Shown here in pieces: positions 1-64,000 of a stretch of 64,000 nt of DNA (within the stretch, counting starts at the first letter, position 1; every line of letters begins with the position of its first letter). The notes under the pieces are model-generated. The model did no database searches. It saw nothing but the letters and a program-made list of their open reading frames with translations, and had not been told where the DNA came from. The DNA comes from Chitinophagales bacterium (lineage in GTDB: Bacteria; Bacteroidota; Bacteroidia; Chitinophagales; Chitinophagaceae): NCBI GenBank assembly GCA_015655015.1, contig JAATFV010000236.1:1-64000 (forward strand), in the 5' to 3' direction. The translations under genes were made by a program, and so were the position numbers.

Positions 1-237
1 TACGAGTGCTGGGCCGAGCTGAGGCGTACGGGCCATCCGAAACTGGAACCCTTTACCTTGCACGGAACCAAAATGACGCCCTTCCCGGAGCGGGTGCGTT
101 ATCCCTCCTCCGAGCAAACCAATAATCCGACTAATTTTTCTAAAGTATCTTCGGAGAACAATATGACCTCCAAAATATTCTGGGTGCCGGCCGACAGGAA
201 TGCCAATCTCTATTGGAGCGATTATAATTATAAATAA
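1..237 (+). CDS. SusD/RagB-type lipoprotein, C-terminal end only
   Basis: The reading frame is open from the first base and stops at TAA 235-237, so only the last 78 residues of the protein are present. The tail has the pattern seen at the end of SusD-like_2 proteins: an RVRYPSSEQ block, an NNPTNFS block and a final W-x4-RNANLYW-like stretch, which pack against the TPR-like fold. SusD proteins are surface lipoproteins that bind substrate over a SusC channel, so a SusC gene is expected just outside the left edge (inference). The secreted hydrolase 71 bp downstream would be the enzyme of the same uptake locus. Confidence 0.75.
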   Translation, partial: YECWAELRRTGHPKLEPFTLHGTKMTPFPERVRYPSSEQTNNPTNFSKVSSENNMTSKIFWVPADRNANLYWSDYNYK

Positions 238-308
238 GGACCAGTTAATCAGGAAAGCAGTTGATCCGGGACCGGTCGGTTTCCGATAGCTGAGATAAAA
301 TCAATAGT

Positions 309-2918
309 ATGAGGGATTGTATAGTCAGGTACGTAATCTTTACCCTGCTGGGTTTATCAGGCGGTTCACTCGCCGGCCTTGCGCAAAACACCTATCATTT
401 TACAGAGGCCCTGTCCGTTCCGGCAGGCGCCTCCTACGGGCGGGAAGCCCTGTATACCGATCCGCTGGCCTGGCAGCTTTACAGCCATACCCTGCAGAGC
501 CCTGTCGTGCAGGGCGTGTTCGGCGCCGGTGCCAAAGGGCAGAATAGTAGCTGGCAGTCCTTAAAAGCCGACAGCCTGCACAGGTTCCATACCCGGAGCC
601 CCGGCGGCGGTTTTGGGGCGGCTGGCGGCGGCAGCTACCTCTACCTGACCTACGTCTCCGACAGGGAGAAGACGGCCCTGCTGAATGTCAGCGGTGATGC
701 AGCCCTCTTCTTCAACGGCGTTCCGCATGCCGGCGATCCCTACGGTTCAGGTTGGCTCTACCTTCCGGTAAGACTTAAAAAAGGGTTGAATGAACTCTAT
801 ATCCGCCCCTCAGGTCTTGTATCGGCCAGCCTGATCTTTCCCGCCAAAGAAATACAATTGAACACGGAAGACGCTACCGTGCCGGTTGTCCAGGCAGGAG
901 TAGCAGGCAATGACAGCCTCTATGCGGCAGTGGTAGTGATCAATAGTTCCCCCAAACCCCTGAAAGGTTACCGCATCAGATCCACCCTGAATGGCCTCAC
1001 GACCGTTTCGGAATTGCCGGTAATACCGGCCATGGCTACCCGTAAAGTTCCTTTTTCCTTCAATGCCTCTTCCATGACCGCCAAGGGAAACTACAAAGCC
1101 ACCCTGACCCTGCTGACCGGCGATCGTCCCCTCGATGAAAAAGAGCTGTCCCTGGATGCAGCGGCTCCCGGCGAGCAATACAGCACCACCTTTATCAGCG
1201 CTATTGACGGAAGTCTGCAATACTACGCGGTGACGCCTTCTTCGGCGGGCAATGCAGCAAATACCAAAACGGAAACAGAAAAAGGGGCTGTTATGGAGGC
1301 GGCTCCTTCGGGAACCGTATTCGCTCCGGGAACCACTCCTTCTCACACCGTTGCCGCCATCCCCGCAAGATCATCCGGCGGACCCGCGCTCTTTCTGTCT
1401 GTTCATGGAGCGGGCGTAGAAGCTATCGGCCAGGCAAGAGCCTATCGTTCGAAAGACTGGGGCACCCTGGTAGCGGCTACCAACCGGCGTCCCAGGGGAT
1501 TTAACTGGGAAGACTGGGGAAGGCTGGACGCCCTGGAAGTGCTGGCCCTCGCGAAAGAGCGATACCGGCCCGATCCGCAGCATATCTACCTGACGGGACA
1601 TTCCATGGGAGGACATGGCACGTGGTTCCTCGGCGCTGCCTATCCGGACAAGTGGGCTGCTATCGGGGCCTGCTCCGGTTATCCGACCCTGAAGGATTAC
1701 GGCAGCCACGACGGTCTCGTTCCTGACAGCGGCGCCACCCCCGTAGAACGGCTCCTGCTGCGTTCCAGCGACCAGAGTGATGTCATCCGGCTGGCCACTA
1801 ATTATAAATCCCTGGGTGTTTATATCCTGCACGGCGACTCGGATAAAGTGGTGCCCGTAAAATATGCCCGGCAGATGCGCCAGCTCCTGGGAGGCTTCCA
1901 GGCTGACCTGAGCTATTACGAGTACCCTGGCGGCGAACACTGGTTCGGTAACCAATGCGTCGACTGGCGGCCGCTCTTCGATTTCTTTCAATGGCATTCC
2001 CGCAAGCCGGACAGCCTGGTGAATCAGATCGACTTCAGGACAGCAAGTCCGGGTATCTCTGCCTCCTGTTACTGGGCTTCCATACAGCAGCAGTTACATC
2101 CCCTTGCCTATAGCCATATCCAGCTGAGCCGGGATCCTGCCCTGCATACGATCACAGGAATGACGGAAAATATCCGGCTGCTCGGACTGTCGCTGGAAGG
2201 CATTGTGGCCGGCACGAAAATAAAGATCGTACTGGACAGCCTTCCCCCGGTGCTGTATACGACTACGGGTCTTACGGACAGTCTTTTCCTGCTGAGAGAG
2301 CCGCATGCCTGGATCGTATCCACCCGACCGGGAATCCAGCAGAAAAATCCCCTGCGTTACGGCACCCTCAAAGAAGCCTTCAATAACCGGATGGTATTTG
2401 TCTATGGCACTTCCGGCAGCAGGGAGGAAAATGAATGGAGCCTGAACAAAGCCCGCTATGATGCGGAGACCTGGTACTACCGCGGCAACGGCGCCGTCGA
2501 TATCGTCGCTGATAAAGAATTTGCTGCGGACCGGTACGCGGGCCGGGGAGTGATCCTGTTCGGTAATGCCGTCACCAATTCAGCCTGGAAGTCCCTGCTG
2601 GAGGACTGTCCCATCCGCGTGGAAAGAGGCAGGGTCAGCGCCGGCGACAAAAGCTGGGAAGGCGACGACCTGGGCGCCTGTTTTGTCTGGCCGCTCCGGA
2701 ATTCCCCGGTGACCTCCGTCGCCGTCATCGGCGGCAGCGGATTGAAAGGTATGGAAGCCGCCAATGCTAATCAGTATTTTGCCGGCGCCAGCGGCTTTCC
2801 GGACTTCATGATCTTCAGGCTGGATATGCTGCGCCTGGGCAGCGCCGGTCTCGTGACGGCTGGTTTTTTCGACAATGACTGGAAACTTGCGCCGGGGGAA
2901 TGGGAGGAAAATAGATAA
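309..2918 (+). CDS. Secreted alpha/beta-hydrolase (prolyl oligopeptidase/esterase-like)
   Basis: This 869-residue protein has a signal peptide ending near LAGLAQ (about residue 26), a long N-terminal beta-rich part, and an alpha/beta-hydrolase core in the middle. The nucleophile elbow is GHSMGG with Ser432. A likely acid is Asp512 in LHGDSDKVVP and the histidine is His544 in GGEHWFG, so the triad is complete and correctly ordered. About 300 residues follow the core and resemble no domain I can name. It follows a SusD gene by 71 bp and probably belongs to that uptake locus, acting on an esterified glycan or a peptide in the periplasm or at the surface. The substrate cannot be read from the sequence. 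A 35-bp palindrome followed by a T-rich stretch lies downstream and may also end this transcript. Confidence 0.7.
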   Translation: MRDCIVRYVIFTLLGLSGGSLAGLAQNTYHFTEALSVPAGASYGREALYTDPLAWQLYSHTLQSPVVQGVFGAGAKGQNSSWQSLKADSLHRFHTRSPGGGFGAAGGGSYLYLTYVSDREKTALLNVSGDAALFFNGVPHAGDPYGSGWLYLPVRLKKGLNELYIRPSGLVSASLIFPAKEIQLNTEDATVPVVQAGVAGNDSLYAAVVVINSSPKPLKGYRIRSTLNGLTTVSELPVIPAMATRKVPFSFNASSMTAKGNYKATLTLLTGDRPLDEKELSLDAAAPGEQYSTTFISAIDGSLQYYAVTPSSAGNAANTKTETEKGAVMEAAPSGTVFAPGTTPSHTVAAIPARSSGGPALFLSVHGAGVEAIGQARAYRSKDWGTLVAATNRRPRGFNWEDWGRLDALEVLALAKERYRPDPQHIYLTGHSMGGHGTWFLGAAYPDKWAAIGACSGYPTLKDYGSHDGLVPDSGATPVERLLLRSSDQSDVIRLATNYKSLGVYILHGDSDKVVPVKYARQMRQLLGGFQADLSYYEYPGGEHWFGNQCVDWRPLFDFFQWHSRKPDSLVNQIDFRTASPGISASCYWASIQQQLHPLAYSHIQLSRDPALHTITGMTENIRLLGLSLEGIVAGTKIKIVLDSLPPVLYTTTGLTDSLFLLREPHAWIVSTRPGIQQKNPLRYGTLKEAFNNRMVFVYGTSGSREENEWSLNKARYDAETWYYRGNGAVDIVADKEFAADRYAGRGVILFGNAVTNSAWKSLLEDCPIRVERGRVSAGDKSWEGDDLGACFVWPLRNSPVTSVAVIGGSGLKGMEAANANQYFAGASGFPDFMIFRLDMLRLGSAGLVTAGFFDNDWKLAPGEWEENR

Positions 2919-2984
2919 AAAATATTCTGCCGGAGAAGAATTTTTCCGAAATATTGGATAACAGTCCAGATATTGCATTTATTT

Positions 2985-3019
2985 AATAGGATAATCGGAA
3001 TATTTCCGATTATCCTATT
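2985..3019. promoter_or_regulatory. Distal 35-bp palindrome upstream of abiEi
   Basis: This is a perfect inverted repeat with 16-bp arms and a 3-base centre (TAT). Its 25-base core GATAATCGGAATATTTCCGATTATC is repeated without change at 3125-3149. A T-rich run follows, so it could act as a terminator for the upstream hydrolase. The second identical copy next to the abiEi start makes an operator role more likely. Confidence 0.6.
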
Positions 3020-3120
3020 TTTATTTTTCAATATTCTCGTAGAGTTTTCTTCGGAAAGATTTCAAGAATATTCATAAGGTATTGATTATTAATGCAAATA
3101 TTCAAAAATGTTATTTTTTG

Positions 3121-3153
3121 ATAAGATAATCGGAATATTTCCGATTATCTTAT
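3121..3153. promoter_or_regulatory. Proximal 33-bp palindrome, probable AbiEi operator
   Basis: This perfect inverted repeat has 15-bp arms and a TAT centre. It shares a 25-base core with the palindrome at 2985-3019, 136 bp centre to centre. It ends 8 bp before the -7 box of abiEi, where a bound protein would block RNA polymerase. Characterised AbiEi antitoxins bind paired inverted repeats in their own promoter and repress it, which fits this layout; binding here is inferred. Confidence 0.65.
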
Positions 3154-3161
3154 TTATTTAT

Positions 3162-3170
3162 TACATTTGC
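3162..3170 (+). promoter_or_regulatory. -7 box of the abiE operon promoter (near-leaderless)
   Basis: TACATTTGC matches the Bacteroidota -7 consensus TAnnTTTG(C). The ATG of abiEi begins 2 bases after the box, so transcription would start at or next to the start codon and the message would have essentially no leader. No good -33 TTTG is visible; that region is occupied by the palindrome. Confidence 0.5.
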
Positions 3171-3172
3171 AT

Positions 3173-3811
3173 ATGGAAATCTCTCAAATCATACGGTCCT
3201 ATGCCGCCCAACCTTTGACGCATCAGGTGTTATTATCTTTCTTAAAGAAGTATAGAAGACCGAATGATAAGGTGCATGAATTGATCCGGCAAGGGAAGCT
3301 GGAAGCCATCAAAAAGGGTTTATACATTGCCGGTCCGGCTATCGGAGCAGGAAAACCTGAGCCTTTCCTGGTAGCTAACCATATCCTGGGCCCAAGTTAT
3401 ATTTCTTCCGATACAGCACTTTCCTATTATGAGTTAATCCCGGAACGTGTTTATGAGATATCATCCATGACAATTAAGGCTTCCCGAAGTTTTGAGACCC
3501 CCATGGGTTTATTCAGCTATACACGACTTCCATTGCCCTATTATTCCTTTGGTATCCGGCGGACTAAGTTATCAGATGAGCAATACGCTCTCATAGCCTC
3601 GCCGGAAAAGGCATTGGTTGACAAGATAGTCACTACTTCAGGCCGCCTGTTAAGAAGCATTCAAAGCGCAAAGAGCTATTTACTGGAAGACCTGAGAATG
3701 GACGAAGACAATTTAAAGGAATTTGATACAAAGGCCATGGCAGGATGGCTGCCCGATGCTCCCAAGAAAAATAGTTTATTGATGATTATTAAGATGATCG
3801 AAAGTTTATGA
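3173..3811 (+). CDS. abiEi: AbiEi-family antitoxin and autorepressor (type IV TA)
   Basis: The protein is 212 residues from the ATG at 3173; the ORF track starts two codons earlier at a TTG that lies inside the -7 box. The N-terminus is a winged-helix region (about residues 1-60, with DKVHELIRQGKLEAI and KKGLYIAG) typical of AbiEi antitoxins. The rest is the C-terminal domain that counteracts the toxin, with the usual SPEKALVDK motif. Its stop overlaps the start of abiEii by 4 bases (ATGA), so the two are translationally coupled. In known AbiE systems the antitoxin represses its own promoter and neutralises the toxin without direct binding. The pair is visibly more AT-rich than its neighbours, which suggests transfer. 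Confidence 0.85.
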   Translation: MEISQIIRSYAAQPLTHQVLLSFLKKYRRPNDKVHELIRQGKLEAIKKGLYIAGPAIGAGKPEPFLVANHILGPSYISSDTALSYYELIPERVYEISSMTIKASRSFETPMGLFSYTRLPLPYYSFGIRRTKLSDEQYALIASPEKALVDKIVTTSGRLLRSIQSAKSYLLEDLRMDEDNLKEFDTKAMAGWLPDAPKKNSLLMIIKMIESL

Positions 3812-4662
3812 TTAAGGAGTGGTTGGATACTTACAAGCCTGCGAATAAAACGGAAGCCCTGGCAGCCCTGCGGGAGATCATGCAGGAAATTGCCCTGGCA
3901 GGCCTGCAACGTGCTGGTTTTTTTGAAAAAGCGGCTTTTTACGGCGGAACAGCCTTACGGATATTTTACGGCCTGGATCGTTTTTCGGAAGACCTGGATT
4001 TTTCCCTTTTAGAAGTTAATCCCGATTTTTCCCTGGACCAATACCTGGAAGCCGTTCGCGTTGAATTTGCATCTTTAGGTATGCAGGTATCTATAAAGGA
4101 AAAAGAAAAAACAAATAAAAATAATATTGAATCGGCGTTCTTAAAATCTGAGAGCATATGGAAGGAACTCGTTCTGGAGAGTGTCATTCCGCAAAATGGA
4201 TTGGATGAAATTGCAAACATTAAAATTAAACTGGAGGTTGATACGGCGCCGCCACTGGGATTTGAGACGGAAGAACGACTCCTCCTGCAGCCATTTTCCT
4301 TTTATGTTAAATGTTTTGTCATTTCTGATCTGTTTGCCGGTAAGATGCATGCCCTATTATTCCGAAAATGGAAGAATAATGTAAAGGGCCGGGACTGGTA
4401 TGACCTGGAATGGTATATTAAAAAAGGAGTGTCTTTACATTTGTCCCATTTCCTCTTAAGGGCGCAGGATAGCGGGGACTGGCCTAAAACAACCATCACC
4501 GAAAAAGAATTCCGGGAATTGCTACGTGAAAAAATAGATGTTATTGATATGAATCGTGTAAAGGCGGATATCAGCCGTTTTATTCCTGAGCCCAAAGTGC
4601 TGGATATTTGGTCCGCGAAATATTTTCATGATCTGGCGGATCAGTTAAAGATCATAGAATGA
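3808..4662 (+). CDS. abiEii: AbiEii/AbiGii-family nucleotidyltransferase toxin
   Basis: This 284-residue protein has the DNA polymerase beta-like nucleotidyltransferase signature of AbiEii toxins: YGGTALR (Gly46-Gly47) followed by RFSEDLDFSL, where Asp62 and Asp64 are the expected metal ligands. A later KGRDWYDLEWY block and a DLFAGKMHALL block are the other conserved family motifs. All catalytic residues I can check are present, so the toxin looks intact. Its start overlaps the abiEi stop by 4 bases. Family members cause growth arrest by nucleotide addition to target RNA and can give phage resistance; whether this copy defends against phage is unknown. Confidence 0.87.
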   Translation: MIKEWLDTYKPANKTEALAALREIMQEIALAGLQRAGFFEKAAFYGGTALRIFYGLDRFSEDLDFSLLEVNPDFSLDQYLEAVRVEFASLGMQVSIKEKEKTNKNNIESAFLKSESIWKELVLESVIPQNGLDEIANIKIKLEVDTAPPLGFETEERLLLQPFSFYVKCFVISDLFAGKMHALLFRKWKNNVKGRDWYDLEWYIKKGVSLHLSHFLLRAQDSGDWPKTTITEKEFRELLREKIDVIDMNRVKADISRFIPEPKVLDIWSAKYFHDLADQLKIIE

Positions 4663-4715
4663 ATGCTTATCCCCCCTTACAGATTCGTCGACCAGATGCC
4701 GGCCTATGAATAAGG

Positions 4716-6083
4716 TTACTTAGCCATATCGATCTTCACTTTCTTATTCTTGATCCGCTCGTTTTTTATCAGCTGCAAAGTCGCACCGATCTTGGACTTC
4801 CGAACGGCGACAAAGGAAAAAAAATCCTTCACCTCTATCAACCCGATATCCTCTTTTTTCAACTGTCCTTTATTGGTGAGGAACCCTACGATATCCACTT
4901 TATTGACCTTGTCCTTTTTACCCGCGCTGACCAGCAGGGTAGACCATTTCGGTTTTTCCGGTATCACGCTTAATTCCGGTAAGACGATCTCCTGTACATC
5001 CGTTTCGGACGCGCCTTCATCGGAGACCCCCTTCTGCCCTGTACTTCTGACAACGTAAGCCGGCAGCCTCTCCTCCGGTCCAAGGATCAGGATCGCTGTT
5101 CCACTGGCCTCCATCCTGGCCGTCCTTCCATTCCGGTGAATAAAAACTTCTTCTGTGTTCGGTAAATGAAAGTGAATGATATAACGGATGTTCGGGATGT
5201 CCAGTCCCCGGGCAGCCAGATCTGTGGTCACAAGGACATTGGAAGTGCCATTCCTGAATTTGCTCAGGGCCCGGTCCCTCTCAGGTTGTTCCATAGCGCC
5301 ATGATAAAAGACATTGATAATGCCTTTCTCCGCCAGTAGTTCACTGGTCCGTTCCACAGACTCCCGGTGATTACAGAATACGATGGCCGACCGGTTGCCT
5401 AAAAAGCAGATCAACCGGAACAACGTGTCCACTTTATCTTTCTCCGGGCTTTTCACCACCTGGATAGCCAGGGCGGCATTCACTTCGCCCGATAAGTAAT
5501 TCAGGGTTACCGGATCTTTCAGCCCGACAAAGGAAGGGATCTCCACGGCATCCGTAGCGGAGGTGAGGATCCTCTTTTGTAAAGAAGTCAATGAAGTTAC
5601 AATAAAAGACATTTCTTCCTCAAAACCCAGTTCCAGGGATTTGTCAAATTCATCCAATACCAGGGTCTCTATTCCTTCCACCTTGATATTCCCCCTGCGA
5701 AGATGGTCTGCCAGCCTTCCCGGCGTCCCAATGATCAGGGCTGGGGCCTGCAGGAGGTTGTTCTCTTCCGTTTCCCGTAAATGACCGCCATAACAGCAGG
5801 TGACCTTAAAGCCCGTGCCCATGCTCTTAAACACCTGTTCGATCTGGATAGCCAGCTCCCGGGATGGGACGATGACCAATGCCTGTGTCTTCAGGTTGGC
5901 CGGATCCAGCAATTGCAGGATGGGTAATAAGAACCCCAGGGTCTTTCCGGAGCCTGTATCGGCCAGCAGGATCAGGTCATTGTCTTTTTTGCCGGCTTCA
6001 AGCGCCGCAACCTGCATCTCATTGAGCGCGTCTATTTTTAAGTGGGCCAATATCTGTTTTATAGAAGGAATATCCTTTTGCAT
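4716..6083 (-). CDS. DEAD-box RNA helicase with DbpA-type RNA-binding domain
   Basis: The protein is about 455 residues from the ATG at 6083; the longer ORF adds 34 unconserved residues and would run into the divergent exporter. Helicase motifs appear in order: ADTGSGKT (I), PSRELAIQ (Ia), GTPGRLADH (Ib), LDEFDK (II), TSAT (III), IVFCNHRE (IV), TTDLAARGLDI (V) and HRNGRTAR (VI). Motif II reads DEFD instead of DEAD. The last 75 residues (VDIVGFLTNKGQ, then IGLIEVKDFFSFVAV) match the C-terminal RNA-binding domain of DbpA, which targets 23S rRNA in Escherichia coli. A role in ribosome assembly is likely, but whether the same rRNA hairpin is bound is unknown. Confidence 0.82.
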   Translation of the reverse strand: MQKDIPSIKQILAHLKIDALNEMQVAALEAGKKDNDLILLADTGSGKTLGFLLPILQLLDPANLKTQALVIVPSRELAIQIEQVFKSMGTGFKVTCCYGGHLRETEENNLLQAPALIIGTPGRLADHLRRGNIKVEGIETLVLDEFDKSLELGFEEEMSFIVTSLTSLQKRILTSATDAVEIPSFVGLKDPVTLNYLSGEVNAALAIQVVKSPEKDKVDTLFRLICFLGNRSAIVFCNHRESVERTSELLAEKGIINVFYHGAMEQPERDRALSKFRNGTSNVLVTTDLAARGLDIPNIRYIIHFHLPNTEEVFIHRNGRTARMEASGTAILILGPEERLPAYVVRSTGQKGVSDEGASETDVQEIVLPELSVIPEKPKWSTLLVSAGKKDKVNKVDIVGFLTNKGQLKKEDIGLIEVKDFFSFVAVRKSKIGATLQLIKNERIKNKKVKIDMAK

Positions 6084-6172
6084 CCTGTAAAGGTAGGCTA
6101 GTTTACGGGGAAATATTTCGACAAAATGCGGCCGGTTTTCGATGAAGAATGATTTTTGCTTTACTTTCAGGA

Positions 6173-7591
6173 ATGAAGAATGCAAATTGGGTATTGGTCA
6201 CCCTGATGCTGGGCACTTCCATGGCAGCCATCGACAGCAGTATCGTGAATGTTTCCCTTCCGGTGATCCGCAATCAGTTCAAAGTGGATATCGATGATGT
6301 AGAATGGGTGATCACCGCCTATATGATCTCTTTTTGTTTGTTCATCCCCCTTATCAACTGGCTGAAAAGAAGGGTCGGGTACTATAACCTGTTCCTGATA
6401 GCGGTGGCCGTTTTTACGATTGGCTCCCTTCTTTGCAGCCTGTCCGGCAGCCTGGGAATGCTGGTGCTGGCCAGGGTGATCCAGGCCAGCGGGGGAGGGG
6501 CGATCTCTCCCACTTCCCTGGCGATCCTGAGCGAGAGCTTTCCGAAAGAAAAGAGGGGCAGCGCTATTGGCTGGTGGGGGATCGGAAATGTCATGGGCCC
6601 GGCGCTCGGACCTACCCTGGGAGGGATACTCACCCACTACTTTGGCTGGGAATCCGTTTTTTATGTCAACCTTCCCATCGGTATTCTTACCATGCTGCTC
6701 AGCATGCGGTACCTGAAATTTCTAAAAACACAGCCCAGGGAACGCGCAAAATTCGATATCGCCGGGTATGCCTTTTTTGCCATTTTCATCGTTTCCGTCC
6801 AATACACGATCTCCCTGATCTCCAAACACCAGTTCATACCCTGGAAAATGCTGGCAGGCATCGGGGTCATAACCGGCTCCCTCTACCTGCTCATCCGGTC
6901 CTCCCGGAAAGACCAGCCTTTATTGGACCTGACGGTATTCCGTTCGGTTAACTTTATCAACTCCACCATTATCATCATCATCCGCTCGATCGCCTTGTTC
7001 GGGGGCATGTTCTTCCTGCCTTTCCTATTGCAGGGACTATTGGGATATACGACCATCCAATCCGGCCTGCTCATGTTACCCAATGCCCTGATGATGCTCG
7101 TCTCCCGACCCTATGCGGGAAAGAAAGCCGATCAGGGGCTCATCCGGAACATCTCTTTGATCGGGATCTTCCTGGTCGCTGTTTCCATGTTCCTCTTCTC
7201 CCGGATCGACGTGGGTTATTCGATAGCGCTGATCATCCTGCCGATGATGGTGCGGGGATTGGGGATGAGCCTCCTGGTGGCTCCCGTCTCCACGGCCCTG
7301 CTCAATTCCGTCAGCCAGGCCCAGACGGCTACTGCTACTTCCATGAACAGCCTGCTGCAGCAGTTAGGCGGCTCCGTGGGAATAGCCATCTTCGGTGTCG
7401 CCCATGACTTTATCTATCAACATTATTTAGGCAAGCACTATTCAGATCCCCTTGCGGAACATTTCGCCTTGCAGGACGGCTTCCTGATAGCGGCTTTCGC
7501 CATTTCCCTGGCCCTGATCCCCGCCTGGGGGCTGCCGGAAAAGAATGTTATCTCTCCATCCGATCCACGACTCGTGACGGAAGAAGGATAA
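6173..7591 (+). CDS. MFS exporter, DHA2 (EmrB/QacA) family
   Basis: This 472-residue membrane protein (from the ATG at 6173; the ORF start at 6149 adds eight residues) has about 14 hydrophobic segments. It carries the DHA2 signatures: an LGTSMAAIDSSIVNVSLP first helix, WVITAYMIS, a GGGAISPTSLAIL block and a GWWGIGNVMGPALGPTLGG motif C typical of antiporters. Such proteins export drugs or toxic organic compounds using the proton gradient. It is divergent from the helicase across about 90 bp, with no local regulator or membrane-fusion partner, so its substrate is unknown. Confidence 0.85.
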   Translation: MKNANWVLVTLMLGTSMAAIDSSIVNVSLPVIRNQFKVDIDDVEWVITAYMISFCLFIPLINWLKRRVGYYNLFLIAVAVFTIGSLLCSLSGSLGMLVLARVIQASGGGAISPTSLAILSESFPKEKRGSAIGWWGIGNVMGPALGPTLGGILTHYFGWESVFYVNLPIGILTMLLSMRYLKFLKTQPRERAKFDIAGYAFFAIFIVSVQYTISLISKHQFIPWKMLAGIGVITGSLYLLIRSSRKDQPLLDLTVFRSVNFINSTIIIIIRSIALFGGMFFLPFLLQGLLGYTTIQSGLLMLPNALMMLVSRPYAGKKADQGLIRNISLIGIFLVAVSMFLFSRIDVGYSIALIILPMMVRGLGMSLLVAPVSTALLNSVSQAQTATATSMNSLLQQLGGSVGIAIFGVAHDFIYQHYLGKHYSDPLAEHFALQDGFLIAAFAISLALIPAWGLPEKNVISPSDPRLVTEEG

Positions 7592-7598
7592 GCGCCCT

Positions 7599-7633
7599 CC
7601 CGGAGTGTTAACATTCCCCGGGACAATTTTTTT
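7599..7633 (+). terminator. Possible terminator after the MFS exporter
   Basis: An imperfect stem (CCCGGAG with CCCCGGG around GTTAAC) begins 8 bases after the stop codon and is followed by a seven-T run. The stem has mismatches, so confidence is moderate. Confidence 0.45.
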
Positions 7634-7741
7634 CCTCCTCCATCGTTACAGCCTTTTACATTCCAATTTCCGCATCTTGTCCCCCCTAACTTTTTATTAA
7701 CAGTTTCATGAGCTATTCTTGTGGCGGATTAAACCATTATT

Positions 7742-10069
7742 ATGAGGAAAATCAGATCTTTCGTACTTGTTTTTTTACTCAGTTCCCCTATTTTATTGAC
7801 AGCACAATCCCGGCATACGGTCAGCGGCACCGTCCGCGATCAAAAATCAGGAGAGACCCTGATCGGAGCAAGCATCACTCTGCTGGAAGTGCCCCATTCC
7901 TCCGCACTGAGCAACGCTTATGGATTTTATTCCATCAATGCTGTCGCCGGGAATTATAAAATGGTGGTAAGCTTTACCGGTTATGATAATGATACCCTCA
8001 CCGTTGCCCTGACCAAAGACGTCGTGATCCAGGTAGGACTGAGCACCGGCGGAGTGGCTTTGCAGGAAGTGGTTGTATCAGCCAATAGAAACAATAATAA
8101 TGTGAGCAAGCCACTGATGGGCGTACAGAAACTTTCCATCAGCGAGATCAAGGACCTTCCCGTCCTCTTCGGAGAAAAGGACATCCTGAAAACGATCCAG
8201 CTGTTACCCGGCGTACAATCAGGGGGAGATGGAAATAGCGGCTTCTATGTACGGGGCGGAGGTACGGACCAGAACCTCATCCTGCTGGATGAAGCCACCG
8301 TGTACAACCCCTCCCACCTGCTGGGCTTTTTCTCCACCTTTAACTCGGACGCCATCAAGGACGTCACCCTTTACAAAGGAGCCATGCCGGCAGAATACGG
8401 AGGCAGGCTGTCCTCCGTACTGGACGTTAAAATGAATGACGGTAACAATAAAGACTACCATGTCAGCGGCGGCCTGGGACTGATCTCTTCCCGGCTGAAT
8501 GTGGAGGGACCGATCGAGAAAGACAACGGCTCCTTTGATGTCAGCGCCCGAAGGACCTATGCGGACCTCTTTCTCAAGCTCTCCACAGATACCAACACGA
8601 AGAACAGCAGGCTTTATTTTTATGATATCAATGCCAAGGCGAATTACAAGCTGGGCGAGAAAGATCATATCTACCTGTCGGGATATTTTGGAAAGGATGT
8701 CCTTGGCCAGGGCAATACGTTTGGCATAGATTACGGGAATACAACGGCTACTTTCCGGTGGAACCATATTTTCAACAGCCGCCTCTTCTCCAACACCTCT
8801 CTCATCTATAGCAAATACAATTATTCTATCACGATCAATTCCGGCAACAATGATATCGGCATCAACTCCTATATCAGGGACTTCCATTTCAAGGAAGATA
8901 TGCAGTATTATATTAATTCCAATAATAAGGTCAATTTCGGGATAGACGTCATCGACCACACCACTTCTCCGGGCGTGATCTCGGCGTCAGACAACTCCAG
9001 CTTTAACCCCATTTCTATTCAGAACAAGCATGCCCTGGAGAGCGCCGCTTATATTTCTCACGATCTCGCCCTGTCCGACAACCTGAACATCAACTATGGC
9101 CTGCGTGCCAATAGTTTCGCTATCATGGGACCGGGTGACTTCTACACCTATGATAAGAATGGCAACGCCCTCGATACGACTACCTACGCCTCGGGAAAAC
9201 TGGTGAAAAATTATTTTAACCTGGAGCCCCGGTTCTCCGCCAGTTTCAAATTGAATACTTCCAGCTCTGTTAAGCTATCCTATACAAGGACCACCCAGAA
9301 CCTGCACCTGCTGTCCAATTCCACCTCTTCCAATCCCACGGATGTCTGGATCCCCAGCAGCAACAATGTCAAGCCGGAAATATCCGACCAGGTATCGGCA
9401 GGTTATTACAGGAACTTCAGGGACAATGCCTATGAATTTTCTTCGGAAATTTACTACCGCGACCTGCAGAACCAGATCGATTACAAGAACGGGGCGCAGC
9501 TGATCGCCAATCAGAATGTGGAATCACAATTGATCTTCGGGAAGGGTAGGGCATACGGTCTGGAACTGTTCTTTAAAAAGAAAGTGGGCAAGTTAACCGG
9601 ATGGGTCAGCTATACCTTGTCAAAAACCGAACGGAAATTCGACGGAGTGAATAATTTTACCTGGTACCCGGCCAACCAGGACCGGACCCATAATCTTTCC
9701 GTCGTAGGTATCTATAAGGTCAATAAAAAATGGACCCTCTCGGCTGACTTCGTGTATTATACCGGGAATGCCGTCACCTGGCCCAGCGGTAAATACGAGG
9801 TCAACGGACAGATCGCTTTCCTTTACACGGAAAGGAACGGTTACCGGATGCCTGCATACCATCGGCTGGACGTCGGCGCTACCCTGCAGGGTAAAAAGAC
9901 GAAGAAGTTCGACAGCAACTGGAATTTCTCCATCTACAACCTGTATGGCAGAGAGAACCCTTATAGCATCACCTTCGAGCAGGATCCCGGCGACCCTTCG
10001 AAGACGCGGGCAGAGCAGGTCTCCCTCTTCCGTTGGGTGCCCTCCGTTACTTATAACTTTAAATTTTAG
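7742..10069 (+). CDS. TonB-dependent outer-membrane receptor with carboxypeptidase-like N-domain
   Basis: The 775-residue precursor has a signal peptide ending near LLTAQ. A carboxypeptidase-regulatory-like beta-sandwich follows (about residues 25-115, VSGTVRDQKSGETLIGASI). A plug domain comes next (about 120-230, with LPVLFGEKDILKTIQLLPG and FYVRGGGTDQNLILLDEA), then a 22-strand-type barrel ending in F. It lacks the extra length and SusC signatures of SusC proteins. It is followed after 29 bp by a DUF4249 lipoprotein, a common partner that may act like a surface lid, then by a kinase/regulator pair. The ligand cannot be read from the sequence. Confidence 0.87.
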   Translation: MRKIRSFVLVFLLSSPILLTAQSRHTVSGTVRDQKSGETLIGASITLLEVPHSSALSNAYGFYSINAVAGNYKMVVSFTGYDNDTLTVALTKDVVIQVGLSTGGVALQEVVVSANRNNNNVSKPLMGVQKLSISEIKDLPVLFGEKDILKTIQLLPGVQSGGDGNSGFYVRGGGTDQNLILLDEATVYNPSHLLGFFSTFNSDAIKDVTLYKGAMPAEYGGRLSSVLDVKMNDGNNKDYHVSGGLGLISSRLNVEGPIEKDNGSFDVSARRTYADLFLKLSTDTNTKNSRLYFYDINAKANYKLGEKDHIYLSGYFGKDVLGQGNTFGIDYGNTTATFRWNHIFNSRLFSNTSLIYSKYNYSITINSGNNDIGINSYIRDFHFKEDMQYYINSNNKVNFGIDVIDHTTSPGVISASDNSSFNPISIQNKHALESAAYISHDLALSDNLNINYGLRANSFAIMGPGDFYTYDKNGNALDTTTYASGKLVKNYFNLEPRFSASFKLNTSSSVKLSYTRTTQNLHLLSNSTSSNPTDVWIPSSNNVKPEISDQVSAGYYRNFRDNAYEFSSEIYYRDLQNQIDYKNGAQLIANQNVESQLIFGKGRAYGLELFFKKKVGKLTGWVSYTLSKTERKFDGVNNFTWYPANQDRTHNLSVVGIYKVNKKWTLSADFVYYTGNAVTWPSGKYEVNGQIAFLYTERNGYRMPAYHRLDVGATLQGKKTKKFDSNWNFSIYNLYGRENPYSITFEQDPGDPSKTRAEQVSLFRWVPSVTYNFKF

Positions 10070-10098
10070 TCCCTCCGGACCTCTAAAAAATTATACGC

Positions 10099-10890
10099 AT
10101 GACAGCAAAAACCACCATAGCCCTTCTGACAACAGCGACAGCCGCGATGTTATTTTATTCCTGTCAGAAGACCGTCACCCTGGACCTGAACACGGCCCCG
10201 GCACAGATCGTCATCCAGGGAGAGATCACCAATACCCCCGGGCCGTATACTGTTACGATCAACCAGTCGACCGCTTTTTATGCCGAAAATACGTTTCCTC
10301 CCATCTCGGGGGCATCCATAAAGATCAGCGATGGCCAGGGCCTGACGGACAGCCTGACGGAAACTTCGCCGGGCGTATATTCCACGCATACCCTGCAGGG
10401 TACTCCGGGTAATACCTATACCTTATCTGTATTCGCTCAGAACAAGCAGTACAACGCTGCCTCTACCATGCCGGCGCCCATCCCATTGGATTCCATCACC
10501 TGGCAGCATGACGGATTCCAGAAGGCGATCTATGCTATCCCTAATTTCCAGGACCCTATCGGAATAAAGAATTATTATCAGTTCCTGGAATATGTCAACG
10601 GACAGCAATTGACAAGAGATTATTTCGTATTCGATGACCGCCTTTCGGACGGGAAATATATCAGCCGTACGTTGCGGAACGACAGCTCCCGGCTGGTCAC
10701 CGGCGCCCAGCTCCAGGTTAAAATGTACACCATCGATGAGAATGTATATAATTATTTCGATCAGCTGGCTCAGTCAACAGGTTTTAATACCTCGGCTTCT
10801 CCTGCGAATCCGGCTACCAATATCAGCAATGGAGCCTACGGTTATTTCAGCGCTCATACCGTTCAGTCGAAGACCGTGACGGTACCATAA
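10099..10890 (+). CDS. DUF4249 surface lipoprotein
   Basis: The 263-residue protein starts with a lipoprotein signal (lipobox FYSC, Cys near residue 22). It has the DUF4249 opening: LVIQGEITN-like strand, PYTVTINQSTAFY, then a PPISGASIKISDG segment resembling an immunoglobulin-like fold, and a later PLDSITW block. DUF4249 proteins are almost always paired with TonB receptors of the type immediately upstream, and this one fits that pairing. Their molecular role is not established; a substrate-capturing partner at the receptor is inferred. Confidence 0.8.
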   Translation: MTAKTTIALLTTATAAMLFYSCQKTVTLDLNTAPAQIVIQGEITNTPGPYTVTINQSTAFYAENTFPPISGASIKISDGQGLTDSLTETSPGVYSTHTLQGTPGNTYTLSVFAQNKQYNAASTMPAPIPLDSITWQHDGFQKAIYAIPNFQDPIGIKNYYQFLEYVNGQQLTRDYFVFDDRLSDGKYISRTLRNDSSRLVTGAQLQVKMYTIDENVYNYFDQLAQSTGFNTSASPANPATNISNGAYGYFSAHTVQSKTVTVP

Positions 10891-10906
10891 GGTAATTTTA
10901 TAGTAT

Positions 10907-11947
10907 ATGGCAAGATCCCGCCGGTTATATTCGGTATTGCTGCACTTCTGTATCTGGGGAGCGCTGCTGTTATGCAGTCTTTTCCTGGCATCCCGGCCGA
11001 TGGAGACCCGGGAGGGGCCACCCAGCATTTTGCAGTTATGCTGGACGATCCTGCCCTTTATCGCCATCTTCTATCTCCATGCCTACTGGCTGATCCCGGC
11101 TTATTTATTCCGGAAAAAAAGAGTGGCCTATGCGCTGGGGGTGATTATAGTAATTGCGGGCGCTGCCTTAATATCTGCGCTGAGTCTGTATATGGGGCCT
11201 CCCACCTCCAGGCCTTATTATCTCGGTGCGCTTAGGAGGGTTTTCCCGGCAGCCTTTTTTGTGGTGGCCAGCGCCAGCCTGGCCGCTTTCCGGCAGAACT
11301 TCCGCCTGGAGAAAGATAGTAAAGAAAAAGAGACCGAACATTTACGGACGGAGCTGTCGTTTCTGCGGGCCCAGGTCAATCCCCATTTCATGCTCAATGT
11401 CCTCAATAGCATGACACTCCTGGCCCGGAAGAAGTCCGACCTCCTGGAGCCGGCCCTGCTGGAACTGGCGGGCCTGATGAATTACATGTTATACGGGGCC
11501 AACAATGAAAAGATCCGGCTGGAAGAAGAAATAGAATACCTCAGGGCCTATATCGACCTGCAAATGCTTCGTTTCAAGGGCGATGTAACCTTGCAGTTCA
11601 ATACCCCCCAGCTGGTTCGGGAAGCGTATATCGAACCGATGTTATTGATCCCCCTTGTGGAAAATGCCTTCAAACATGGCATAGGACTCGTCGAAGACCC
11701 CGTCATCCTCATCGATATCCGGGTGGAGGAAAACAATAGCCTCTCCGTGATCGTGAAAAACAAATACAATCACTTTATCCGGCAGGAAGAAAAGACCTCT
11801 CCCGGCATTGGCCTGATCAATCTGAAAAAAAGACTGGAGCTGATTTACCCGGGAGCATTCAGGTTAACGACGGCAAAAAATTATCAGACCAATACCACGC
11901 TTACGGAAAATTGGTTTGAAATTGCACTAAATATCCCGTTGGTATGA
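10907..11947 (+). CDS. LytS/YpdA-type sensor histidine kinase
   Basis: This 346-residue protein has four hydrophobic segments in the first about 135 residues and no extracellular sensor domain. A short coiled region leads to the His_kinase domain (PF06580): LRAQVNPHFMLNVLNS with phospho-acceptor His160, and a degenerate ATPase part with PLVENAFKHGI and a GIGLINLKKRL G-box. It overlaps the LytTR regulator by 4 bases and lies 16 bp after the DUF4249 gene. The kinase may therefore sense the activity or cargo of the upstream TonB receptor (inference). Confidence 0.87.
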   Translation: MARSRRLYSVLLHFCIWGALLLCSLFLASRPMETREGPPSILQLCWTILPFIAIFYLHAYWLIPAYLFRKKRVAYALGVIIVIAGAALISALSLYMGPPTSRPYYLGALRRVFPAAFFVVASASLAAFRQNFRLEKDSKEKETEHLRTELSFLRAQVNPHFMLNVLNSMTLLARKKSDLLEPALLELAGLMNYMLYGANNEKIRLEEEIEYLRAYIDLQMLRFKGDVTLQFNTPQLVREAYIEPMLLIPLVENAFKHGIGLVEDPVILIDIRVEENNSLSVIVKNKYNHFIRQEEKTSPGIGLINLKKRLELIYPGAFRLTTAKNYQTNTTLTENWFEIALNIPLV

Positions 11948-12666
11948 TCAGATGTATTGCCGTGGACGATGAGACGCCTGCCCTGGATATCCTGGAGGAT
12001 AATATCAGTAAGATCCCTTTTTTACAGCTGGTAAAGAAGTGTAAAAATGCCTATGTCGCCCTGGAAGTACTACAACAGGAACCAATAGACCTTTTATTCC
12101 TGGACATCGAAATGCCGGGCATCAATGGTCTCAGCCTGCTGAAAAGCCTTTCCAACCGCCCCATGGTCATCTTTATCACCGCCTACCGGAAATATGCGAT
12201 AGAAGGATTTGACCTGGATGTGCTGGATTACCTCGTCAAGCCGGTCCCCTTCGGTCGTTTTTTAAAAGCCGCCAATAAAGCCCTCGAATACCAGGGGTTC
12301 AAACAAAAAGAAAGCAGCCCCCCTCCCAACTTTCCTGATTATTTATTTATTCATAGTGAATATCAGCTGACGAAAGTTTTTATTCATGAAATAGCCTATA
12401 TCGAAGGGTTGGGAAATTATATAAAGATCTTCCTGGTGGGCTCCTCCCGGCCCATCCTCTCCAAGTCGAGCATGAAGGCTATCGAAGAAAAGCTGCCCGA
12501 AGGGAAATATGCCCGGGTACACAAATCTTTCATCGTCATGATCGATAAGATCAGCTCCATCCGGAATGAAAGCCTTAAAATAAAGGATACGGAGATCCCC
12601 GTCAGCCGGTTTTACCGGGATAACTTCCTGAAGGGGATCAATGAAAAGAATATAAAGCGGGAATAA
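11944..12666 (+). CDS. LytTR-family response regulator
   Basis: The 240-residue protein has a receiver domain (about 1-120) with acidic pocket Asp8/Asp9, phospho-acceptor Asp54 in FLDIEMPG, and the conserved lysine in YLVKPVPF. A LytTR DNA-binding domain follows (about 140-238, with IAYIEGLGNYIKI and FIVMIDKISSI). Its ATG overlaps the kinase stop (ATGA). LytTR regulators bind direct repeats. A 28-bp tandem repeat begins 8 bases after its stop, between it and the GH20 gene, and is a conceivable but untested target. Confidence 0.9.
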   Translation: MIRCIAVDDETPALDILEDNISKIPFLQLVKKCKNAYVALEVLQQEPIDLLFLDIEMPGINGLSLLKSLSNRPMVIFITAYRKYAIEGFDLDVLDYLVKPVPFGRFLKAANKALEYQGFKQKESSPPPNFPDYLFIHSEYQLTKVFIHEIAYIEGLGNYIKIFLVGSSRPILSKSSMKAIEEKLPEGKYARVHKSFIVMIDKISSIRNESLKIKDTEIPVSRFYRDNFLKGINEKNIKRE

Positions 12667-12674
12667 GCTGGCAG

Positions 12675-12739
12675 GCGATCGTCCGCCCGGGTTCCTCAGC
12701 CGGTGATCATTCGCCCGGGTTCCTCAGCCGGCGATCATT
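12675..12739. repeat. 28-bp tandem repeat, 2.3 copies
   Basis: Units at 12675-12702 and 12703-12730 differ at three bases, and a 9-base partial copy follows at 12731-12739. Each unit contains CGCCCGGGTTCCTCAGCCG, which is richer in G+C than the AT-rich leader just after it. It lies between the regulator stop and the hexosaminidase start. Confidence 0.85.
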
Positions 12740-12771
12740 AATTGTCCGTTTGCCTTTTAATAATTAAATTC

Positions 12772-14811
12772 ATGTCCCTTATTAAAAGATCGCTTATGCA
12801 GACGGCTATTCATCGCTACTTACCAGTTGTAATTTTGTTCTTTTGCTCGTTCACCGTGGCCTACGCGGGGAGGAGCCCCCGGATCGGAAATGGCCGCACG
12901 GATGCTTCGGCCGGCTCCGATAACCCCAGAATCCGCCTGATCCCCCAACCTGTCTCGGTGACCGAAAAGGCCGGACAGTTCATATTCGACTCCCGGGTAT
13001 CGGTGGCGCATGATAACAGCTCCCTGGACGAAGCTGCTAAATGGTTTGCCTCCCGGATCGCCGCGATGACAGGAATTTCTCCCCAGCAGGGCAGAAAGGG
13101 GAAACAGATCGTTTTGCAATTGGGCATGCCCGACAGGAATCTCTTAGGAAAAGAGGGATATACGCTGACGATCACCTCTGCTACTATCCGCATCCGCGCC
13201 AATGAGCCTGCCGGTATTTTTTATGGCATGCAGACGGTCTTGCAGCTGTTACCTCCATCAAAGGCGGCATCCTCGCTTCCTTTATCCGAAACATCTTCTT
13301 TATCCGAAACACCTTCCGTTAACCAATCGTCTACGAACCCCTCACGATCCGCTTCACCCTCCATTCCCTGCGCCGAGATCACAGACTATCCCCGTTTCGG
13401 CTGGCGCGGACTGATGCTGGATGTCAGCCGTCACTTCTTCACCAAAGAAGAAGTGGAAAAGTATATCGATGAAATGGTTCGTTATAAATATAACATTCTT
13501 CACCTTCACCTGAGTGATGACCAGGGCTGGCGTATCGAGATCAGGAGTCTTCCGCAGCTGACGCAAAAGGGAGCCTGGCGGGTGCGTCGTACGGGCGTCC
13601 GTTGGGGCGAAACGATGCCGGCACTGGCAAACGAACCCACGACGGAAGGCGGTTTCTATACCCAGGAAGAAATGAAAGAGATCATCCGGTATGCACAGGC
13701 CCGTTTTGTCACCATCCTGCCAGAGATCGATATACCGGCCCATAGCCTGGCCCTGATCGCCTCCTATCCCAATCTATCATGTACACAGCAGCAATACAGC
13801 GTGAACGCCGGCTTCCGCAGCCCCACCCGCGATGATAACGCCCTATGTATCGGCAATGACTCTGTTTTCGAAGTCCTCGATAAGATTTTCACGGAGCTGG
13901 CTGCTCTTTTTCCTTTTGAATACATCCATATCGGCGGGGATGAAGCGTACAAAGGTTTCTGGGCCACCTGCCCGAAATGCCAGCGCCGGATGGCGGACGA
14001 GCACCTGGGAAATGTAGAAGAGCTGCAGAGCTATTTTGTGAAACGAATAGAAAAAATATTAAAAAGCAAAGGCAAGAAGCTGATCGGCTGGGACGAGATC
14101 CTGGAAGGCGGCCTGGCCCCGGAAGCGACGGTGATGAGCTGGAGAGGGATGAAAGGCGGGATCACGGCCGCCCGGATGAACCACCAGGTAGTCATGACTC
14201 CCTGGGATTTCTGCTACCTGGATCTTTACCAGGGGGAGAGTAACGCAGAGCCTCCTACCTATGGGATGTGCCGGCTGAAAGATTCCTACACCTACGATCC
14301 TGTTCCGGACAGTGTTGACGAAAAATTAATATTGGGAGGGCAGGGCAATCTCTGGACGGAATCCGTGCCGACTTTCCGGCAAGTGGAATACATGACCTGG
14401 CCGCGCGCGCTGGCGCTGGCGGAAGTTTACTGGAGCCCGAAGGCCGCCCGTAACTGGGATGATTTTACCGGCAGGATGGAGACGGAGTTTGCCCGGCTCG
14501 ATGCCGCGGACATCAAATACGCCCGGAGCGCCTACAATGTCATCTTCGCCCCCAAAAAGGGAGCCGACCGGGGAGAGTTTACCGTAGCACTGTCTACCGA
14601 AATAAAAGGACTGGATATCTATTATACTTTCGATCTTACCAATCCCGATGCCCACTATCCGAAATATACCGGCACGCCTGTTAAATTCCCGATTGGCGCC
14701 ACACAGCTGAATGTGATCACTTATCGCGATGGGAGACCGATCGGACAGCAGGTCAATATTAAGAAGGAGGATCTGGCGAAAAGAGTGGATCAGGGAAGGC
14801 ATGAGTATTAG
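12772..14811 (+). CDS. Beta-N-acetylhexosaminidase, GH20
   Basis: The preferred start is the ATG at 12772 (679 residues); the track uses a TTG ten codons earlier. A signal peptide ends near VAYA. An N-terminal GH20b domain (RLIPQPVSVTEKAGQF onward) is followed by a Ser/Thr/Pro-rich insert (LPLSETSSLSETPSVNQSS), then the GH20 barrel with HLHLSDDQGWRIEI and the catalytic Asp-Glu pair in HIGGDEAYKGFW (about residues 390/391). The C-terminus resembles the chitobiase C-terminal domain (FTVALSTEIKGLDIYYT). It releases terminal GlcNAc or GalNAc from chitin oligomers or glycans in the periplasm or at the surface. The Ser-rich insert is unusual and coded by a short DNA tandem repeat. Confidence 0.92.
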   Translation: MSLIKRSLMQTAIHRYLPVVILFFCSFTVAYAGRSPRIGNGRTDASAGSDNPRIRLIPQPVSVTEKAGQFIFDSRVSVAHDNSSLDEAAKWFASRIAAMTGISPQQGRKGKQIVLQLGMPDRNLLGKEGYTLTITSATIRIRANEPAGIFYGMQTVLQLLPPSKAASSLPLSETSSLSETPSVNQSSTNPSRSASPSIPCAEITDYPRFGWRGLMLDVSRHFFTKEEVEKYIDEMVRYKYNILHLHLSDDQGWRIEIRSLPQLTQKGAWRVRRTGVRWGETMPALANEPTTEGGFYTQEEMKEIIRYAQARFVTILPEIDIPAHSLALIASYPNLSCTQQQYSVNAGFRSPTRDDNALCIGNDSVFEVLDKIFTELAALFPFEYIHIGGDEAYKGFWATCPKCQRRMADEHLGNVEELQSYFVKRIEKILKSKGKKLIGWDEILEGGLAPEATVMSWRGMKGGITAARMNHQVVMTPWDFCYLDLYQGESNAEPPTYGMCRLKDSYTYDPVPDSVDEKLILGGQGNLWTESVPTFRQVEYMTWPRALALAEVYWSPKAARNWDDFTGRMETEFARLDAADIKYARSAYNVIFAPKKGADRGEFTVALSTEIKGLDIYYTFDLTNPDAHYPKYTGTPVKFPIGATQLNVITYRDGRPIGQQVNIKKEDLAKRVDQGRHEY

Positions 14812-14818
14812 GGCTGCC

Positions 14819-15316
14819 TTACCCCCAATTTCCCAATACCCTTCTCGTAAGCACGATCTCCGCCGTATGATAACTATTATGATCCGCCAGCACCAGCGCC
14901 TCCCGGAACAAGCTCTGCCCGTCCCCATAAGGAAAAGGGGTATAGATCTCCGTACCTGCCTTGTGCAGCAAGGCGATAAACGCTTTCTTATCAGCAGCTA
15001 TCTGATCCAGCGTTGTCTTCCAGGAATGCGCATTCGGCGGCTCCGGATCTTTCGGCCAGTATTCATCGGGCCAATTAGGACTTACATGGTTCGGGTCCCG
15101 GGAGAACTCCAGGATATCCCATTGTGTTATACGGATGTGTTCCGTCAATTGCCAGATACTATAGGCGGATCCTTCCGGGACTACCCCCAGCAGCTTCTGG
15201 GGAACATCCTTCACCGCCTTTTCAAAAGGGGCATGGGCATTGCCTGTCTCTAACAATTCCTGCAGCTCGCTGATGACAAAATGGATAGGATCGGCCGTGG
15301 ATGATTTTGCCTTCAT
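14819..15316 (-). CDS. DinB-superfamily protein
   Basis: The 165-residue protein fits the DinB/YfiT four-helix fold: a helix with LTEHIRITQWDILEF near residues 58-72 and a C-terminal DHNSYHTAEIVLTRR helix. Histidines in these helices (the LTEH His and the HxxxH pair) are the usual metal ligands. DinB-fold proteins are metal-dependent, often thiol transferases or of unknown activity; no substrate can be assigned. It lies 43 bp downstream of cydB on the same strand and may be co-transcribed with it. It is convergent with the GH20 gene, 7 bp away. Confidence 0.78.
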   Translation of the reverse strand: MKAKSSTADPIHFVISELQELLETGNAHAPFEKAVKDVPQKLLGVVPEGSAYSIWQLTEHIRITQWDILEFSRDPNHVSPNWPDEYWPKDPEPPNAHSWKTTLDQIAADKKAFIALLHKAGTEIYTPFPYGDGQSLFREALVLADHNSYHTAEIVLTRRVLGNWG

Positions 15317-15359
15317 AAGAATTTATTTTTAATAAAGTTACGCAATCGATATGCCATTC

Positions 15360-16376
15360 CTAATGTGCCGGCGCCCCATTCTTTTTCTGGAAACTATAGA
15401 TCAGGTAAAATAAAGCCGGAAGAATAAAAAGACTGCCGATCAACAGGGCCCAGGCGAGGGACTCGATCGTTTTATCATGCCCCTGGTGCTCCAGCAGCGA
15501 CAGCGGCGCTCCATGCTTGAGGATGACGATATTGGGATAATGACGCCAGGTAGTGGTAAGCAGGATCATGGTCACCTGGAACCCCGCCAGCACCCGCAAC
15601 ACTTTCGTTTTATGCCGGTAGAGTAAATACCACAGGAGGATCAGCGACAGGGTGGCTGCCGTAACGGCGATGATGCCGACAGGATTCCCGAATACCCAAT
15701 CCGTCAGGGGAATATGTTCCCAACGGGCGGAGAGGAACACGAGGGCCCCGCTGATGACAGCCGCTATGTTCGTACTTTTCGTCTTGGCGATGAACCGGCG
15801 CCTGTCCGTTTCATTGTCCGTCTCGCCGATCAGGTAAACAGCTGCGAGAAACCCGCATATCGATACCGTGAACAGACCGATAGCAACCGAGAACCAGTTC
15901 AGCCAGCTGAAAATATAGGCATCCGCAAAATTAGTCGCTTCCGGATCGATGCGCCCGGAAACGGCGCTGCCTGCAATAATTCCCAGGAACAGGGGAGTGA
16001 CCACGCTGGCATAGACAAAGATGCGGCTATAGATCACCTGCATGTCGTCTACAACGGCGTCATAGTTCCGGAAAGAAAAAGCCGTTCCCCGGGCAATAAT
16101 ACCCAGCAACATGATCGCCAGCGGTATATGCAGGTGAATGGACATGGTCGTATAAATAGCGGGAAACCCGACAAATAATATTACGATCGTGATGATCAGC
16201 CACATGTGATTGGCTTCCCAGATGGGACCGATGGCCTTATACATCGTTTGGCGCGTCTTGTATTTGTTCTTATCGGAAGTGAACAGCTCTATAATGCCCG
16301 CCCCGAAATCCGCCCCGCCCATTAAAAGGTAAAGGAGGACTGCCAGCCAGAGATACGCGATCACGATATACAGCAT
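15360..16376 (-). CDS. cydB: Cytochrome bd ubiquinol oxidase subunit II
   Basis: The 338-residue protein has about nine hydrophobic helices and the CydB signatures GGADFGAGIIELF near the N-terminus, IGPIWEANHMWLI, and RGTAFSFRNY. It forms the membrane complex with CydA that reduces oxygen with high affinity using quinol. It follows cydA by 20 bp on the minus strand. No cydX-like small gene was evident after it. Confidence 0.93.
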   Translation of the reverse strand: MLYIVIAYLWLAVLLYLLMGGADFGAGIIELFTSDKNKYKTRQTMYKAIGPIWEANHMWLIITIVILFVGFPAIYTTMSIHLHIPLAIMLLGIIARGTAFSFRNYDAVVDDMQVIYSRIFVYASVVTPLFLGIIAGSAVSGRIDPEATNFADAYIFSWLNWFSVAIGLFTVSICGFLAAVYLIGETDNETDRRRFIAKTKSTNIAAVISGALVFLSARWEHIPLTDWVFGNPVGIIAVTAATLSLILLWYLLYRHKTKVLRVLAGFQVTMILLTTTWRHYPNIVILKHGAPLSLLEHQGHDKTIESLAWALLIGSLFILPALFYLIYSFQKKNGAPAH

Positions 16377-16396
16377 AGGTCAGTTTTTTAGTGTTT

Positions 16397-17758
16397 TTAA
16401 CGCATTATCGGCAATGATCCCGGCGCAGGATCACCGGGTTGCATGCTGGCAGGGATATCATATAATTTACCCACCATTTTTATCTGGCGGTAGAGCATGA
16501 ATGTTACGATAAAGGCGAGCGAAACATATACCCCTGTAAACAGATAGAAAGAATAAATGATCCCCGGCATCGGAGTAACGGCATCGGCTGTCCGCATAAT
16601 CCCCTGCAGGATCCAGGGCTGACGGCCCACCTCCGTCACGGTCCATCCGGCTTCTACGGCGATAAATCCCAGCGGCGTTATCGCAGCAAAAAGCTGGAGA
16701 AGCCACCGGCTGTTCCTCCAGTGCCTGCGCCTCCATACGGCAAAAAAATACATCAGGGAGATCAGCATCATCAGCATGCCTGCTCCCACCATGATCTGGA
16801 AGGCATAATGCACGATGGGCACGGGGGGCTGGTTTTCCGGGGCAATGCTGTCAAGGCCCTTTACTTCCGAATGAAAATCGCCGTAGGTCATAAAACTTAG
16901 CAGACCGGGAATTTCCAGGGCATAATTGACTTTTTGATTTTTAACGTCGGGGATGCCTCCTATAATGAGCGGCGCGGTTTTCTCCGTATGGAAATGAGCT
17001 TCCATGGCTGCCAGCTTAGCGGGCTGCCGTTTGGCGACATCCTTAGCGGAAATATCGCCGCTTAGCGGCTGTAATATAGCAGCGACGCCGGCAAAGGCAA
17101 CTGCGATCTTAAACGCCTTGGTATGGAATACCACATGCCTGCCTTTGAGGATCATCAGCGCATGGATCCCCGCTACTGCAAATCCCGTGGCGGCAAAAGC
17201 CGCGATACACATGTGCAGGGCCTGTTCGAACCAGGCATCGTTGAACATGGCCTTGATCGGATCGATATTCAGATACTGGCCATTGACATAATCAAAACCG
17301 GAAGGGCTGTTCATCCAGGCATTTGCCGCCACCACTAAGATGCCGGATACCAGTCCGCTGATGCCGACGATCACACCGGTAAACCAATGAAACCACCGAT
17401 TGAACCGGTCCCAGCCGTACAGAAAAAATCCAAGGGCGATCGCCTCGATGAAAAAAGCTGTTCCCTCCAAAGAAAAAGGCATTCCGAAAATAGGACCGGC
17501 ATGTCGCATGAAGGTCGGCCACAACAGGCCAAGCTCGAAGGATAATACGGTTCCCGATACTGCTCCCGTGGCAAAAAAGATGGCCACTCCATGAGACCAG
17601 GCCCTCGTTACATTCTTATAGACAATATTGTTCGTTTTTAGCCAGTAGTAATGTGATACGGCCATGAAAAAGGGCATCACCATCCCTATGCAGGAGAACA
17701 CGATATGAAATCCAAGTGACAAGGCCATCTGAGAGCGGGCGGCTATAAAGTCATTCAT
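16397..17758 (-). CDS. cydA: Cytochrome bd ubiquinol oxidase subunit I
   Basis: The start at 17758 gives 453 residues beginning MNDFIAARSQMALSLGFH, the usual CydA N-terminus; the longer ORF adds 18 Cys-rich residues that do not fit. The haem-ligand histidine in LGFH (residue 18) and the AGWTVTEVGRQPW motif are present. The Q-loop is short, as in CydA proteins outside the enterobacterial long-loop group. It forms a quinol oxidase with CydB for growth at low oxygen. The upstream region has a TAACTTTGC box and a 16-bp palindrome suited to oxygen-linked control. Confidence 0.93.
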   Translation of the reverse strand: MNDFIAARSQMALSLGFHIVFSCIGMVMPFFMAVSHYYWLKTNNIVYKNVTRAWSHGVAIFFATGAVSGTVLSFELGLLWPTFMRHAGPIFGMPFSLEGTAFFIEAIALGFFLYGWDRFNRWFHWFTGVIVGISGLVSGILVVAANAWMNSPSGFDYVNGQYLNIDPIKAMFNDAWFEQALHMCIAAFAATGFAVAGIHALMILKGRHVVFHTKAFKIAVAFAGVAAILQPLSGDISAKDVAKRQPAKLAAMEAHFHTEKTAPLIIGGIPDVKNQKVNYALEIPGLLSFMTYGDFHSEVKGLDSIAPENQPPVPIVHYAFQIMVGAGMLMMLISLMYFFAVWRRRHWRNSRWLLQLFAAITPLGFIAVEAGWTVTEVGRQPWILQGIMRTADAVTPMPGIIYSFYLFTGVYVSLAFIVTFMLYRQIKMVGKLYDIPASMQPGDPAPGSLPIMR

Positions 17759-17833
17759 AGATTTGCAGTTTAGGCAAGGGCCGTTAGAGAGACCCGGGCA
17801 ACAGGATAACACCGGATCGGTTGTCGTTGCTCC

Positions 17834-17859
17834 GCAAAGTTACGATGAAATGATTCATC
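17834..17859 (-). promoter_or_regulatory. cydAB promoter with a 16-bp palindrome
   Basis: On the minus strand TAACTTTGC (17842-17834) matches the Bacteroidota -7 box, 76 bp before the cydA ATG. Next to it, at 17844-17859, is GATGAA-ATGA-TTCATC, a perfect inverted repeat with a 4-base centre. CRP/FNR-family sites have the same geometry (two 6-bp arms, 4-bp gap). The -33 element is not evident. Confidence 0.5.
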
Positions 17860-17903
17860 CCGCTGATGATTTTCAGCAATATTCCGTTGCCCTCCTGCGT
17901 GGT

Positions 17904-19271
17904 CTATAACAACTTTTTCAAAGCGTCTACCAGCGGCGGCCGCCGGCGGTTAGCCCGTATCAATTCGCCGGCCAGCTCTTTTACAAATGCCGCTCCCCCG
18001 GACCAGCCCTGCATTTTTTTCAGCGTCCGGATGATGACCGCATAACTTTCGTTGCCGATATTGTTATCTGCATAGGCCGAGAGCTTGTCTGCATATAAGT
18101 CCAGCAGCTCCTGCGGAAAAAAGGCTGCCAGGGAGGAATAATCATTTCCAGGACGGCCAATCTCAAGTTCCTCATATGCTTCATCCATGAGCTCTCTTGC
18201 CGTCTCTTTATCCTTAGGGATTTCCTGTCTGGTCTCCCCGTTTCCCGTTGGCATAACCCTCCCGTTCCCTGTCGGGATAGTCCCCCCATTTCCACTTTGC
18301 CTGGCCACAGAACCCATATTCACGATCTTTGCCGTTCCAGCAACAGCCTTCGCTGTTCCTGCCGCAGCCTTCTCCATTCCTGCAACAGTCTTCCCTGCCT
18401 GCCCTGCCCGGATAGCCACCGTATCTGCGACGGGCCCTTTCATCAGGAACAGCCAGCTGTCCTGCAGATAGATCTTTTTGTATTTAGCCTTGATATACTC
18501 CTGGTGCGCCTTTATAGAGAGCCGCTCTTTCAATGCGGCCGGGATCCCGGCCGCATACATTTTTTCCAGCAGGGCAAACCCCTTTTGGACGCAATACTCC
18601 GGCCGGTAGCGATTGCTCTGTTCCATAGAAGGAATGAGCTCCGGCACCGTCTCTATGACCGCCAATAGCAGATCCGTCACCCGGTTATAGTTCTTCTCCT
18701 GTATCGCCTGCTCAGCCATTTTCAGCAGCGCATCTACCGGCCTGATAAACTGGGGAAGGCTCTGTTCCCCGATCCCCCCGGTCTTCTCAGCAACCGCTGT
18801 TGCCGCATGCCGGATCCGCATTTCATACAGCACTTTTTCGCGTTCGCCCTCTTCCGCCATGACATAGGCTTCGATCATCTTTCCAAAACCTTTGTCGATC
18901 TCGCTATAATTTGCCAGGAACCCACGCAATAGCTCCTCCGGCAGATGTTTGATAGAAATGGTGGTAGTTGCCGTATTGTCCTTCGCTGCAGGCGGCGCCG
19001 CGGGAAGACCCAACCGCTCTTTCAGGGCATAGAGGACAGCTATGACATGCTTGCAATAGGCAATATCGTGCAGGCAGTCACAGTCAACTTCGTCAATATG
19101 GTCTCCTTCCAAAATCACCGTCACCTCATAAGTCTCTCTTCCCCGGACCCTGGCCTCCCATTCGCCGGGGGCCGTTTCTTTCAATCTATTGACATGTCCT
19201 GTTCTAAAATAATCATGGCCCTTTTTTAATTCATGGTCGGGCTGGTGCTTTTCAAAGTTTTGCAAGGTCAT
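17904..19271 (-). CDS. SWIM zinc-finger protein
   Basis: The likely ATG at 19271 gives about 455 residues; the track uses an upstream TTG. The N-terminal part holds a SWIM motif, VDCDCLHDIAYCKHVIAVLYAL (the CxC...CxH ligands), at about residues 63-85. SWIM domains bind zinc and contact DNA or proteins. The middle carries two low-complexity repeat tracts (EKAAAGTAKAVAGTAK, then TGNGRVMPTGNGE), probably a flexible linker from slipped-strand duplication. The rest is helical with no known domain. It stands alone on the minus strand upstream of cydA; the function is unknown. Confidence 0.72.
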   Translation of the reverse strand: MTLQNFEKHQPDHELKKGHDYFRTGHVNRLKETAPGEWEARVRGRETYEVTVILEGDHIDEVDCDCLHDIAYCKHVIAVLYALKERLGLPAAPPAAKDNTATTTISIKHLPEELLRGFLANYSEIDKGFGKMIEAYVMAEEGEREKVLYEMRIRHAATAVAEKTGGIGEQSLPQFIRPVDALLKMAEQAIQEKNYNRVTDLLLAVIETVPELIPSMEQSNRYRPEYCVQKGFALLEKMYAAGIPAALKERLSIKAHQEYIKAKYKKIYLQDSWLFLMKGPVADTVAIRAGQAGKTVAGMEKAAAGTAKAVAGTAKIVNMGSVARQSGNGGTIPTGNGRVMPTGNGETRQEIPKDKETARELMDEAYEELEIGRPGNDYSSLAAFFPQELLDLYADKLSAYADNNIGNESYAVIIRTLKKMQGWSGGAAFVKELAGELIRANRRRPPLVDALKKLL

Positions 19272-19371
19272 AAGATCAGGGATATTTAGAAAACTCAAGA
19301 TATATAAAAATACCTTTCTCCGGGTCTGCTTTCCGGGGGAGCAAATTATTTTTAGTCTTAATTTTATTCAA

Positions 19372-19380
19372 TATGTTTGC
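19372..19380 (+). promoter_or_regulatory. -7 box for the barrel glycosidase gene
   Basis: TATGTTTGC matches TAnnTTTGC and lies 50 bp before the ATG at 19431. The -33 element is not clear. Confidence 0.45.
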
Positions 19381-19430
19381 ACATACCAACATACTAAAAC
19401 CTTTTTGGAACGATTTTCAACGCACAAGCC

Positions 19431-20783
19431 ATGACCTTTCATAAACGGACGCTGACGACGATCTATCTGATAACGCTGACACTTCTATCGGGGCACACCA
19501 TTGGCCAGCCGGCTGCTGTTTCTCCGGGAGGATCTCCTAAAGATAAAGAGCCGACGGCTAAAGATAAAGAGCTGGCGGCGCGAATCATCCATGATCCCCG
19601 CCTGGACACCATCCAGGCACGGGCCCTGCGTTTGTTGACCGGCTTCACGGCAGGCACGTCTTATGGGGAAGTATGGATCCGTGACTTCAACACGTTCATC
19701 GACGGATCCCTGCAGGTACATCCGAAAGAAGAGGTAAAGAATATGCTGCTCCTGTTCTTTAAAATGCAAGGCAAGGATGGAAATATCCCGGATGGGGCGA
19801 TTCACAAAGAACAAGCTACGGTAGGGTATCAGTATATGTATTCAGACCTGGCGCCCGGCTGGGCGGCCCATAAGAACACCGTAGAGACGGATCAGGAATC
19901 CTCCCTGGTCCAGGCCATGAAAAAATATATCGATCGTACAGGGGACCAGGAGATCCTGCAGGAGAAAATAGGGGGGTATACCGTGCTCCAACGCCTGGAA
20001 TCCGCCCTTTTATTCGTGCGGAAACAACGGTGGTCGGATAAGTATGGCCTGGTGACAGGCGCTACTACGATCGATTGGGGCGATGTGCAGCCCCAGGTAG
20101 GGTGGGGTGTCGTCCTCAACGATAAAACGAAATGGGCGATGGATATTTACGACAATGCGATGTTCTTATCAGCCATCCATGATCTTATCGCTATGATGCC
20201 CGATACCTTTTCTGCCCGGTCCGGCTGGAAGCAGACCGCCGCCGACCTGAAAACCAATATCCGCCGATACCTGTGGGATGCCCGCACTTCGAAATACACC
20301 CCCCATCTTTACCTGGACGGAAGTCCTTTCCCGCCTGAATTTAACGAAAGCAGGATACTGTACACCGGAGGCACCGCCTGCGCCATCCTGGCAGGGCTGC
20401 ATACAAGAAAAGAGATACAGGAGATCAACCGGCAGTTCGTAACGACGGCTGCTAAAGAAAAACATGCCACCATCGGCATCACGGTATATCCGCCGTATCC
20501 CGAAAAGGAATATCCCAATATGAAACCCTATACGTATCAGAATGCAGGGGACTGGACCTGGTTTGGCGGCCGTATGGTGCAGGCCCTGATCGCAAACGGC
20601 CTGGTGAAAGAGGCCTATGCGGAGCTGGACCCGATGTTGGAAAGAGTGTTAAAGAACCATGGTTTTTTCGAATGGTATGATGTTCGCACAGGAGCTCCCA
20701 AAGGCTCAGGCGATTTCAGGGGAGAGGCAGGAGTGTTATATGATGCCATTGTACAGTTGCGGCAGTGGGCGGCCGCTCAATAA
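19431..20783 (+). CDS. Exported (alpha/alpha)6-barrel glycosidase-like protein
   Basis: The 450-residue precursor has a signal peptide ending near TIGQ. Repeated helical hairpins with GEVWIRDFNTF, DGNIPDGAI, VETDQESSLV, TTIDWGDVQP, ILYTGGTAC and NAGDWTWFGGRM resemble six-hairpin glycosidases such as the GH15/GH63/GH65-like families. The conserved acidic residues in these loops are plausible catalytic sites. I cannot assign a family with certainty. It lies 155 bp before a GH36 alpha-galactosidase on the same strand and may work with it on an alpha-linked sugar in the periplasm. Confidence 0.6.
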   Translation: MTFHKRTLTTIYLITLTLLSGHTIGQPAAVSPGGSPKDKEPTAKDKELAARIIHDPRLDTIQARALRLLTGFTAGTSYGEVWIRDFNTFIDGSLQVHPKEEVKNMLLLFFKMQGKDGNIPDGAIHKEQATVGYQYMYSDLAPGWAAHKNTVETDQESSLVQAMKKYIDRTGDQEILQEKIGGYTVLQRLESALLFVRKQRWSDKYGLVTGATTIDWGDVQPQVGWGVVLNDKTKWAMDIYDNAMFLSAIHDLIAMMPDTFSARSGWKQTAADLKTNIRRYLWDARTSKYTPHLYLDGSPFPPEFNESRILYTGGTACAILAGLHTRKEIQEINRQFVTTAAKEKHATIGITVYPPYPEKEYPNMKPYTYQNAGDWTWFGGRMVQALIANGLVKEAYAELDPMLERVLKNHGFFEWYDVRTGAPKGSGDFRGEAGVLYDAIVQLRQWAAAQ

Positions 20784-20938
20784 TATAATAGTCCATTTTT
20801 TTTGGAGGATTATCCATTTTTACGGGTTTCCTTTGCAGGTAATTTTACGGGCTTATCAAAAAGTATGTTTTTTCTGCGCAGGCAGTATTATCTTACAGCA
20901 CTTTTAGGTAAAAAAAGCTCATAACAACTTCTTGTCAA

Positions 20939-23152
20939 ATGAAACTTAAGTTGAACGTTAACCGCAACCGTCTTCTCCTGTCCCTGTTAGGAATGACGCT
21001 GTTCCTCCTGTCGGAAAGAACCCTTTGTCAAACGGTCACCATTCCCATCGAGACGGCCGGCAATGCCCTCGTCCTGCAGGCAGATAATAACAAGGACCTG
21101 AAAACGATCTATCTCGGCAAACGACTATCCGCCCCCAATGAATATGAACAGGTGCCGGGTGTCTACCACCAGCCCACCGACCCTTCAGGGATCTTCAATT
21201 CTGCGTACACCCCTTCCGGCTCCAGGAACCTGGTAGAGCCGGCGATTACCGTTACCCACGCAGACGGCAATAATTCGCTGGACTTAAGATACATCAGCCA
21301 CCAATCCACCAAAGTTAGCGATGACATCTCCCTGCTGACCATCCGGCTGAAAGATCCTGTTTATGATTTTGAAGTCACTTTATATTATAGATCCTATTAC
21401 AAAGAGGATGTAATAGAACAATGGAGCACGATCCGCCATAAGGAAAAAGGCAATGTGATCCTGCATAAATTTGCCTCCGCCAATTTATACCTGAAAGGAG
21501 AGAGCTATTGGCTGAGACAATATCATGGTGACTGGGCCAAAGAAATGCGACCCGAAGAGTCCCGGCTAACCCACGGTATCAAGACCCTGGATACAAAATT
21601 GGGCACGAGGGCCGACCTGTTCCAGCCGCCGGTATTCATGGTCTCGCTGGACCGGCCGGCCAGCGAGGATGAAGGCACCGTCTTATATGGCGCCATGGAA
21701 TGGAGCGGCAATTTCCGCTTCGACCTGGAAGTGGACGCCCAGGATAACCTGCGGATCATCGCCGGGATGAACAATTATGCATCCCCTTATACCCTGGCTC
21801 CCAATGAAGACTTCTCCACTCCTCCGTTCCTCTATACGTTGTCGGATAAGGGCAAAGGGGCTGCAAGCCGTAAATTGCAGCAATGGGCGAGAAATTACCA
21901 GATCCTGGATGGTAAAGGTTCCAGGCTCACCTTGCTCAACAACTGGGAGTCCACCTATTTTGATTTTAATGAAGCCAGGCTGGCGGAACTTTTAAAGGAC
22001 ACCAAAAAATTAGGAGTAGATCTCTTCCTCCTGGATGACGGCTGGTTCGGAAATAAGTACCCGCGCAATGACGACCATGCAGGGTTGGGCGACTGGCAGG
22101 AGAACAAGAGCAAGCTTCCCAATGGGATCGCCTCCCTGGTGAAAGAAGCGCAGAATAACGGCGTGAAATTCGGTATCTGGATCGAACCGGAAATGGTGAA
22201 TCCCAAAAGTGAGCTATATGAACAACATCCGGACTGGGTCATCAAGCAACCCAAAAGGGATGAATACTACTTTAGGAATCAATTGGTGCTGGATCTCAGC
22301 AATCCCAAAGTTCAGGACTTTGTTTACGGCATCGTAGATGGGCTCTTTACGAAGAACCCTGACCTGGCCTATATTAAATGGGATTGCAATGCGGTGATCT
22401 ACAATGCGAATTCCGCCTTCCTGAAAGATCAGTCGCATTTTTATGTTGACTACGTACGGGGCCTGTACAAAGTATTGGAAAAGATAAGGGCTAAGTATCC
22501 GAAAGTTCCCATGATGCTGTGTTCCGGCGGTGGCGGCCGGGTAGACTACGGCGCCTTGAAATATTTTACCGAATTCTGGCCCAGCGACAATACCGATCCG
22601 CTGGAACGCATCTTCATCCAATGGGAGAATTCTTATTTCTATCCGGCGATCACCTCGTCCAACCATGTGACAGATTGGGGTAAACAGCCTTTGAAATTCC
22701 GTATCGACGTCGCCATGATGGGCAAATTAGGCTTTGATATCGTGGTCAGCAAGCTCAGTCCCAAAGACCTGGAGTTCTGCCAGCATGCGATAAAGACTTA
22801 CAATACCATCAAGCCGATCATCTGGCAGGGCGATCAATATCGTTTGGCAGATCCCGAAACCGGTAATGTTGCTGCTGTCCTGTACCTGGATTCCACAAAG
22901 ACCGCTGGTGTTCTCTTCAACTACCTGGTCAACAGCCGCTATGATGTCGGCAGCAAATTGCCCATTCGTCTGAAAGGACTGGATCCGGTTAAGCAATACA
23001 GGATCTCGGAGATCAACCTCTATCCGGATACGCAGTCTACCATCCCGGACGGGAAAACTTACACAGGGGATTTCCTGATGAAGGTAGGGCTCAATCCTGA
23101 CCTGAGGGCAGGAAGAGCCAGCGTCGTGCTGAAACTGGAGGAAGCAAAATAA
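20939..23152 (+). CDS. Alpha-galactosidase, GH36
   Basis: The 737-residue precursor (signal peptide ending near LCQ) has the GH36 layout: N-terminal beta-supersandwich, TIM barrel starting at LLNNWESTYFDF, and a C-terminal beta-domain. DDGWFGNK, GIWIEPEMVNP and YIKWDCN are diagnostic. The nucleophile is Asp482 in KWDCN and the acid/base Asp550 in FWPSDNTD, a spacing normal for the family. It hydrolyses terminal alpha-1,6-galactosides such as raffinose-type sugars or galactomannan side chains. The signal peptide points to the periplasm. It follows the barrel glycosidase and is followed by thioredoxin after 91 bp. Confidence 0.93.
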   Translation: MKLKLNVNRNRLLLSLLGMTLFLLSERTLCQTVTIPIETAGNALVLQADNNKDLKTIYLGKRLSAPNEYEQVPGVYHQPTDPSGIFNSAYTPSGSRNLVEPAITVTHADGNNSLDLRYISHQSTKVSDDISLLTIRLKDPVYDFEVTLYYRSYYKEDVIEQWSTIRHKEKGNVILHKFASANLYLKGESYWLRQYHGDWAKEMRPEESRLTHGIKTLDTKLGTRADLFQPPVFMVSLDRPASEDEGTVLYGAMEWSGNFRFDLEVDAQDNLRIIAGMNNYASPYTLAPNEDFSTPPFLYTLSDKGKGAASRKLQQWARNYQILDGKGSRLTLLNNWESTYFDFNEARLAELLKDTKKLGVDLFLLDDGWFGNKYPRNDDHAGLGDWQENKSKLPNGIASLVKEAQNNGVKFGIWIEPEMVNPKSELYEQHPDWVIKQPKRDEYYFRNQLVLDLSNPKVQDFVYGIVDGLFTKNPDLAYIKWDCNAVIYNANSAFLKDQSHFYVDYVRGLYKVLEKIRAKYPKVPMMLCSGGGGRVDYGALKYFTEFWPSDNTDPLERIFIQWENSYFYPAITSSNHVTDWGKQPLKFRIDVAMMGKLGFDIVVSKLSPKDLEFCQHAIKTYNTIKPIIWQGDQYRLADPETGNVAAVLYLDSTKTAGVLFNYLVNSRYDVGSKLPIRLKGLDPVKQYRISEINLYPDTQSTIPDGKTYTGDFLMKVGLNPDLRAGRASVVLKLEEAK

Positions 23153-23243
23153 TAAAATATTATAACGACTTACGAAAATGACCCTTACTTAAAATGTCGC
23201 CCACCTCTGTAATTATCCGTAACTTTATAACAAAGGATTATTT

Positions 23244-23564
23244 ATGGAACAGAGTAAACCCAGGAACTTTGCCGACATCATACAAGGCGACACACCCGTC
23301 CTCGTGGACTTTTCCGCCGAATGGTGCGGTCCCTGCAAAATGATGCCCCCCATTTTAAAGGAGGTAAAAAGCAGCCTCGGCGAAAAGATCACGATCCTGA
23401 AAATGGATATCGATAAGAACCCCAGTGTTGCAAGGGCCTACCAGATCCAGAGCGTACCCACCCTCATCGTCTTTAAAGGAGGCGAAGTTAAATGGCGGCA
23501 AAGCGGCGTCCTGGGCGCCGGACCGTTAAAATCCGTTCTGGATGATATCATAAAAAAAGGCTGA
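23244..23564 (+). CDS. trxA: Thioredoxin
   Basis: This 106-residue protein is full length with no signal peptide. The active site WCGPCK holds Cys28 and Cys31, and the cis-proline loop SVPTLIVF is present. It is a cytoplasmic disulfide reductase. The upstream AT-rich segment holds a near-consensus TAACTTTA box. The gene appears to be a single unit. Confidence 0.93.
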   Translation: MEQSKPRNFADIIQGDTPVLVDFSAEWCGPCKMMPPILKEVKSSLGEKITILKMDIDKNPSVARAYQIQSVPTLIVFKGGEVKWRQSGVLGAGPLKSVLDDIIKKG

Positions 23565-23614
23565 CTGAATTTACAGTGCCAAAACACCGTGTTTTCACCA
23601 ATGTCGTTGACTGA

Positions 23615-23719
23615 TTATCCATGTATTCTCGACTGCAGCTCAATCAGCAAGATAATCCCGGCCAGCTTGTCTGCGGGAAACCGTGAACGAAGGGTTCGCA
23701 TGGCCTCATTGATATGCCT
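23615..23719 (-). pseudogene. Possible 3' coding remnant on the minus strand
   Basis: The last about 34 codons of a minus-strand frame read like real protein (INEAMRTLRSRFPADK, then GIILLIELQSRIHG, stop). Further upstream the same frame is the shadow of the chimeric ORF and stops looking protein-like. It may be the broken end of a gene cut at about 23720, where the Ig/MBG fragment begins. The protein is not recognised. Confidence 0.2.
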
Positions 23720-25054
23720 GTTACCGGCGGGATAATACATATCGTTGCCCCCGGTACCTGCACGATTACCGCCTCCCAGATCGGTAGTCATACGTATGCC
23801 CCCGCCGCGGATGTTTCGGCCACATTGACTGTCAGCAAGGCCAATCTGCTGATCGCCGCCGTCGATACGGTCAGGAATGAACTGCAGCCCAATCCGGTCT
23901 TTCGACTGGTTTACACCGGTTTTATTAAAGGCGAGACCGTCAACAACCTGCTGACTCCTCCTGTGGTAAACACCACTGCTGATCAGAATTCTCCACAGGG
24001 CGCCTATCCGATCACCGTGACCGGGGCCGGCTCGAACAATTATGCTATCACTTACCAGGGCGGCACCCTGACCGTGATCGGCCAATACCAGTCCGTGACC
24101 TTTGGAGATATGGTGAAGACCTATGGCGATCCTGATTTCGATCCGGGCGCTACGGCCAGTTCCGGACTACCGGTTACCTATATCAGCAGTGATCCCGCTG
24201 TGGCTGTTGTCACGGCAAATGGCACGCTGAAGATCATTGGGGTCGGGATTGACACTATTAGGGCTATCCAGGCCGGAGATGCCAACTGGGCGCCGGCTTC
24301 CCTGACTAAGATCCTAAAGGTGAACAAGGCCAGCCTTACGATCGTGGTAGACAGCAAGTCGAAGGCCCGCAAGTTATCCGATAAGCTGGGTCTCGGCCTT
24401 ACGCTGCGTTACATTCATTCCTGCCTCGCCAGCGGCCAGGTCAACGGTACGAATTACAAGGCTGGCAACGCCATAGCTGCAGATGTGTCGTTGTATTACG
24501 ATGGCCGGAAGAAAACAGGAAATGGTTCGGATAGAGCAGGACAGGGGTGGAGCGGCGGTCTCGTCCTGAGCAATCTCGGCTCGAAGATCTCTTACTCCAA
24601 TGACGCTACGGCCAAAGATTTCCTCCCGGCCAACCTGGGACTTGGTTTTGCTTATCACGGCATCGTAGAAGAATACAACACCTTTACCCTGAGCGGCGAA
24701 GCGAACAAGCTGCTGGTGCCGCTGGCGCCGCCCGACTCCGCCGGACAAGCTGACTATCACGCAATGGGCATCGCCAAAAGCTGGACAAAATCTTTTAGCA
24801 ACAGCGCCTACCGATTTTCCATTGGCGGTGAATACGGCTATAAGGATCTTTTCTTTTTACGGCTGGGATATACCGCTCAGACACAAGAGGCCGGCAATCT
24901 GAAATACTGGACAGCCGGACTGGGCCTTAAATGGACAAGGATGGGCATTGATTTTTCTTACATTGTGCCGTCGGGCAGTGGGGTGACCAGGAATCCCTTG
25001 TCGAATACGTTCAGAGTAGGGCTGTCTTTCGCCATCAGCAGCAATAATAAATAA
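23714..25054 (+). CDS. Chimeric ORF: Ig/MBG repeat fragment fused to C-terminal half of PorV
   Basis: The 446-residue frame has no signal peptide. Residues 1-217 are repeat-adhesin material: the end of an Ig-like repeat (VAPGTCTITAS), an MBG_2-like repeat (about 43-122), another Ig-like repeat (about 125-205, ending GDANWAPASL), and the first residues of a next MBG repeat (NKASLTIVVDSKSK). From about residue 218 it becomes the C-terminal half of the type IX secretion outer-membrane protein PorV: ARKLSDKLGLGLTLRYIHS, SNLGSKISYSND, FLPANLGLGFAYHG, and PSGSGVTRNPLSNTFRVGL. The missing PorV N-terminus would hold the signal peptide and first barrel strands. It is probably a pseudogene made by deletion between two genes, though the frame is intact. 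The functional PorV must be elsewhere. Confidence 0.75.
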   Translation: MPVTGGIIHIVAPGTCTITASQIGSHTYAPAADVSATLTVSKANLLIAAVDTVRNELQPNPVFRLVYTGFIKGETVNNLLTPPVVNTTADQNSPQGAYPITVTGAGSNNYAITYQGGTLTVIGQYQSVTFGDMVKTYGDPDFDPGATASSGLPVTYISSDPAVAVVTANGTLKIIGVGIDTIRAIQAGDANWAPASLTKILKVNKASLTIVVDSKSKARKLSDKLGLGLTLRYIHSCLASGQVNGTNYKAGNAIAADVSLYYDGRKKTGNGSDRAGQGWSGGLVLSNLGSKISYSNDATAKDFLPANLGLGFAYHGIVEEYNTFTLSGEANKLLVPLAPPDSAGQADYHAMGIAKSWTKSFSNSAYRFSIGGEYGYKDLFFLRLGYTAQTQEAGNLKYWTAGLGLKWTRMGIDFSYIVPSGSGVTRNPLSNTFRVGLSFAISSNNK

Positions 25055-25128
25055 ACAGGACACAATCGTTGGCAGAGGTAACAGCGAGTTAACAATGGGC
25101 ACATAACTTCGTGCATCCAATTGATGCA

Positions 25129-25677
25129 ATGCCTGATAAACAACATGCTTATTTTTACGCCCTCCGGAACAATGATGAAAATGCTTTTGAGACTTTATTC
25201 CTGCGGCATTATACCAGCCTGGTGAGTTTTGTGAAGGTATTCATGCCGGAGGCACAGGAAGAGGCCAGGGATATCGTGTCGGATGTCTTTGGTCATTTAT
25301 GGACCAACCGGAAGAAAATTACCTTACAGGGATCGCTGAAAGCGTACCTGTATGCCGCCGTCCGCAATAAGACCATCGATCATGCCAGGCGACACAAGGT
25401 CGAGCTCGTCCGGTTACAGGATCAGTTTGATGATATAACCCTAACCGATCATTATACCCCTGAAAAGGAGCTCCTTTATAAAGAAGTCGACTTTAAAATT
25501 GCCCGTTTGATAGAACTTCTCCCTCCCCAGACAAAAATTATCTTCCGGATGAACAGGGACGAAGGGCTGACCTACGAAGAAGTAGCCGATCTCCTGCATA
25601 TCTCGGTCAATACCGTTAAAACACATATGTACCGTGCGCTTAAATTCCTGAAAGAGGAATTCGCAGCTTTCCACTAA
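25129..25677 (+). CDS. ECF RNA polymerase sigma factor
   Basis: From the ATG at 25129 the protein has 182 residues; the track starts at a GTG six codons earlier. Region 2 (ENAFETLFLRHYTSLVSFV, then DIVSDVFGHLWTNR) and region 4 (LPPQTKIIFRMNRDEGLTYEEVADLLHISVNTVKTHMYRAL, read as separate helices) are clear. It is followed after 110 bp by a FecR anti-sigma factor, then by SusC and SusD. It is therefore probably released by FecR when the SusC receptor binds its ligand, and then transcribes the susCD genes. A short hairpin overlaps its stop. Confidence 0.92.
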   Translation: MPDKQHAYFYALRNNDENAFETLFLRHYTSLVSFVKVFMPEAQEEARDIVSDVFGHLWTNRKKITLQGSLKAYLYAAVRNKTIDHARRHKVELVRLQDQFDDITLTDHYTPEKELLYKEVDFKIARLIELLPPQTKIIFRMNRDEGLTYEEVADLLHISVNTVKTHMYRALKFLKEEFAAFH

Positions 25678-25694
25678 AACGCCACGGGCGTTTT
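25676..25694 (+). terminator. Hairpin overlapping the sigma-factor stop
   Basis: AAAACGCC-ACG-GGCGTTTT is a perfect 8-bp stem with a 3-base loop that starts inside the TAA stop codon. The following T run is only the four bases of the stem, so it may attenuate rather than stop transcription into fecR. A 12-bp palindrome, GTTAATATTAAC (25726-25737), lies between it and fecR. Confidence 0.45.
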
Positions 25695-25787
25695 GCCCGA
25701 AGGCCCGCCCCTTCCCCAATATTAAGTTAATATTAACACTATATGCATTTGTCATGAGTACGATGCATTTTTTCGTCTTATACTCCA

Positions 25788-26816
25788 ATGACGCCACTAG
25801 ACGAACCGGAAATCTATTTATTGATCACGCGCCACCTGGCATTTGAGACCAGCGCTGCTGAAGATGAACAGCTTAGTGAATGGATCGCTCAATCAAAAGA
25901 GAATGAGCTTGCATTTCGACAATTGAAGACGATATGGCTCTCGGGTAGAAGAAATCCCAACGGAGAGGGGGACGCAGCCAGCGCTTTTGCCGACCTGAAA
26001 CACCAGCTGGCCATTGCGGAATATGAGACCGTTACGTCGGCCATGACCCGGAGCAAGTGGTCCAATAAAAGCAAGAGCTGGCTCGTGCTGGCTGCCACTT
26101 CAATGGCGATCGTGGGAATGCTGTTCTTTCTGGGATTTACACAACATTGGTTTTTTGACCAGCCTGTCTACCTGGAAAAAACAGCCGGGGTCCATGAAAA
26201 AGATTCCTGTACCCTGAGTGACGGAACGTTGGTTTGCCTGGCGCCGGGAAGCAGGATCGTTTATCCGGAGAAATTCACTTCCGGTAGCCGCAGCGTTCGT
26301 ATATGGGGACAGGCTTTTTTCAAAGTGACCACCAACCCCCACCAACCATTTATGGTAGCGGGCGGAAGGCTGCTGACAGAAGTGCTGGGAACCTCTTTCC
26401 TCATTTCTGCCTATGACAACCAGGAACAAACTTCGGTCGCGCTGGTGGAAGGGAAAGTAAATGTTACAGACAGCACCCACCGGTTCAATTACCATTTAGA
26501 ACCAGGCAGACAGCTTATCTATAATAACAGCACAAAAGAGACCAGCGTCCGGGATATCGAAGAGAAAGATAATGTGACGGCATGGATGAGCCGGCAGCTT
26601 GTTTTCAACAATATTACCCTGGCGGAAGCTGCCAAACAAATACAGGCTGTATATGGCGTCAGGATGATCTTTGAGAACAAAGCGGCTTCCGGATCCATCC
26701 TGTGGGGCCGGTTCAAAAACAAGACCCTGATCGATATATTAGAAACCATCAAACTGGCCGGTAATATTCAATATACCCTGCAACCTAATAATACGGTGCT
26801 CATTTCAAAAAAGTAA
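25788..26816 (+). CDS. FecR-family anti-sigma factor
   Basis: The 342-residue protein has an N-terminal cytoplasmic anti-sigma region (about 1-95), one membrane segment (about residues 102-122, SWLVLAATSMAIVGMLFFL) and a periplasmic FecR domain (VYLEKTAGVHEKDSCTLSDG, AFFKVTTNPHQPFMV, VLGTSFLISAY). The C-terminal DUF4974 part (LVFNNITLAEAAKQIQAVYG) resembles an STN fold and should meet the STN domain of the SusC encoded 29 bp downstream. It holds the neighbouring ECF sigma factor until a signal arrives from the outer membrane. Confidence 0.92.
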   Translation: MTPLDEPEIYLLITRHLAFETSAAEDEQLSEWIAQSKENELAFRQLKTIWLSGRRNPNGEGDAASAFADLKHQLAIAEYETVTSAMTRSKWSNKSKSWLVLAATSMAIVGMLFFLGFTQHWFFDQPVYLEKTAGVHEKDSCTLSDGTLVCLAPGSRIVYPEKFTSGSRSVRIWGQAFFKVTTNPHQPFMVAGGRLLTEVLGTSFLISAYDNQEQTSVALVEGKVNVTDSTHRFNYHLEPGRQLIYNNSTKETSVRDIEEKDNVTAWMSRQLVFNNITLAEAAKQIQAVYGVRMIFENKAASGSILWGRFKNKTLIDILETIKLAGNIQYTLQPNNTVLISKK

Positions 26817-26845
26817 ATCAGATTAACTAAATACAAGTCTTACAC

Positions 26846-29800
26846 ATGCAAAAGAAATCGTCCGGATTCTTTAGGGGACTGCTATGCCGTTTCCTTACCA
26901 TTACAGGACTGCTGACAGGAGCAGGGCTGGCGCCCGCCCTGGCGCAATCGACAGGAGCAGGACCGGCAGAGACGCCGTGTTCCATAAAGGCAACTGATCA
27001 GCCATTGAAAGTGGTCTTGTCAGCCATAGAAATGCAGACGGATTACAGTTTTGTCACGGTTGATCAAAGCATGCTGCTGGAAAGAAAAGTGTCTGTCAAT
27101 GCCCTGAACAGCAACTTGCAGGTCATTCTGAACCAGCTGTCCAAATCGGCGCAGATCGTTTTTACTCCCAATGGAAAGACTTTTGTGATCAAAGACGCCC
27201 GTTCCAACAACAATCAGAAGCCTCTGCCCCCTGCCAGAACGGTGATCGAGGGACTTGTAATGAGCAGAGACAGCAAGCCGCTGCCAGGTGTCACCGTCGT
27301 AAATATTAATGACAGGGCCGCCAGCTCCTCTACCGGGGAGAATGGCTCGTTCCTGCTGCATGCCAGGAACGGGGATGTATTGAAGATCTCCTTTGTGGGC
27401 TACCAGGAACAAACACTGGTAGTTGGGGATGATAAGCAATACAAAATAGTACTCGATACAGATACCGGGAAAGTATTATCTGAAGTAGTCGTTACGGCGC
27501 TTGGCATTAAAAAAGCGACCAAATCGCTGGGTTATGCCGTGCAGCAGGTAAACGGCGAGACCATGGAGAAGGTGAAGGCGCCTACGGTGACCAGTGCCTT
27601 AACCGGTAAAGTGGCGGGCCTGGATATTGCCAATACCACCGACTTTTTCCAGTCTCCCGGTATCAGCCTCCGGGGGCAAACGCCGCTGATCGTCATAGAC
27701 GGAGTGCCGGACCTCCAGGCGGACGTTTTTAAGATCAACGCGGATGACATCGAAAGCGTGTCTGTATTAAAAGGGACTTCAGCCGCCGCGCTCTACGGTT
27801 CCATCGGTAAGAACGGGGCCATTCTCTATACTACCAAAAGGGGAAAGAAAGGCAAATTCGGGGTGGACATGAATTCTTCCACCCTGATCCAGACTGGCTT
27901 TATCCGCGTACCCAAAGTACAAACTCAATACGGGGACGGATACGAAGGGGTGTATGCCTACGTGGACGGCTCCGGTTCCGGTACCGAAGGCGGGGGATGG
28001 ATATGGGGGCCCAAGCTGGACCAAAAGGATCCCTCCACGCCCAGCGGTTATTACGAGACGCCCCAATACAACAGCCCGGTCGATCCGGCTACGGGGAAGC
28101 TGACACCGCTGCCCTGGTTATCCAGGGGAAAGAACAATCTCAGGAACTTTTTCCAGACGGGCGTTCTTTCCACCAATGACATTTCTGCTTACTGGGGAGG
28201 AGATAACGGGACGTTCCGGGTATCGGCCGCCAATATTTACCAAAAGGGGACCATGCCCAATACCAGCATGAACAATTCCTCTTTTTCCGTGGCGGGCAAC
28301 TATAACCTTACCAGCAAGCTGAGCATGGATGCCCGGATGACATATAACCGGGAGTTCACCCATAATTATCCCACCATCGGTTATGGGGCGCAGAACATTT
28401 TATACAATCTCGTACTGTGGACGGGAGCCGACGTGGATGTGCGGGATTTAAGGAATTACTGGGCTCCGGGAAAAGTGGGCGTACAGCAGAGGAACTATAA
28501 TAATTCCTGGTACAATAACCCTTATTTCGTGGCTTACCAGTACCTGAACGGGTATTATAAGGACAATGCCTTTGGTTCCTTCTCCCTGAATTATGATATC
28601 TCTCCCTCCTTCAGCATCAAGGCGCGTACGGGCATCAACGTGCACGGCTTGCAGCAGACCACCAGGGAAGGCGAAAGTTATATAGGGGTCAGCGGTTCCA
28701 TTTCCCCCGGCAATTACTATGATTCCCGGACCAATTATTTTGATATCACGTCCGATGTCATTGCGAACTACAAGCATACGTTCAGCAGGAACGTCCAATT
28801 GAATGTTCGTTTCGGCGGTTCCAACCAGTACAGCAAATCCGATTATATTTATACGAGGACGGATGGTCTTACCATCCCGGGTGATTTCAACATGAGCAAT
28901 TCTACCAAGGCGTTGTACAGTACGGATACCCTCAATGAAAAGCAGATCAGGAGCGCCTATGCCATTGCGGACCTGGAATTGTACAAGTTTATCTACCTGA
29001 GCGCCACCGGCCGTAATGACTGGGTGTCTACGCTGCCGGTGGCGAACAACTCGTTTTTTTATCCCTCCATCAGCGCATCGGTGGTTTTATCCGATGCCCT
29101 GAAACTGCCGCAGTATATTTCGTTCCTGAAAGTACGGGGCTCTTTATCACAGGTGAACAGCGGCGTTATTGATCCTGCTAAGCCGTATGCCTCCATTCAA
29201 ACCTATGGTATAGGCACCAGATGGAACAATGTGGCCTCGCTTACCGTGGGCTCGCAATTGATTTCCCCCAATTTAATTCCCTCTACGACCCGGTCCTGGG
29301 AAACCGGCCTGGTCCTGGGCTTCCTCAAAAACAGGATCAACCTGGACGCGACCTATTTCCAGAACCGGGAGTTTAACAACTTCACGCCCATAGACCTTTC
29401 CCAGGCTTCCGGTTATGCCACCGAACTGGTTAACGCGGATGTCCACCGGAGAAAAGGCTGGGAATTCATGCTCAGCGGCATGCCTCTGAAAGGAAAGGAT
29501 TTCCAGTGGCATACCAGCTTTAATTTCAGCAATAACCACGTCTGGCTGATCAAATCAACCTATAGCACGGATGGCTATGAGAGGGATCTGAAAGTGGGCG
29601 AACGGATGGATAAAATATTCCCCAATGAAGCCCCCAATTATGTCGGTATGTACGAGACGACGCCCAGGGGGCAGGTCATCTATGGCGCCGATGGCAACCC
29701 CGTGGTAGACCCTTATAACAGATCGGTCGGTTATTCCGATCCTAAATGGATTTACGGATGGCAGAATACCTTTTCCTACAAGCAGTTTTCTTTCAGCTTC

Positions 29801-30313
29801 TCCGTGGACGGCCGCCTCGGAGGCCTGATATATTCCACGACGAACATGAAGATGTGGTGGGGCGGTTCTGCTCCCGGCACAGTCAACCCGCTCAGGGACC
29901 AGGCTTACGAGGGACAAAATACCTTTGTAGGTAAAGGGGTAGTCGTTACTTCCGGCAGCGCGACGTATGATAACCGCGGCAATATCCTTACGGATAACAG
30001 GACGTATGCACCCAATACGACGGCGATCAATTACGTCGCTTTCATGACCAACAGCAATGGCGACCAGCAGGACCATAATTATTTCTATTACAGCGGCACG
30101 TATCTGAAACTCAGGGAAGTGGTGTTTACCTATACCCTCCCTGACAAATGGTTACAGGGAACCCGGTTTTTCACCAATGCCTCTGTCTCTCTGATCGGGA
30201 ACAACCTGCTGTTGCTCTCCAGGATGCCCAACGTGGACCCGGATGCCGGAACGGATAACCTGCAAACCCCTTCTTTAAGAAGTTACGGGCTGAACGTCAA
30301 TCTCAAATTTTAA
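26846..30313 (+). CDS. SusC/RagA TonB-linked outer-membrane protein with STN domain
   Basis: The 1155-residue precursor has a signal peptide ending near PALAQ, an STN signalling domain (about 45-120), a carboxypeptidase-like domain (about 130-205, VIEGLVMSRDSKPLPGVTV), a plug with the SusC signatures LTGKVAGLDI, LRGQTPLIVIDGVP and LKGTSAAALYGS, and a long barrel ending LNVNLKF. It imports a ligand captured by the SusD partner encoded 17 bp downstream, using TonB. The STN domain means it also signals to FecR. The nearby enzyme is a phosphoesterase rather than a glycosidase, so the cargo might be phosphorylated (weak inference). Confidence 0.93.
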   Translation: MQKKSSGFFRGLLCRFLTITGLLTGAGLAPALAQSTGAGPAETPCSIKATDQPLKVVLSAIEMQTDYSFVTVDQSMLLERKVSVNALNSNLQVILNQLSKSAQIVFTPNGKTFVIKDARSNNNQKPLPPARTVIEGLVMSRDSKPLPGVTVVNINDRAASSSTGENGSFLLHARNGDVLKISFVGYQEQTLVVGDDKQYKIVLDTDTGKVLSEVVVTALGIKKATKSLGYAVQQVNGETMEKVKAPTVTSALTGKVAGLDIANTTDFFQSPGISLRGQTPLIVIDGVPDLQADVFKINADDIESVSVLKGTSAAALYGSIGKNGAILYTTKRGKKGKFGVDMNSSTLIQTGFIRVPKVQTQYGDGYEGVYAYVDGSGSGTEGGGWIWGPKLDQKDPSTPSGYYETPQYNSPVDPATGKLTPLPWLSRGKNNLRNFFQTGVLSTNDISAYWGGDNGTFRVSAANIYQKGTMPNTSMNNSSFSVAGNYNLTSKLSMDARMTYNREFTHNYPTIGYGAQNILYNLVLWTGADVDVRDLRNYWAPGKVGVQQRNYNNSWYNNPYFVAYQYLNGYYKDNAFGSFSLNYDISPSFSIKARTGINVHGLQQTTREGESYIGVSGSISPGNYYDSRTNYFDITSDVIANYKHTFSRNVQLNVRFGGSNQYSKSDYIYTRTDGLTIPGDFNMSNSTKALYSTDTLNEKQIRSAYAIADLELYKFIYLSATGRNDWVSTLPVANNSFFYPSISASVVLSDALKLPQYISFLKVRGSLSQVNSGVIDPAKPYASIQTYGIGTRWNNVASLTVGSQLISPNLIPSTTRSWETGLVLGFLKNRINLDATYFQNREFNNFTPIDLSQASGYATELVNADVHRRKGWEFMLSGMPLKGKDFQWHTSFNFSNNHVWLIKSTYSTDGYERDLKVGERMDKIFPNEAPNYVGMYETTPRGQVIYGADGNPVVDPYNRSVGYSDPKWIYGWQNTFSYKQFSFSFSVDGRLGGLIYSTTNMKMWWGGSAPGTVNPLRDQAYEGQNTFVGKGVVVTSGSATYDNRGNILTDNRTYAPNTTAINYVAFMTNSNGDQQDHNYFYYSGTYLKLREVVFTYTLPDKWLQGTRFFTNASVSLIGNNLLLLSRMPNVDPDAGTDNLQTPSLRSYGLNVNLKF

Positions 30314-30330
30314 CCACTACAATATTTGTT

Positions 30331-31827
30331 ATGAAACAGTTTCGGACTATTTTTTATATTATTCTCACGGCAGGTCTGGCCCTCTCGACCTCCTGTAAGA
30401 AGTTCAGCTATTACCAGACGAATCCCAACCTGCCTACGCAGGCGGACCCCTCCCTGGAATTGGCGAATATCGAGCAAAATGCGTTCGCCACCATCAGTAC
30501 GGATGCGGCTCTCGCGTGCCGTTACCTGGTCTACACGGAAGGCGCCAATCCTTCCCAGTACTACAGTTGGACGCGGAGTGATTTCACACCCTACAGCAAC
30601 ATACAGCAGGTGGTGAAAATGGAGCAGGAGGCTACCCGCACAGGCCAGGTTAATTACCAGTACCTGGGTAAATTCCTGGCAGACTATTACATCATAAACC
30701 TGACACAAACTTTTGGCAGCGTACCCTTCTCCAAAGCGATGCAAGCCATGTACGGGAACGTATCCAAGGCAGCGGTAGCACCCGCTTATGACGACCAGGA
30801 GACCATTTACCTGCAGGTGCTGGGCGACCTGGAGGTGGCTAATGACTCGCTGAATGCTGCTAACGGCCCTATCTCGGGCGACATTATCTATAACGGGAAC
30901 CTGGACCAGTGGAAAATGGCGATCAATGCCTTTGCCCTGCGCGTGCTCATCAGCCTGTCGGAAAAAACAGGCGATGCCAAATTGCAGGTGCAGCAACGGT
31001 TCAACAATATTGTCTCCAATCCGACAAAGTACCCGTTGTTTGGTTCCAACAAGGATAACGCCAAACTGCAATACTATGACGTCAACAGCAATTATTACCC
31101 CTTTTATAACAGCAATAGCCTGAAGACCGATTTTTACCTGGACAGCTCTTTTGTTCACCTGTTGAGAGGACTTAGTGATCCCCGCTTGTTTGTATTCGCT
31201 AAGCCGGCCACTGCCACCGGTCTTCCTGCCGGCGATTTCAATGCCTATGCGGGCGCCCAGGGCAGCGCCTCCTATTCCGACAATATAACGGCTATATCCG
31301 CCGGCTTGATTTCGGCCATCAACAACCGGTATGATAATGATCCGGTCAATGAGCCCAGTGTAGCGCTGGGTTATGCGGAACAGGAATTTACGCTGGCGGA
31401 AGCGGCTGCCAGGGGGTGGATCACCGGCAGCGCCGCCGCCTATTATATGAATGGGGTACAGGCGGCCCTCGATTTCTCCAACTATCAGGGGACCAGCTAC
31501 AGCAGCAGCGACATACAGGCCTACCTCGCCCAACCGGCCGTGCAATTAGCTGGCGCCAACCAGTTGCAGCAGATACTGACCCAGAAATACATCTCCATGT
31601 TCATGAATACCGGCTGGGAACCCTTTTACAACCAGCGGAGAACGGGCATTCCCGTTTTTGAAACCTCGGGAGCCGGTATACTGAACAACGGGAAAGTACC
31701 CAAAAGGTGGATGTACCCGACATTGGAGTACCAGAACAATGGGGTGAACGTGGATTCCGCCGTCAGGGCGCAATATCCCGCCGGGGACGATATCAATGGC
31801 GTCATGTGGATCCTGCAGCCCCAATAG
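30331..31827 (+). CDS. SusD/RagB-type surface lipoprotein
   Basis: The 498-residue precursor has a lipobox LSTSC (Cys near residue 22). The SusD-like_2 pattern is seen in NPNLPTQADP, FLADYYIINLTQTFGSVPFSKAM, and the C-terminal KRWMYPTLEYQNN and MWILQ blocks. It caps the SusC channel and binds the substrate at the cell surface. It follows SusC by 17 bp. The stop codon lies inside the first unit of a 20-bp tandem repeat, so the end of the gene has been involved in a duplication. Confidence 0.92.
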   Translation: MKQFRTIFYIILTAGLALSTSCKKFSYYQTNPNLPTQADPSLELANIEQNAFATISTDAALACRYLVYTEGANPSQYYSWTRSDFTPYSNIQQVVKMEQEATRTGQVNYQYLGKFLADYYIINLTQTFGSVPFSKAMQAMYGNVSKAAVAPAYDDQETIYLQVLGDLEVANDSLNAANGPISGDIIYNGNLDQWKMAINAFALRVLISLSEKTGDAKLQVQQRFNNIVSNPTKYPLFGSNKDNAKLQYYDVNSNYYPFYNSNSLKTDFYLDSSFVHLLRGLSDPRLFVFAKPATATGLPAGDFNAYAGAQGSASYSDNITAISAGLISAINNRYDNDPVNEPSVALGYAEQEFTLAEAAARGWITGSAAAYYMNGVQAALDFSNYQGTSYSSSDIQAYLAQPAVQLAGANQLQQILTQKYISMFMNTGWEPFYNQRRTGIPVFETSGAGILNNGKVPKRWMYPTLEYQNNGVNVDSAVRAQYPAGDDINGVMWILQPQ

Positions 31828-31880
31828 ACAGTCAGCTGGCCCAATAGGCAGCTAGCCGGATGCAATAGACTGGCTGCCGG
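31820..31880. repeat. 20-bp tandem repeat, 3 imperfect copies, spanning the susD stop
   Basis: Units CCCAATAGACAGTCAGCTGG (31820), CCCAATAGGCAGCTAGCCGG (31840) and a 21-base third copy (31860) follow one another. The first unit contains the TAG stop codon of the SusD gene. Confidence 0.8.
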
Positions 31881-31931
31881 CCAGAAGAACGAAATACGAA
31901 TGATATAAGACAACTATCGCAAAACAGGTAT

Positions 31932-34424
31932 ATGAAAATGTTATGGCTTTGCTTCTTCGCTGTCCTCCTGCTGACCTCCCGGCTAAACGCCCAGGCTGTA
32001 TCCCCGGATATACAGGTCCCCACCGTTTACCAGCCACGGTCATCGGGAGGCAGTTCCCCGTCAGCCAGGATCCAGCTCCCCAACGGCTGGTTCCTGACCC
32101 CGGCCGGCCAGTCCATCCCCCTGAGCAGCGACCTGCCTCTGAACATGGCGCTGGCCCCGGATGGCATTCATGCAGCGGTGACCAACAACGGCAACGGGAG
32201 ACAGACCATCGATCTTATCAACCTGAAGGAACAGCGGTTGACTTCCTCTGTAACGATCGGTAAGGCCTGGCTGGGACTTGCCTTCAGCAAACGGTTTCCT
32301 TACCTGTATGCTTCCGGCGGCAATGACGACATCATCATCCGTTATACGCTCGACAAAGAGCGGCTGGTGAACAAGGATACCCTGGTCCTCGGCCGACCCT
32401 GGCCCAAAGACAAGATCAGCCCGACCGGGCTCACCCTGGACGAAACGCGCGACCGGTTATATGCGGTGACAAAAGAAGACAATGCCTTGTACGTCTGTGA
32501 TATAAAAACGATGAAGGTCCTGCTGAAAGTTCCTTTTTCCGCGGAAGCTTATACCTGTATATTAAACCCGGTCAAGAGGGAACTGTACATTTCTGCCTGG
32601 GGAGGCCGTAAGATCTGGGTCTGCGATACAAAAAAGAATATCCTGGTGGATTCGGTGGAGACAGAGGATCACCCTACGGACTTGGCTATCGATGCCCGGG
32701 GCCGGTTGCTGTATGTGGCCAATGCCAACTCCAATTCCGTATCCGTCATTGACCTGGCCTCCCGTAAGGTGGTAGAGACGCTCCATACCGCCTTATCTCC
32801 TGACGCGCCCATCGGCTCTACCACCAACAGCCTCGCTTTGTCATCGAAAGACAAGACCCTGTATATCGCCAATGCCGACAACAATTACCTTGCTGTCTTT
32901 GATGTCTCCGATCCGGGCCATAGCCGGCCTACGGGATTTATCCCTGTCGGATGGTATCCTACCTGTGTCCGGACCTGGGGGAAAAACCTCCTGGTGACCA
33001 ACGGGAAAGGAATGTCCTCCGTGCCTAACCCCGACGAACCCAATCCGGGAGCACCCCGGCACAAGAATGGCTACAAAAAGAGCGCCAATACCCCCCAGCC
33101 AAAAGACCAATACATTGGCAGCATGTTGAAGGGGACTTTATCCCTGATACCTGTACCTGCCGACAGCACCCTGGCCGGATATACCAGCCAGGTATATGCG
33201 AATACGCCTTATTCCAAACAAAAGGAAGACCTCGCGCCCGGCGAGGCCGGCAATCCCATCCCCCGGCAGACGGGAGAATCATCGCCGATCAAATATGTGT
33301 TCTATGTGCTGAAAGAAAACCGCACCTATGACCAGGTGTTAGGAGATATGCCCGGCGGTAATGGGGATACCAGCCTTTGTCTTTTCGGCAGCTCCGTCAC
33401 CCCGAATGCACATGCGCTGGCGCAGGAATTTGTTCTCCTGGATAATTTCTATGTGGACGCGGAGGTCAGTGCGGACGGTCATAACTGGTCCATGGCGGGA
33501 TATGCCACCGATTTCGTGGAAAAGAACTGGCCTTACAATTACAGCGGGAGAGGAGGCAAATACGACTTCGATGGCAGCAGACCCATCGCCAACCCCACCA
33601 AAGGGTTTATCTGGAATTATTGCCAGCGGGCCGGCATCTCCTTCCGCAATTACGGGGAATTCATGGACAATGGTTATCCTACCCTGGACCTGCTCAAAGA
33701 AGACGGCCACTATTGTAAAAAATATCCCGGCTGGAACCTGAAGATCCAGGATATCTATCGGGAATCAGTCTTTGAACATGACTTTGACTCTCTGCTACAG
33801 GCCGGAGCCGTCCCCCATTTCAGCACGATCTATCTTCCGAATGATCATACGAGCGGGATGTCGAAGGGAGACTACAGCCCCATTGCCCAGATAGCGGATA
33901 ATGACCTGGCGCTGGGCAGGTTGGTGGAACACCTTTCTCATAGTCCTATCTGGAAAGAGTCCGCGATCTTCGTCCTGGAAGATGATGCCCAGGACGGTCC
34001 CGATCACGTTGACGCACATCGCTCCCCGGCCTTTGTGATCAGCCCGTATATCCGGCGGAATTCGGTGAACCATACGATGTATTCCACCACTTCCATTCTC
34101 CGCACCATGGAGCTGATCCTGGGGCTGCCCCCGATGAGCCAGTATGATGCGGCGGCCACTCCCTTGTGGAGCTGCTTTGACCCGGAGGCGGATACGGCGG
34201 CTTACATATCCCGGCCTGCCGGCGTGAACATCAATACCCGCAATACAGCCTGGACGCCTTCCGCTGCTAAATCCGCTCATTTCGACATGACGAAAGCCGA
34301 TGCAGTCCCGGATGCCCTGCTGAACGAAGTCCTTTGGAAAGCCGTCAAGGGAGAGAACAGCCAGGCGCCCTGGCCCCGCAGAAGCGCCTTTGTGAAGGTC
34401 GGCAAGGAGAAAGACGATGACTAG
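31932..34424 (+). CDS. Exported beta-propeller/phosphoesterase fusion protein
   Basis: The 830-residue precursor (signal peptide ending near RLNAQ) has a YncE/NHL-type beta-propeller in residues about 50-400, with blades such as RLLYVANANSNSVSVIDL and KTLYIANADNNYLAVFDV. A phosphoesterase domain (PF04185-like, alkaline phosphatase superfamily) follows from about 455: YVFYVLKENRTYDQVLGDM, DGHNWS, YLPNDHTSG and VLEDDAQDGPDHVDAHRSP. The metal-binding Asp, His and Asn residues are present. It probably cleaves a phosphoester in the periplasm; the substrate is unknown. It follows the SusD gene by 104 bp and may serve the same locus. Confidence 0.82.
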   Translation: MKMLWLCFFAVLLLTSRLNAQAVSPDIQVPTVYQPRSSGGSSPSARIQLPNGWFLTPAGQSIPLSSDLPLNMALAPDGIHAAVTNNGNGRQTIDLINLKEQRLTSSVTIGKAWLGLAFSKRFPYLYASGGNDDIIIRYTLDKERLVNKDTLVLGRPWPKDKISPTGLTLDETRDRLYAVTKEDNALYVCDIKTMKVLLKVPFSAEAYTCILNPVKRELYISAWGGRKIWVCDTKKNILVDSVETEDHPTDLAIDARGRLLYVANANSNSVSVIDLASRKVVETLHTALSPDAPIGSTTNSLALSSKDKTLYIANADNNYLAVFDVSDPGHSRPTGFIPVGWYPTCVRTWGKNLLVTNGKGMSSVPNPDEPNPGAPRHKNGYKKSANTPQPKDQYIGSMLKGTLSLIPVPADSTLAGYTSQVYANTPYSKQKEDLAPGEAGNPIPRQTGESSPIKYVFYVLKENRTYDQVLGDMPGGNGDTSLCLFGSSVTPNAHALAQEFVLLDNFYVDAEVSADGHNWSMAGYATDFVEKNWPYNYSGRGGKYDFDGSRPIANPTKGFIWNYCQRAGISFRNYGEFMDNGYPTLDLLKEDGHYCKKYPGWNLKIQDIYRESVFEHDFDSLLQAGAVPHFSTIYLPNDHTSGMSKGDYSPIAQIADNDLALGRLVEHLSHSPIWKESAIFVLEDDAQDGPDHVDAHRSPAFVISPYIRRNSVNHTMYSTTSILRTMELILGLPPMSQYDAAATPLWSCFDPEADTAAYISRPAGVNINTRNTAWTPSAAKSAHFDMTKADAVPDALLNEVLWKAVKGENSQAPWPRRSAFVKVGKEKDDD

Positions 34425-34453
34425 CTATTGCCGGAATCCGGCAGCGCCCGATT

Positions 34454-34489
34454 CTTGCAGAGGTCATGCAAAGAAGATGGTACCTTTGG
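34454..34489 (+). promoter_or_regulatory. Promoter of the pseudouridine synthase gene
   Basis: TACCTTTGG (34481-34489) matches the -7 box TAnnTTTG, with CTTG at 34454-34457 as a -33 element 23 bp upstream, slightly wider than usual. A start near 34495 would leave a short leader before the ATG at 34512. Confidence 0.45.
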
Positions 34490-34511
34490 CTCTAAAACAG
34501 CACAGGGCAAT

Positions 34512-35126
34512 ATGAGTGGTGCCGGCCATCGTTACTTTATTATCAACAAACCTCCCGACATGGTTTCGCAGTTCGTGAGCTCTCACGCCGTACGGCTGCT
34601 GGGCGACCTGGATTTCGATTTTCCGGAAGGTATACATGCCGTAGGCCGGCTGGACAATCATTCCGAAGGATTGTTGATCCTGACAACGAATAAAAAAGTA
34701 ACCCGGTTATTATTCCAGGGCGAAGCGCCGCATAAACGCACCTACCTGGTGAAAGTAAAATATGCGGTGAGTCCGGAAAGTCTCGACCAGATCCGGAAAG
34801 GTATTTCTATCCGGGTGAATGGCGGTGGCCATTATACTACTTCTCCCTGTGAGGCGGAGATCGTGGAAAAACCGGGAGATTTATTGGCCAATGGATATGA
34901 GATGCCGGAGTATATTCCCCACACCTGGTTGAAAATTACCCTGACAGAAGGAAAGTTTCACCAGGTCCGCAAAATGGTCTTCGCTCTTCACCATCGTTGT
35001 GTTCGCCTGATCCGCCTGTCTATCGAAGACCTGGAGTTAGGAGATCTGCCCATAGGCGGTGTGCGGGAAATAGAGGAGGCTGCTTTCTTCCGGTTGTTAA
35101 AGATCGGCTTTTCGCCCGTTTTCTGA
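34512..35126 (+). CDS. Pseudouridine synthase, RsuA/RluE type
   Basis: The ATG at 34512 gives 204 residues (the track begins 28 codons earlier at TTG, before the likely promoter). The catalytic block VGRLDNHSEGLLILTT carries the conserved Asp, and a C-terminal LTEGKFHQVRKMVFALHHR block is the family's second motif. There is no N-terminal S4 domain, which matches the RluE form. It converts a specific uridine in rRNA to pseudouridine. The exact target cannot be told from the sequence. Confidence 0.85.
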   Translation: MSGAGHRYFIINKPPDMVSQFVSSHAVRLLGDLDFDFPEGIHAVGRLDNHSEGLLILTTNKKVTRLLFQGEAPHKRTYLVKVKYAVSPESLDQIRKGISIRVNGGGHYTTSPCEAEIVEKPGDLLANGYEMPEYIPHTWLKITLTEGKFHQVRKMVFALHHRCVRLIRLSIEDLELGDLPIGGVREIEEAAFFRLLKIGFSPVF

Positions 35127-35130
35127 GGGC

Positions 35131-35481
35131 TTACTCGCGGCTGCTGATCTTTTTCCGATGAGCCACTCCCCACTCGATCATTGCCAGGATCACCGGGCCA
35201 AAAGTCTTGCAATAATCCGTCGACTCATATTCCACCCGGACAGGCGTCTCTGGATAGACCGTCCGGGTGATCAGCTTATTCAATTCCATTTCCTTGAGCT
35301 CCTTCGACAGCATGCGGGTGGTGATTCCCGGTATGCTCCGTTCGATATCGCGGAAGCGCCGGTTGCCATTGCAAATGGAATTGATGATCGGCAGCCGCCA
35401 CTTGCCGCCGATCACATAGATCGTGTCTTGCAATGCCTGAACCTCCCGGGGCTGGTTTCTTACCATGGTCGTTTTTTTCAT
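35131..35481 (-). CDS. HxlR-family transcriptional regulator
   Basis: The 116-residue protein is a winged helix of the HxlR type: ALQDTIYVIGGKWRLPIINSI, the RRFRDIERSIPGITTRMLSKELKEM recognition region, and PVRVEYESTDYCKTF. It is divergent from the short-chain dehydrogenase across 82 bp that hold repeated GTTATAC motifs. HxlR proteins often control a divergent redox gene in response to electrophiles or disulfide stress. It has one Cys early in the chain and one near the end, so thiol sensing is possible but not shown. Confidence 0.87.
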   Translation of the reverse strand: MKKTTMVRNQPREVQALQDTIYVIGGKWRLPIINSICNGNRRFRDIERSIPGITTRMLSKELKEMELNKLITRTVYPETPVRVEYESTDYCKTFGPVILAMIEWGVAHRKKISSRE

Positions 35482-35491
35482 AAAGGGATGC

Positions 35492-35545
35492 TGGTATACT
35501 CTGTTATACTGGTTACAAAGTTATACCATTTGGCGCATATCTTTG
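35492..35545. promoter_or_regulatory. hxlR/SDR divergent promoter with repeated GTTATAC sites
   Basis: The region holds GGTATAC (35493), GTTATAC (35503) and GTTATAC (35520), and the outer pair TGGTATA...TATACCA forms an inverted repeat. A -7 box, TATCTTTG, lies at 35538-35545 for the dehydrogenase, 18 bp before its ATG. This is a good candidate operator for the HxlR regulator. Confidence 0.55.
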
Positions 35546-35563
35546 TGCCTCAATTTTAAAAAA

Positions 35564-36382
35564 ATGTCTAAAACGATTTTTATTACAGGGACCAGCAGCG
35601 GCCTGGGGAAATTGACCGCGAAATATTTTGCCGGACTGGGATGGAATGTGGCAGCTACGATGCGCCGGCCGGAAGAAGAAACGGAACTGATATCCTATCC
35701 GAATATTAAGTTATTCAGGCTGGACGTAACGGACCTTGAGCAGGTAACCTCCGCTACGTGGGCCGCGATCGACGTCTTTGGAAAAATAGACGTAGTGGTT
35801 AATAATGCCGGCATGGGCACTTATGGCGCATTGGAACTGGCCAAAGAAGAGGATATCGACTGGCAATTTGCCGTCAATACCAGGGGACCGATCAACATCA
35901 TCCGTGCTTTTCTGCCGCATTACCGGGCGAATGGCGGCGGCATGTTCATCAATGTCAGCTCCTTTATGGGTGTTACTACGGCCTTGCCGATAGGATCCTT
36001 GTATAATATGTCCAAATTTGCCCTGGAAGGGCTGACCGAAGGATTGTATTATGAACTGAAACCGCTGAACATCGAACTCCGGCTCATCGAGCAGGGAGGG
36101 TCACATGACAACAACTTCGGGAATAATATCACCTGGAATACCAATCCGGATATAACGGCCTACGAGGAGATCACCGGAAAAGTTAAACACCTTATGGCGA
36201 CTGCCGGTGATGATCTGAAAGACAATCCCCTTGATATCGTAAAAGTAATCGCGGGCCTCGCCACCGGGGAAAGTACGAAGTTTCGAACCGTCATCGGAAA
36301 GATGGGCAACGACCTCGTAGCGCTAAGAAACTCGGTACCCATCGAGCAATACCTGGAGACGATAGCGGCTAATTTCAAATAA
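35564..36382 (+). CDS. Short-chain dehydrogenase/reductase
   Basis: The ATG at 35564 gives 272 residues and begins with the Rossmann motif KTIFITGTSSGLGK. NNAGMG, a serine in the VSSF strand, and YNMSKFALEG (Tyr-x3-Lys) complete the classical SDR active site. It binds NAD(P)H; the substrate is unknown. The upstream 33 codons of the track ORF cross the promoter and are not part of the gene. A second SDR of the same subfamily starts at 63593 beside an AraC regulator. Confidence 0.9.
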   Translation: MSKTIFITGTSSGLGKLTAKYFAGLGWNVAATMRRPEEETELISYPNIKLFRLDVTDLEQVTSATWAAIDVFGKIDVVVNNAGMGTYGALELAKEEDIDWQFAVNTRGPINIIRAFLPHYRANGGGMFINVSSFMGVTTALPIGSLYNMSKFALEGLTEGLYYELKPLNIELRLIEQGGSHDNNFGNNITWNTNPDITAYEEITGKVKHLMATAGDDLKDNPLDIVKVIAGLATGESTKFRTVIGKMGNDLVALRNSVPIEQYLETIAANFK

Positions 36383-36421
36383 GCAGACGAAAAAAACGCC
36401 GGGGGTAGGACAAGAGAATAA

Positions 36422-37981
36422 TTAAATAACCTCATTTCTATAATCCATCGCTCCTTTTGTAAAGGCCAAAGCCAGCAAATGCACTTCCCTTCCCTGGTGC
36501 AGGAAAGGTTCATGATAACGCATTTTCTTTATTTGCGCCATCGCTTCTTTTAATGAGGAAGCAAGCACTTTTTTTGATTTCGCGTATTTTATTTCAATTA
36601 CGTACACTCTGTCTTTAAATGTAAGCACACTATCCGATCTTCCTATATTAGTATAACTTTCAGAACGCTGGTCAATGCCGGCTAAGTTCATCGTAAGCTG
36701 GAATAGGGCGTGGTAGTGTGATTCGGAAGGCAAATGCGTGTTATAGCCTATTTGCGAAAACAGGATGCGCAGGTTGTCAACGGCCTTGTCGACATCACCT
36801 TTATCAAAGCCATTCCTGATGTTTTTTGCCAGCACATGTATTTGATAATCAGATTGGCCGGTAAAATCAACCAGGATGCTTTCGCTTAACGCGATCCTAA
36901 CTTCTTCATTAGGTATTTGCAGCCAATAAGTAGCAGTTTTAAAGTCAGCTCTTTTTATAGTGAGATAACCTGTTTGAAAGCATAGAGGTACAATGTCCAT
37001 GTTTTCCAACGCCTGTTTGTTCGCGAAATTGATGTTTACTTCTATTTCCTTTTGTAGTAAAAGAGAGAAATCATTTTTACTTTTTAATAGCTTGATCAAA
37101 AAACCGGGTGTTCCTGTATTAAACCAATGCGGCTCAAAGTTTTTTTTATCTAAAAGCAGCAGCACCGAAAAGGGATTATATACAAATGTCTTTCCATTCC
37201 AGCTATAGCCATTATACCAATGTTTTATTTTAGCCAGCATTTCTGTATGAGTGATCTCATATTTTTCTGCCAGAACTGAAATATATTCGCCAAACCCGGT
37301 TTCAAGCTCTTGTTGGGTGTAACCGCAAATGTCCGTGTATTTATCATCTGTGGATATGTCATCCAGGTTATTGAGGCCTGAAAATATCGAAGTCTGGCTT
37401 ATTTTAGACACCCCGGTAAGTAATACGAAGCGTAAGTAAGCGCCCGAACTTTTAATAACGGTATAAAAACCCTGCAGGAATGCACGTATTTCGGTAGCGC
37501 GTTCCAGGTCGATAATGGCGTCTAATATCGGCTTGTCGTATTCATCTATCAATAGTATTACCTGTTTGCCGGTTTTTTCGTAAAGCAAACGAATGAATTC
37601 AGAAAAAATAATAACCGGATCTTCGTAGTCTAATTCAATAGCATAACCAGAAGCTATTCCTTTTAGCCCGACAGCCAGTGATTTTTTTAACGTGTCCAGG
37701 CTTTCAGCATTTCGCGACATATCCAGTAATATAACCGGATATCTCTCCCAATCGATCTTATCATAGATATACAGTCCTTCAAATAGCTCTTTACGTCCTT
37801 CAAATACAGCTTTAATGGTACTTAGCAGCAGGCTTTTGCCAAAACGCCGGGGGCGGCTGAGGAAATAATACCAGCTGCCGCTATCAATTAACCGGTGTAT
37901 GGATGCTGTTTTATCAATATATACACAATCTGCGGATTGCAAATTCTCAAAACTCTGCTGGCCGATGGGTAATTTCTTCAT
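36422..37981 (-). CDS. AAA-ATPase-like / PD-(D/E)XK nuclease-like protein
   Basis: From the ATG at 37981 the protein has 519 residues; the first 100 residues of the track ORF are a shadow in the promoter region. The N-terminal AAA-ATPase-like domain (PF09820 type) shows QQSFENLQSADCVYIDKT, a Walker A variant SRPRRFGKSLLL and a Walker B ILLIDEYDKP. The C-terminal PD-(D/E)XK region (PF08011 type) has DSVLTFKDRVYVIEIKYAKS with the expected Asp and Glu-x-Lys. These proteins occur in many copies in Bacteroidota and are thought to be mobile; the function is unknown. The gene is AT-rich next to its neighbours. Confidence 0.83.
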   Translation of the reverse strand: MKKLPIGQQSFENLQSADCVYIDKTASIHRLIDSGSWYYFLSRPRRFGKSLLLSTIKAVFEGRKELFEGLYIYDKIDWERYPVILLDMSRNAESLDTLKKSLAVGLKGIASGYAIELDYEDPVIIFSEFIRLLYEKTGKQVILLIDEYDKPILDAIIDLERATEIRAFLQGFYTVIKSSGAYLRFVLLTGVSKISQTSIFSGLNNLDDISTDDKYTDICGYTQQELETGFGEYISVLAEKYEITHTEMLAKIKHWYNGYSWNGKTFVYNPFSVLLLLDKKNFEPHWFNTGTPGFLIKLLKSKNDFSLLLQKEIEVNINFANKQALENMDIVPLCFQTGYLTIKRADFKTATYWLQIPNEEVRIALSESILVDFTGQSDYQIHVLAKNIRNGFDKGDVDKAVDNLRILFSQIGYNTHLPSESHYHALFQLTMNLAGIDQRSESYTNIGRSDSVLTFKDRVYVIEIKYAKSKKVLASSLKEAMAQIKKMRYHEPFLHQGREVHLLALAFTKGAMDYRNEVI

Positions 37982-38045
37982 TATACCACGAAAATACTGG
38001 CATTTTTTTATTTTAACGGAACTCCATAAGGCCAAACTATTTTTT

Positions 38046-38076
38046 TTTGTCGTTTTCCCAACAATTAGTATGTTTG
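38046..38076 (+). promoter_or_regulatory. Consensus promoter of the mannose module
   Basis: TTTG (38046-38049), a 19-bp spacer and TATGTTTG (38069-38076) match the Bacteroidota housekeeping promoter exactly. The start should be near 38082, about 40-55 bases before the ROK-PMI start codons. Confidence 0.7.
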
Positions 38077-38135
38077 AACATTCGTACTTATTGTACAGAA
38101 AACGGAAAACCTCACTCCAAACTATGCTCAGACGT

Positions 38136-40892
38136 ATGAATAAAAAGGTGATTTTAGGAGTAGATATCGGTGGATCACATATTTCCGCCGCATTAGTAGA
38201 TGCCACGGATGGTAGATTACTCCAGAATACTTTTTCCAAAGAAAAAGTCGATGCGCACGAAGAAGGCGGTGTTATCATCACCCGGTGGGTTCATACTATG
38301 CGCAGCACGCTGGAGAAAATGCCATCGGCCGATCTGCAGGGAATCGGTATCGCCATGCCCGGGCCTTTCAATTACGAACAGGGGGTAGCTCAGATCGACG
38401 GCGTTCATAAATACGGGGGCCTCTACGGAATGAATATAGGGGCGGCCTTGAAAAACCAGCTGGATATCTGTGATGACTTCCCCCTCGTTTTCGAGAACGA
38501 CGCCGCCTGCTTCGGCCTGGGGGAAAGCTTCTCCGAAGAGGCCGCCTCCTGCCGCAGGATCATCGCGATCACCTTAGGCACCGGTTACGGAGCCACCTTC
38601 ATCGAAGATCACCGCATCCTTAAAGAAGGGGAGGGTATCCCTCCCGGCGGACTATTGTATAATACTCCCTTCGGAGGCGGAATAGCCGAAGACTATATCT
38701 CCGCCAGAGGGATCAGCTCCGAATATGATAAATTATCCGGTAACGGGAAAAAAGAGCCCCGCGAAATAGCAGAGCGGGCCTTCCTGTTTAATGACGCTGC
38801 TGCCCGACAGGTATTTGCGGACTTTGGAGCCAACCTGGCCGCCAGTTTGTTGCCCTGGATCCGGTCTTTTAAAGCGGACGGTATCGTCCTGGGTGGAAAT
38901 ATCAGCCAGGCCCATCCGCTCTTCCTTCCCGCCCTTCGCTCGGTCCTGGAACAGGACCACATTCATTGCAAACTTATCCTTTCCGGAAATATGGAATTAT
39001 CTGCCATCTCCGGAGCCGCTCATTTAATACCTATGGCTACTTTATCAAAGAATAAAAAGGACTGGCGGAAATCCTCCCAACCCCTGATGCCCCAACACGC
39101 TCCAACCGCAACAACTACACCGGGCGGGTACGATCTCTACCCTTTTCGCCGCCTGGACAACGACTCCATCTTTTCAGGATATGCCTCCCTGGCCGAATGG
39201 ATCACCCGTCAAAAGGCCGTGATCATCGATGGCTATATCGGCAACGACTGGACCGCTATACGGGAACAATTAACTGCAGACCTCGATCAACGATCCATCC
39301 GGGTCATCTGGTATGAAACTTTTGCTTTCGAAAAAAACGAACAGCAAATAGAAGAGATGGTCAGTCCCTTCCTCGGAGAACCGGGTGACGTCTGGGGCAA
39401 AAAAACGTCTCTCTCCCTGCAGGATTTCTACCAGGATCGGATTTCGGCTATCCAGCCTGCCAGGAACTATGACTGCACCATCATCATCGGGGTAGGGGCC
39501 GCCTTATGCGGCTGGGACGCTCCCATAGTTTATATCGACCTTCCAAAGAATGAATTGCAATACCGCATGCGTGCAGCCTCCATTACCAACCTGGGCAGCA
39601 CGGCAAGAGTCAGCACCGCTGCTGCCGGTGCCATCCTGGCAAATAGCAGCAACGGTCCTGCGAATCCTTCCCCGGTTATAACGTCCCCTGCGGAAATGTA
39701 CAAACGATATTATTTCGTCGACTGGGTAGTGCTGAACGCCCACCGCCAAAAAATAAAGGATAGGATCGCTATTGTAGCAGATGGCCAATGGAAAGAAGAT
39801 ATCTCCTGGGCTCCCATGTCCTCCATTACAAAAGGCCTGCAGACAGCTGCAAACAACGTGATCAGGGTCCGGCCCTGGTTTGAAGCAGGCACCTGGGGCG
39901 GCCAGTGGTTGAAACGCCATATTCCCACCCTTCCGCAGGACGAGATCAACTATGCCTGGTCCTTTGAGCTGATCGTCCCGGAAAACGGCCTGGTCTTCGA
40001 AAGCGGCGGCAACTTATTGGAATTGTCCTTTGACTGGCTGATGGAACAGGAAACAAGCAACATCCTGGGAAAAGACTCCGCCCGTTTCGGCACGGAATTT
40101 CCCATCCGTTTTGACTTCCTCGACACCTTTGACGGCGGCAATCTCTCCATCCAATGTCACCCCACCCTGAATTATATCCAAAAGAATTTCGGAGAGAACA
40201 TCACCCAGGATGAGACCTATTATATCCTGGATTGTGAAAAGGACGCCGGAGTGTGGCTGGGCTTCCAGGATAACATCTACCCTCAGGAATTCCGGGCCGT
40301 GCTGGAAAACAGCGTAATGGAGAACCAGCCCGTTGACATGGAAAAATATGTACAGCATCATCCTGCACACCGGCATGACCTCTTCCTTATTCCGAACGGC
40401 ACCGTCCACAGCTCAGGAAAAAACAACCTCGTCCTGGAGATCAGCGCTACCCCCTACATCTTTACCTTTAAAATGTACGACTGGCTGCGACTGGACCTCA
40501 ACGGCGAACCCCGCCCTATCAACATCGGGCATGCGTTCAATAACCTTAATTTCGAACGGAAAGGGGAGAAGGTAGAAAAGGAGCTGATCTCTCATCCATA
40601 TTTAATTGAAGAAAAGAACGGCTGCCGGCTAGTTCACCTGCCCACCCATGCCGAACATTTTTATGATGTACATCGCATAGAATTCGAAAAGGAAGCGGAC
40701 ATTGACACCAACGGTAAATGTCATGTTCTCATGGTCGTGGAAGGTCAGTCCGTGTCGGTCCGTACGGCCGGTGGAGAAACACACCGGTTCAGCTATGCGG
40801 AAACTTTCGTCATCCCCGCGGCAGCGAACAGCTACCGGCTGATCAATGAAGGAAATTCACCCATCAAAATAATAAAAGCTTTTATCAAATAA
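38136..40892 (+). CDS. ROK-family sugar kinase fused to class I mannose-6-phosphate isomerase
   Basis: From the ATG at 38136 (or 38124) the protein has about 918 residues in three parts. Residues 1-305 are a ROK kinase: VILGVDIGGSHISAAL, GIAMPGPFN, FENDAACFGLGE and ITLGTGYGATFI; the usual CxCGxxGC zinc motif of ROK kinases is missing. Residues about 335-520 resemble the P-loop-like N-domain of Bacteroidota phosphomannose isomerases, with a degenerate Walker A (IDGYIGNDW). The rest is a class I isomerase with its zinc ligands: IQCHP, QDETYYIL and GTVHSSG, and a final cupin-like domain. One chain could phosphorylate mannose and convert it to fructose-6-phosphate. A sugar porter and a GH92 mannosidase follow. 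Confidence 0.85.
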   Translation: MNKKVILGVDIGGSHISAALVDATDGRLLQNTFSKEKVDAHEEGGVIITRWVHTMRSTLEKMPSADLQGIGIAMPGPFNYEQGVAQIDGVHKYGGLYGMNIGAALKNQLDICDDFPLVFENDAACFGLGESFSEEAASCRRIIAITLGTGYGATFIEDHRILKEGEGIPPGGLLYNTPFGGGIAEDYISARGISSEYDKLSGNGKKEPREIAERAFLFNDAAARQVFADFGANLAASLLPWIRSFKADGIVLGGNISQAHPLFLPALRSVLEQDHIHCKLILSGNMELSAISGAAHLIPMATLSKNKKDWRKSSQPLMPQHAPTATTTPGGYDLYPFRRLDNDSIFSGYASLAEWITRQKAVIIDGYIGNDWTAIREQLTADLDQRSIRVIWYETFAFEKNEQQIEEMVSPFLGEPGDVWGKKTSLSLQDFYQDRISAIQPARNYDCTIIIGVGAALCGWDAPIVYIDLPKNELQYRMRAASITNLGSTARVSTAAAGAILANSSNGPANPSPVITSPAEMYKRYYFVDWVVLNAHRQKIKDRIAIVADGQWKEDISWAPMSSITKGLQTAANNVIRVRPWFEAGTWGGQWLKRHIPTLPQDEINYAWSFELIVPENGLVFESGGNLLELSFDWLMEQETSNILGKDSARFGTEFPIRFDFLDTFDGGNLSIQCHPTLNYIQKNFGENITQDETYYILDCEKDAGVWLGFQDNIYPQEFRAVLENSVMENQPVDMEKYVQHHPAHRHDLFLIPNGTVHSSGKNNLVLEISATPYIFTFKMYDWLRLDLNGEPRPINIGHAFNNLNFERKGEKVEKELISHPYLIEEKNGCRLVHLPTHAEHFYDVHRIEFEKEADIDTNGKCHVLMVVEGQSVSVRTAGGETHRFSYAETFVIPAAANSYRLINEGNSPIKIIKAFIK

Positions 40893-40913
40893 ACAGCTAA
40901 AAAACGATTGCTT

Positions 40914-42317
40914 ATGCCTGACGGGCAAACAACTTTGCATAAAAAATATCTCTTCCTGGTCTGCTTCATCGCGGCCATGGGCGGATTCCTCTTCGGCTTT
41001 GATACGGCGGTGATCTCCGGCGCCCTGTCTTTCGTGGTAGCCGACTTTCATTTCGACGCCCTGATGGAAGGCTGGTTCGTCAGCTCCGCGTTGCTGGGCT
41101 GTATTATCGGCGTGGCCTTCAGCGGAAAGCTCAGCGACGTATACGGCCGGAAAAAAATCATGTTGCTTTCAGCCGGACTCTTCTTTCTGTCCGCCATCGG
41201 CTGCATGCTGGCCGGCAACGCGACGATCCTTATCGGGTTCCGGCTGATAGGAGGACTGGGCATCGGCGTGGCTTCGATGATCTGTCCCCTCTACATCTCC
41301 GAGTTCTCTCCCCCGGCATTCCGGGGAAGAATGGTAGCCCTCTATCAGCTGGCGATCACCATTGGTATCGTGGCCGCGTATTTCTCCAATGCTTACCTGT
41401 TACGGCTTTCAGGCAACGAATCTTTACAGGGCTGGCTGCATTTCCTCATCGTTCAGGATACCTGGCGCTCGATGATCGGCGTGGGGCTTGTGCCGAGTTT
41501 CATTTTCCTGGTTTGCCTCTTCATCGTTCCGGAATCGCCCCGCTGGCTCCTGCTGAAAGGAAAAGAGCAGCTGGCCTTTCAATACCTGGAGAAGCTCAAT
41601 TCCCAGGCCGTCGCCCGCGAAGAGATCCTGTATATTCAGAACTCTTTAAAACAAGACGCCGGCACGCTCGGACAGCTCTTTTCCAAAGCCTACCGTATTC
41701 CCCTGATCATCGGTCTGTCCCTGCCTTTTCTCTCGCAGGTATCCGGCATTAATGCCGTCATCTATTATGGCCCGGCCATCCTGGATAAGGCAGGTTTTTC
41801 TCTCGGGGATGCCCTGGGAGGGCAGGTGATCATCGGTTTCGTCAACGTCCTGTTCACCTTCGTAGCGATCTTTACCGTAGACAAATGGGGGAGAAAGCCC
41901 TTGCTGTTCACCGGCATCGCCGGCGCTGTGATCTCCCTGGTGATCATCGGGATCCTGTTCCGGTCGGACAACGTACAAGGTCCCTGGGTATTGATCTTTA
42001 TCCTGCTCTTCATTGCCTGTTTTGCCTTTTCTTTCGGCCCTGTTTGCTGGATCGTCGTCAGCGAGATCTTCCCGGGCGCTGTCAGAGGACAGGCCATGTC
42101 CCTGGCAACCTTATCGCTGTGGATAGCTAACTTCTTCGTGGGACAGCTGACGCCGATGATGCTCAAGAGTCCGCACTGGGGGCCTTCTGCAACCTTCTGG
42201 ACTTTCGCGGCTCTTTGTGCACCGGGATTCTGGCTTACCTGGAAGCTGATCCCCGAGACAAAAGGAAGATCCCTTGAACAGATCGAACAGGCCTGGAGAA
42301 AGGCAAAGGATATTTAA
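40914..42317 (+). CDS. MFS sugar porter (proton/sugar symporter)
   Basis: The ATG at 40914 gives 467 residues with 12 predicted helices. Sugar-porter signatures are all present: GFDTAVISGAL in helix 1, DVYGRKK, RLIGGLGIGVASMICPLYISEFSP, PESPRWLL, DKWGRKPLL and the final PETKGRSLE. The family moves hexoses or pentoses across the inner membrane with protons. It lies 21 bp after the ROK-PMI fusion and before a mannosidase, so mannose is the likely cargo (inference). Confidence 0.92.
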   Translation: MPDGQTTLHKKYLFLVCFIAAMGGFLFGFDTAVISGALSFVVADFHFDALMEGWFVSSALLGCIIGVAFSGKLSDVYGRKKIMLLSAGLFFLSAIGCMLAGNATILIGFRLIGGLGIGVASMICPLYISEFSPPAFRGRMVALYQLAITIGIVAAYFSNAYLLRLSGNESLQGWLHFLIVQDTWRSMIGVGLVPSFIFLVCLFIVPESPRWLLLKGKEQLAFQYLEKLNSQAVAREEILYIQNSLKQDAGTLGQLFSKAYRIPLIIGLSLPFLSQVSGINAVIYYGPAILDKAGFSLGDALGGQVIIGFVNVLFTFVAIFTVDKWGRKPLLFTGIAGAVISLVIIGILFRSDNVQGPWVLIFILLFIACFAFSFGPVCWIVVSEIFPGAVRGQAMSLATLSLWIANFFVGQLTPMMLKSPHWGPSATFWTFAALCAPGFWLTWKLIPETKGRSLEQIEQAWRKAKDI

Positions 42318-42387
42318 TAAAGGAGAGCTAAATAATCCAGGCGGGAAAATGTAAAATAAAAAGACCTGGTCGTCAAAATAAATCCTC

Positions 42388-44778
42388 ATGAGAATAGAAC
42401 TAAAGTATTATGTTCTGCTGCCAATATTGCTCCTGGTTACAGGGGCTGCAACCGCACAGGACCTGTTAAAGTATGTCAACCCGGAAATCGGCACGGCGCA
42501 TAGCCGCTGGTTTTTTTATACCCCGGCTGCCGTACCCGAAGGAATGGCTAAGCTGGCCCCCTCGACCAACGGCCATTATGGCAATCCCAGCGGTTGGGAA
42601 GCAGTAGGATATGACACCCGTCAGAACTCTATTGAAGGATTTGTTCACTTCCACGAATGGCAGGTAGGCGGTATCAGCTTTATGCCCACCAATGGGCCGC
42701 TGGTGGTCCGGCCCGGTGAGCTGGATAGCTCCCATAGCGGTTACCGTTCTCAATTTGACCGCAGGAACCAGATCGCAGAACCGGGTTATTATAAGGTGCT
42801 GCTGGACGATTATCATATCACGGCTGAACTGACGGCGACTAAACGGGTAGGTTTTCATCGTTATACCTTCCCGGCCAGTGAACAGTCGCACATCATTCTC
42901 GACATCGGGAACAAACAGGGGGAAAGCGGGGAGGTGACCGATGCCGGCATACACATGATCGACGATAGGCATTTTGAAGGTTTTGTGGATACCTATCCCA
43001 AGTATGTCCACCTCTTCGATCCGGAAGGAAAAGTTTCTATGTATTTTTATGGGGAGCTTAGCAAGAAGCCCGGCAGTGTAGGATCTTTTACAGCGAATGG
43101 CATCACGGAACAAAACAGCTCGGCCAAAGGCAAAGGCGCCGGGTTATTCCTGAACTATACGACCACGGAGAACGAGACCATCGAAATCAAGGTCGGGCTC
43201 TCGTACACCTCCACGGACAATGCCCGGCTCAATTTGAGAGCGGAAGCGGATCTCCTTTCCTTTGACCAGGCCAGGCAAAAAGCACAGGCGACCTGGCAGC
43301 AGGAGCTGGGTAAAATAGTGGTGGAAGGAACAGACGAATCCAATAAAACCAAATTTTATACGGGTTTATTCCATGCCCTGCTGGGCCGTGGGGTCGCCAG
43401 CGATGTAAATGGCGCTTACCCCAAACATGCAGGCCTTACAGGGCATCTGCAGGTCATTGCGGCAGACAAAACAGGCCTTACCAGCAAGCCCGGTTCTGTC
43501 GGCAAACCCGCCTGCAATTTCATCAATACAGACGCCGTTTGGGGCGCCTATTGGAACCTGACCCAGCTTTGGTCATTATCCTACCCGTCTTACTATGAAG
43601 ATTTTGTCCATACCCAGTTACAGATCTACAAAGACAAAGGTTGGTTTGGCGATGGGATCGCCAACAGTGAATATGTATCCGGGGTCGGCACCAACCTGGT
43701 CGGTCTCACCATTGCAGCCGCCTGGCAAGTCGGCATCCGGGATTATGATGGCGACCTCGCTTACCGGGCTGTCAGGGACAACGAGCTGGGATGGAAGAAT
43801 AGAAAGCCAGGTTCCGGTAAAATGGATACCAGGGCGTTTGTAGAATATGGCTATTCTCCATTCCTGGAGGAAGACAGGACCGATTCGACCGGCGCCCATT
43901 TCTCGGCCTCTCACACGCTTGAATACAGCTTCAGCGCTTTTGCCGCCGCCCAGATGGCCCGGTCCCTGGGTAAAAAGGACGATTATGAAAAGCTGATCCG
44001 GTACTCCAATGGCTGGCGAAACCTCTACAATCCTGCCAATAAGCTGCTCCAGCCGAAAAAGGCCGATGGAACTTTTATAGACAAATTCGATCCGTACGCA
44101 CCCTGGCGGGGGTACCAGGAAGGCAATGCCATGCAGTATACTTTTTATGTGCCCCAGAACCCGGCGGCATTAATCTCGACGCTGGGTAAGGATTACTTCA
44201 ACACCAACCTCAATGATATCTTTGAAAAGTCAGAGAAAGATGGTTTTGGCGGGGGGAAGACCATCAACGCATTTGCCGGGATAACTTCCATTTACAATCA
44301 TGGGAATGAGCCCAGCCTGCATATCAGCTGGCTCTTTAATTTCTCCGGCCGTCCCTGGCTGACGCAAAAGTGGACGAGAGCGATCAGCGATGAGTTTTAT
44401 GGCATCGAGCCGATCCATGGATATGGTTATGGGCAGGACGAAGACCAGGGACAGCTGGGGGCCTGGTATATCATGACGGCGCTTGGCCTGTTTGACGTAA
44501 AAGGTTTTACCGATCGCCGGCCAGTCGTCGAGCTGGGCAGCCCGGTTTTTGCGAAGGCTTCCATCCAATTAGGTAATGGAAAAAAACTGACGATCGTAAC
44601 AAAGAACAGCGCTGCTAATAACGTATATGTTCAATCCGCTGAATGGAATGGCCGGCCTTTGGACAATTGCTGGCTCTACAGAGACGAGCTGATGAAAGGC
44701 GGAAAGCTCGTATTTGTGCTGGGTGATCAGCCCAATAAGAGCTGGGGCATTAAAATACCACCGCCTTCCGAACAATAA
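42388..44778 (+). CDS. Alpha-mannosidase, GH92
   Basis: The 796-residue precursor has a signal peptide ending near GAATAQ. GH92 features are the opening YVNPEIGTAHSRWFFYTPAA, then IEGFVHFHEWQVGG, the ETDQ-like middle and the diagnostic GQDEDQGQLGAWYIMTALGLFDV motif with catalytic acids. GH92 enzymes are calcium-dependent exo-alpha-mannosidases acting on N-glycans or yeast mannan. It is 70 bp after the sugar porter. With the porter and the ROK-PMI fusion it forms a short path from mannoside to fructose-6-phosphate. Confidence 0.88.
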   Translation: MRIELKYYVLLPILLLVTGAATAQDLLKYVNPEIGTAHSRWFFYTPAAVPEGMAKLAPSTNGHYGNPSGWEAVGYDTRQNSIEGFVHFHEWQVGGISFMPTNGPLVVRPGELDSSHSGYRSQFDRRNQIAEPGYYKVLLDDYHITAELTATKRVGFHRYTFPASEQSHIILDIGNKQGESGEVTDAGIHMIDDRHFEGFVDTYPKYVHLFDPEGKVSMYFYGELSKKPGSVGSFTANGITEQNSSAKGKGAGLFLNYTTTENETIEIKVGLSYTSTDNARLNLRAEADLLSFDQARQKAQATWQQELGKIVVEGTDESNKTKFYTGLFHALLGRGVASDVNGAYPKHAGLTGHLQVIAADKTGLTSKPGSVGKPACNFINTDAVWGAYWNLTQLWSLSYPSYYEDFVHTQLQIYKDKGWFGDGIANSEYVSGVGTNLVGLTIAAAWQVGIRDYDGDLAYRAVRDNELGWKNRKPGSGKMDTRAFVEYGYSPFLEEDRTDSTGAHFSASHTLEYSFSAFAAAQMARSLGKKDDYEKLIRYSNGWRNLYNPANKLLQPKKADGTFIDKFDPYAPWRGYQEGNAMQYTFYVPQNPAALISTLGKDYFNTNLNDIFEKSEKDGFGGGKTINAFAGITSIYNHGNEPSLHISWLFNFSGRPWLTQKWTRAISDEFYGIEPIHGYGYGQDEDQGQLGAWYIMTALGLFDVKGFTDRRPVVELGSPVFAKASIQLGNGKKLTIVTKNSAANNVYVQSAEWNGRPLDNCWLYRDELMKGGKLVFVLGDQPNKSWGIKIPPPSEQ

Positions 44779-44799
44779 AAAACAGGAAATTCATATTTT

Positions 44800-44833
44800 T
44801 TTGGGCTGTAATTCGATCTTTTCCTATATTTGC
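44800..44833 (+). promoter_or_regulatory. Consensus promoter of tRNA-Leu
   Basis: TTTG (44800-44803), a 21-bp spacer and TATATTTGC (44825-44833) match the Bacteroidota promoter consensus. It lies 56 bp before the tRNA gene. Confidence 0.7.
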
Positions 44834-44889
44834 ACCCCTGAATGACGGGAAGCCAGCGGCGAAAGCCAATGTCTTTCAACAAGTTAGAT

Positions 44890-44973
44890 GCCCAGATGGC
44901 GAAATTGGTAGACGCACTGTGTTCAGGTCGCAGCGTGGGCAACCGCGTGTAGGTTCGAATCCTATTCTGGGCA
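44890..44973 (+). tRNA. tRNA-Leu (CAG)
   Basis: The 84-base sequence folds as a class II tRNA: acceptor arms GCCCAGA/TCTGGGC, D-arm with AATTGGTAGAC, anticodon loop TTCAGGT giving anticodon CAG, a long variable arm (TGGGCAACCGCG region) and the T-loop GTTCGAATC. The discriminator base is A and the CCA is not encoded. It is flanked by a consensus promoter and a strong terminator. Confidence 0.95.
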
Positions 44974-44976
44974 CAT

Positions 44977-45014
44977 AATAGCCTTGTAAATAATTGATTT
45001 ACAAGGCTATTTTC
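44977..45014 (+). terminator. Terminator of tRNA-Leu
   Basis: AATAGCCTTGTAAAT and ATTTACAAGGCTATT form a perfect 15-bp stem with a 5-base loop, 3 bases after the tRNA. The stem ends in TT and is followed by TTC. Confidence 0.85.
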
Positions 45015-45066
45015 GTTGGGCCTATGTCAAATTTTCCCGCTTTTTTTCGCTTTCTCCCTTATTTAT

Positions 45067-45155
45067 TGACACGTAAATGACACACGCCATGACACACCAA
45101 ATCGCCGGATTTTTACCCATTATTCGGGGGCTTGCCACACGAATTGTCACACACC
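45067..45155. repeat. Helically phased TGACACAC-type repeats
   Basis: TGACAC (45067), TGACACAC (45078) and TGACACACC (45090) are spaced 11 and 12 bp, and TTGCCACAC (45132) and TTGTCACACACC (45144) are spaced 12 bp. One copy per helical turn suggests protein-binding sites on one face of the DNA. Confidence 0.6.
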
Positions 45156-45347
45156 AGGACAGGGGGTACATTGTTCACTTTGGCACAAAGCCGACACCGA
45201 ACCTACACACGTATTGACAACAGCCTTTACAGGCTGGCAGTCCCTATCCCTGACTCTAAAAAAAGACGAAAAAAAGGTTCGTAAAGGATCCGTTGATTCT
45301 TTCCGCTTTTTATCACTTTTGGGTGCAACCGAAAAAAGAGGCAACCG

Positions 45348-45491
45348 ATGCCTTTATTAGATAACTTTACGGGCGAAACACCTGCTAACTATTTTCTGTA
45401 TTTCAGGCGGGTAATCAAGGCTGGAACAAAAGATAGTTACTGGAGATACAACCCTTCCATACTAAATGCGTTAGTGTTTTGTAGAATTTGA
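45348..45491 (+). CDS. Doubtful 47-residue ORF
   Basis: The frame starts with ATG and reads MPLLDNFTGETPANYFLYFR and onward to a TGA. Its composition is protein-like and more regular than the surrounding sequence, but no family is recognised. It may be the start of a gene that has been cut short. Confidence 0.2.
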   Translation: MPLLDNFTGETPANYFLYFRRVIKAGTKDSYWRYNPSILNALVFCRI

Positions 45492-45662
45492 GGAGATTGG
45501 ATTCCTGATGTATTAATCCACCGAGCCTTTAATGGATTTCCTGAAAAAAACCAGGGATAAGGAATCATGTCAAATCGCATCACTCTATGATTCTCTTCCG
45601 GAGGGCCTTGCTGCCTATAAAATTTTTTAGAGAAGGATACACGTTAATCTACTTTATCATTT

Positions 45663-46559
45663 TTACACCATTTCTTTTTCAAAGATCTCTTCGATCATCC
45701 GGATCTCGGCGGCATACATCGTTTTTTTACGGGAGCCGAAATAGAGCGTATTTTCAATCTTGCGGAACCCTTCCCAAAGCAGACGGACACGGCCGGAATC
45801 GAGTTCCTTTTTCGACAAGAAGTCGGGAATGACGGCAATGCCGGTACCTCCGCCCAGACAGCGAAGAATGGAACTCATATTAGGAACAATGTAGTTTGGC
45901 CTGAAATCGGGCCGCTTGCCGAAATTTAGGTACCAAAACCGGCGCAGATGTTCCATGTCCCCGGTCGTACCGTACCAGGTTTGTTGTTTCAGCCATTGTT
46001 GTATCCCGGAGAGATCCTTTTGCTTTACCAGATTTTTGAACGAAGTATAAGGCGTTTGCGCACCGCCGATCAATACGATCCTTTCCTTGAAGAACGGCTT
46101 GTAAACCACCCCTTTCGAATCGTCCTTTTGCGGCGTAATGATAAGATCCAGTATGCCATTATGCAGGTCGCTCAGCATTTCCGGATAATCCCCGAATTTG
46201 ATGATCACATTGAATGGCAGGGTAGGAAGGTAGGATTCCAAAGTAAACTGGAAAGTCTCGAAACACATGCCGATACTGATGGTAGATTTTTCCTTTTGAG
46301 TGGTCTTATAAAAGAACTCTTCCGCTTCCTGCAGCTTGCCTATCGGGTCCAGGATATAATTGTATAGAATCTTTCCGCGTTCGGTGGGGACCATTTTCCG
46401 CGACGTGCGGTCGAACAGCTTATAGCCGACGTAGGACTCCAGTGAACTCAAATGCAGACTGACACCGGGCTGCGAGATATACAACGATGCCGCGGCACCT
46501 GTCAGGGATCCGGTATCATAAATCGTTTTGAACGTTCTGAACCATTCCAGGTTGACCAT
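45663..46559 (-). CDS. LysR-family transcriptional regulator
   Basis: The 298-residue protein starts MVNLEWFRTFKTIYDTGSLTGAAASLYISQPGVSLHLSSLE, read as the LysR winged helix with its wing, and has a substrate-binding domain from about residue 90 (ISIGMCFETFQFTL, DLIITPQKDD, GTGIAVIPDFL). It is divergent from an MdaB-type reductase across 95 bp that hold a T-N11-A motif. It probably controls that reductase, and perhaps the DJ-1 gene behind it, in response to a quinone-like compound or oxidative stress (inference). Confidence 0.92.
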   Translation of the reverse strand: MVNLEWFRTFKTIYDTGSLTGAAASLYISQPGVSLHLSSLESYVGYKLFDRTSRKMVPTERGKILYNYILDPIGKLQEAEEFFYKTTQKEKSTISIGMCFETFQFTLESYLPTLPFNVIIKFGDYPEMLSDLHNGILDLIITPQKDDSKGVVYKPFFKERIVLIGGAQTPYTSFKNLVKQKDLSGIQQWLKQQTWYGTTGDMEHLRRFWYLNFGKRPDFRPNYIVPNMSSILRCLGGGTGIAVIPDFLSKKELDSGRVRLLWEGFRKIENTLYFGSRKKTMYAAEIRMIEEIFEKEMV

Positions 46560-46575
46560 ATCATCTATTATTATT

Positions 46576-46633
46576 ATGATACAAATGTATGATTTATGTT
46601 ATTTTAATAGTGCATAGCGAACGCTTAATTTTG
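46576..46633 (+). promoter_or_regulatory. LysR-box and promoter of the mdaB-type gene
   Basis: ATGATACAAATGTATGAT (46576-46593) is a near palindrome around ATAC-N4-GTAT and contains T-N11-A, the LysR binding pattern. TAATTTTG (46626-46633) is a -7 box, 21 bp before the ATG at 46655, without a clear -33 element. A weak -33 is expected at an activator-dependent promoter. Confidence 0.5.
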
Positions 46634-46654
46634 ACCCTCTAAAGATTATCTGGC

Positions 46655-47302
46655 ATGGAATCAAAAAAAATATTTGTCATTAACGGGGGGCAGGTCTTCG
46701 GACATGCAGGCGGCCGTTTCAACAAGACGCTATTGGATAATACTCTTAATTTTTTTGGTCGCGCGCCGTTCGAAATCCGGTCGACGGACATCAATCAGGA
46801 GTATGATCCGCTGCAGGAAGTCGCCAACTATGTTTGGGCCGACATCATCATTTACCATGTGCCCATTTGGTGGTTCCAGGTGCCGCACGCCTTGAAAAAG
46901 TACATCGATGTGGTCTTTACGGAAGGCCATCAGAAAGGCATTTACAGAAGTGACGGACGTTCCTCCCTCAACCCGGACATAAATTATGGCACGGGGGGAA
47001 TGCTGCACGGCAGGCAGTATATGGTCACTACTTCCTGGAATGCGCCGGCGGCGGCATTTACCCTGCCGGGTGAATTTTTTAACGGGCGCAGCGTAGATGA
47101 CGGAGTATTGTTCGGTTTTCACCGAATGAATGCCTTTACCGGAATGCAGCCCCTTGAAGGCATTCATTTCCATGATGTGGAGAAAAATGCGGATATTCCC
47201 CGGGATGTGCGGCGCTACCAGGAGCATCTCCGCCGCCTGTTCATCCTTGCCGGCCATAACAACAACATATACCAGGATACAAAAGAACACCTGGAACAGT
47301 AA
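46655..47302 (+). CDS. mdaB: NAD(P)H quinone oxidoreductase, MdaB type
   Basis: The 215-residue protein has a flavodoxin-like fold without a signal peptide. KIFVINGGQVFGHAGGRFN, IIIYHVPIWWFQVPHALKKYID and TEGHQKGIYRSDGRS match MdaB proteins, which use FAD and NADPH for two-electron reduction of quinones and so avoid radicals. It is divergent from a LysR regulator and is followed by an exported DJ-1 family protein, which suggests a response to quinones or other electrophiles. Its stop codon is the start of a 16-bp tandem repeat. Confidence 0.85.
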   Translation: MESKKIFVINGGQVFGHAGGRFNKTLLDNTLNFFGRAPFEIRSTDINQEYDPLQEVANYVWADIIIYHVPIWWFQVPHALKKYIDVVFTEGHQKGIYRSDGRSSLNPDINYGTGGMLHGRQYMVTTSWNAPAAAFTLPGEFFNGRSVDDGVLFGFHRMNAFTGMQPLEGIHFHDVEKNADIPRDVRRYQEHLRRLFILAGHNNNIYQDTKEHLEQ

Positions 47303-47346
47303 TATCTGATAGCAGGAATATAATAGCAGGAATATCTAATAGCAGT
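47300..47346. repeat. 16-bp tandem repeat, 3 copies, starting at the mdaB stop
   Basis: Units AATATCTGATAGCAGG (47301), AATATAATAGCAGG (47317, two bases shorter) and AATATCTAATAGCAGT (47331) follow the TAA stop, which overlaps the first unit. Confidence 0.8.
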
Positions 47347-47376
47347 AATGTCCAAAAATAAAATAAACCAATCGAT

Positions 47377-48183
47377 ATGAGAGCATTTTTTAAAGTTTTC
47401 TTAGTCCTTCTTACTCTCAACATGGCCGTACCCTCTGGTTATGGCCAAAGCGAAATTTCTCTTACCAAATCCGCTAAACACGTGAAAACAACCAAAATAC
47501 TAATGGTCCTGACCTCCTTTGGCGAAGTAAAAAGCAACGGGAAAAAGACCGGGACTTGGCTGGAAGAATTCGCTGCCCCTTATTATGCGCTCACCGATCA
47601 GGGCGTGACCGTCACCATAGCCTCTCCCAAAGGCGGGAAAGCCCCCATCGATCCGAAAAGTCTTCTCCCGGACTACAGCAGCCCCGAGGTGAAGCGCTTC
47701 CTGGCAGATACATTGGCGCAGGCAAAGCTCAACCATACCCTGCCACTGAATACAGTCTCGGCGAAGGATTACCAGGCCGTTTTTTATCCTGGCGGCCACG
47801 GACCCATGTGGGATCTCCCCGATAATCCGTTTTCTATTCGATTGATTATGGCCTTTTACCAGGCGGGCAAACCCGTAGCGCTGGTCTGCCATGGCCCGGC
47901 GGCCCTCAAAAATGTGAAAACCACCAATGGCAATCCTTTGATCAGCGGCAAAAAGGTGACGGGTTTTGCCAATACGGAAGAACTGGCCGGACAGAGTACC
48001 GATATGGCGCCCTTTTCATTGGAAGACATGCTGAAAGCCAGTGGGGCAACCTATGAAAAAGGGGAAGACTGGAAGCCCTTCGTGGTCAGCGACGGTCTGC
48101 TGATCACCGGTCAGAACCCTGCTTCTGCCGAAGGGGTGGCCCAGGCGATCCTGACTGCTCTCCGGGAAAAAGGTGTGCATTGA
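47377..48183 (+). CDS. Exported DJ-1/PfpI-family protein (Hsp31-like)
   Basis: The 268-residue precursor has an N-terminal signal peptide (VFLVLLTLNMAVPSGYGQ), unusual for a family that is mostly cytoplasmic. The domain begins KILMVLTSFGEVKSNGKKTG, has YPGGHGPMWDLPDN, and the nucleophile elbow is VCHGPAAL with Cys171. The length and GHGPMWDL motif resemble Hsp31-type glyoxalase III or chaperone proteins. A role in removing reactive carbonyls or protecting proteins in the periplasm is inferred. It lies 74 bp after mdaB on the same strand. Confidence 0.85.
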   Translation: MRAFFKVFLVLLTLNMAVPSGYGQSEISLTKSAKHVKTTKILMVLTSFGEVKSNGKKTGTWLEEFAAPYYALTDQGVTVTIASPKGGKAPIDPKSLLPDYSSPEVKRFLADTLAQAKLNHTLPLNTVSAKDYQAVFYPGGHGPMWDLPDNPFSIRLIMAFYQAGKPVALVCHGPAALKNVKTTNGNPLISGKKVTGFANTEELAGQSTDMAPFSLEDMLKASGATYEKGEDWKPFVVSDGLLITGQNPASAEGVAQAILTALREKGVH

Positions 48184-48470
48184 ACCGGGTGGAACAGCTC
48201 GTCATAAGTTCTTGACAGACGATCTGCAGAAATGCGAATCAACCTTTCCCCCAAAAAGGGAAGGATGAGCCATCGCCTCTGTTCTTCCAGTCCTCATCGA
48301 ACTTACTCAAACTCACTCCATCAACGCCTCCTTTTCCTATAATGGGCCACACCACATCTGAACAGGTCAACAAAACTTATCGAAGACACAGCCCCGTTGA
48401 TCAGACAGTTTCAATCAGTAATTTGCCGGCACCGCCGGAAATGCCGTATTTTTCAAGAAGGTAATTTTAA

Positions 48471-48506
48471 GGCGGCTGGTTCGTTTGAAGCAGCCGCCAT
48501 TTTTTG
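48471..48506 (+). terminator. Strong orphan terminator
   Basis: GGCGGCTG and CAGCCGCC form a perfect 8-bp GC stem with a 12-base loop, followed by ATTTTTTG. It lies 288 bp after the DJ-1 stop with no gene between, so it either ends a long 3' region or belongs to an unrecognised small transcript. Confidence 0.75.
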
Positions 48507-48652
48507 TACCTTAGAAGATCAATCAGAAAAACGAACTCTGCAATTCCGTCGATGCAGAAAATAAAACCCCGAATGCACTTCCTTTTTTTTTCAAAAAAGC
48601 ATCCTTCCATAACACGCAGCGGAAACAGGCCAAATCTTTATAAGCCTACTAA

Positions 48653-48700
48653 ATTGGTAGAGTAGTAAATTTTATTCTATCTTTGACTGGTAAAAGATAG
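48653..48700 (+). promoter_or_regulatory. Consensus promoter with palindrome upstream of sigma/fecR
   Basis: TTG (48654-48656), a 21-bp spacer and TATCTTTG (48678-48685) match the Bacteroidota promoter. CTATCTTT-N8-AAAGATAG (48677-48700) is a perfect inverted repeat that overlaps the -7 box and the expected start. It may be an operator or the first hairpin of the leader. Confidence 0.6.
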
Positions 48701-48950
48701 TTTGTATCCAATATATCATGTGTGACAGTTGATTCCAACAGGAGAAGGGCCGGATGTTCATATAGCTATGGAATTCAGCAAGTTGTAAAATTGATAATTT
48801 AAAAATCGTCACGCGGCCAAATTGTCCTGGAAGGCGGGCGCGTCAAGACTTTCACCGAACTATTTGTCTTCTTTACGGGATAATATTGTAAGTGATTGGC
48901 AAATTATTGTTGCTGTTTTATTAAATTTACAACTGACCGACTAATTTCTA

Positions 48951-49553
48951 ATGAGAAGTAACAGTGATTATATCAGTGACGGGCTTTTTATGCAGATAGC
49001 AGATGGAGATGAAAATGCTTTCCGGGAAGTATTTCATTCCTTCAACCAACGCCTGTTCCCTTATGTTCTCAATATCGTTAAATCCAGCGCTGTAACGGAA
49101 GAGATCGTGCAGGAGGTATTTCTTAAATTATGGACAAACAGGCAAGCTGTAGCAGAAATGGATAATCCTGTTGCATGGCTCTTCACCGTAGCAGCCAATC
49201 AGTCTTTTACCTACCTTAAAAGAATTTCTACAGAACAGCGCATCATAGATAAGATCAAACAATCGATGCGCACGTCGGAAAATCCTACGGACGAGTATAT
49301 ATTTTTTAACGAGAGTAAAATTATCTTGCAAAAAGTGGTAGGCGAACTTCCTGCACAGCGCCAGGTTATTTACAAATTAAGCCGTGAGGAGGGATTAAAC
49401 AACCAGCAGATAGCAGACCAATTGAATCTTTCCCCCAACACTGTTAAAAATCAACTAGTTAGTGCACTCAGAACCATCCGCGAACAATTGCAGAAAACAG
49501 CCGGCGCTCTTTTCCTTTTCCTTCTTTATTTATCGTTCTTGATTCATCCATAA
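48951..49553 (+). CDS. ECF RNA polymerase sigma factor
   Basis: The 200-residue protein has region 2 (ENAFREVFHSFNQRLFPYV, EIVQEVFLKLWTNR) and region 4 (LPAQRQVIYKLSREEGLNNQQIADQLNLSPNTVKNQL read as helices). A hydrophobic tail (GALFLFLLYLSFLIH) closes the protein, as in many Bacteroidota ECF factors paired with FecR. FecR follows after 114 bp and SusC after that. It probably drives the susC operon when released. A promoter lies about 260 bp upstream. Confidence 0.92.
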   Translation: MRSNSDYISDGLFMQIADGDENAFREVFHSFNQRLFPYVLNIVKSSAVTEEIVQEVFLKLWTNRQAVAEMDNPVAWLFTVAANQSFTYLKRISTEQRIIDKIKQSMRTSENPTDEYIFFNESKIILQKVVGELPAQRQVIYKLSREEGLNNQQIADQLNLSPNTVKNQLVSALRTIREQLQKTAGALFLFLLYLSFLIHP

Positions 49554-49667
49554 ATTTATTTTTCTTCCCGATAGTCCTTATCACCTGCCTGATAGTTTAA
49601 TCATTATAGACGAATATATAGCGACCTTTTAATTGGACTATACGATTACCGGAGTACAAACCTACTT

Positions 49668-50864
49668 ATGATTCAAGATCAACGCATTCAATACCTGATT
49701 GAGCGGTATTATAACAATATTGCATCCAATGAGGAGACGGAAGAATTATTCGCGTTGCTGCGCCATGGGGATAAGGATGGAGCCATTCTATCCCTATTAG
49801 AGAAGATATCTGATCATACCGGGCAGCAAAAAGAGGGGTATGATCCGGAGTATTGGGACCCTATGATACAGACTATCCTGGAGCAGAATAAATTTCAGAT
49901 GGCTGAGAAAGGCGCCGCCAGATCTTTATTTACCTGGAAAAAATGGGTTGCAGCAGCGTCCATTCTGCTTATTGCAGGCGCCGCCGGGTATTGGCTGGTT
50001 TTACGACATGCGGTAAAAGCACCTGATGCCGGCATGCTGGTGCAAACGACGGGAGGGTATGATGTGAGACCCGGCGCCAATGGCGCCATACTTACACTGG
50101 CAACAGGTGATAAAGTCGTGCTGAATGGTGCGGACAACAAGGTGCTGCCACAGCAGGGGACCAGTAAACTGACAGACCGCGATGGACAGATTCTGTATCA
50201 TCAGGAGGGAAAGACTACCGAAGAAATGATATACAACACCATGTCGACGCCCATGGGCAGGCAATACCAGTTAGTGCTGGCTGATGGCAGCAAGGTGTGG
50301 CTTAACGCCGGATCATCCATCCGATACCCTGTTAGTTTCTCCGGGATAGAGAGAAGGGTAGCGATTACCGGTGAGGCCTATTTCGAAGTAGCAAAAAATG
50401 CCGGAATGCCCTTCAAAGTGCAGATCAGTGACAAGGCGGAAGTAGAAGTGTTGGGAACACATTTTAACATCAATGCCTACACCGATGAAGCCAGCATTAA
50501 TACCACGCTGCTGGAAGGCTCTGTTCGAATAAAGGCTTTTGATAAAATGCAGCTGCTGGCGCCTGGCGAACAGGTGCAGATGCAGGGACAAAATATCCGG
50601 CTTGTAAAAAATGCGGATATACAACAGGCGGTTGCCTGGAAAGATGGTTTGTTCTCATTTACCGACGCCTCTCTTGAAACAGTGATGAGGCAGTTGAGCC
50701 GATGGTATAATGTAGAAGTGGAATATGCAGGTCCTGTTCCGGCAAGAAAGTTTAACGGAGAGATTGGCAGAACACTTACGTTGTCGCAGGTGCTGAAAGG
50801 GCTCACAAAAGCGCATGTTAAATATAAAATTGAGAACGGTAGCAAAATCACCATTCTGCCTTAG
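49668..50864 (+). CDS. FecR-family anti-sigma factor
   Basis: The 398-residue protein has an N-terminal anti-sigma region (about 1-85), one membrane segment (WVAAASILLIAGAAGYWLVL, about 90-110) and a periplasmic FecR domain (YQLVLADGSKVWLNAGSSIRYPVSF, GEAYFEVAKNAGMPFKV, VEVLGTHFNINAY). The C-terminal DUF4974 part (FSFTDASLETVMRQLSRWY) should meet the STN domain of the downstream SusC. The 183-bp gap to susC holds the sequence signs of an antisense RNA. Confidence 0.92.
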   Translation: MIQDQRIQYLIERYYNNIASNEETEELFALLRHGDKDGAILSLLEKISDHTGQQKEGYDPEYWDPMIQTILEQNKFQMAEKGAARSLFTWKKWVAAASILLIAGAAGYWLVLRHAVKAPDAGMLVQTTGGYDVRPGANGAILTLATGDKVVLNGADNKVLPQQGTSKLTDRDGQILYHQEGKTTEEMIYNTMSTPMGRQYQLVLADGSKVWLNAGSSIRYPVSFSGIERRVAITGEAYFEVAKNAGMPFKVQISDKAEVEVLGTHFNINAYTDEASINTTLLEGSVRIKAFDKMQLLAPGEQVQMQGQNIRLVKNADIQQAVAWKDGLFSFTDASLETVMRQLSRWYNVEVEYAGPVPARKFNGEIGRTLTLSQVLKGLTKAHVKYKIENGSKITILP

Positions 50865-50930
50865 CTATATTTTTTGTTGAAACCAATTTGAACTATACTT
50901 ATAGATCGATCAAACGATAATTGCTGGCCG

Positions 50931-51035
50931 TAAAAGAAAAAACCGGGGTGCAAAGATTGGCGTCCTGTCCCCGGTTGTTAATAAGGTAATTCATGTAAAC
51001 AAGTATGTAATAACTGCTTATTTATTTACCCTAAA
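50931..51035 (-). ncRNA. Predicted antisense small RNA between fecR and susC
   Basis: On the minus strand TACTTTTGC (51048-51040) matches the -7 box, so a transcript could start near 51035. About 60 bases on, AACCGGGG and CCCCGGTT (50976-50969 and 50948-50941) form a perfect 8-bp stem, followed by TTTTCTTTTA. This is a clear intrinsic terminator on the minus strand only. The RNA would be about 105 bases, antisense to the leader of the SusC message. DonS-type RNAs that repress polysaccharide loci in Bacteroides lie in the same place between anti-sigma gene and susC. No -33 box is visible. Confidence 0.5.
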
Positions 51036-51047
51036 CACTGCAAAAGT

Positions 51048-54000
51048 ATGCAAATTAAGTTGCCCGGTATGGCATCGGGGGGAATTATTTTTTACCCCCC
51101 ATCCAAAATTTTGTTCGTCATGAAACTTACGACTATTCTGATCATGGCAGCCGTTATGCAGGTGAGCGCAAAAAGCACAGCGCAAACGGTTACCTTATCG
51201 GCCAAATCAGTCCCGCTGCAGGAAGTTTTTTCCGTTATAAGAAAGCAGACCGGGTATGTTTTTTTCTACGATAAGGGTGAGCTGACAGGTACAAATCCTG
51301 TCTCCGTTGATCTGAAAGACGTGCCGCTCCAGGATGCGTTGAATAAGGTGTTATCCGGCCAACCCCTGAGTTATGATATACAGGGCAACACTATTTTTAT
51401 TGTCAAAGTGGAGAAAGCACCCCTGGTGGACAAACCTGTTATGGATCTACCCCCGCCTGTACAGATCAAAGGCCGTGTGGTAGATGATAGCAGCGGCGCC
51501 CCGATAACCGATGTTTCCGTTATCGTGAAAGGAACCAAAGTAGGCGTTAATACCAACCGCGAGGGGGAGTTCTCTTTTTCCTATAACGGAACCGGTAAAA
51601 TTGTGCTCCTTGTAAGCCATGTTGGATACGCGGAAAAGCAGATAGAAGTACAACAGGGCGTTTATGTCACCATTCGCCTTAATATGGCCGATCAAAAGCT
51701 GGCCAATGTGGAGATATCTACAGGGATGTTCAAACGGAAGGAGGAGAGGTTTAGCGGAGCAACCGCAACGTACAGCGGTGAAGACCTCAGACGAGTCGGA
51801 AATCAGAATATCATCCAAAGTCTTAAAGCGCTCGACCCGTCTTTCATCGTCATCGAAAATAATGCAAAGGGATCTAATCCAACCAGCCTGCCCACCATTG
51901 AACTAAGGGGTAAGTCCAGCATCACGACAACTCAACTGAACGATCAGTTCGCATTGGATCCCAACCAGCCGCTCTTCGTTCTGAACGGCTTTGAAACCAC
52001 GTTGGATAAGATAGTCAATTTGGACATCAACCGGGTGGCATCTATCACCATTTTAAAGGACGCTGCTTCGACGGCAATTTACGGTTCCCGGGCAGCCAAT
52101 GGGGTTATCGTCGTTGAAACGCTGGAGCCCGTGCCGGGAAAGTTGCGCCTGCAATATACAGCCGGCAGCAATGTGAACATCCCCGATCTCCGTAGTTACA
52201 ACATGATGAATGCTTCTGAAAAACTTGAATTTGAGCGATTGGCAGGTTTATATGAACCTCGCTATTCCCTGGGATACGAGTTGCAGGAATTGTACAACAG
52301 ACGGCTTGCCGAAGTTAAACGAGGGGTTAATACCTATTGGCTAAGTATACCGGTCCGTACAGCCATCAGCGATAACCATGACCTGTATGTGCAAGGGGGA
52401 AATGAAGAGTTCACCTATGGGATCCAGGGCACAGTTCGTACTGAGCGTGGGGTCATGAAAGGTTCTGAAAATAAGACCTGGGGCGGATCCATAGATCTGA
52501 CATACCGTCATGAAAAAATAAATATAAGTAACTCACTCTATATAGACGGCAAAAATTCCAGCGAATCGCCCTATGGCAGCTTTTCAACATTTGTAGCTGC
52601 CAACCCTTATTACCGGAAGTCCGATGGCTCGGGTGCGATCCCGGTGAATCTGGATACGGTTCTGGTGCCCGGGCTTTATACAACGTCATACACGTATGTT
52701 GCCAACCCACTGTACGATGCTTCCTTAAATAATATAAATAAGACAAAAGGCCTTGCTTTACAAAACTCGCTCAGGGCTAATTTGGACATTTTATCCTATT
52801 TACGCCTAACCGGGTCCTTGCAATTGAAGACGTCCAGCAATACGCAAGTCATTTTTACTCCTCCTGAAAATACAGCCTTCCAAACAACCAGCTATTTGCT
52901 AAAAGGTACATACAGCAGTACAACTACAGAGTTACACGGGTACGACTTTAACATAGGCCTTAACTTTCACCGCACAGTCGGCGCTCATTCGATAACATCC
53001 GATGTTCGCGGACGTCTTGCTGAGGATGTTAACCGCTCCAATGGTTATTCGGCTACTGGTTTTCCTTATGGCACGAATGGCAACCCCTCTTATGCCTATA
53101 GCTATACACCTAACGCTGTACCATCATCCGCGAGCCTGATAAAAAGAAACACCAGTCTCATATCCAATTTGAATTATGGATTCGATAGACGTTACTTTTT
53201 CGATGCTACCTATAGTCTGGATGGCTCTTCCAATTTCGGTTCCAACCGGATTTTTAAGCCATTTTGGTCGGTGGGGGCAGGATGGAATATTCACCAGGAG
53301 GCCTGGTTCAATGTACCCTGGCTTTCTGTACTGCGCTTAAAAGCAAATAGAGGGGTTGCAGGCAATCAGGCATTGGGGCAGTCGACTTCCAACTCCATCT
53401 ATCAGTACATCACCAGCAGCAATATTTTTGGGCAAAGCCTTCAGCGGTCTTCGTTGGGAAACCCGAATCTGGCTTGGCAAACCACCTCCATGAATAGTTT
53501 TGAAGGGTCATTTAGCCTGTGGCATGGCCGCCTGGATGGACGTGCCAATTATTATGTGCATTTGACGGACCCCATGCTGATCAATATCACCGAAATCTTT
53601 CCCTCTTCGGTAGGTATAAGTTCCTCCTATCCTGTCAACCTGGGCAAATTAACCACAAAAGGGTGGGAAGGCACCCTGACAATCGTCCCCTTTGTAAAAG
53701 CAGACAAAGGGATGAAGTGGACCCTATCGATAAACGGGACATTTGGCACTCGTAGCGTATATGGTAACTTTGGCAGTTCACTGGATGCACTTAACAAAGA
53801 ACAAGTAAGCTCTAATGGCTTGATTCGATATCGTGATGGGTATAGCCCCGACGACATTTGGGCGGTTGTATCCAGGGGCATCGATCCGGCCACCGGTAAA
53901 GAAATCTTTCAGAAGGCGGACGGCACTGAAACGTTCGTTTATAATACAGATGATATTGTACGCGTAGGCAACTCCCGCCCGAAAGTAAAAGGTAGTATTG

Positions 54001-54446
54001 CGAACTCCTTTACTTATAAAAAATTCTCTGTTTATATAAATGCAGGATATACCTTAGGAGCCTATACGTTTAATAGTACCCTATACAACAAAGTCGAAAA
54101 CATCAGCGAATCGGAATTGACAAAAAACCAGGACCGGCGGGCACTGTACGGCCGTTGGAAAAAACCGGGTGATATCGCACAGTTTCGGGGCATACAATTG
54201 GCTGCAGATGGAATAACGCCTATAACGAGCCGCTTCATTCAAAAGGACAATCATATTGAATTTAGCAGCATTTCCTTCTTTTGGCGGACAGATAGTCCGG
54301 CCTGGCTAAAAGGGGCCAACGTCAGTTCCTTTTCGGTATCGGTGCAACTCAATGATGTCCTTCGATATGGGAGTATTCTATATGAAAGGGGAACCGAATA
54401 CCCGTTTCAACGGACTGGTACTATTACACTTAACCTCTTCTTTTAA
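51048..54446 (+). CDS. SusC/RagA TonB-linked outer-membrane protein with STN domain
   Basis: The first ATG (51048) gives 1132 residues; an alternative ATG at 51120 begins directly at the signal peptide (MKLTTILIMAAVMQVSAKSTAQ). The STN domain (about 45-125, LQEVFSVIRKQTGYVFFYD) is followed by a carboxypeptidase-like domain (IKGRVVDDSSGAPITDVSV) and a plug with ELRGKSSITT, LFVLNGFETTLDKI and LKDAASTAIYGSRAANG. The barrel ends TITLNLFF. The SusC plug signatures are a little divergent, as in non-glycan SusC groups. It heads a tight run of seven genes that encode no carbohydrate enzyme, so the cargo may be a peptide, metal complex or other small molecule. Confidence 0.92.
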   Translation: MQIKLPGMASGGIIFYPPSKILFVMKLTTILIMAAVMQVSAKSTAQTVTLSAKSVPLQEVFSVIRKQTGYVFFYDKGELTGTNPVSVDLKDVPLQDALNKVLSGQPLSYDIQGNTIFIVKVEKAPLVDKPVMDLPPPVQIKGRVVDDSSGAPITDVSVIVKGTKVGVNTNREGEFSFSYNGTGKIVLLVSHVGYAEKQIEVQQGVYVTIRLNMADQKLANVEISTGMFKRKEERFSGATATYSGEDLRRVGNQNIIQSLKALDPSFIVIENNAKGSNPTSLPTIELRGKSSITTTQLNDQFALDPNQPLFVLNGFETTLDKIVNLDINRVASITILKDAASTAIYGSRAANGVIVVETLEPVPGKLRLQYTAGSNVNIPDLRSYNMMNASEKLEFERLAGLYEPRYSLGYELQELYNRRLAEVKRGVNTYWLSIPVRTAISDNHDLYVQGGNEEFTYGIQGTVRTERGVMKGSENKTWGGSIDLTYRHEKINISNSLYIDGKNSSESPYGSFSTFVAANPYYRKSDGSGAIPVNLDTVLVPGLYTTSYTYVANPLYDASLNNINKTKGLALQNSLRANLDILSYLRLTGSLQLKTSSNTQVIFTPPENTAFQTTSYLLKGTYSSTTTELHGYDFNIGLNFHRTVGAHSITSDVRGRLAEDVNRSNGYSATGFPYGTNGNPSYAYSYTPNAVPSSASLIKRNTSLISNLNYGFDRRYFFDATYSLDGSSNFGSNRIFKPFWSVGAGWNIHQEAWFNVPWLSVLRLKANRGVAGNQALGQSTSNSIYQYITSSNIFGQSLQRSSLGNPNLAWQTTSMNSFEGSFSLWHGRLDGRANYYVHLTDPMLINITEIFPSSVGISSSYPVNLGKLTTKGWEGTLTIVPFVKADKGMKWTLSINGTFGTRSVYGNFGSSLDALNKEQVSSNGLIRYRDGYSPDDIWAVVSRGIDPATGKEIFQKADGTETFVYNTDDIVRVGNSRPKVKGSIANSFTYKKFSVYINAGYTLGAYTFNSTLYNKVENISESELTKNQDRRALYGRWKKPGDIAQFRGIQLAADGITPITSRFIQKDNHIEFSSISFFWRTDSPAWLKGANVSSFSVSVQLNDVLRYGSILYERGTEYPFQRTGTITLNLFF

Positions 54447-54456
54447 TTGGCATACC

Positions 54457-55887
54457 ATGAAATTGTATGAAATAGTAATGCGCAGCAGGATATTTTGGAT
54501 TATACTTTGTTTCATCGGCTTATCGGGGTGCAAAAAATACCTTACCCTCAAGCCGGAAGATTCATATACGGATCAGCAGGTATTCAGATCCGAAGCGGCT
54601 ATTCAGCAGACGCTTAACGGCATATACACGGAACTTTGTGACAATGATCTTTATGGATTTCAATTAACCCAATATGCGTTGGAATACCTGGGGCAGCAAT
54701 ATGTAGTGTCCACTTTGTCTAAAGGCCTTCTAACGCAGCTTTATAGTTATGACTTTACCGGAGCAGAAACTGCGGCCCTATTCAATGCGACCTGGACCAA
54801 GGCGTATCAAATCATATCAGAGTTGAATAGCTTCATAAAAAGTCTTAACGCCTACAGCGGCGCCACCCTCACTCAGGAGCATAAGCGCCTGATGCTTGGT
54901 GAGGCAATCGCTATCCGCGCCTTCATTCATTTCGACCTTCTTCGCATATTTGGTCCTGTTTATTCAGTGGATCCGGGCCAGACGTCTATTCCTTACTATC
55001 AAAAACTGACCGATGCGTCGCAGCCTATTCTCCCGGCCAATGAGGCGCTTGGCCTGGTTGTTGCTGATTTTCGGACTGCACTGGACTCGCTAAAAAACGA
55101 CCCGGTTATTACGAAGGGTATTATTATTTCGGAGAATACCGACTTTTATAGCAGCTATCGCAACCGCAGGATGAACTATTATGCGGTCAAGGGACTTCTC
55201 GCGCGAGCCTTGCTCTACGGGGGGCAGAACGAAGAGGCAAATACCCTGGCGAAAGAGGTACTTAATGATGGAGAAAAATGGTTCAATTGGTTGCCCTATA
55301 CGGCAATCATCAGCGCCGGAACAAATCCTGACAGAATCTTCTCGCCGGAGGTGATCTTTGGTATTGATAACCGTAAAATGTATGATAATTTCCAGGCCTA
55401 CTTCACAACGAATACGACAACTCCTGCAAGGGCCGACGAAGACAGGTTGGAGTATACATTCGAATACAATACCAATGACTACCGATACCTGGCAACCTGG
55501 ATATACAATACTCAAAACTGGCGCACCTTCTCCAAATTTGCAGATGTCTCCGATGCGACAGCTACCTGGAGGTACTTTCAGCCATTGTTGAGAAAAAGTG
55601 AGCTTTATTACATCATCGCTGAAACGGAAAGTGACCCGGACATGGCCCTGAAATATCTTAATGCAGTCCGCGAAAATCGCGGGTTGACAGACCTGGACAA
55701 CAGCGCGGATATACCCGGAGAAATTGCTAAAGAATACCAGAAGGAGTTTTTCGGGGAGGGACAATTGTTTTTTTACTACAAACGGTTGAATTTTCCTTAT
55801 TTCCCGGATGGCAGTGATGTTTGGAATGACATATGGGAGCCGTATTATGTGGTTCCCCTGCCACAATCAGAAACAAAATTGCGATAA
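54457..55887 (+). CDS. SusD/RagB-type surface lipoprotein
   Basis: The ATG at 54457 gives 476 residues; the 35 extra residues of the track ORF overlap SusC and are not credible. The lipobox is GLSGC (Cys near residue 23), followed by KKYLTLKPEDSYTDQQVFRSE, a pattern common in SusD proteins. TPR-like helices (EAIAIRAFIHFDLLRIFGPVYS) and the C-terminal EFFGEGQLFFYYKRL motif are also typical. It starts 10 bp after SusC and should cap that channel. Confidence 0.9.
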   Translation: MKLYEIVMRSRIFWIILCFIGLSGCKKYLTLKPEDSYTDQQVFRSEAAIQQTLNGIYTELCDNDLYGFQLTQYALEYLGQQYVVSTLSKGLLTQLYSYDFTGAETAALFNATWTKAYQIISELNSFIKSLNAYSGATLTQEHKRLMLGEAIAIRAFIHFDLLRIFGPVYSVDPGQTSIPYYQKLTDASQPILPANEALGLVVADFRTALDSLKNDPVITKGIIISENTDFYSSYRNRRMNYYAVKGLLARALLYGGQNEEANTLAKEVLNDGEKWFNWLPYTAIISAGTNPDRIFSPEVIFGIDNRKMYDNFQAYFTTNTTTPARADEDRLEYTFEYNTNDYRYLATWIYNTQNWRTFSKFADVSDATATWRYFQPLLRKSELYYIIAETESDPDMALKYLNAVRENRGLTDLDNSADIPGEIAKEYQKEFFGEGQLFFYYKRLNFPYFPDGSDVWNDIWEPYYVVPLPQSETKLR

Positions 55888-55903
55888 ACCAGCACTTATA
55901 ATT

Positions 55904-56689
55904 ATGAAAATACAACACTACGTCGGCTGCTTTTTGCTGGTCTCCAGCCTCCTTTATGCTTGTAGGAAAAAAGACCTGCTTACTTATAATACCTCTAATA
56001 GCATCTACTTTTTAATATCGGGCGCGAGCCCTGTTGATCTGGACGGAAAGACCCTCACTACTATCCCTTCAGATGAAGAATTCCTTTCCTTCGGTTGGAA
56101 AGCTGATGACATCGATACGTTGGAAACCAGGATCCCGGTTCGGGTGACCGGCAGTCCTGGTGTTAGTGAACGGCACTTCCGCATCATCGCCGGGGAGGGC
56201 AGCACGGCTGAGTCCGGCAAACATTATGAAGCTTTTCCTGATTCTTACGTGTTCCCTGCGGGCGCTATCGATGATACGATAACGGTTCGCTTGTATCGAA
56301 CAGCGGACATGCAGGTGACGGCAAAGTGGTTGTATTTACAACTGGTAGCAACCCCGGATTTTTCGGTGAACTTCCAGGTCAATACGGCGTATACCAGGAC
56401 CGACGACACTGCTTATTTCAATCCATCGGTTTTCAGAATTAAAATCGATGATATCGTAAGTGTTCCCAAGTATTGGTACACTTCCCTCTTTGGGAAGTTC
56501 TCTAAAACAAAAATTCTGCTTATGGTCTCTGTATTGAATATCAGCGTCGATGATTTTAACGACTACATGAAGATGTCTTCGAGCGGTTCGGTTTACGCTG
56601 ACATCGTATCAAAATATCTGGCAGAACAGAAATTTATTGGCAATACGATCTACGATGAAGATGGATCAGAAATGTCAATGGGTCAGTAA
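55904..56689 (+). CDS. DUF4843 lipoprotein
   Basis: The ATG at 55904 gives 261 residues with the lipobox LLYAC. The family pattern is seen in NSIYFLISGA, DTLETRIPVRVTGSPG (a strand with RVTG), and GKHYEAFPDSYVFPAGAIDDTI. DUF4843 proteins sit next to SusD and PKD-like lipoproteins and probably join the outer-membrane complex; their role is not known. It lies 16 bp after SusD. The last part contains a DDFNDYMKMSSSG helix region. Confidence 0.83.
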   Translation: MKIQHYVGCFLLVSSLLYACRKKDLLTYNTSNSIYFLISGASPVDLDGKTLTTIPSDEEFLSFGWKADDIDTLETRIPVRVTGSPGVSERHFRIIAGEGSTAESGKHYEAFPDSYVFPAGAIDDTITVRLYRTADMQVTAKWLYLQLVATPDFSVNFQVNTAYTRTDDTAYFNPSVFRIKIDDIVSVPKYWYTSLFGKFSKTKILLMVSVLNISVDDFNDYMKMSSSGSVYADIVSKYLAEQKFIGNTIYDEDGSEMSMGQ

Positions 56690-56711
56690 ACCGATAAAAA
56701 TTGCAATCAAC

Positions 56712-58214
56712 ATGAAAAAACATATTTATCACTGTCTTATCTTTTTTTGCATGGTTCTTGTGTCCTGCTCAAAGGATTTAGGCCACTACAACTATAACCA
56801 AATAAATGAGGTCAGCATCAGTCTCAGTAACGCTCCCTCTTCTGTATTCCTTGGCGATACACTGCGCGTGTCCCCCGAACTAACGGAAACCATAAATAGC
56901 AATTTGCAGAATTATAGCTTTCGGTGGGCGCTTAATACGGGCGAAGATTTGTCGACGGAACAAAATTTGAACTATAAAGTGACACAGTCCCCCGGAAATT
57001 ACGAATTGGAGTTTTACCTTACGGACAAGACGACAGGGGTCACCTGGCAGCAGCGCGAGGCACTTCTTATAAACACCTCTATATATGAAGGGTATTTGAT
57101 CTTGAATGAAGTGAACGGCAGTTCACGATTGGATATGCTCAGTTACCGGGATGGGGGATTTGTACAATACACGGACGTGCTGGGACAGGTTGGATCGGAA
57201 CTAAAGCTCACAGGCGCCCCTATCAAGGTTGCCAGCCTGCGCAACGGCGGGAATAAGAAGGATAACGCTAATTACAATATCTATATTTTAACAGACCAGT
57301 TAGCGACCCGTATCAGTCCTGAAACCTTTGGATGGACGTCTCAATTGGAGCTTCGTAACCGTTTTCTGGGCAGCGTACCGACCGATTTCCGACCGAAAAA
57401 CTTATTTGTATCCGAGATGGACAATTTTCCTTTTTTTGGCGTCCTGGTCGATGGAAAGTTTATCTATGCCAATCTCTATTCCCCTTTTGTATATTCGCTG
57501 TACGCTAACTATTATCCTGATGACCCCGCCAGTGTGATTCCAATCGCTAACAAGGCCGCTATGGTAGGGGAAAGTATTACTGTCTACGATACGGTCAAAA
57601 GGGTATTCATGAGTTATTCCAATAAGACGTTTCAGCCTATCAACAGTGCCGTCTACTCCTATCCGGAGGGAAAAATATTGGTAGACCTGTTCAATAACAA
57701 CTATTCCTTCGACTCCGATGCCAACGGTTACAGAAAGTCAATTGCCTATGCGATATTGAAAGACCCATCCACGGGTGTATATAGTTTGCTCAGATTCTAC
57801 ATCGGGCAGGAAACCAATTATTACGAGACGATTAATGCCACGGATTTTGATCAGGCTACGTGTTTTGCAGCAAGTCCTGAACTGAGTTACCTGTTCTATG
57901 CGGTAGGCGGTAAGGTCTATGAATATGATATGTCGCTAAAGACAGCCAAGCTGATGCTGGATATGGGAGAAGAGCGGGTTAGTTTATTATCCTTTGTGCC
58001 GTTCTACCAGAACATGGACGGCTCCTCCAATCAAAACTATTCCGATTGGGGAAAATGGTTGACAGTGGGAACGTATAATCCTTCAAAGCCGGAGGGCAGC
58101 AACGGGTCGTTGAGGACCTACCAGGTGCCGCCGGTCAATCAGCCATTGGTTAAAAAACAAGAATGGACAGGATTTGGAAAAATTGTAAGTGTCTCTTACA
58201 GGGAAAGAAGTTAA
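56712..58214 (+). CDS. PKD-like family lipoprotein
   Basis: The ATG at 56712 gives 500 residues with lipobox LVSC. CSKDLGHYNYNQINEV is the standard opening of the PKD-like lipoproteins found after SusD and DUF4843. A PKD-like beta-sandwich (about 25-145, SFRWALNTGEDLS and QSPGNYELEFYLTDK) is followed by a domain with beta-propeller-like strands (EGYLILNEVNGSSRLDML, FYAVGGKVYEYDM). It is likely on the cell surface as an accessory binding protein. It is 22 bp after the DUF4843 gene. Confidence 0.82.
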   Translation: MKKHIYHCLIFFCMVLVSCSKDLGHYNYNQINEVSISLSNAPSSVFLGDTLRVSPELTETINSNLQNYSFRWALNTGEDLSTEQNLNYKVTQSPGNYELEFYLTDKTTGVTWQQREALLINTSIYEGYLILNEVNGSSRLDMLSYRDGGFVQYTDVLGQVGSELKLTGAPIKVASLRNGGNKKDNANYNIYILTDQLATRISPETFGWTSQLELRNRFLGSVPTDFRPKNLFVSEMDNFPFFGVLVDGKFIYANLYSPFVYSLYANYYPDDPASVIPIANKAAMVGESITVYDTVKRVFMSYSNKTFQPINSAVYSYPEGKILVDLFNNNYSFDSDANGYRKSIAYAILKDPSTGVYSLLRFYIGQETNYYETINATDFDQATCFAASPELSYLFYAVGGKVYEYDMSLKTAKLMLDMGEERVSLLSFVPFYQNMDGSSNQNYSDWGKWLTVGTYNPSKPEGSNGSLRTYQVPPVNQPLVKKQEWTGFGKIVSVSYRERS

Positions 58215-58239
58215 TTTAACAACATTCAATTTTATTTGT

Positions 58240-59304
58240 ATGAAAATAGTCAGCACGTTAGTCTTTGTTTTTATATTTCATTTTATTCCGGCAGCCCAGG
58301 AAAGGGACACTTACACCATTACAGGTAAAGTAGAATGCGACTCGCCGCGTAACCTTCTGGCAGAGTTGTCCTATCATGTAAAAGGAGTGATGGTCGCCGA
58401 CACCGCCCACATCGTCAACAATCGTTATTATTTTAAGGGTCGGATAAAAGGGCCCTTTTTGCAAGCGGTGCTCAGGCTGATTAATTTAGATGACAAGAAA
58501 GCGGATTATGCCGGAAATATGGACTATAGTACATGGAGGTTCCTGGTATTCATCCTGGAGCCAAGTGACATCACCGTCACACACGCCGGTACGGTTGGTC
58601 AGGAAAAGAACCTGGTTGAAGGATCCAGAGCAAATGATGAGCAAGGTATCCTCATCCGCGAGATACAGGAAAAACACCGGCCGGTAGATGAAGTTTACAT
58701 TGAATTTATAAAAGACCATCCGGCATCCTGGCAGAGCGTGGACCTTTTGCAACAGCTAACCACTCAATTTGATATCAGCGAGACCGTCATGGACAGTTTA
58801 TTCGATGGCTTGGCTGCTAAATTGAAAGCGGCGCCATCTATTGCACTTTTAAAAAAATTGGTTGCCCGGAACGAGCTGCTGAAAATCGGAAAGCCTGCAC
58901 CTGATTTCAGCCAGCAGGATGTAAATAAGAGTCCGGTCAAATTAAGCAACCTTCGCGGTAAGTACGTGCTGATCGACTTCTGGGCAAGTTGGTGCGGGCC
59001 CTGCCGTGCTGAAAACCCTAACCTGGTAAAGGCCTATCAGAGCTATCACAATAAAGGTCTTGAAATACTTGGCATATCGCTGGACGAAGAAAGCAGCAAA
59101 GCTGCCTGGTTGGAAGCTATCCGGACCGATAAGCTGACCTGGAAACAGGTTTCCGACCTGAAAGGAACCGGTAATGAAGCCGCCATTCTTTATAATGTAT
59201 TTACGATCCCATCTAATTTTCTCATCGACCCGAATGGGATTATCGTTGGAAAAAATTTACGCGGGGAGCAGCTGGAACAAAAATTAATGGAAGTATTGCA
59301 CTAA
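58240..59304 (+). CDS. TlpA-family thiol:disulfide oxidoreductase with DUF4369-like N-domain
   Basis: The ATG at 58240 gives 354 residues with a signal peptide (STLVFVFIFHFIPAAQ). An N-terminal beta-rich DUF4369-like domain (about 25-130, TITGKVECDSPRNLLAEL) leads to a thioredoxin domain. WASWCGPCRAENP holds Cys252 and Cys255, and TIPSNFLIDPNG holds the cis-proline. It reduces disulfides in the periplasm. It lies 25 bp after the PKD-like gene and 9 bp before the ABC ATPase, so a role in handling a thiol- or disulfide-containing cargo, for example a cysteine-rich peptide, is inferred. Confidence 0.88.
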   Translation: MKIVSTLVFVFIFHFIPAAQERDTYTITGKVECDSPRNLLAELSYHVKGVMVADTAHIVNNRYYFKGRIKGPFLQAVLRLINLDDKKADYAGNMDYSTWRFLVFILEPSDITVTHAGTVGQEKNLVEGSRANDEQGILIREIQEKHRPVDEVYIEFIKDHPASWQSVDLLQQLTTQFDISETVMDSLFDGLAAKLKAAPSIALLKKLVARNELLKIGKPAPDFSQQDVNKSPVKLSNLRGKYVLIDFWASWCGPCRAENPNLVKAYQSYHNKGLEILGISLDEESSKAAWLEAIRTDKLTWKQVSDLKGTGNEAAILYNVFTIPSNFLIDPNGIIVGKNLRGEQLEQKLMEVLH

Positions 59305-59313
59305 AAGAATGAT

Positions 59314-60234
59314 ATGGCAACATCTCTTAAGCTGGTAAACTTGTCGCACCGTTATAGTACAAGTTGGGCCATTCGTGACATCAATTTTGAAATCGACAGT
59401 AATGGCGTTGTTGGTCTTCTGGGGTCGAATGGCGCCGGGAAATCCACCACGATGAACATCATGTGCGGCGTACTTAGCCAAACCTCCGGAGAAGTTTATA
59501 TCAATGGGATTGATATACGCAAAGACCCGAATGCCGCCAAAAAATATATAGGGTTTCTGCCACAGACCGCGCCGCTGTATGCAGATCTCACCGTTGATGA
59601 GTATTTGACATTCTGTGCTTATATGCGGCTTATGGACAAAGCCAGCGTGGCAAAGGCTGTATCGGAAGCCAAGGACCTTTGCGGGATCGGCCAGCATAGC
59701 AAGCGCCTCATTGGCAACCTGTCCGGGGGATACCGCCAGCGGGTCGGTATCGCCCAGGCGATCATTCACCATCCAAAATTGGTCGTTATGGATGAGCCGA
59801 CCAATGGGCTGGACCCCAACCAGATCATCGAAGTACGCAATCTGATTAAGGATATAGCGCAGGACAGGGTGGTTATCTTTTCTTCACACGTACTCAGCGA
59901 AGTTCAGTTGATATGCAAGGAAATCAAGATGATTGAAAGCGGCCGGCTCGTCTTTTCGGACACCATCGAGTCATTTAACAGTTACATTCAACCCAATAGT
60001 GTACAGTTGCTGCTGGGCAACCCTCCCGCCGAAGCGGATCTGTTAGCATTACCCGGTATCACCAGGGTGGAATTTCTGACTTCTCACCGCATACGTGTTT
60101 TCAACGACGGCGATCTGCCGCTCACGGAGCAGCTGGTAGAACATAGTATAACGTATGGTTGGAGGCTTCAGGAAATTTTCCCCGAGAAGAGCTCGATGAA
60201 TGAAGTATTCGCCCAATTATCTCAAAAAAGTTAA
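59314..60234 (+). CDS. ABC transporter ATP-binding protein, GldA-like
   Basis: The 306-residue protein has all ABC motifs: Walker A LLGSNGAGKSTT with Lys43, the NLSGGYRQRVGIAQAI signature, Walker B LVVMDEPTNGLDP, and the H-loop in SSHVLSE. The last about 90 residues form the extra C-terminal part found in GldA and related exporters. Its partner is the GldF-GldG-like permease 6 bp downstream. In gliding bacteria GldA acts with GldF and GldG, but many non-gliding relatives have such transporters, so motility is not implied. Confidence 0.87.
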   Translation: MATSLKLVNLSHRYSTSWAIRDINFEIDSNGVVGLLGSNGAGKSTTMNIMCGVLSQTSGEVYINGIDIRKDPNAAKKYIGFLPQTAPLYADLTVDEYLTFCAYMRLMDKASVAKAVSEAKDLCGIGQHSKRLIGNLSGGYRQRVGIAQAIIHHPKLVVMDEPTNGLDPNQIIEVRNLIKDIAQDRVVIFSSHVLSEVQLICKEIKMIESGRLVFSDTIESFNSYIQPNSVQLLLGNPPAEADLLALPGITRVEFLTSHRIRVFNDGDLPLTEQLVEHSITYGWRLQEIFPEKSSMNEVFAQLSQKS

Positions 60235-60240
60235 CCCTTC

Positions 60241-62520
60241 ATGCAAACGATAAAAAAAATTGCCGGAGTAGAATTATATCAGCTCTTTTATTCCCCTATC
60301 GGATGGATACTTATTGCTATTTTAACGATTCAGTGTGGGATTACTTATCATAATTACATAGATGATACGGTAATCATGCAGGACCTTCATTACGAACTTC
60401 CGCCCCTGACTTCTTGGATATTAGGCAGCAGTCAAGGCGCTTTCAATCAGATCGTGCTGAAACTTTTTCTCTTTTTACCGTTGATTACCATGGGCCTTCT
60501 GAGCCGGGAAATCAATTCAGGAACGATCAAGTTGCTGTATTCTTCCCCAATCAGCATACGATCCATCGTACTTGGCAAGTTTCTTGCCATGATGGTCTAT
60601 AACCTGATTTTATTAGCCGTGATTTCTTCGTTGGCTGTCGTGGCGGTTATCCATATACAATCGGCGGATGTTGGCATGTTATTGTCCGGTTTGCTTGGAA
60701 TATACCTGCTGCTTTGCGCTTACTCGGCAATCGGCCTGTTCATGTCCAGCCTCACTTCCTATCAGGTCGTTGCCGCAATTTGTACAATTTCTGTACTGGC
60801 TGTCCTATCTTATATCGGTAGTGTTTGGCAAGACATCGATTTTGTACGTGATCTTACGTATTTCCTGTCCATTTCCGGAAGGACGGAGAAGCTGATCAGC
60901 GGTTTGATAAGCACAAAAGACGTATTTTATTTTATACTGATCATTCTGTTGTTTTTAACCTATACGGTATTCCACCTGTGGACCAAGCGAAAGACCTCTT
61001 CCTGGTTGTTCCGGTTTAACTGGTACGTTATTATTATGGCCGGTACATTGGCGCTGGGCTACCTGAGCTCCAGACCCAGGTTTACTTTTTACTATGACGC
61101 CACGGCAGTAAAGGCGCATACCATTTCGAAAATTAATCAGCAATTGCTGGCCAATACCGGCGATCAGGAATTGAAAGTGACCAACTTCGTAAACCTGCTG
61201 AATGATACCTACGTAAGTGGACAGCCCCGGCAGCGCAATAACGACCTCAGCCGTTGGGAACAATATATCCGGTTTAAAAGCAATACCACGGTGGATTATG
61301 TATACTATTATGATAAGAATATAGTCGGGTCTCATCGGGCAGACAGCCTCAGGGAGATGGCCCAATCCGCTGCACGGTCTTTTCGGACAATTCTTAGCCG
61401 GTTTAAAAGTCCCGATGAGGTCAATGAGATAGATGAATTACGTGAGGAGGGCGACCGTTATGTATCGCGATTAAGCCTGGGTAACAAACACACCTATCTT
61501 CGCTTGTTCGGCGACATGCTGGTATACCCTTCCGAGCGGGAAGTCGGGGCGGCCGTCAAAAGGCTCATTGTCCCCGTACCCGTTGTTGCTTTTTTACAAA
61601 GTGAGCATGAGCGTGCTATTTCGAAATCAGGAGACCGGGACTACAAGCTTACTACGCGTCAACTCAACTATCGCTACGCGCTGATCAACCAGGGCTTTGA
61701 CGTGATCACCGTAGACCCGGGTAGTCCGATACCCGACTCATTGACTACGCTATTCATTGGAGATCCCAGGGTGCCGTTTGCTCCCGGGGCGCTCGCCAAT
61801 ATCCAGTCATACATAGACCGGGGAGGCAACCTGGTGATTGCCGGTGAACCGGACAAACAGGAAATCCTTAACCCGCTCCTGAAATCATTGGGTATCTCGC
61901 TGGAATCAGGCACGGTCGTTCAACCGCATGCTAATCATGCACCTTCATTGATCCTTGCCAGGGTTACCGGACAAGCCGGCAGATACAATCATCAATGGAA
62001 CGATCTCAACCAGCAGAAATCCATTGTAAGTATGCCTGGCGCCGCTGCCCTGTCTTATTCGGATTCGGGGTCATTTACCATTACCCCCTTGCTATATACA
62101 GGGGATTCACTTAGCTGGAATAAAAAGGGACCGTTCTCGATCGACTCTATCCAGATAGCTTTTGATCCTGATAAGGGGGACATTAAGGGACCGCTGGTAA
62201 CTGCGGTACTTGCTGAAAGAACCGTGCGGGGGAAGGCGCAACACATAATTGTAACAGGAGATGCCGATCTGTTCAGTAACACGGAGATAACGAGGAAAAA
62301 TATGGCAACGGAGAACCAGGCGTTTGTTTTATCGCTATTCTATTGGTTATCCGATGGAAAGTTTCCCTTAGATATCGTGACGCCGAAAAACCCGGACATG
62401 CTCCTTAAGTTTACGGAAGACGCAAAAATCAACAAACTTAAAATGGTACAGTTGGGCATCCTGCCGGGCGCCGTGGTGATTTTTAGCACGATCCTGTTGA
62501 TCAGGCGGCGGCGGAAATAA
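60241..62520 (+). CDS. Single-chain GldF-GldG-type ABC permease/auxiliary protein
   Basis: The 759-residue protein joins two normally separate subunits. Residues 1-about 240 form an ABC-2 permease with six membrane helices (GWILIAILTIQCGITY to FYFILIILLFLTY; helices contain INSGTIKLLYSSPIS). A further helix (WYVIIMAGTLALGYL, about 258-273) opens a large periplasmic GldG-like part (ABC_transp_aux type) with IRFKSNTTVDYVYYYDK, INQGFDVITVD, LFIGDPRVPF and NIQSYIDRGGNLVIAGEPD. A final helix and RRRRK tail end it. With the GldA-like ATPase it makes a complete transporter. It is the last gene of the operon; the cargo is unknown. Confidence 0.85.
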   Translation: MQTIKKIAGVELYQLFYSPIGWILIAILTIQCGITYHNYIDDTVIMQDLHYELPPLTSWILGSSQGAFNQIVLKLFLFLPLITMGLLSREINSGTIKLLYSSPISIRSIVLGKFLAMMVYNLILLAVISSLAVVAVIHIQSADVGMLLSGLLGIYLLLCAYSAIGLFMSSLTSYQVVAAICTISVLAVLSYIGSVWQDIDFVRDLTYFLSISGRTEKLISGLISTKDVFYFILIILLFLTYTVFHLWTKRKTSSWLFRFNWYVIIMAGTLALGYLSSRPRFTFYYDATAVKAHTISKINQQLLANTGDQELKVTNFVNLLNDTYVSGQPRQRNNDLSRWEQYIRFKSNTTVDYVYYYDKNIVGSHRADSLREMAQSAARSFRTILSRFKSPDEVNEIDELREEGDRYVSRLSLGNKHTYLRLFGDMLVYPSEREVGAAVKRLIVPVPVVAFLQSEHERAISKSGDRDYKLTTRQLNYRYALINQGFDVITVDPGSPIPDSLTTLFIGDPRVPFAPGALANIQSYIDRGGNLVIAGEPDKQEILNPLLKSLGISLESGTVVQPHANHAPSLILARVTGQAGRYNHQWNDLNQQKSIVSMPGAAALSYSDSGSFTITPLLYTGDSLSWNKKGPFSIDSIQIAFDPDKGDIKGPLVTAVLAERTVRGKAQHIIVTGDADLFSNTEITRKNMATENQAFVLSLFYWLSDGKFPLDIVTPKNPDMLLKFTEDAKINKLKMVQLGILPGAVVIFSTILLIRRRRK

Positions 62521-62556
62521 ACAGCCAGTGACATTGAAAATAGCGATTGTTCGGCT

Positions 62557-62608
62557 TTTTGTGTTTATCCATCAGGTGATTTGTGTTATCTATCAGGTGA
62601 TTTGTGTT
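62557..62608. repeat. 21-bp direct repeat upstream of the AraC gene
   Basis: ATCCATCAGGTGATTTGTGTT (62567-62587) and ATCTATCAGGTGATTTGTGTT (62588-62608) differ at one base, and a TTTGTGTT partial copy precedes them (62558). Half-sites of AraC proteins are often direct repeats 21 bp apart, two helical turns, so this is a candidate operator of the gene that starts at 62660. GATCTTTG at 62631 resembles a -7 box. Confidence 0.6.
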
Positions 62609-62659
62609 TTTCCATTGGCGGGGAATAGCAGATCTTTGGAGTAACAAAAAAGGTCAACT

Positions 62660-63568
62660 ATGGCGGAAGAGATCATCGATATAACATCCATCAGCCGACT
62701 GCACGAACTCAATGGATTTGACAAACCTACGCATCCGCTGATCAGCATCATCGACCTGTCCAAATGGGATATCAGCAAGGCCCTGTTAGGGTCAAAAGTG
62801 ACCCTGGATCTGTATGCCATCGCGATGAAGGATGCCAGCTGCGGATTGGCATATGGCAGGAACTCTTATGACTTTAACGAGGGGGTGCTTATTTTTACTG
62901 CTCCCCACCAGGTATTGACCGTCACTAAGGAACAAAAGTTGGGGGAGGTGCACGGCTGGATGATATTTTTTCATCCGGATCTTATCCGGAATACGGCACT
63001 GGGTAAGGAGATCGATGCGTATCATTTTTTCTCTTACGATATCCATGAGGCGCTGCACCTGTCCGATGCCGAACAGCAGTCTGTCACCGAATGTGTCAAG
63101 CTGATCCAGTCGGAGATCGGCGCGCGGATCGACAACCATAGCCAGCGGGTGATCGTATATACCCTGGAGCTGCTGTTGAACTATTGTTCCCGATACTATG
63201 AGCGGCAGTTCCTGACAAGAGCCGCAGGCAACAAGGATATCGTCAGCCGGTTTGAAAGTCTGTTGAAAGATTATTATAAAGACGGGAAATTCAGCGAAAC
63301 GGGAACGCCGCCCATCGGCTACTTTGCCGAACAAGTCCGCCTCTCCCCCAATTACCTGCGCGACCTGTTAAAGAAGGAGACAGGATTGAGTCCCAAGGAC
63401 CATATCAACAATTTTATCGTAGAAAAGGCTAAGACGCTGTTGCTGGGTTCGGAAGACTCCGTATCGGAGATCGCCTATAGCCTGGGTTTCAATTATCCGC
63501 ACTACTTCAGCCGGCTGTTCAAAACGAGAACCGGTCTGACTCCCCAGCAATATCGGGGAACGAACTAA
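62660..63568 (+). CDS. AraC-family transcriptional regulator
   Basis: The 302-residue protein has an N-terminal cupin-like sensor part (about 1-170, with NEGVLIFTAPHQVL and GWMIFFHPDLI) and a C-terminal HTH pair (about 200-300, VRLSPNYLRDLLKKETGLSP and SEIAYSLGFNYPHYFSRLFK). It lies 24 bp before a short-chain dehydrogenase on the same strand and probably regulates it. A 21-bp direct repeat sits just upstream. Confidence 0.9.
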   Translation: MAEEIIDITSISRLHELNGFDKPTHPLISIIDLSKWDISKALLGSKVTLDLYAIAMKDASCGLAYGRNSYDFNEGVLIFTAPHQVLTVTKEQKLGEVHGWMIFFHPDLIRNTALGKEIDAYHFFSYDIHEALHLSDAEQQSVTECVKLIQSEIGARIDNHSQRVIVYTLELLLNYCSRYYERQFLTRAAGNKDIVSRFESLLKDYYKDGKFSETGTPPIGYFAEQVRLSPNYLRDLLKKETGLSPKDHINNFIVEKAKTLLLGSEDSVSEIAYSLGFNYPHYFSRLFKTRTGLTPQQYRGTN

Positions 63569-63592
63569 TCAAGGCATTTAAAACATAATACA

Positions 63593-64000
63593 ATGAGTAA
63601 TACGATTTTAATCACGGGATCAAGCACCGGCATCGGTCGGGCAACCGTCAGGAAATTTCAGCAGGAAGGTTGGAATGTTATCGCTACGATGCGGAATCCG
63701 GAAAAGGAAACCGAATTGAACAAGCTGGAGCGTGTATTGGTAACGAAATTGGATGTACAGCAGCTGGATTCCATCGACAGCGCGATCAAGGCGGGACTGG
63801 ACGTTTTCGGAAAGATCGATGTGGTGCTTAATAATGCCGGTTATGGGCTGATGGGGACCTTCGAGTCTACGAAACGGGAAAGTGTCAACCGGCAGTTCGG
63901 TGTGAATGTTTTTGGGCTTTTTGATGTCACCAGAGCGATGCTTCCGCATTTCAGGGCGAACAAAAGCGGCTTGTTTATCAACATTACTTCTATCGGCGGT
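63593..64000 (+). CDS. Short-chain dehydrogenase/reductase, 5' part
   Basis: The frame opens ILITGSSTGIGRATV (Rossmann motif), has NNAGYG near residue 80, and runs off the window after 136 codons, before the Tyr-x3-Lys motif. It resembles the SDR at 35564, down to EGWNVIATMRNPEKE-like text against GWNVAATMRRPEEE. Both lie beside a transcription regulator, but of different families. Confidence 0.85.
   Translation, partial: MSNTILITGSSTGIGRATVRKFQQEGWNVIATMRNPEKETELNKLERVLVTKLDVQQLDSIDSAIKAGLDVFGKIDVVLNNAGYGLMGTFESTKRESVNRQFGVNVFGLFDVTRAMLPHFRANKSGLFINITSIGG

Follow-up and report, generated by a model that had tools for sequence, protein, structure and literature searches.

SusCD systems are seen for the most part as importers of glycans, which are then passed on to inner-membrane transporters encoded elsewhere. 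RagA is an importer of peptides, and in gliding GldAFG may support the surface machinery. To our knowledge, neither RagAB nor the glycan Sus operons possess a dedicated ABC module of the exporter type. Such a module follows SusCD in the operon described here, one copy of an operon type widespread in Bacteroidota that we refer to as Sus-Gld. We consider, with a probability of about one half, that the SusCD part of Sus-Gld imports peptides or proteins and that the attached ABC module is a generic one of the exporter type. Literature searches on SusC with GldF/GldG, DUF4843, M16, MutS or protease-associated import gave no description of the operon type, subscription papers excepted.

The window, meaning the whole stretch of 64,000 nucleotides that was analyzed, comes from the genome of a Chitinophagales bacterium. 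Domain searches recovered every gene that the earlier note had named, and all of them, from the sigma factor to GldFG, lie on one strand (Table 1). The longest reading frame of SusC opens at 51048, the start given in that note, which is 24 codons before an ATG at 51120 that begins a normal signal peptide; we prefer the latter. With the starts of SusC, SusD, DUF4843, PKD_2 and TlpA corrected as in the table, the gaps from SusC to GldFG are 10, 16, 22, 25, 9 and 6 bp, the range of 6 to 25 bp that had been proposed. This spacing suggests that the genes are co-transcribed, perhaps with an internal promoter.

Table 1. Features of the Sus-Gld operon and its control region (positions in the window)
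Feature	Position	Strand	Evidence
ECF sigma factor, FecI-like (Sig70_bacteroi1)	48951..49553	+	TIGR02985 141.5 bits, cut-off 126.4
FecR-like anti-sigma factor	49668..50864	+	Pfam FecR + FecR_C
Predicted DonS-like cis-antisense RNA, ~105 nt	50937..51041	-	terminator and -7 box sequence signals
SusC/RagA TonB-linked outer-membrane transporter with N-terminal STN signalling domain	51120..54446	+	TIGR04056, TIGR04057, STN
SusD-like surface lipoprotein, lipobox LSGC	54457..55887	+	SusD-like_3, SusD_RagB (PF14322, PF07980)
DUF4843 lipoprotein, lipobox LYAC	55904..56689	+	PF16132 58 bits
PKD_2 lipoprotein: Ig-like domain and probable beta-propeller	56712..58214	+	PF16407 86 bits
Periplasmic TlpA/ResA-like thiol-disulfide oxidoreductase	58240..59304	+	DUF4369 + AhpC/TSA, motif WCGPC
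ABC ATPase homologous to GldA, DrrA, LanF	59314..60234	+	TIGR03522 257.6 bits, below cut-off 402.6
GldFG: ABC-2 permease fused to GldG/IFT52-like periplasmic domain, C-terminal membrane anchor	60241..62520	+	PF12679 (ABC2_membrane_2), PF09822 (ABC_transp_aux)

SusC exceeded the family cut-off (TIGR04056, 454 against 368.25 bits; signature TIGR04057, 55.2 against 46.2), and its nearest solved structures were RagA, with the best score, and SusC homologues. A SusD-family lipoprotein lies directly 3' of it, as in SusCD importers, and import of its substrate would be TonB-dependent.

The linkage of SusCD to the ABC genes was recurrent. We read 138 GldFG genes with their flanks; these loci were picked by GldFG similarity, and the frequencies of accessory genes given below are those of a sample. 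SusD was upstream of GldFG in 127 loci, and GldA preceded GldFG in a same-strand chain in 130. Exceptions were due to contig ends, masked or broken reading frames, one rearranged order (L135) and a divergent gliding-type gldFG (L071), the last being the sole clear exception to the linkage with SusCD. The 78 named loci (Chitinophaga, Pedobacter, Mucilaginibacter, Sphingobacterium, Butyricimonas, Gillisia and others) showed the linkage wherever the flank was long enough. About 28 GldFG paralogues with SusCD just upstream were present in the genome of the window alone, an assembly of 259 contigs with an estimated contamination of 5.85%, and its remaining copies were at contig ends. The exact gene order of the window was found again in Chitinophaga tropicalis (L108) and, with two TlpA genes, in Pedobacter BAL39 (L089). 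The earlier note had proposed a gene-order search and named ABC genes without SusCD in relatives as a finding that would speak against its system; SusCD stood beside this ABC clade wherever the flanks were readable, in favour of the linkage, and the note's view of a single operon joining SusCD import and an inner-membrane ABC transporter is supported. The names GldA and GldF borne by the profile matches might suggest that a gliding gldAFG operon and a Sus operon had become neighbours by chance. The probability of this is negligible: the arrangement comes back in dozens of species, and some 28 times within a single genome, which excludes it; the scores are under the gliding cut-offs, and the copy of the gliding type stands apart and has diverged very far. 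For comparison we took 20 SusC-centred regions of the same genome, chosen by SusC score. GldA, GldFG, MutS and M16 were absent from all of these control regions, and a single one had TlpA; their enzymes were glycosidases and sulfatases.

Because the matches to GldA (Table 1) and GldF (90.2 against 288.5 bits) are far below the curated cut-offs, we regard the ABC proteins as homologues of the gliding proteins and not as gliding proteins. The tree agreed, as a very long branch (end branch 10) set the gliding-type copy, its only outgroup of that kind, apart from the rest; on scores and tree together we reject a gliding identity. The ATPase has intact motifs (Walker A GSNGAGKS, LSGGYRQR, Walker B DEPTNGLDP), and its next-best profiles after TIGR03522 were DrrA and the gallidermin type. 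On account of the gallidermin-type match we looked for RiPP or lantibiotic biosynthesis genes, and none were recognised among the operon neighbours scanned with Pfam. The structure model of GldFG (pLDDT 87.6, pTM 0.83) was nearest to the permeases NosY and PmtC, a similarity restricted to the membrane part (TM by target length 0.5-0.63), and to IFT52 in the large periplasmic domain, which has the IFT52/GldG and OST48 fold. The ABC-2 permease fold, the intact ATPase motifs and the lack of a binding protein are those of an ABC-2 (type V) exporter. The likeness of the modelled fold points to outward transport by GldA/GldFG without fixing the direction.

This makes uptake by the ABC transporter doubtful. 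In the model of the earlier note, the imported compound contains disulfides or carries bound metal, TlpA reduces it in the periplasm, and the ABC transporter drives the transfer or export of a product. If the ABC transporter were the inner-membrane importer in this model, its role might be likened to that of FusD, the proposed inner-membrane importer in ferredoxin piracy. A TlpA protein with an intact WCGPC motif does lie between the lipoproteins and the ABC genes in the window and in the Pedobacter and C. tropicalis loci, and sister operons combine a TonB transporter, an M16 protease and an inner-membrane transporter, like the Fus and YddB-PqqL clusters (PMC6793856). However, TlpA was found in only 16 of the 138 related loci, and the set of SusCD, DUF4843, PKD and TlpA also occurred in sister operons without the ABC genes (L166-L168), so that the view of a thiol step as the defining feature is not supported. 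Moreover, the operon has no gene for a substrate-binding protein, its permease is folded like those of exporters, genes for metal binding or for cofactors were not seen, and nothing indicated a disulfide- or metal-bearing ligand. We consider both the model and its likening to FusD improbable.

For the nature of the cargo, relatives are more informative, because the operon in the window has no peptidase; domain searches found neither a peptidase nor a glycosidase inside it, as had been noted earlier. The peptidases borne by operons of Sus-Gld relatives are of the M16, S9, S8, S41, trypsin-like and Met-zincin types. M16 was downstream in 36 of the 138 loci, with the HxxEH motif in 32 of 35 M16 proteins of the relatives, and one sister operon without ABC genes in the same genome (L166) has a Met-zincin together with TlpA. 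The peptidases suggest that the cargo is a peptide or protein rather than a sugar, as does the peptide importer RagA as the best-scoring solved relative of SusC. Against this, GH88 and a 3-keto-disaccharide hydrolase were seen in or near single relatives, and the operon of the window has no peptidase of its own.

BtuG binds cobalamin, and the resemblance of the PKD_2 model to it means that a small-molecule ligand has to be considered. The nearest folds to the AlphaFold2 model of PKD_2 (pTM 0.76) by Foldseek were BT1487 (4r5o) and BtuG3 (8p97), and a PDB sequence search with PKD_2 gave no match. Nevertheless, a beta-propeller is a generic binding fold, the identity is 12%, SusC is closer to RagA and SusC homologues than to BtuB, and the sister operons yielded no recognisable cobamide genes. 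Uptake of a cobamide or another small molecule is therefore very unlikely.

SusCD and the ABC genes are two loosely coupled evolving modules. The distance correlation was 0.956 between SusC and SusD and 0.845 between GldA and GldFG, compared to 0.31-0.36 across the modules; within the genome of the window, SusCD and GldA/GldFG had r values of 0.06-0.13, not above permutation. The GldFG of the window has a long branch in the tree (1.35, compared to a median of 0.33). Such independence within the genome would be expected if GldA/GldFG did not contact the substrate and instead assembled or maintained the SusCD/lipoprotein complex. The fold of the periplasmic domain, unlike that of a transport-substrate receptor, and the presence of one copy per operon, which suggests a fixed partnership, also favour an assembly machine. 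However, the other sampled SusCD operons of the same genome do without the ABC genes, and a need restricted to peptide-type SusCDs would be left unexplained. An assembly role is unlikely, if less so than the thiol model.

The control of the operon agreed with the earlier note, which had named a sigma/FecR pair and a predicted antisense RNA. The ECF sigma factor, FecR and the STN-bearing transporter are adjacent, the layout of FecIR-type trans-envelope signalling. The antisense RNA, a predicted DonS-like short RNA over the susC leader with promoter and terminator signals of its own, would lie between FecR and SusC and end in a GC-rich terminator, CCGGGG...CCCCGGTTTTTT; its -7 box TACTTTTG at 51048-51041 is of the Bacteroidetes type TAnnTTTG. 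In the FecR-SusC gaps of related operons, antisense terminator-like sites were found in 84 of 99, compared to 4.1 in shuffles, and sense-direction ones in 3 of the same 99; the antisense -7 box was found 65 times, compared to 18.25 in shuffles. Changes on both sides were seen at 8 of 9 stem pairs, and the folding z was -3.1. No Rfam family matched the RNA at gathering score, the only match in the window at that threshold being a tRNA. Scans for sigma-70 promoters and terminators gave hits no commoner than in shuffles, and the sigma-70 scan is uninformative for Bacteroidetes promoters.

We propose that in Sus-Gld the SusC/SusD pair and the surface lipoproteins (DUF4843 and the PKD_2 propeller) capture a large substrate and bring it through the outer membrane via TonB; a peptide or a small protein is the most likely candidate. 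The TlpA-like protein may reduce disulfides or keep the substrate unfolded for proteolysis in the periplasm, and many sister operons supply the protease in cis. GldA/GldFG would most likely work in the outward direction, or else be a periplasmic machine driven by ATP, and not a nutrient importer; it may, for example, rid the inner membrane of membrane-active peptides or work its periplasmic domain against the cargo. The STN domain of an occupied SusC would signal through FecR to the ECF sigma factor and switch the operon on, and the antisense RNA over the susC leader would keep it down.

Relatives often have a pair of ATPases with MutS domains III and V, and one or two were present in about half of the sampled copies. 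It is conceivable, though we give it rather little credence, that Sus-Gld is a distinct class of envelope machine for feeding and protection, made of a peptide SusCD, the exporter-type GldA/GldFG and a MutS-like cytoplasmic partner. If this were true, Sus-Gld would feed on peptides and pump membrane-active ones back for proteolysis, and the MutS-like proteins would be a cytoplasmic partner outside mismatch repair. Whatever its role, a whole subclass of SusCD has an ABC machine of its own, with about 28 copies in one genome and members in Chitinophagaceae, Sphingobacteriaceae and other Bacteroidota, and with peptidases and MutS-like ATPases. It provides a family of GldAFG relatives outside gliding whose partner is defined, and in which the role of the GldA-GldF-GldG type of ABC complex becomes testable. 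Where automated annotation of these genomes assigns GldA/GldF/GldG or MutS, gliding or mismatch repair is not necessarily meant.

Compared to known systems, the ABC genes share a homologous ATPase, permease and GldG domain with GldA-GldF-GldG of gliding Flavobacterium, but form a separate SusCD-linked clade below the cut-offs with many copies per genome. They share the permease fold (NosY, PmtC) and ATPase similarity (DrrA, gallidermin) with ABC-2 transporters of the NosDFY, PmtCD and LanFEG types, whereas the permease of the window bears a large GldG/IFT52-like periplasmic domain and adjoins SusCD. Many sister operons resemble Fus and YddB-PqqL (PMC6793856) in their TonB-dependent transporter, M16 protease and inner-membrane transporter; the barrel, however, is SusC and not FusA, the ABC module is the exporter-type GldA/GldFG, and domain search found no M16 in the operon of the window, such as protease-associated import of the Fus kind would have. 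Polysaccharide utilisation loci (PULs) likewise have SusCD, ECF sigma/FecR control and a DonS-like antisense RNA, but domain search of 48951-62520 found no carbohydrate-active enzyme of the kind that marks them, and the sister operons carry peptidases. DonS is a family of PUL antisense RNAs with reported lengths of 78-128 nt (PMC7366714), into which a minus-strand RNA of 105 nt over the susC leader would fit; it differs in being predicted on operons without carbohydrate enzymes and in a conserved loop, AGGACGCCAATCTTT, in a Chitinophagaceae subset. The outer-membrane part is most like the SusCD/RagAB import complexes, such as RagAB of Porphyromonas gingivalis, with a SusC over the family cut-off, a TonB-type barrel, SusD and surface lipoproteins, and differs from them in the dedicated exporter-type ABC module of the same operon.

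In a gene-order search around GldFG, GldA lay upstream in 130 and SusD upstream in 127 of 138 sampled genes, which bears out the earlier note in placing the GldA-GldFG transporter (ABC) with SusCD in one operon type (Sus-Gld). The loci were picked by GldFG similarity from the matches listed, so frequencies here describe a sample, and the 138 are not all independent because some overlap (L072 and L080 are one operon). The GTDB genome scan gave at least 78 named loci, from Chitinophaga, Pedobacter, Mucilaginibacter, Sphingobacterium, Puia, Niastella and others and also from Butyricimonas, Sanguibacteroides, Gillisia and Salegentibacter, and SusCD accompanied the ABC genes wherever the flank was long enough. 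In L135 the ABC is placed between sigma and FecR and is still inside the module. The window order is reproduced exactly in L108 (Chitinophaga tropicalis) and, but for two TlpA genes, in L089 (Pedobacter BAL39). Sus-Gld has a patchy distribution across the phylum: at a strict threshold it turned up in 7 of 297 evenly sampled genomes, ours among them, yet some relatives hold many copies.

Our own genome (8.1 Mb in 259 contigs) holds some 30 full-length GldFG paralogues of 37-49% identity, a copy number that may shift slightly through assembly fragmentation and an estimated contamination of 5.85%. About 28 of their neighbourhoods share the order sigma-FecR-SusC-SusD-slot A-GldA-GldFG-slot B, the slots being variable, and sigma or FecR is absent where the contig begins late. 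The others are truncated at contig ends, with one clear exception, L071, a highly divergent gliding-type copy. None of GldA, GldFG, MutS and M16 was found in 20 control regions centred on high-scoring SusC genes of this genome, where the Sus operons carry glycosidases, sulfatases and the like. Among its 316 first-look SusC candidates, the best 56 by TIGR04056 all score at least 812 bits against 454 for the window SusC, so ABC-linked SusCs may form a divergent subset.

The close packing noted earlier was confirmed, with gaps of 10, 16, 22, 25, 9 and 6 bp from SusC onward. ORF calls in the analysis followed a plain longest-ORF rule. The GldA and GldF profile matches fall far under the gliding-protein cut-offs. 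STN domains are typical of transporters signalling via FecR. Homologues of the two genes after the operon also follow GldFG in L055, with their order swapped.

Features of the window
Feature	Position	Strand	Remarks
SusCD operon	25111-35126		second sigma/FecR/SusC/SusD set, then 830-aa phosphoesterase with propeller-like part; no ABC genes
997-aa and 469-aa ORFs, GH92-family glycosidase (796 aa)	37899-44778		ORFs a probable third SusCD pair by size and order
tRNA-Leu (CAG)	44890		after the glycosidase
ECF sigma factor	48951-49553	+	
FecR	49668-50864	+	
Terminator loop AGGACGCCAATCTTT	50937-50985	-	
-7 box TACTTTTG	51048-51041	-	in FecR-SusC gap
SusC	ATG most likely 51120; ORF opens 51048	+	STN domain
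SusD	start 54457	+	lipobox-like LSGC
DUF4843 protein	start 55904	+	lipobox-like LYAC
PKD_2 protein	start 56712	+	lipobox-like LVSC
TlpA-like protein	start 58240	+	signal-peptide-like start; WCGPC
GldA-like ATPase	start 59314	+	Walker A, LSGG, Walker B intact
GldFG (fused GldF-GldG permease)	60241-62520	+	
AraC regulator, SDR oxidoreductase	62660-64000		AraC begins 139 bp past GldFG

Slot A is empty or holds DUF4843-PKD_2, an unnamed protein of ~265 aa, TlpA or proteases (S8 in L095, Met-zincins in L154). Slot B holds one or two MutS domain III+V proteins (~440 aa, Walker A intact, GANMAGKS), TlpA, or a peptidase, which may be M16 with HxxEH, S9 (L062), S41 (L124) or trypsin-like (L155). MutS occurs in 67 of the 138 sampled loci (two copies in 50 of them), M16 in 36, DUF4843 in 21, PKD_2 in 17 and TlpA in 16. 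In roughly half of the operons sampled, GldFG is followed immediately by a pair of MutS-like genes (L058:4114-6829, L082:12311-14913, L098:12439-15095 and others) that often overlap each other by 4 bp, and no mismatch-recognition domain was found in these Sus-Gld ATPases. Pedobacter loci L122, L128, L133, L141 and L146 have the variant order SusCD-(265 aa)-GldA-GldFG-MutS-M16-second GldFG, then a ~255-aa protein, a fatty-acid hydroxylase where scanned.

In our own genome, 10 of 14 MutS_V matches and 5 of 10 PKD_2 genes lie within Sus-Gld operons. Three of the other PKD_2 loci (L166-L168) have TlpA without the ABC; L166 also encodes a Met-zincin (SusCD-DUF4843-PKD-Met-zincin-TlpA). Therefore the window joins a SusCD-DUF4843-PKD(-protease)-TlpA module to a GldA-GldFG module, each separable from the other. 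MutS domain V is also present in an open frame of 600 aa (G000:C85:22798-23280) a few kb from L166. Over 86 operons, the distance correlation was 0.956 between SusC and SusD and 0.845 between GldA and GldFG, against 0.31-0.36 across modules; in the own-genome subset (20 operons) the cross-module values were 0.06-0.13, inside the permutation range. The SusCs closest to that of the window (44-46%) are in L064, L089, L046 and L103, and the closest GldFGs sit in different operons (L078, L079, L044). Our reading is that SusCD sets specificity and that the ABC is generic, with distance saturation as a caveat. The window GldFG is on a long tree branch.

In the GldFG model (pLDDT 87.6, pTM 0.83) the membrane part matches NosY and PmtC, while the periplasmic part matches OST48 and the N-terminal domain of IFT52; the IFT52 match was also recovered from sequence alone. 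As modelled, its structural relatives are exporter-type, and no substrate-binding protein is encoded in the window operon. Less likely readings of the ABC are a Fus-like importer (PMC6793856) or an assembly role. The PKD_2 model (pTM 0.76) resembles an Ig-like domain combined with a propeller, and its nearest folds, BT1487 and BtuG3, suggest a surface binding protein whose ligand the model leaves unspecified. Among solved structures, RagA and other SusC homologues scored best against the window SusC. Most likely, a peptide or protein would be captured and imported through SusCD, driven by TonB, with signalling from STN through FecR to sigma; the cargo would be reduced and proteolysed in the periplasm, and an exporter-type ABC would clear membrane-active peptides or work the periplasmic GldG domain. 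We take the linkage of SusCD and ABC as shown, and infer both the SusCD substrate and the direction of ABC transport.

An antisense RNA is predicted, from sequence-level signals, in the FecR-SusC gap of the window, where a minus-strand terminator hairpin lies ~105 nt past the -7 box. Of 99 related gaps, 84 have such an antisense hairpin, whereas shuffles gave 4.1 and the sense direction 3. For the antisense -7 box the count was 65, compared with 18.25 in shuffles, and the boxes cluster where the SusC ORF opens. In the stem, 8 of 9 pairs had changes on both sides (26 sequences). The loop is near-identical in Chitinophagaceae operons L082, L088, L099, L102 and L125, a conservation that exceeds what a terminator needs. 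In Bacteroides, DonS and its kin are antisense RNAs of 78-128 nt over susC (PMC7366714), and 32 are annotated in B. thetaiotaomicron (PMC10994844). The predicted window RNA looks like the same kind, but differs from DonS in belonging to an operon without carbohydrate enzymes.
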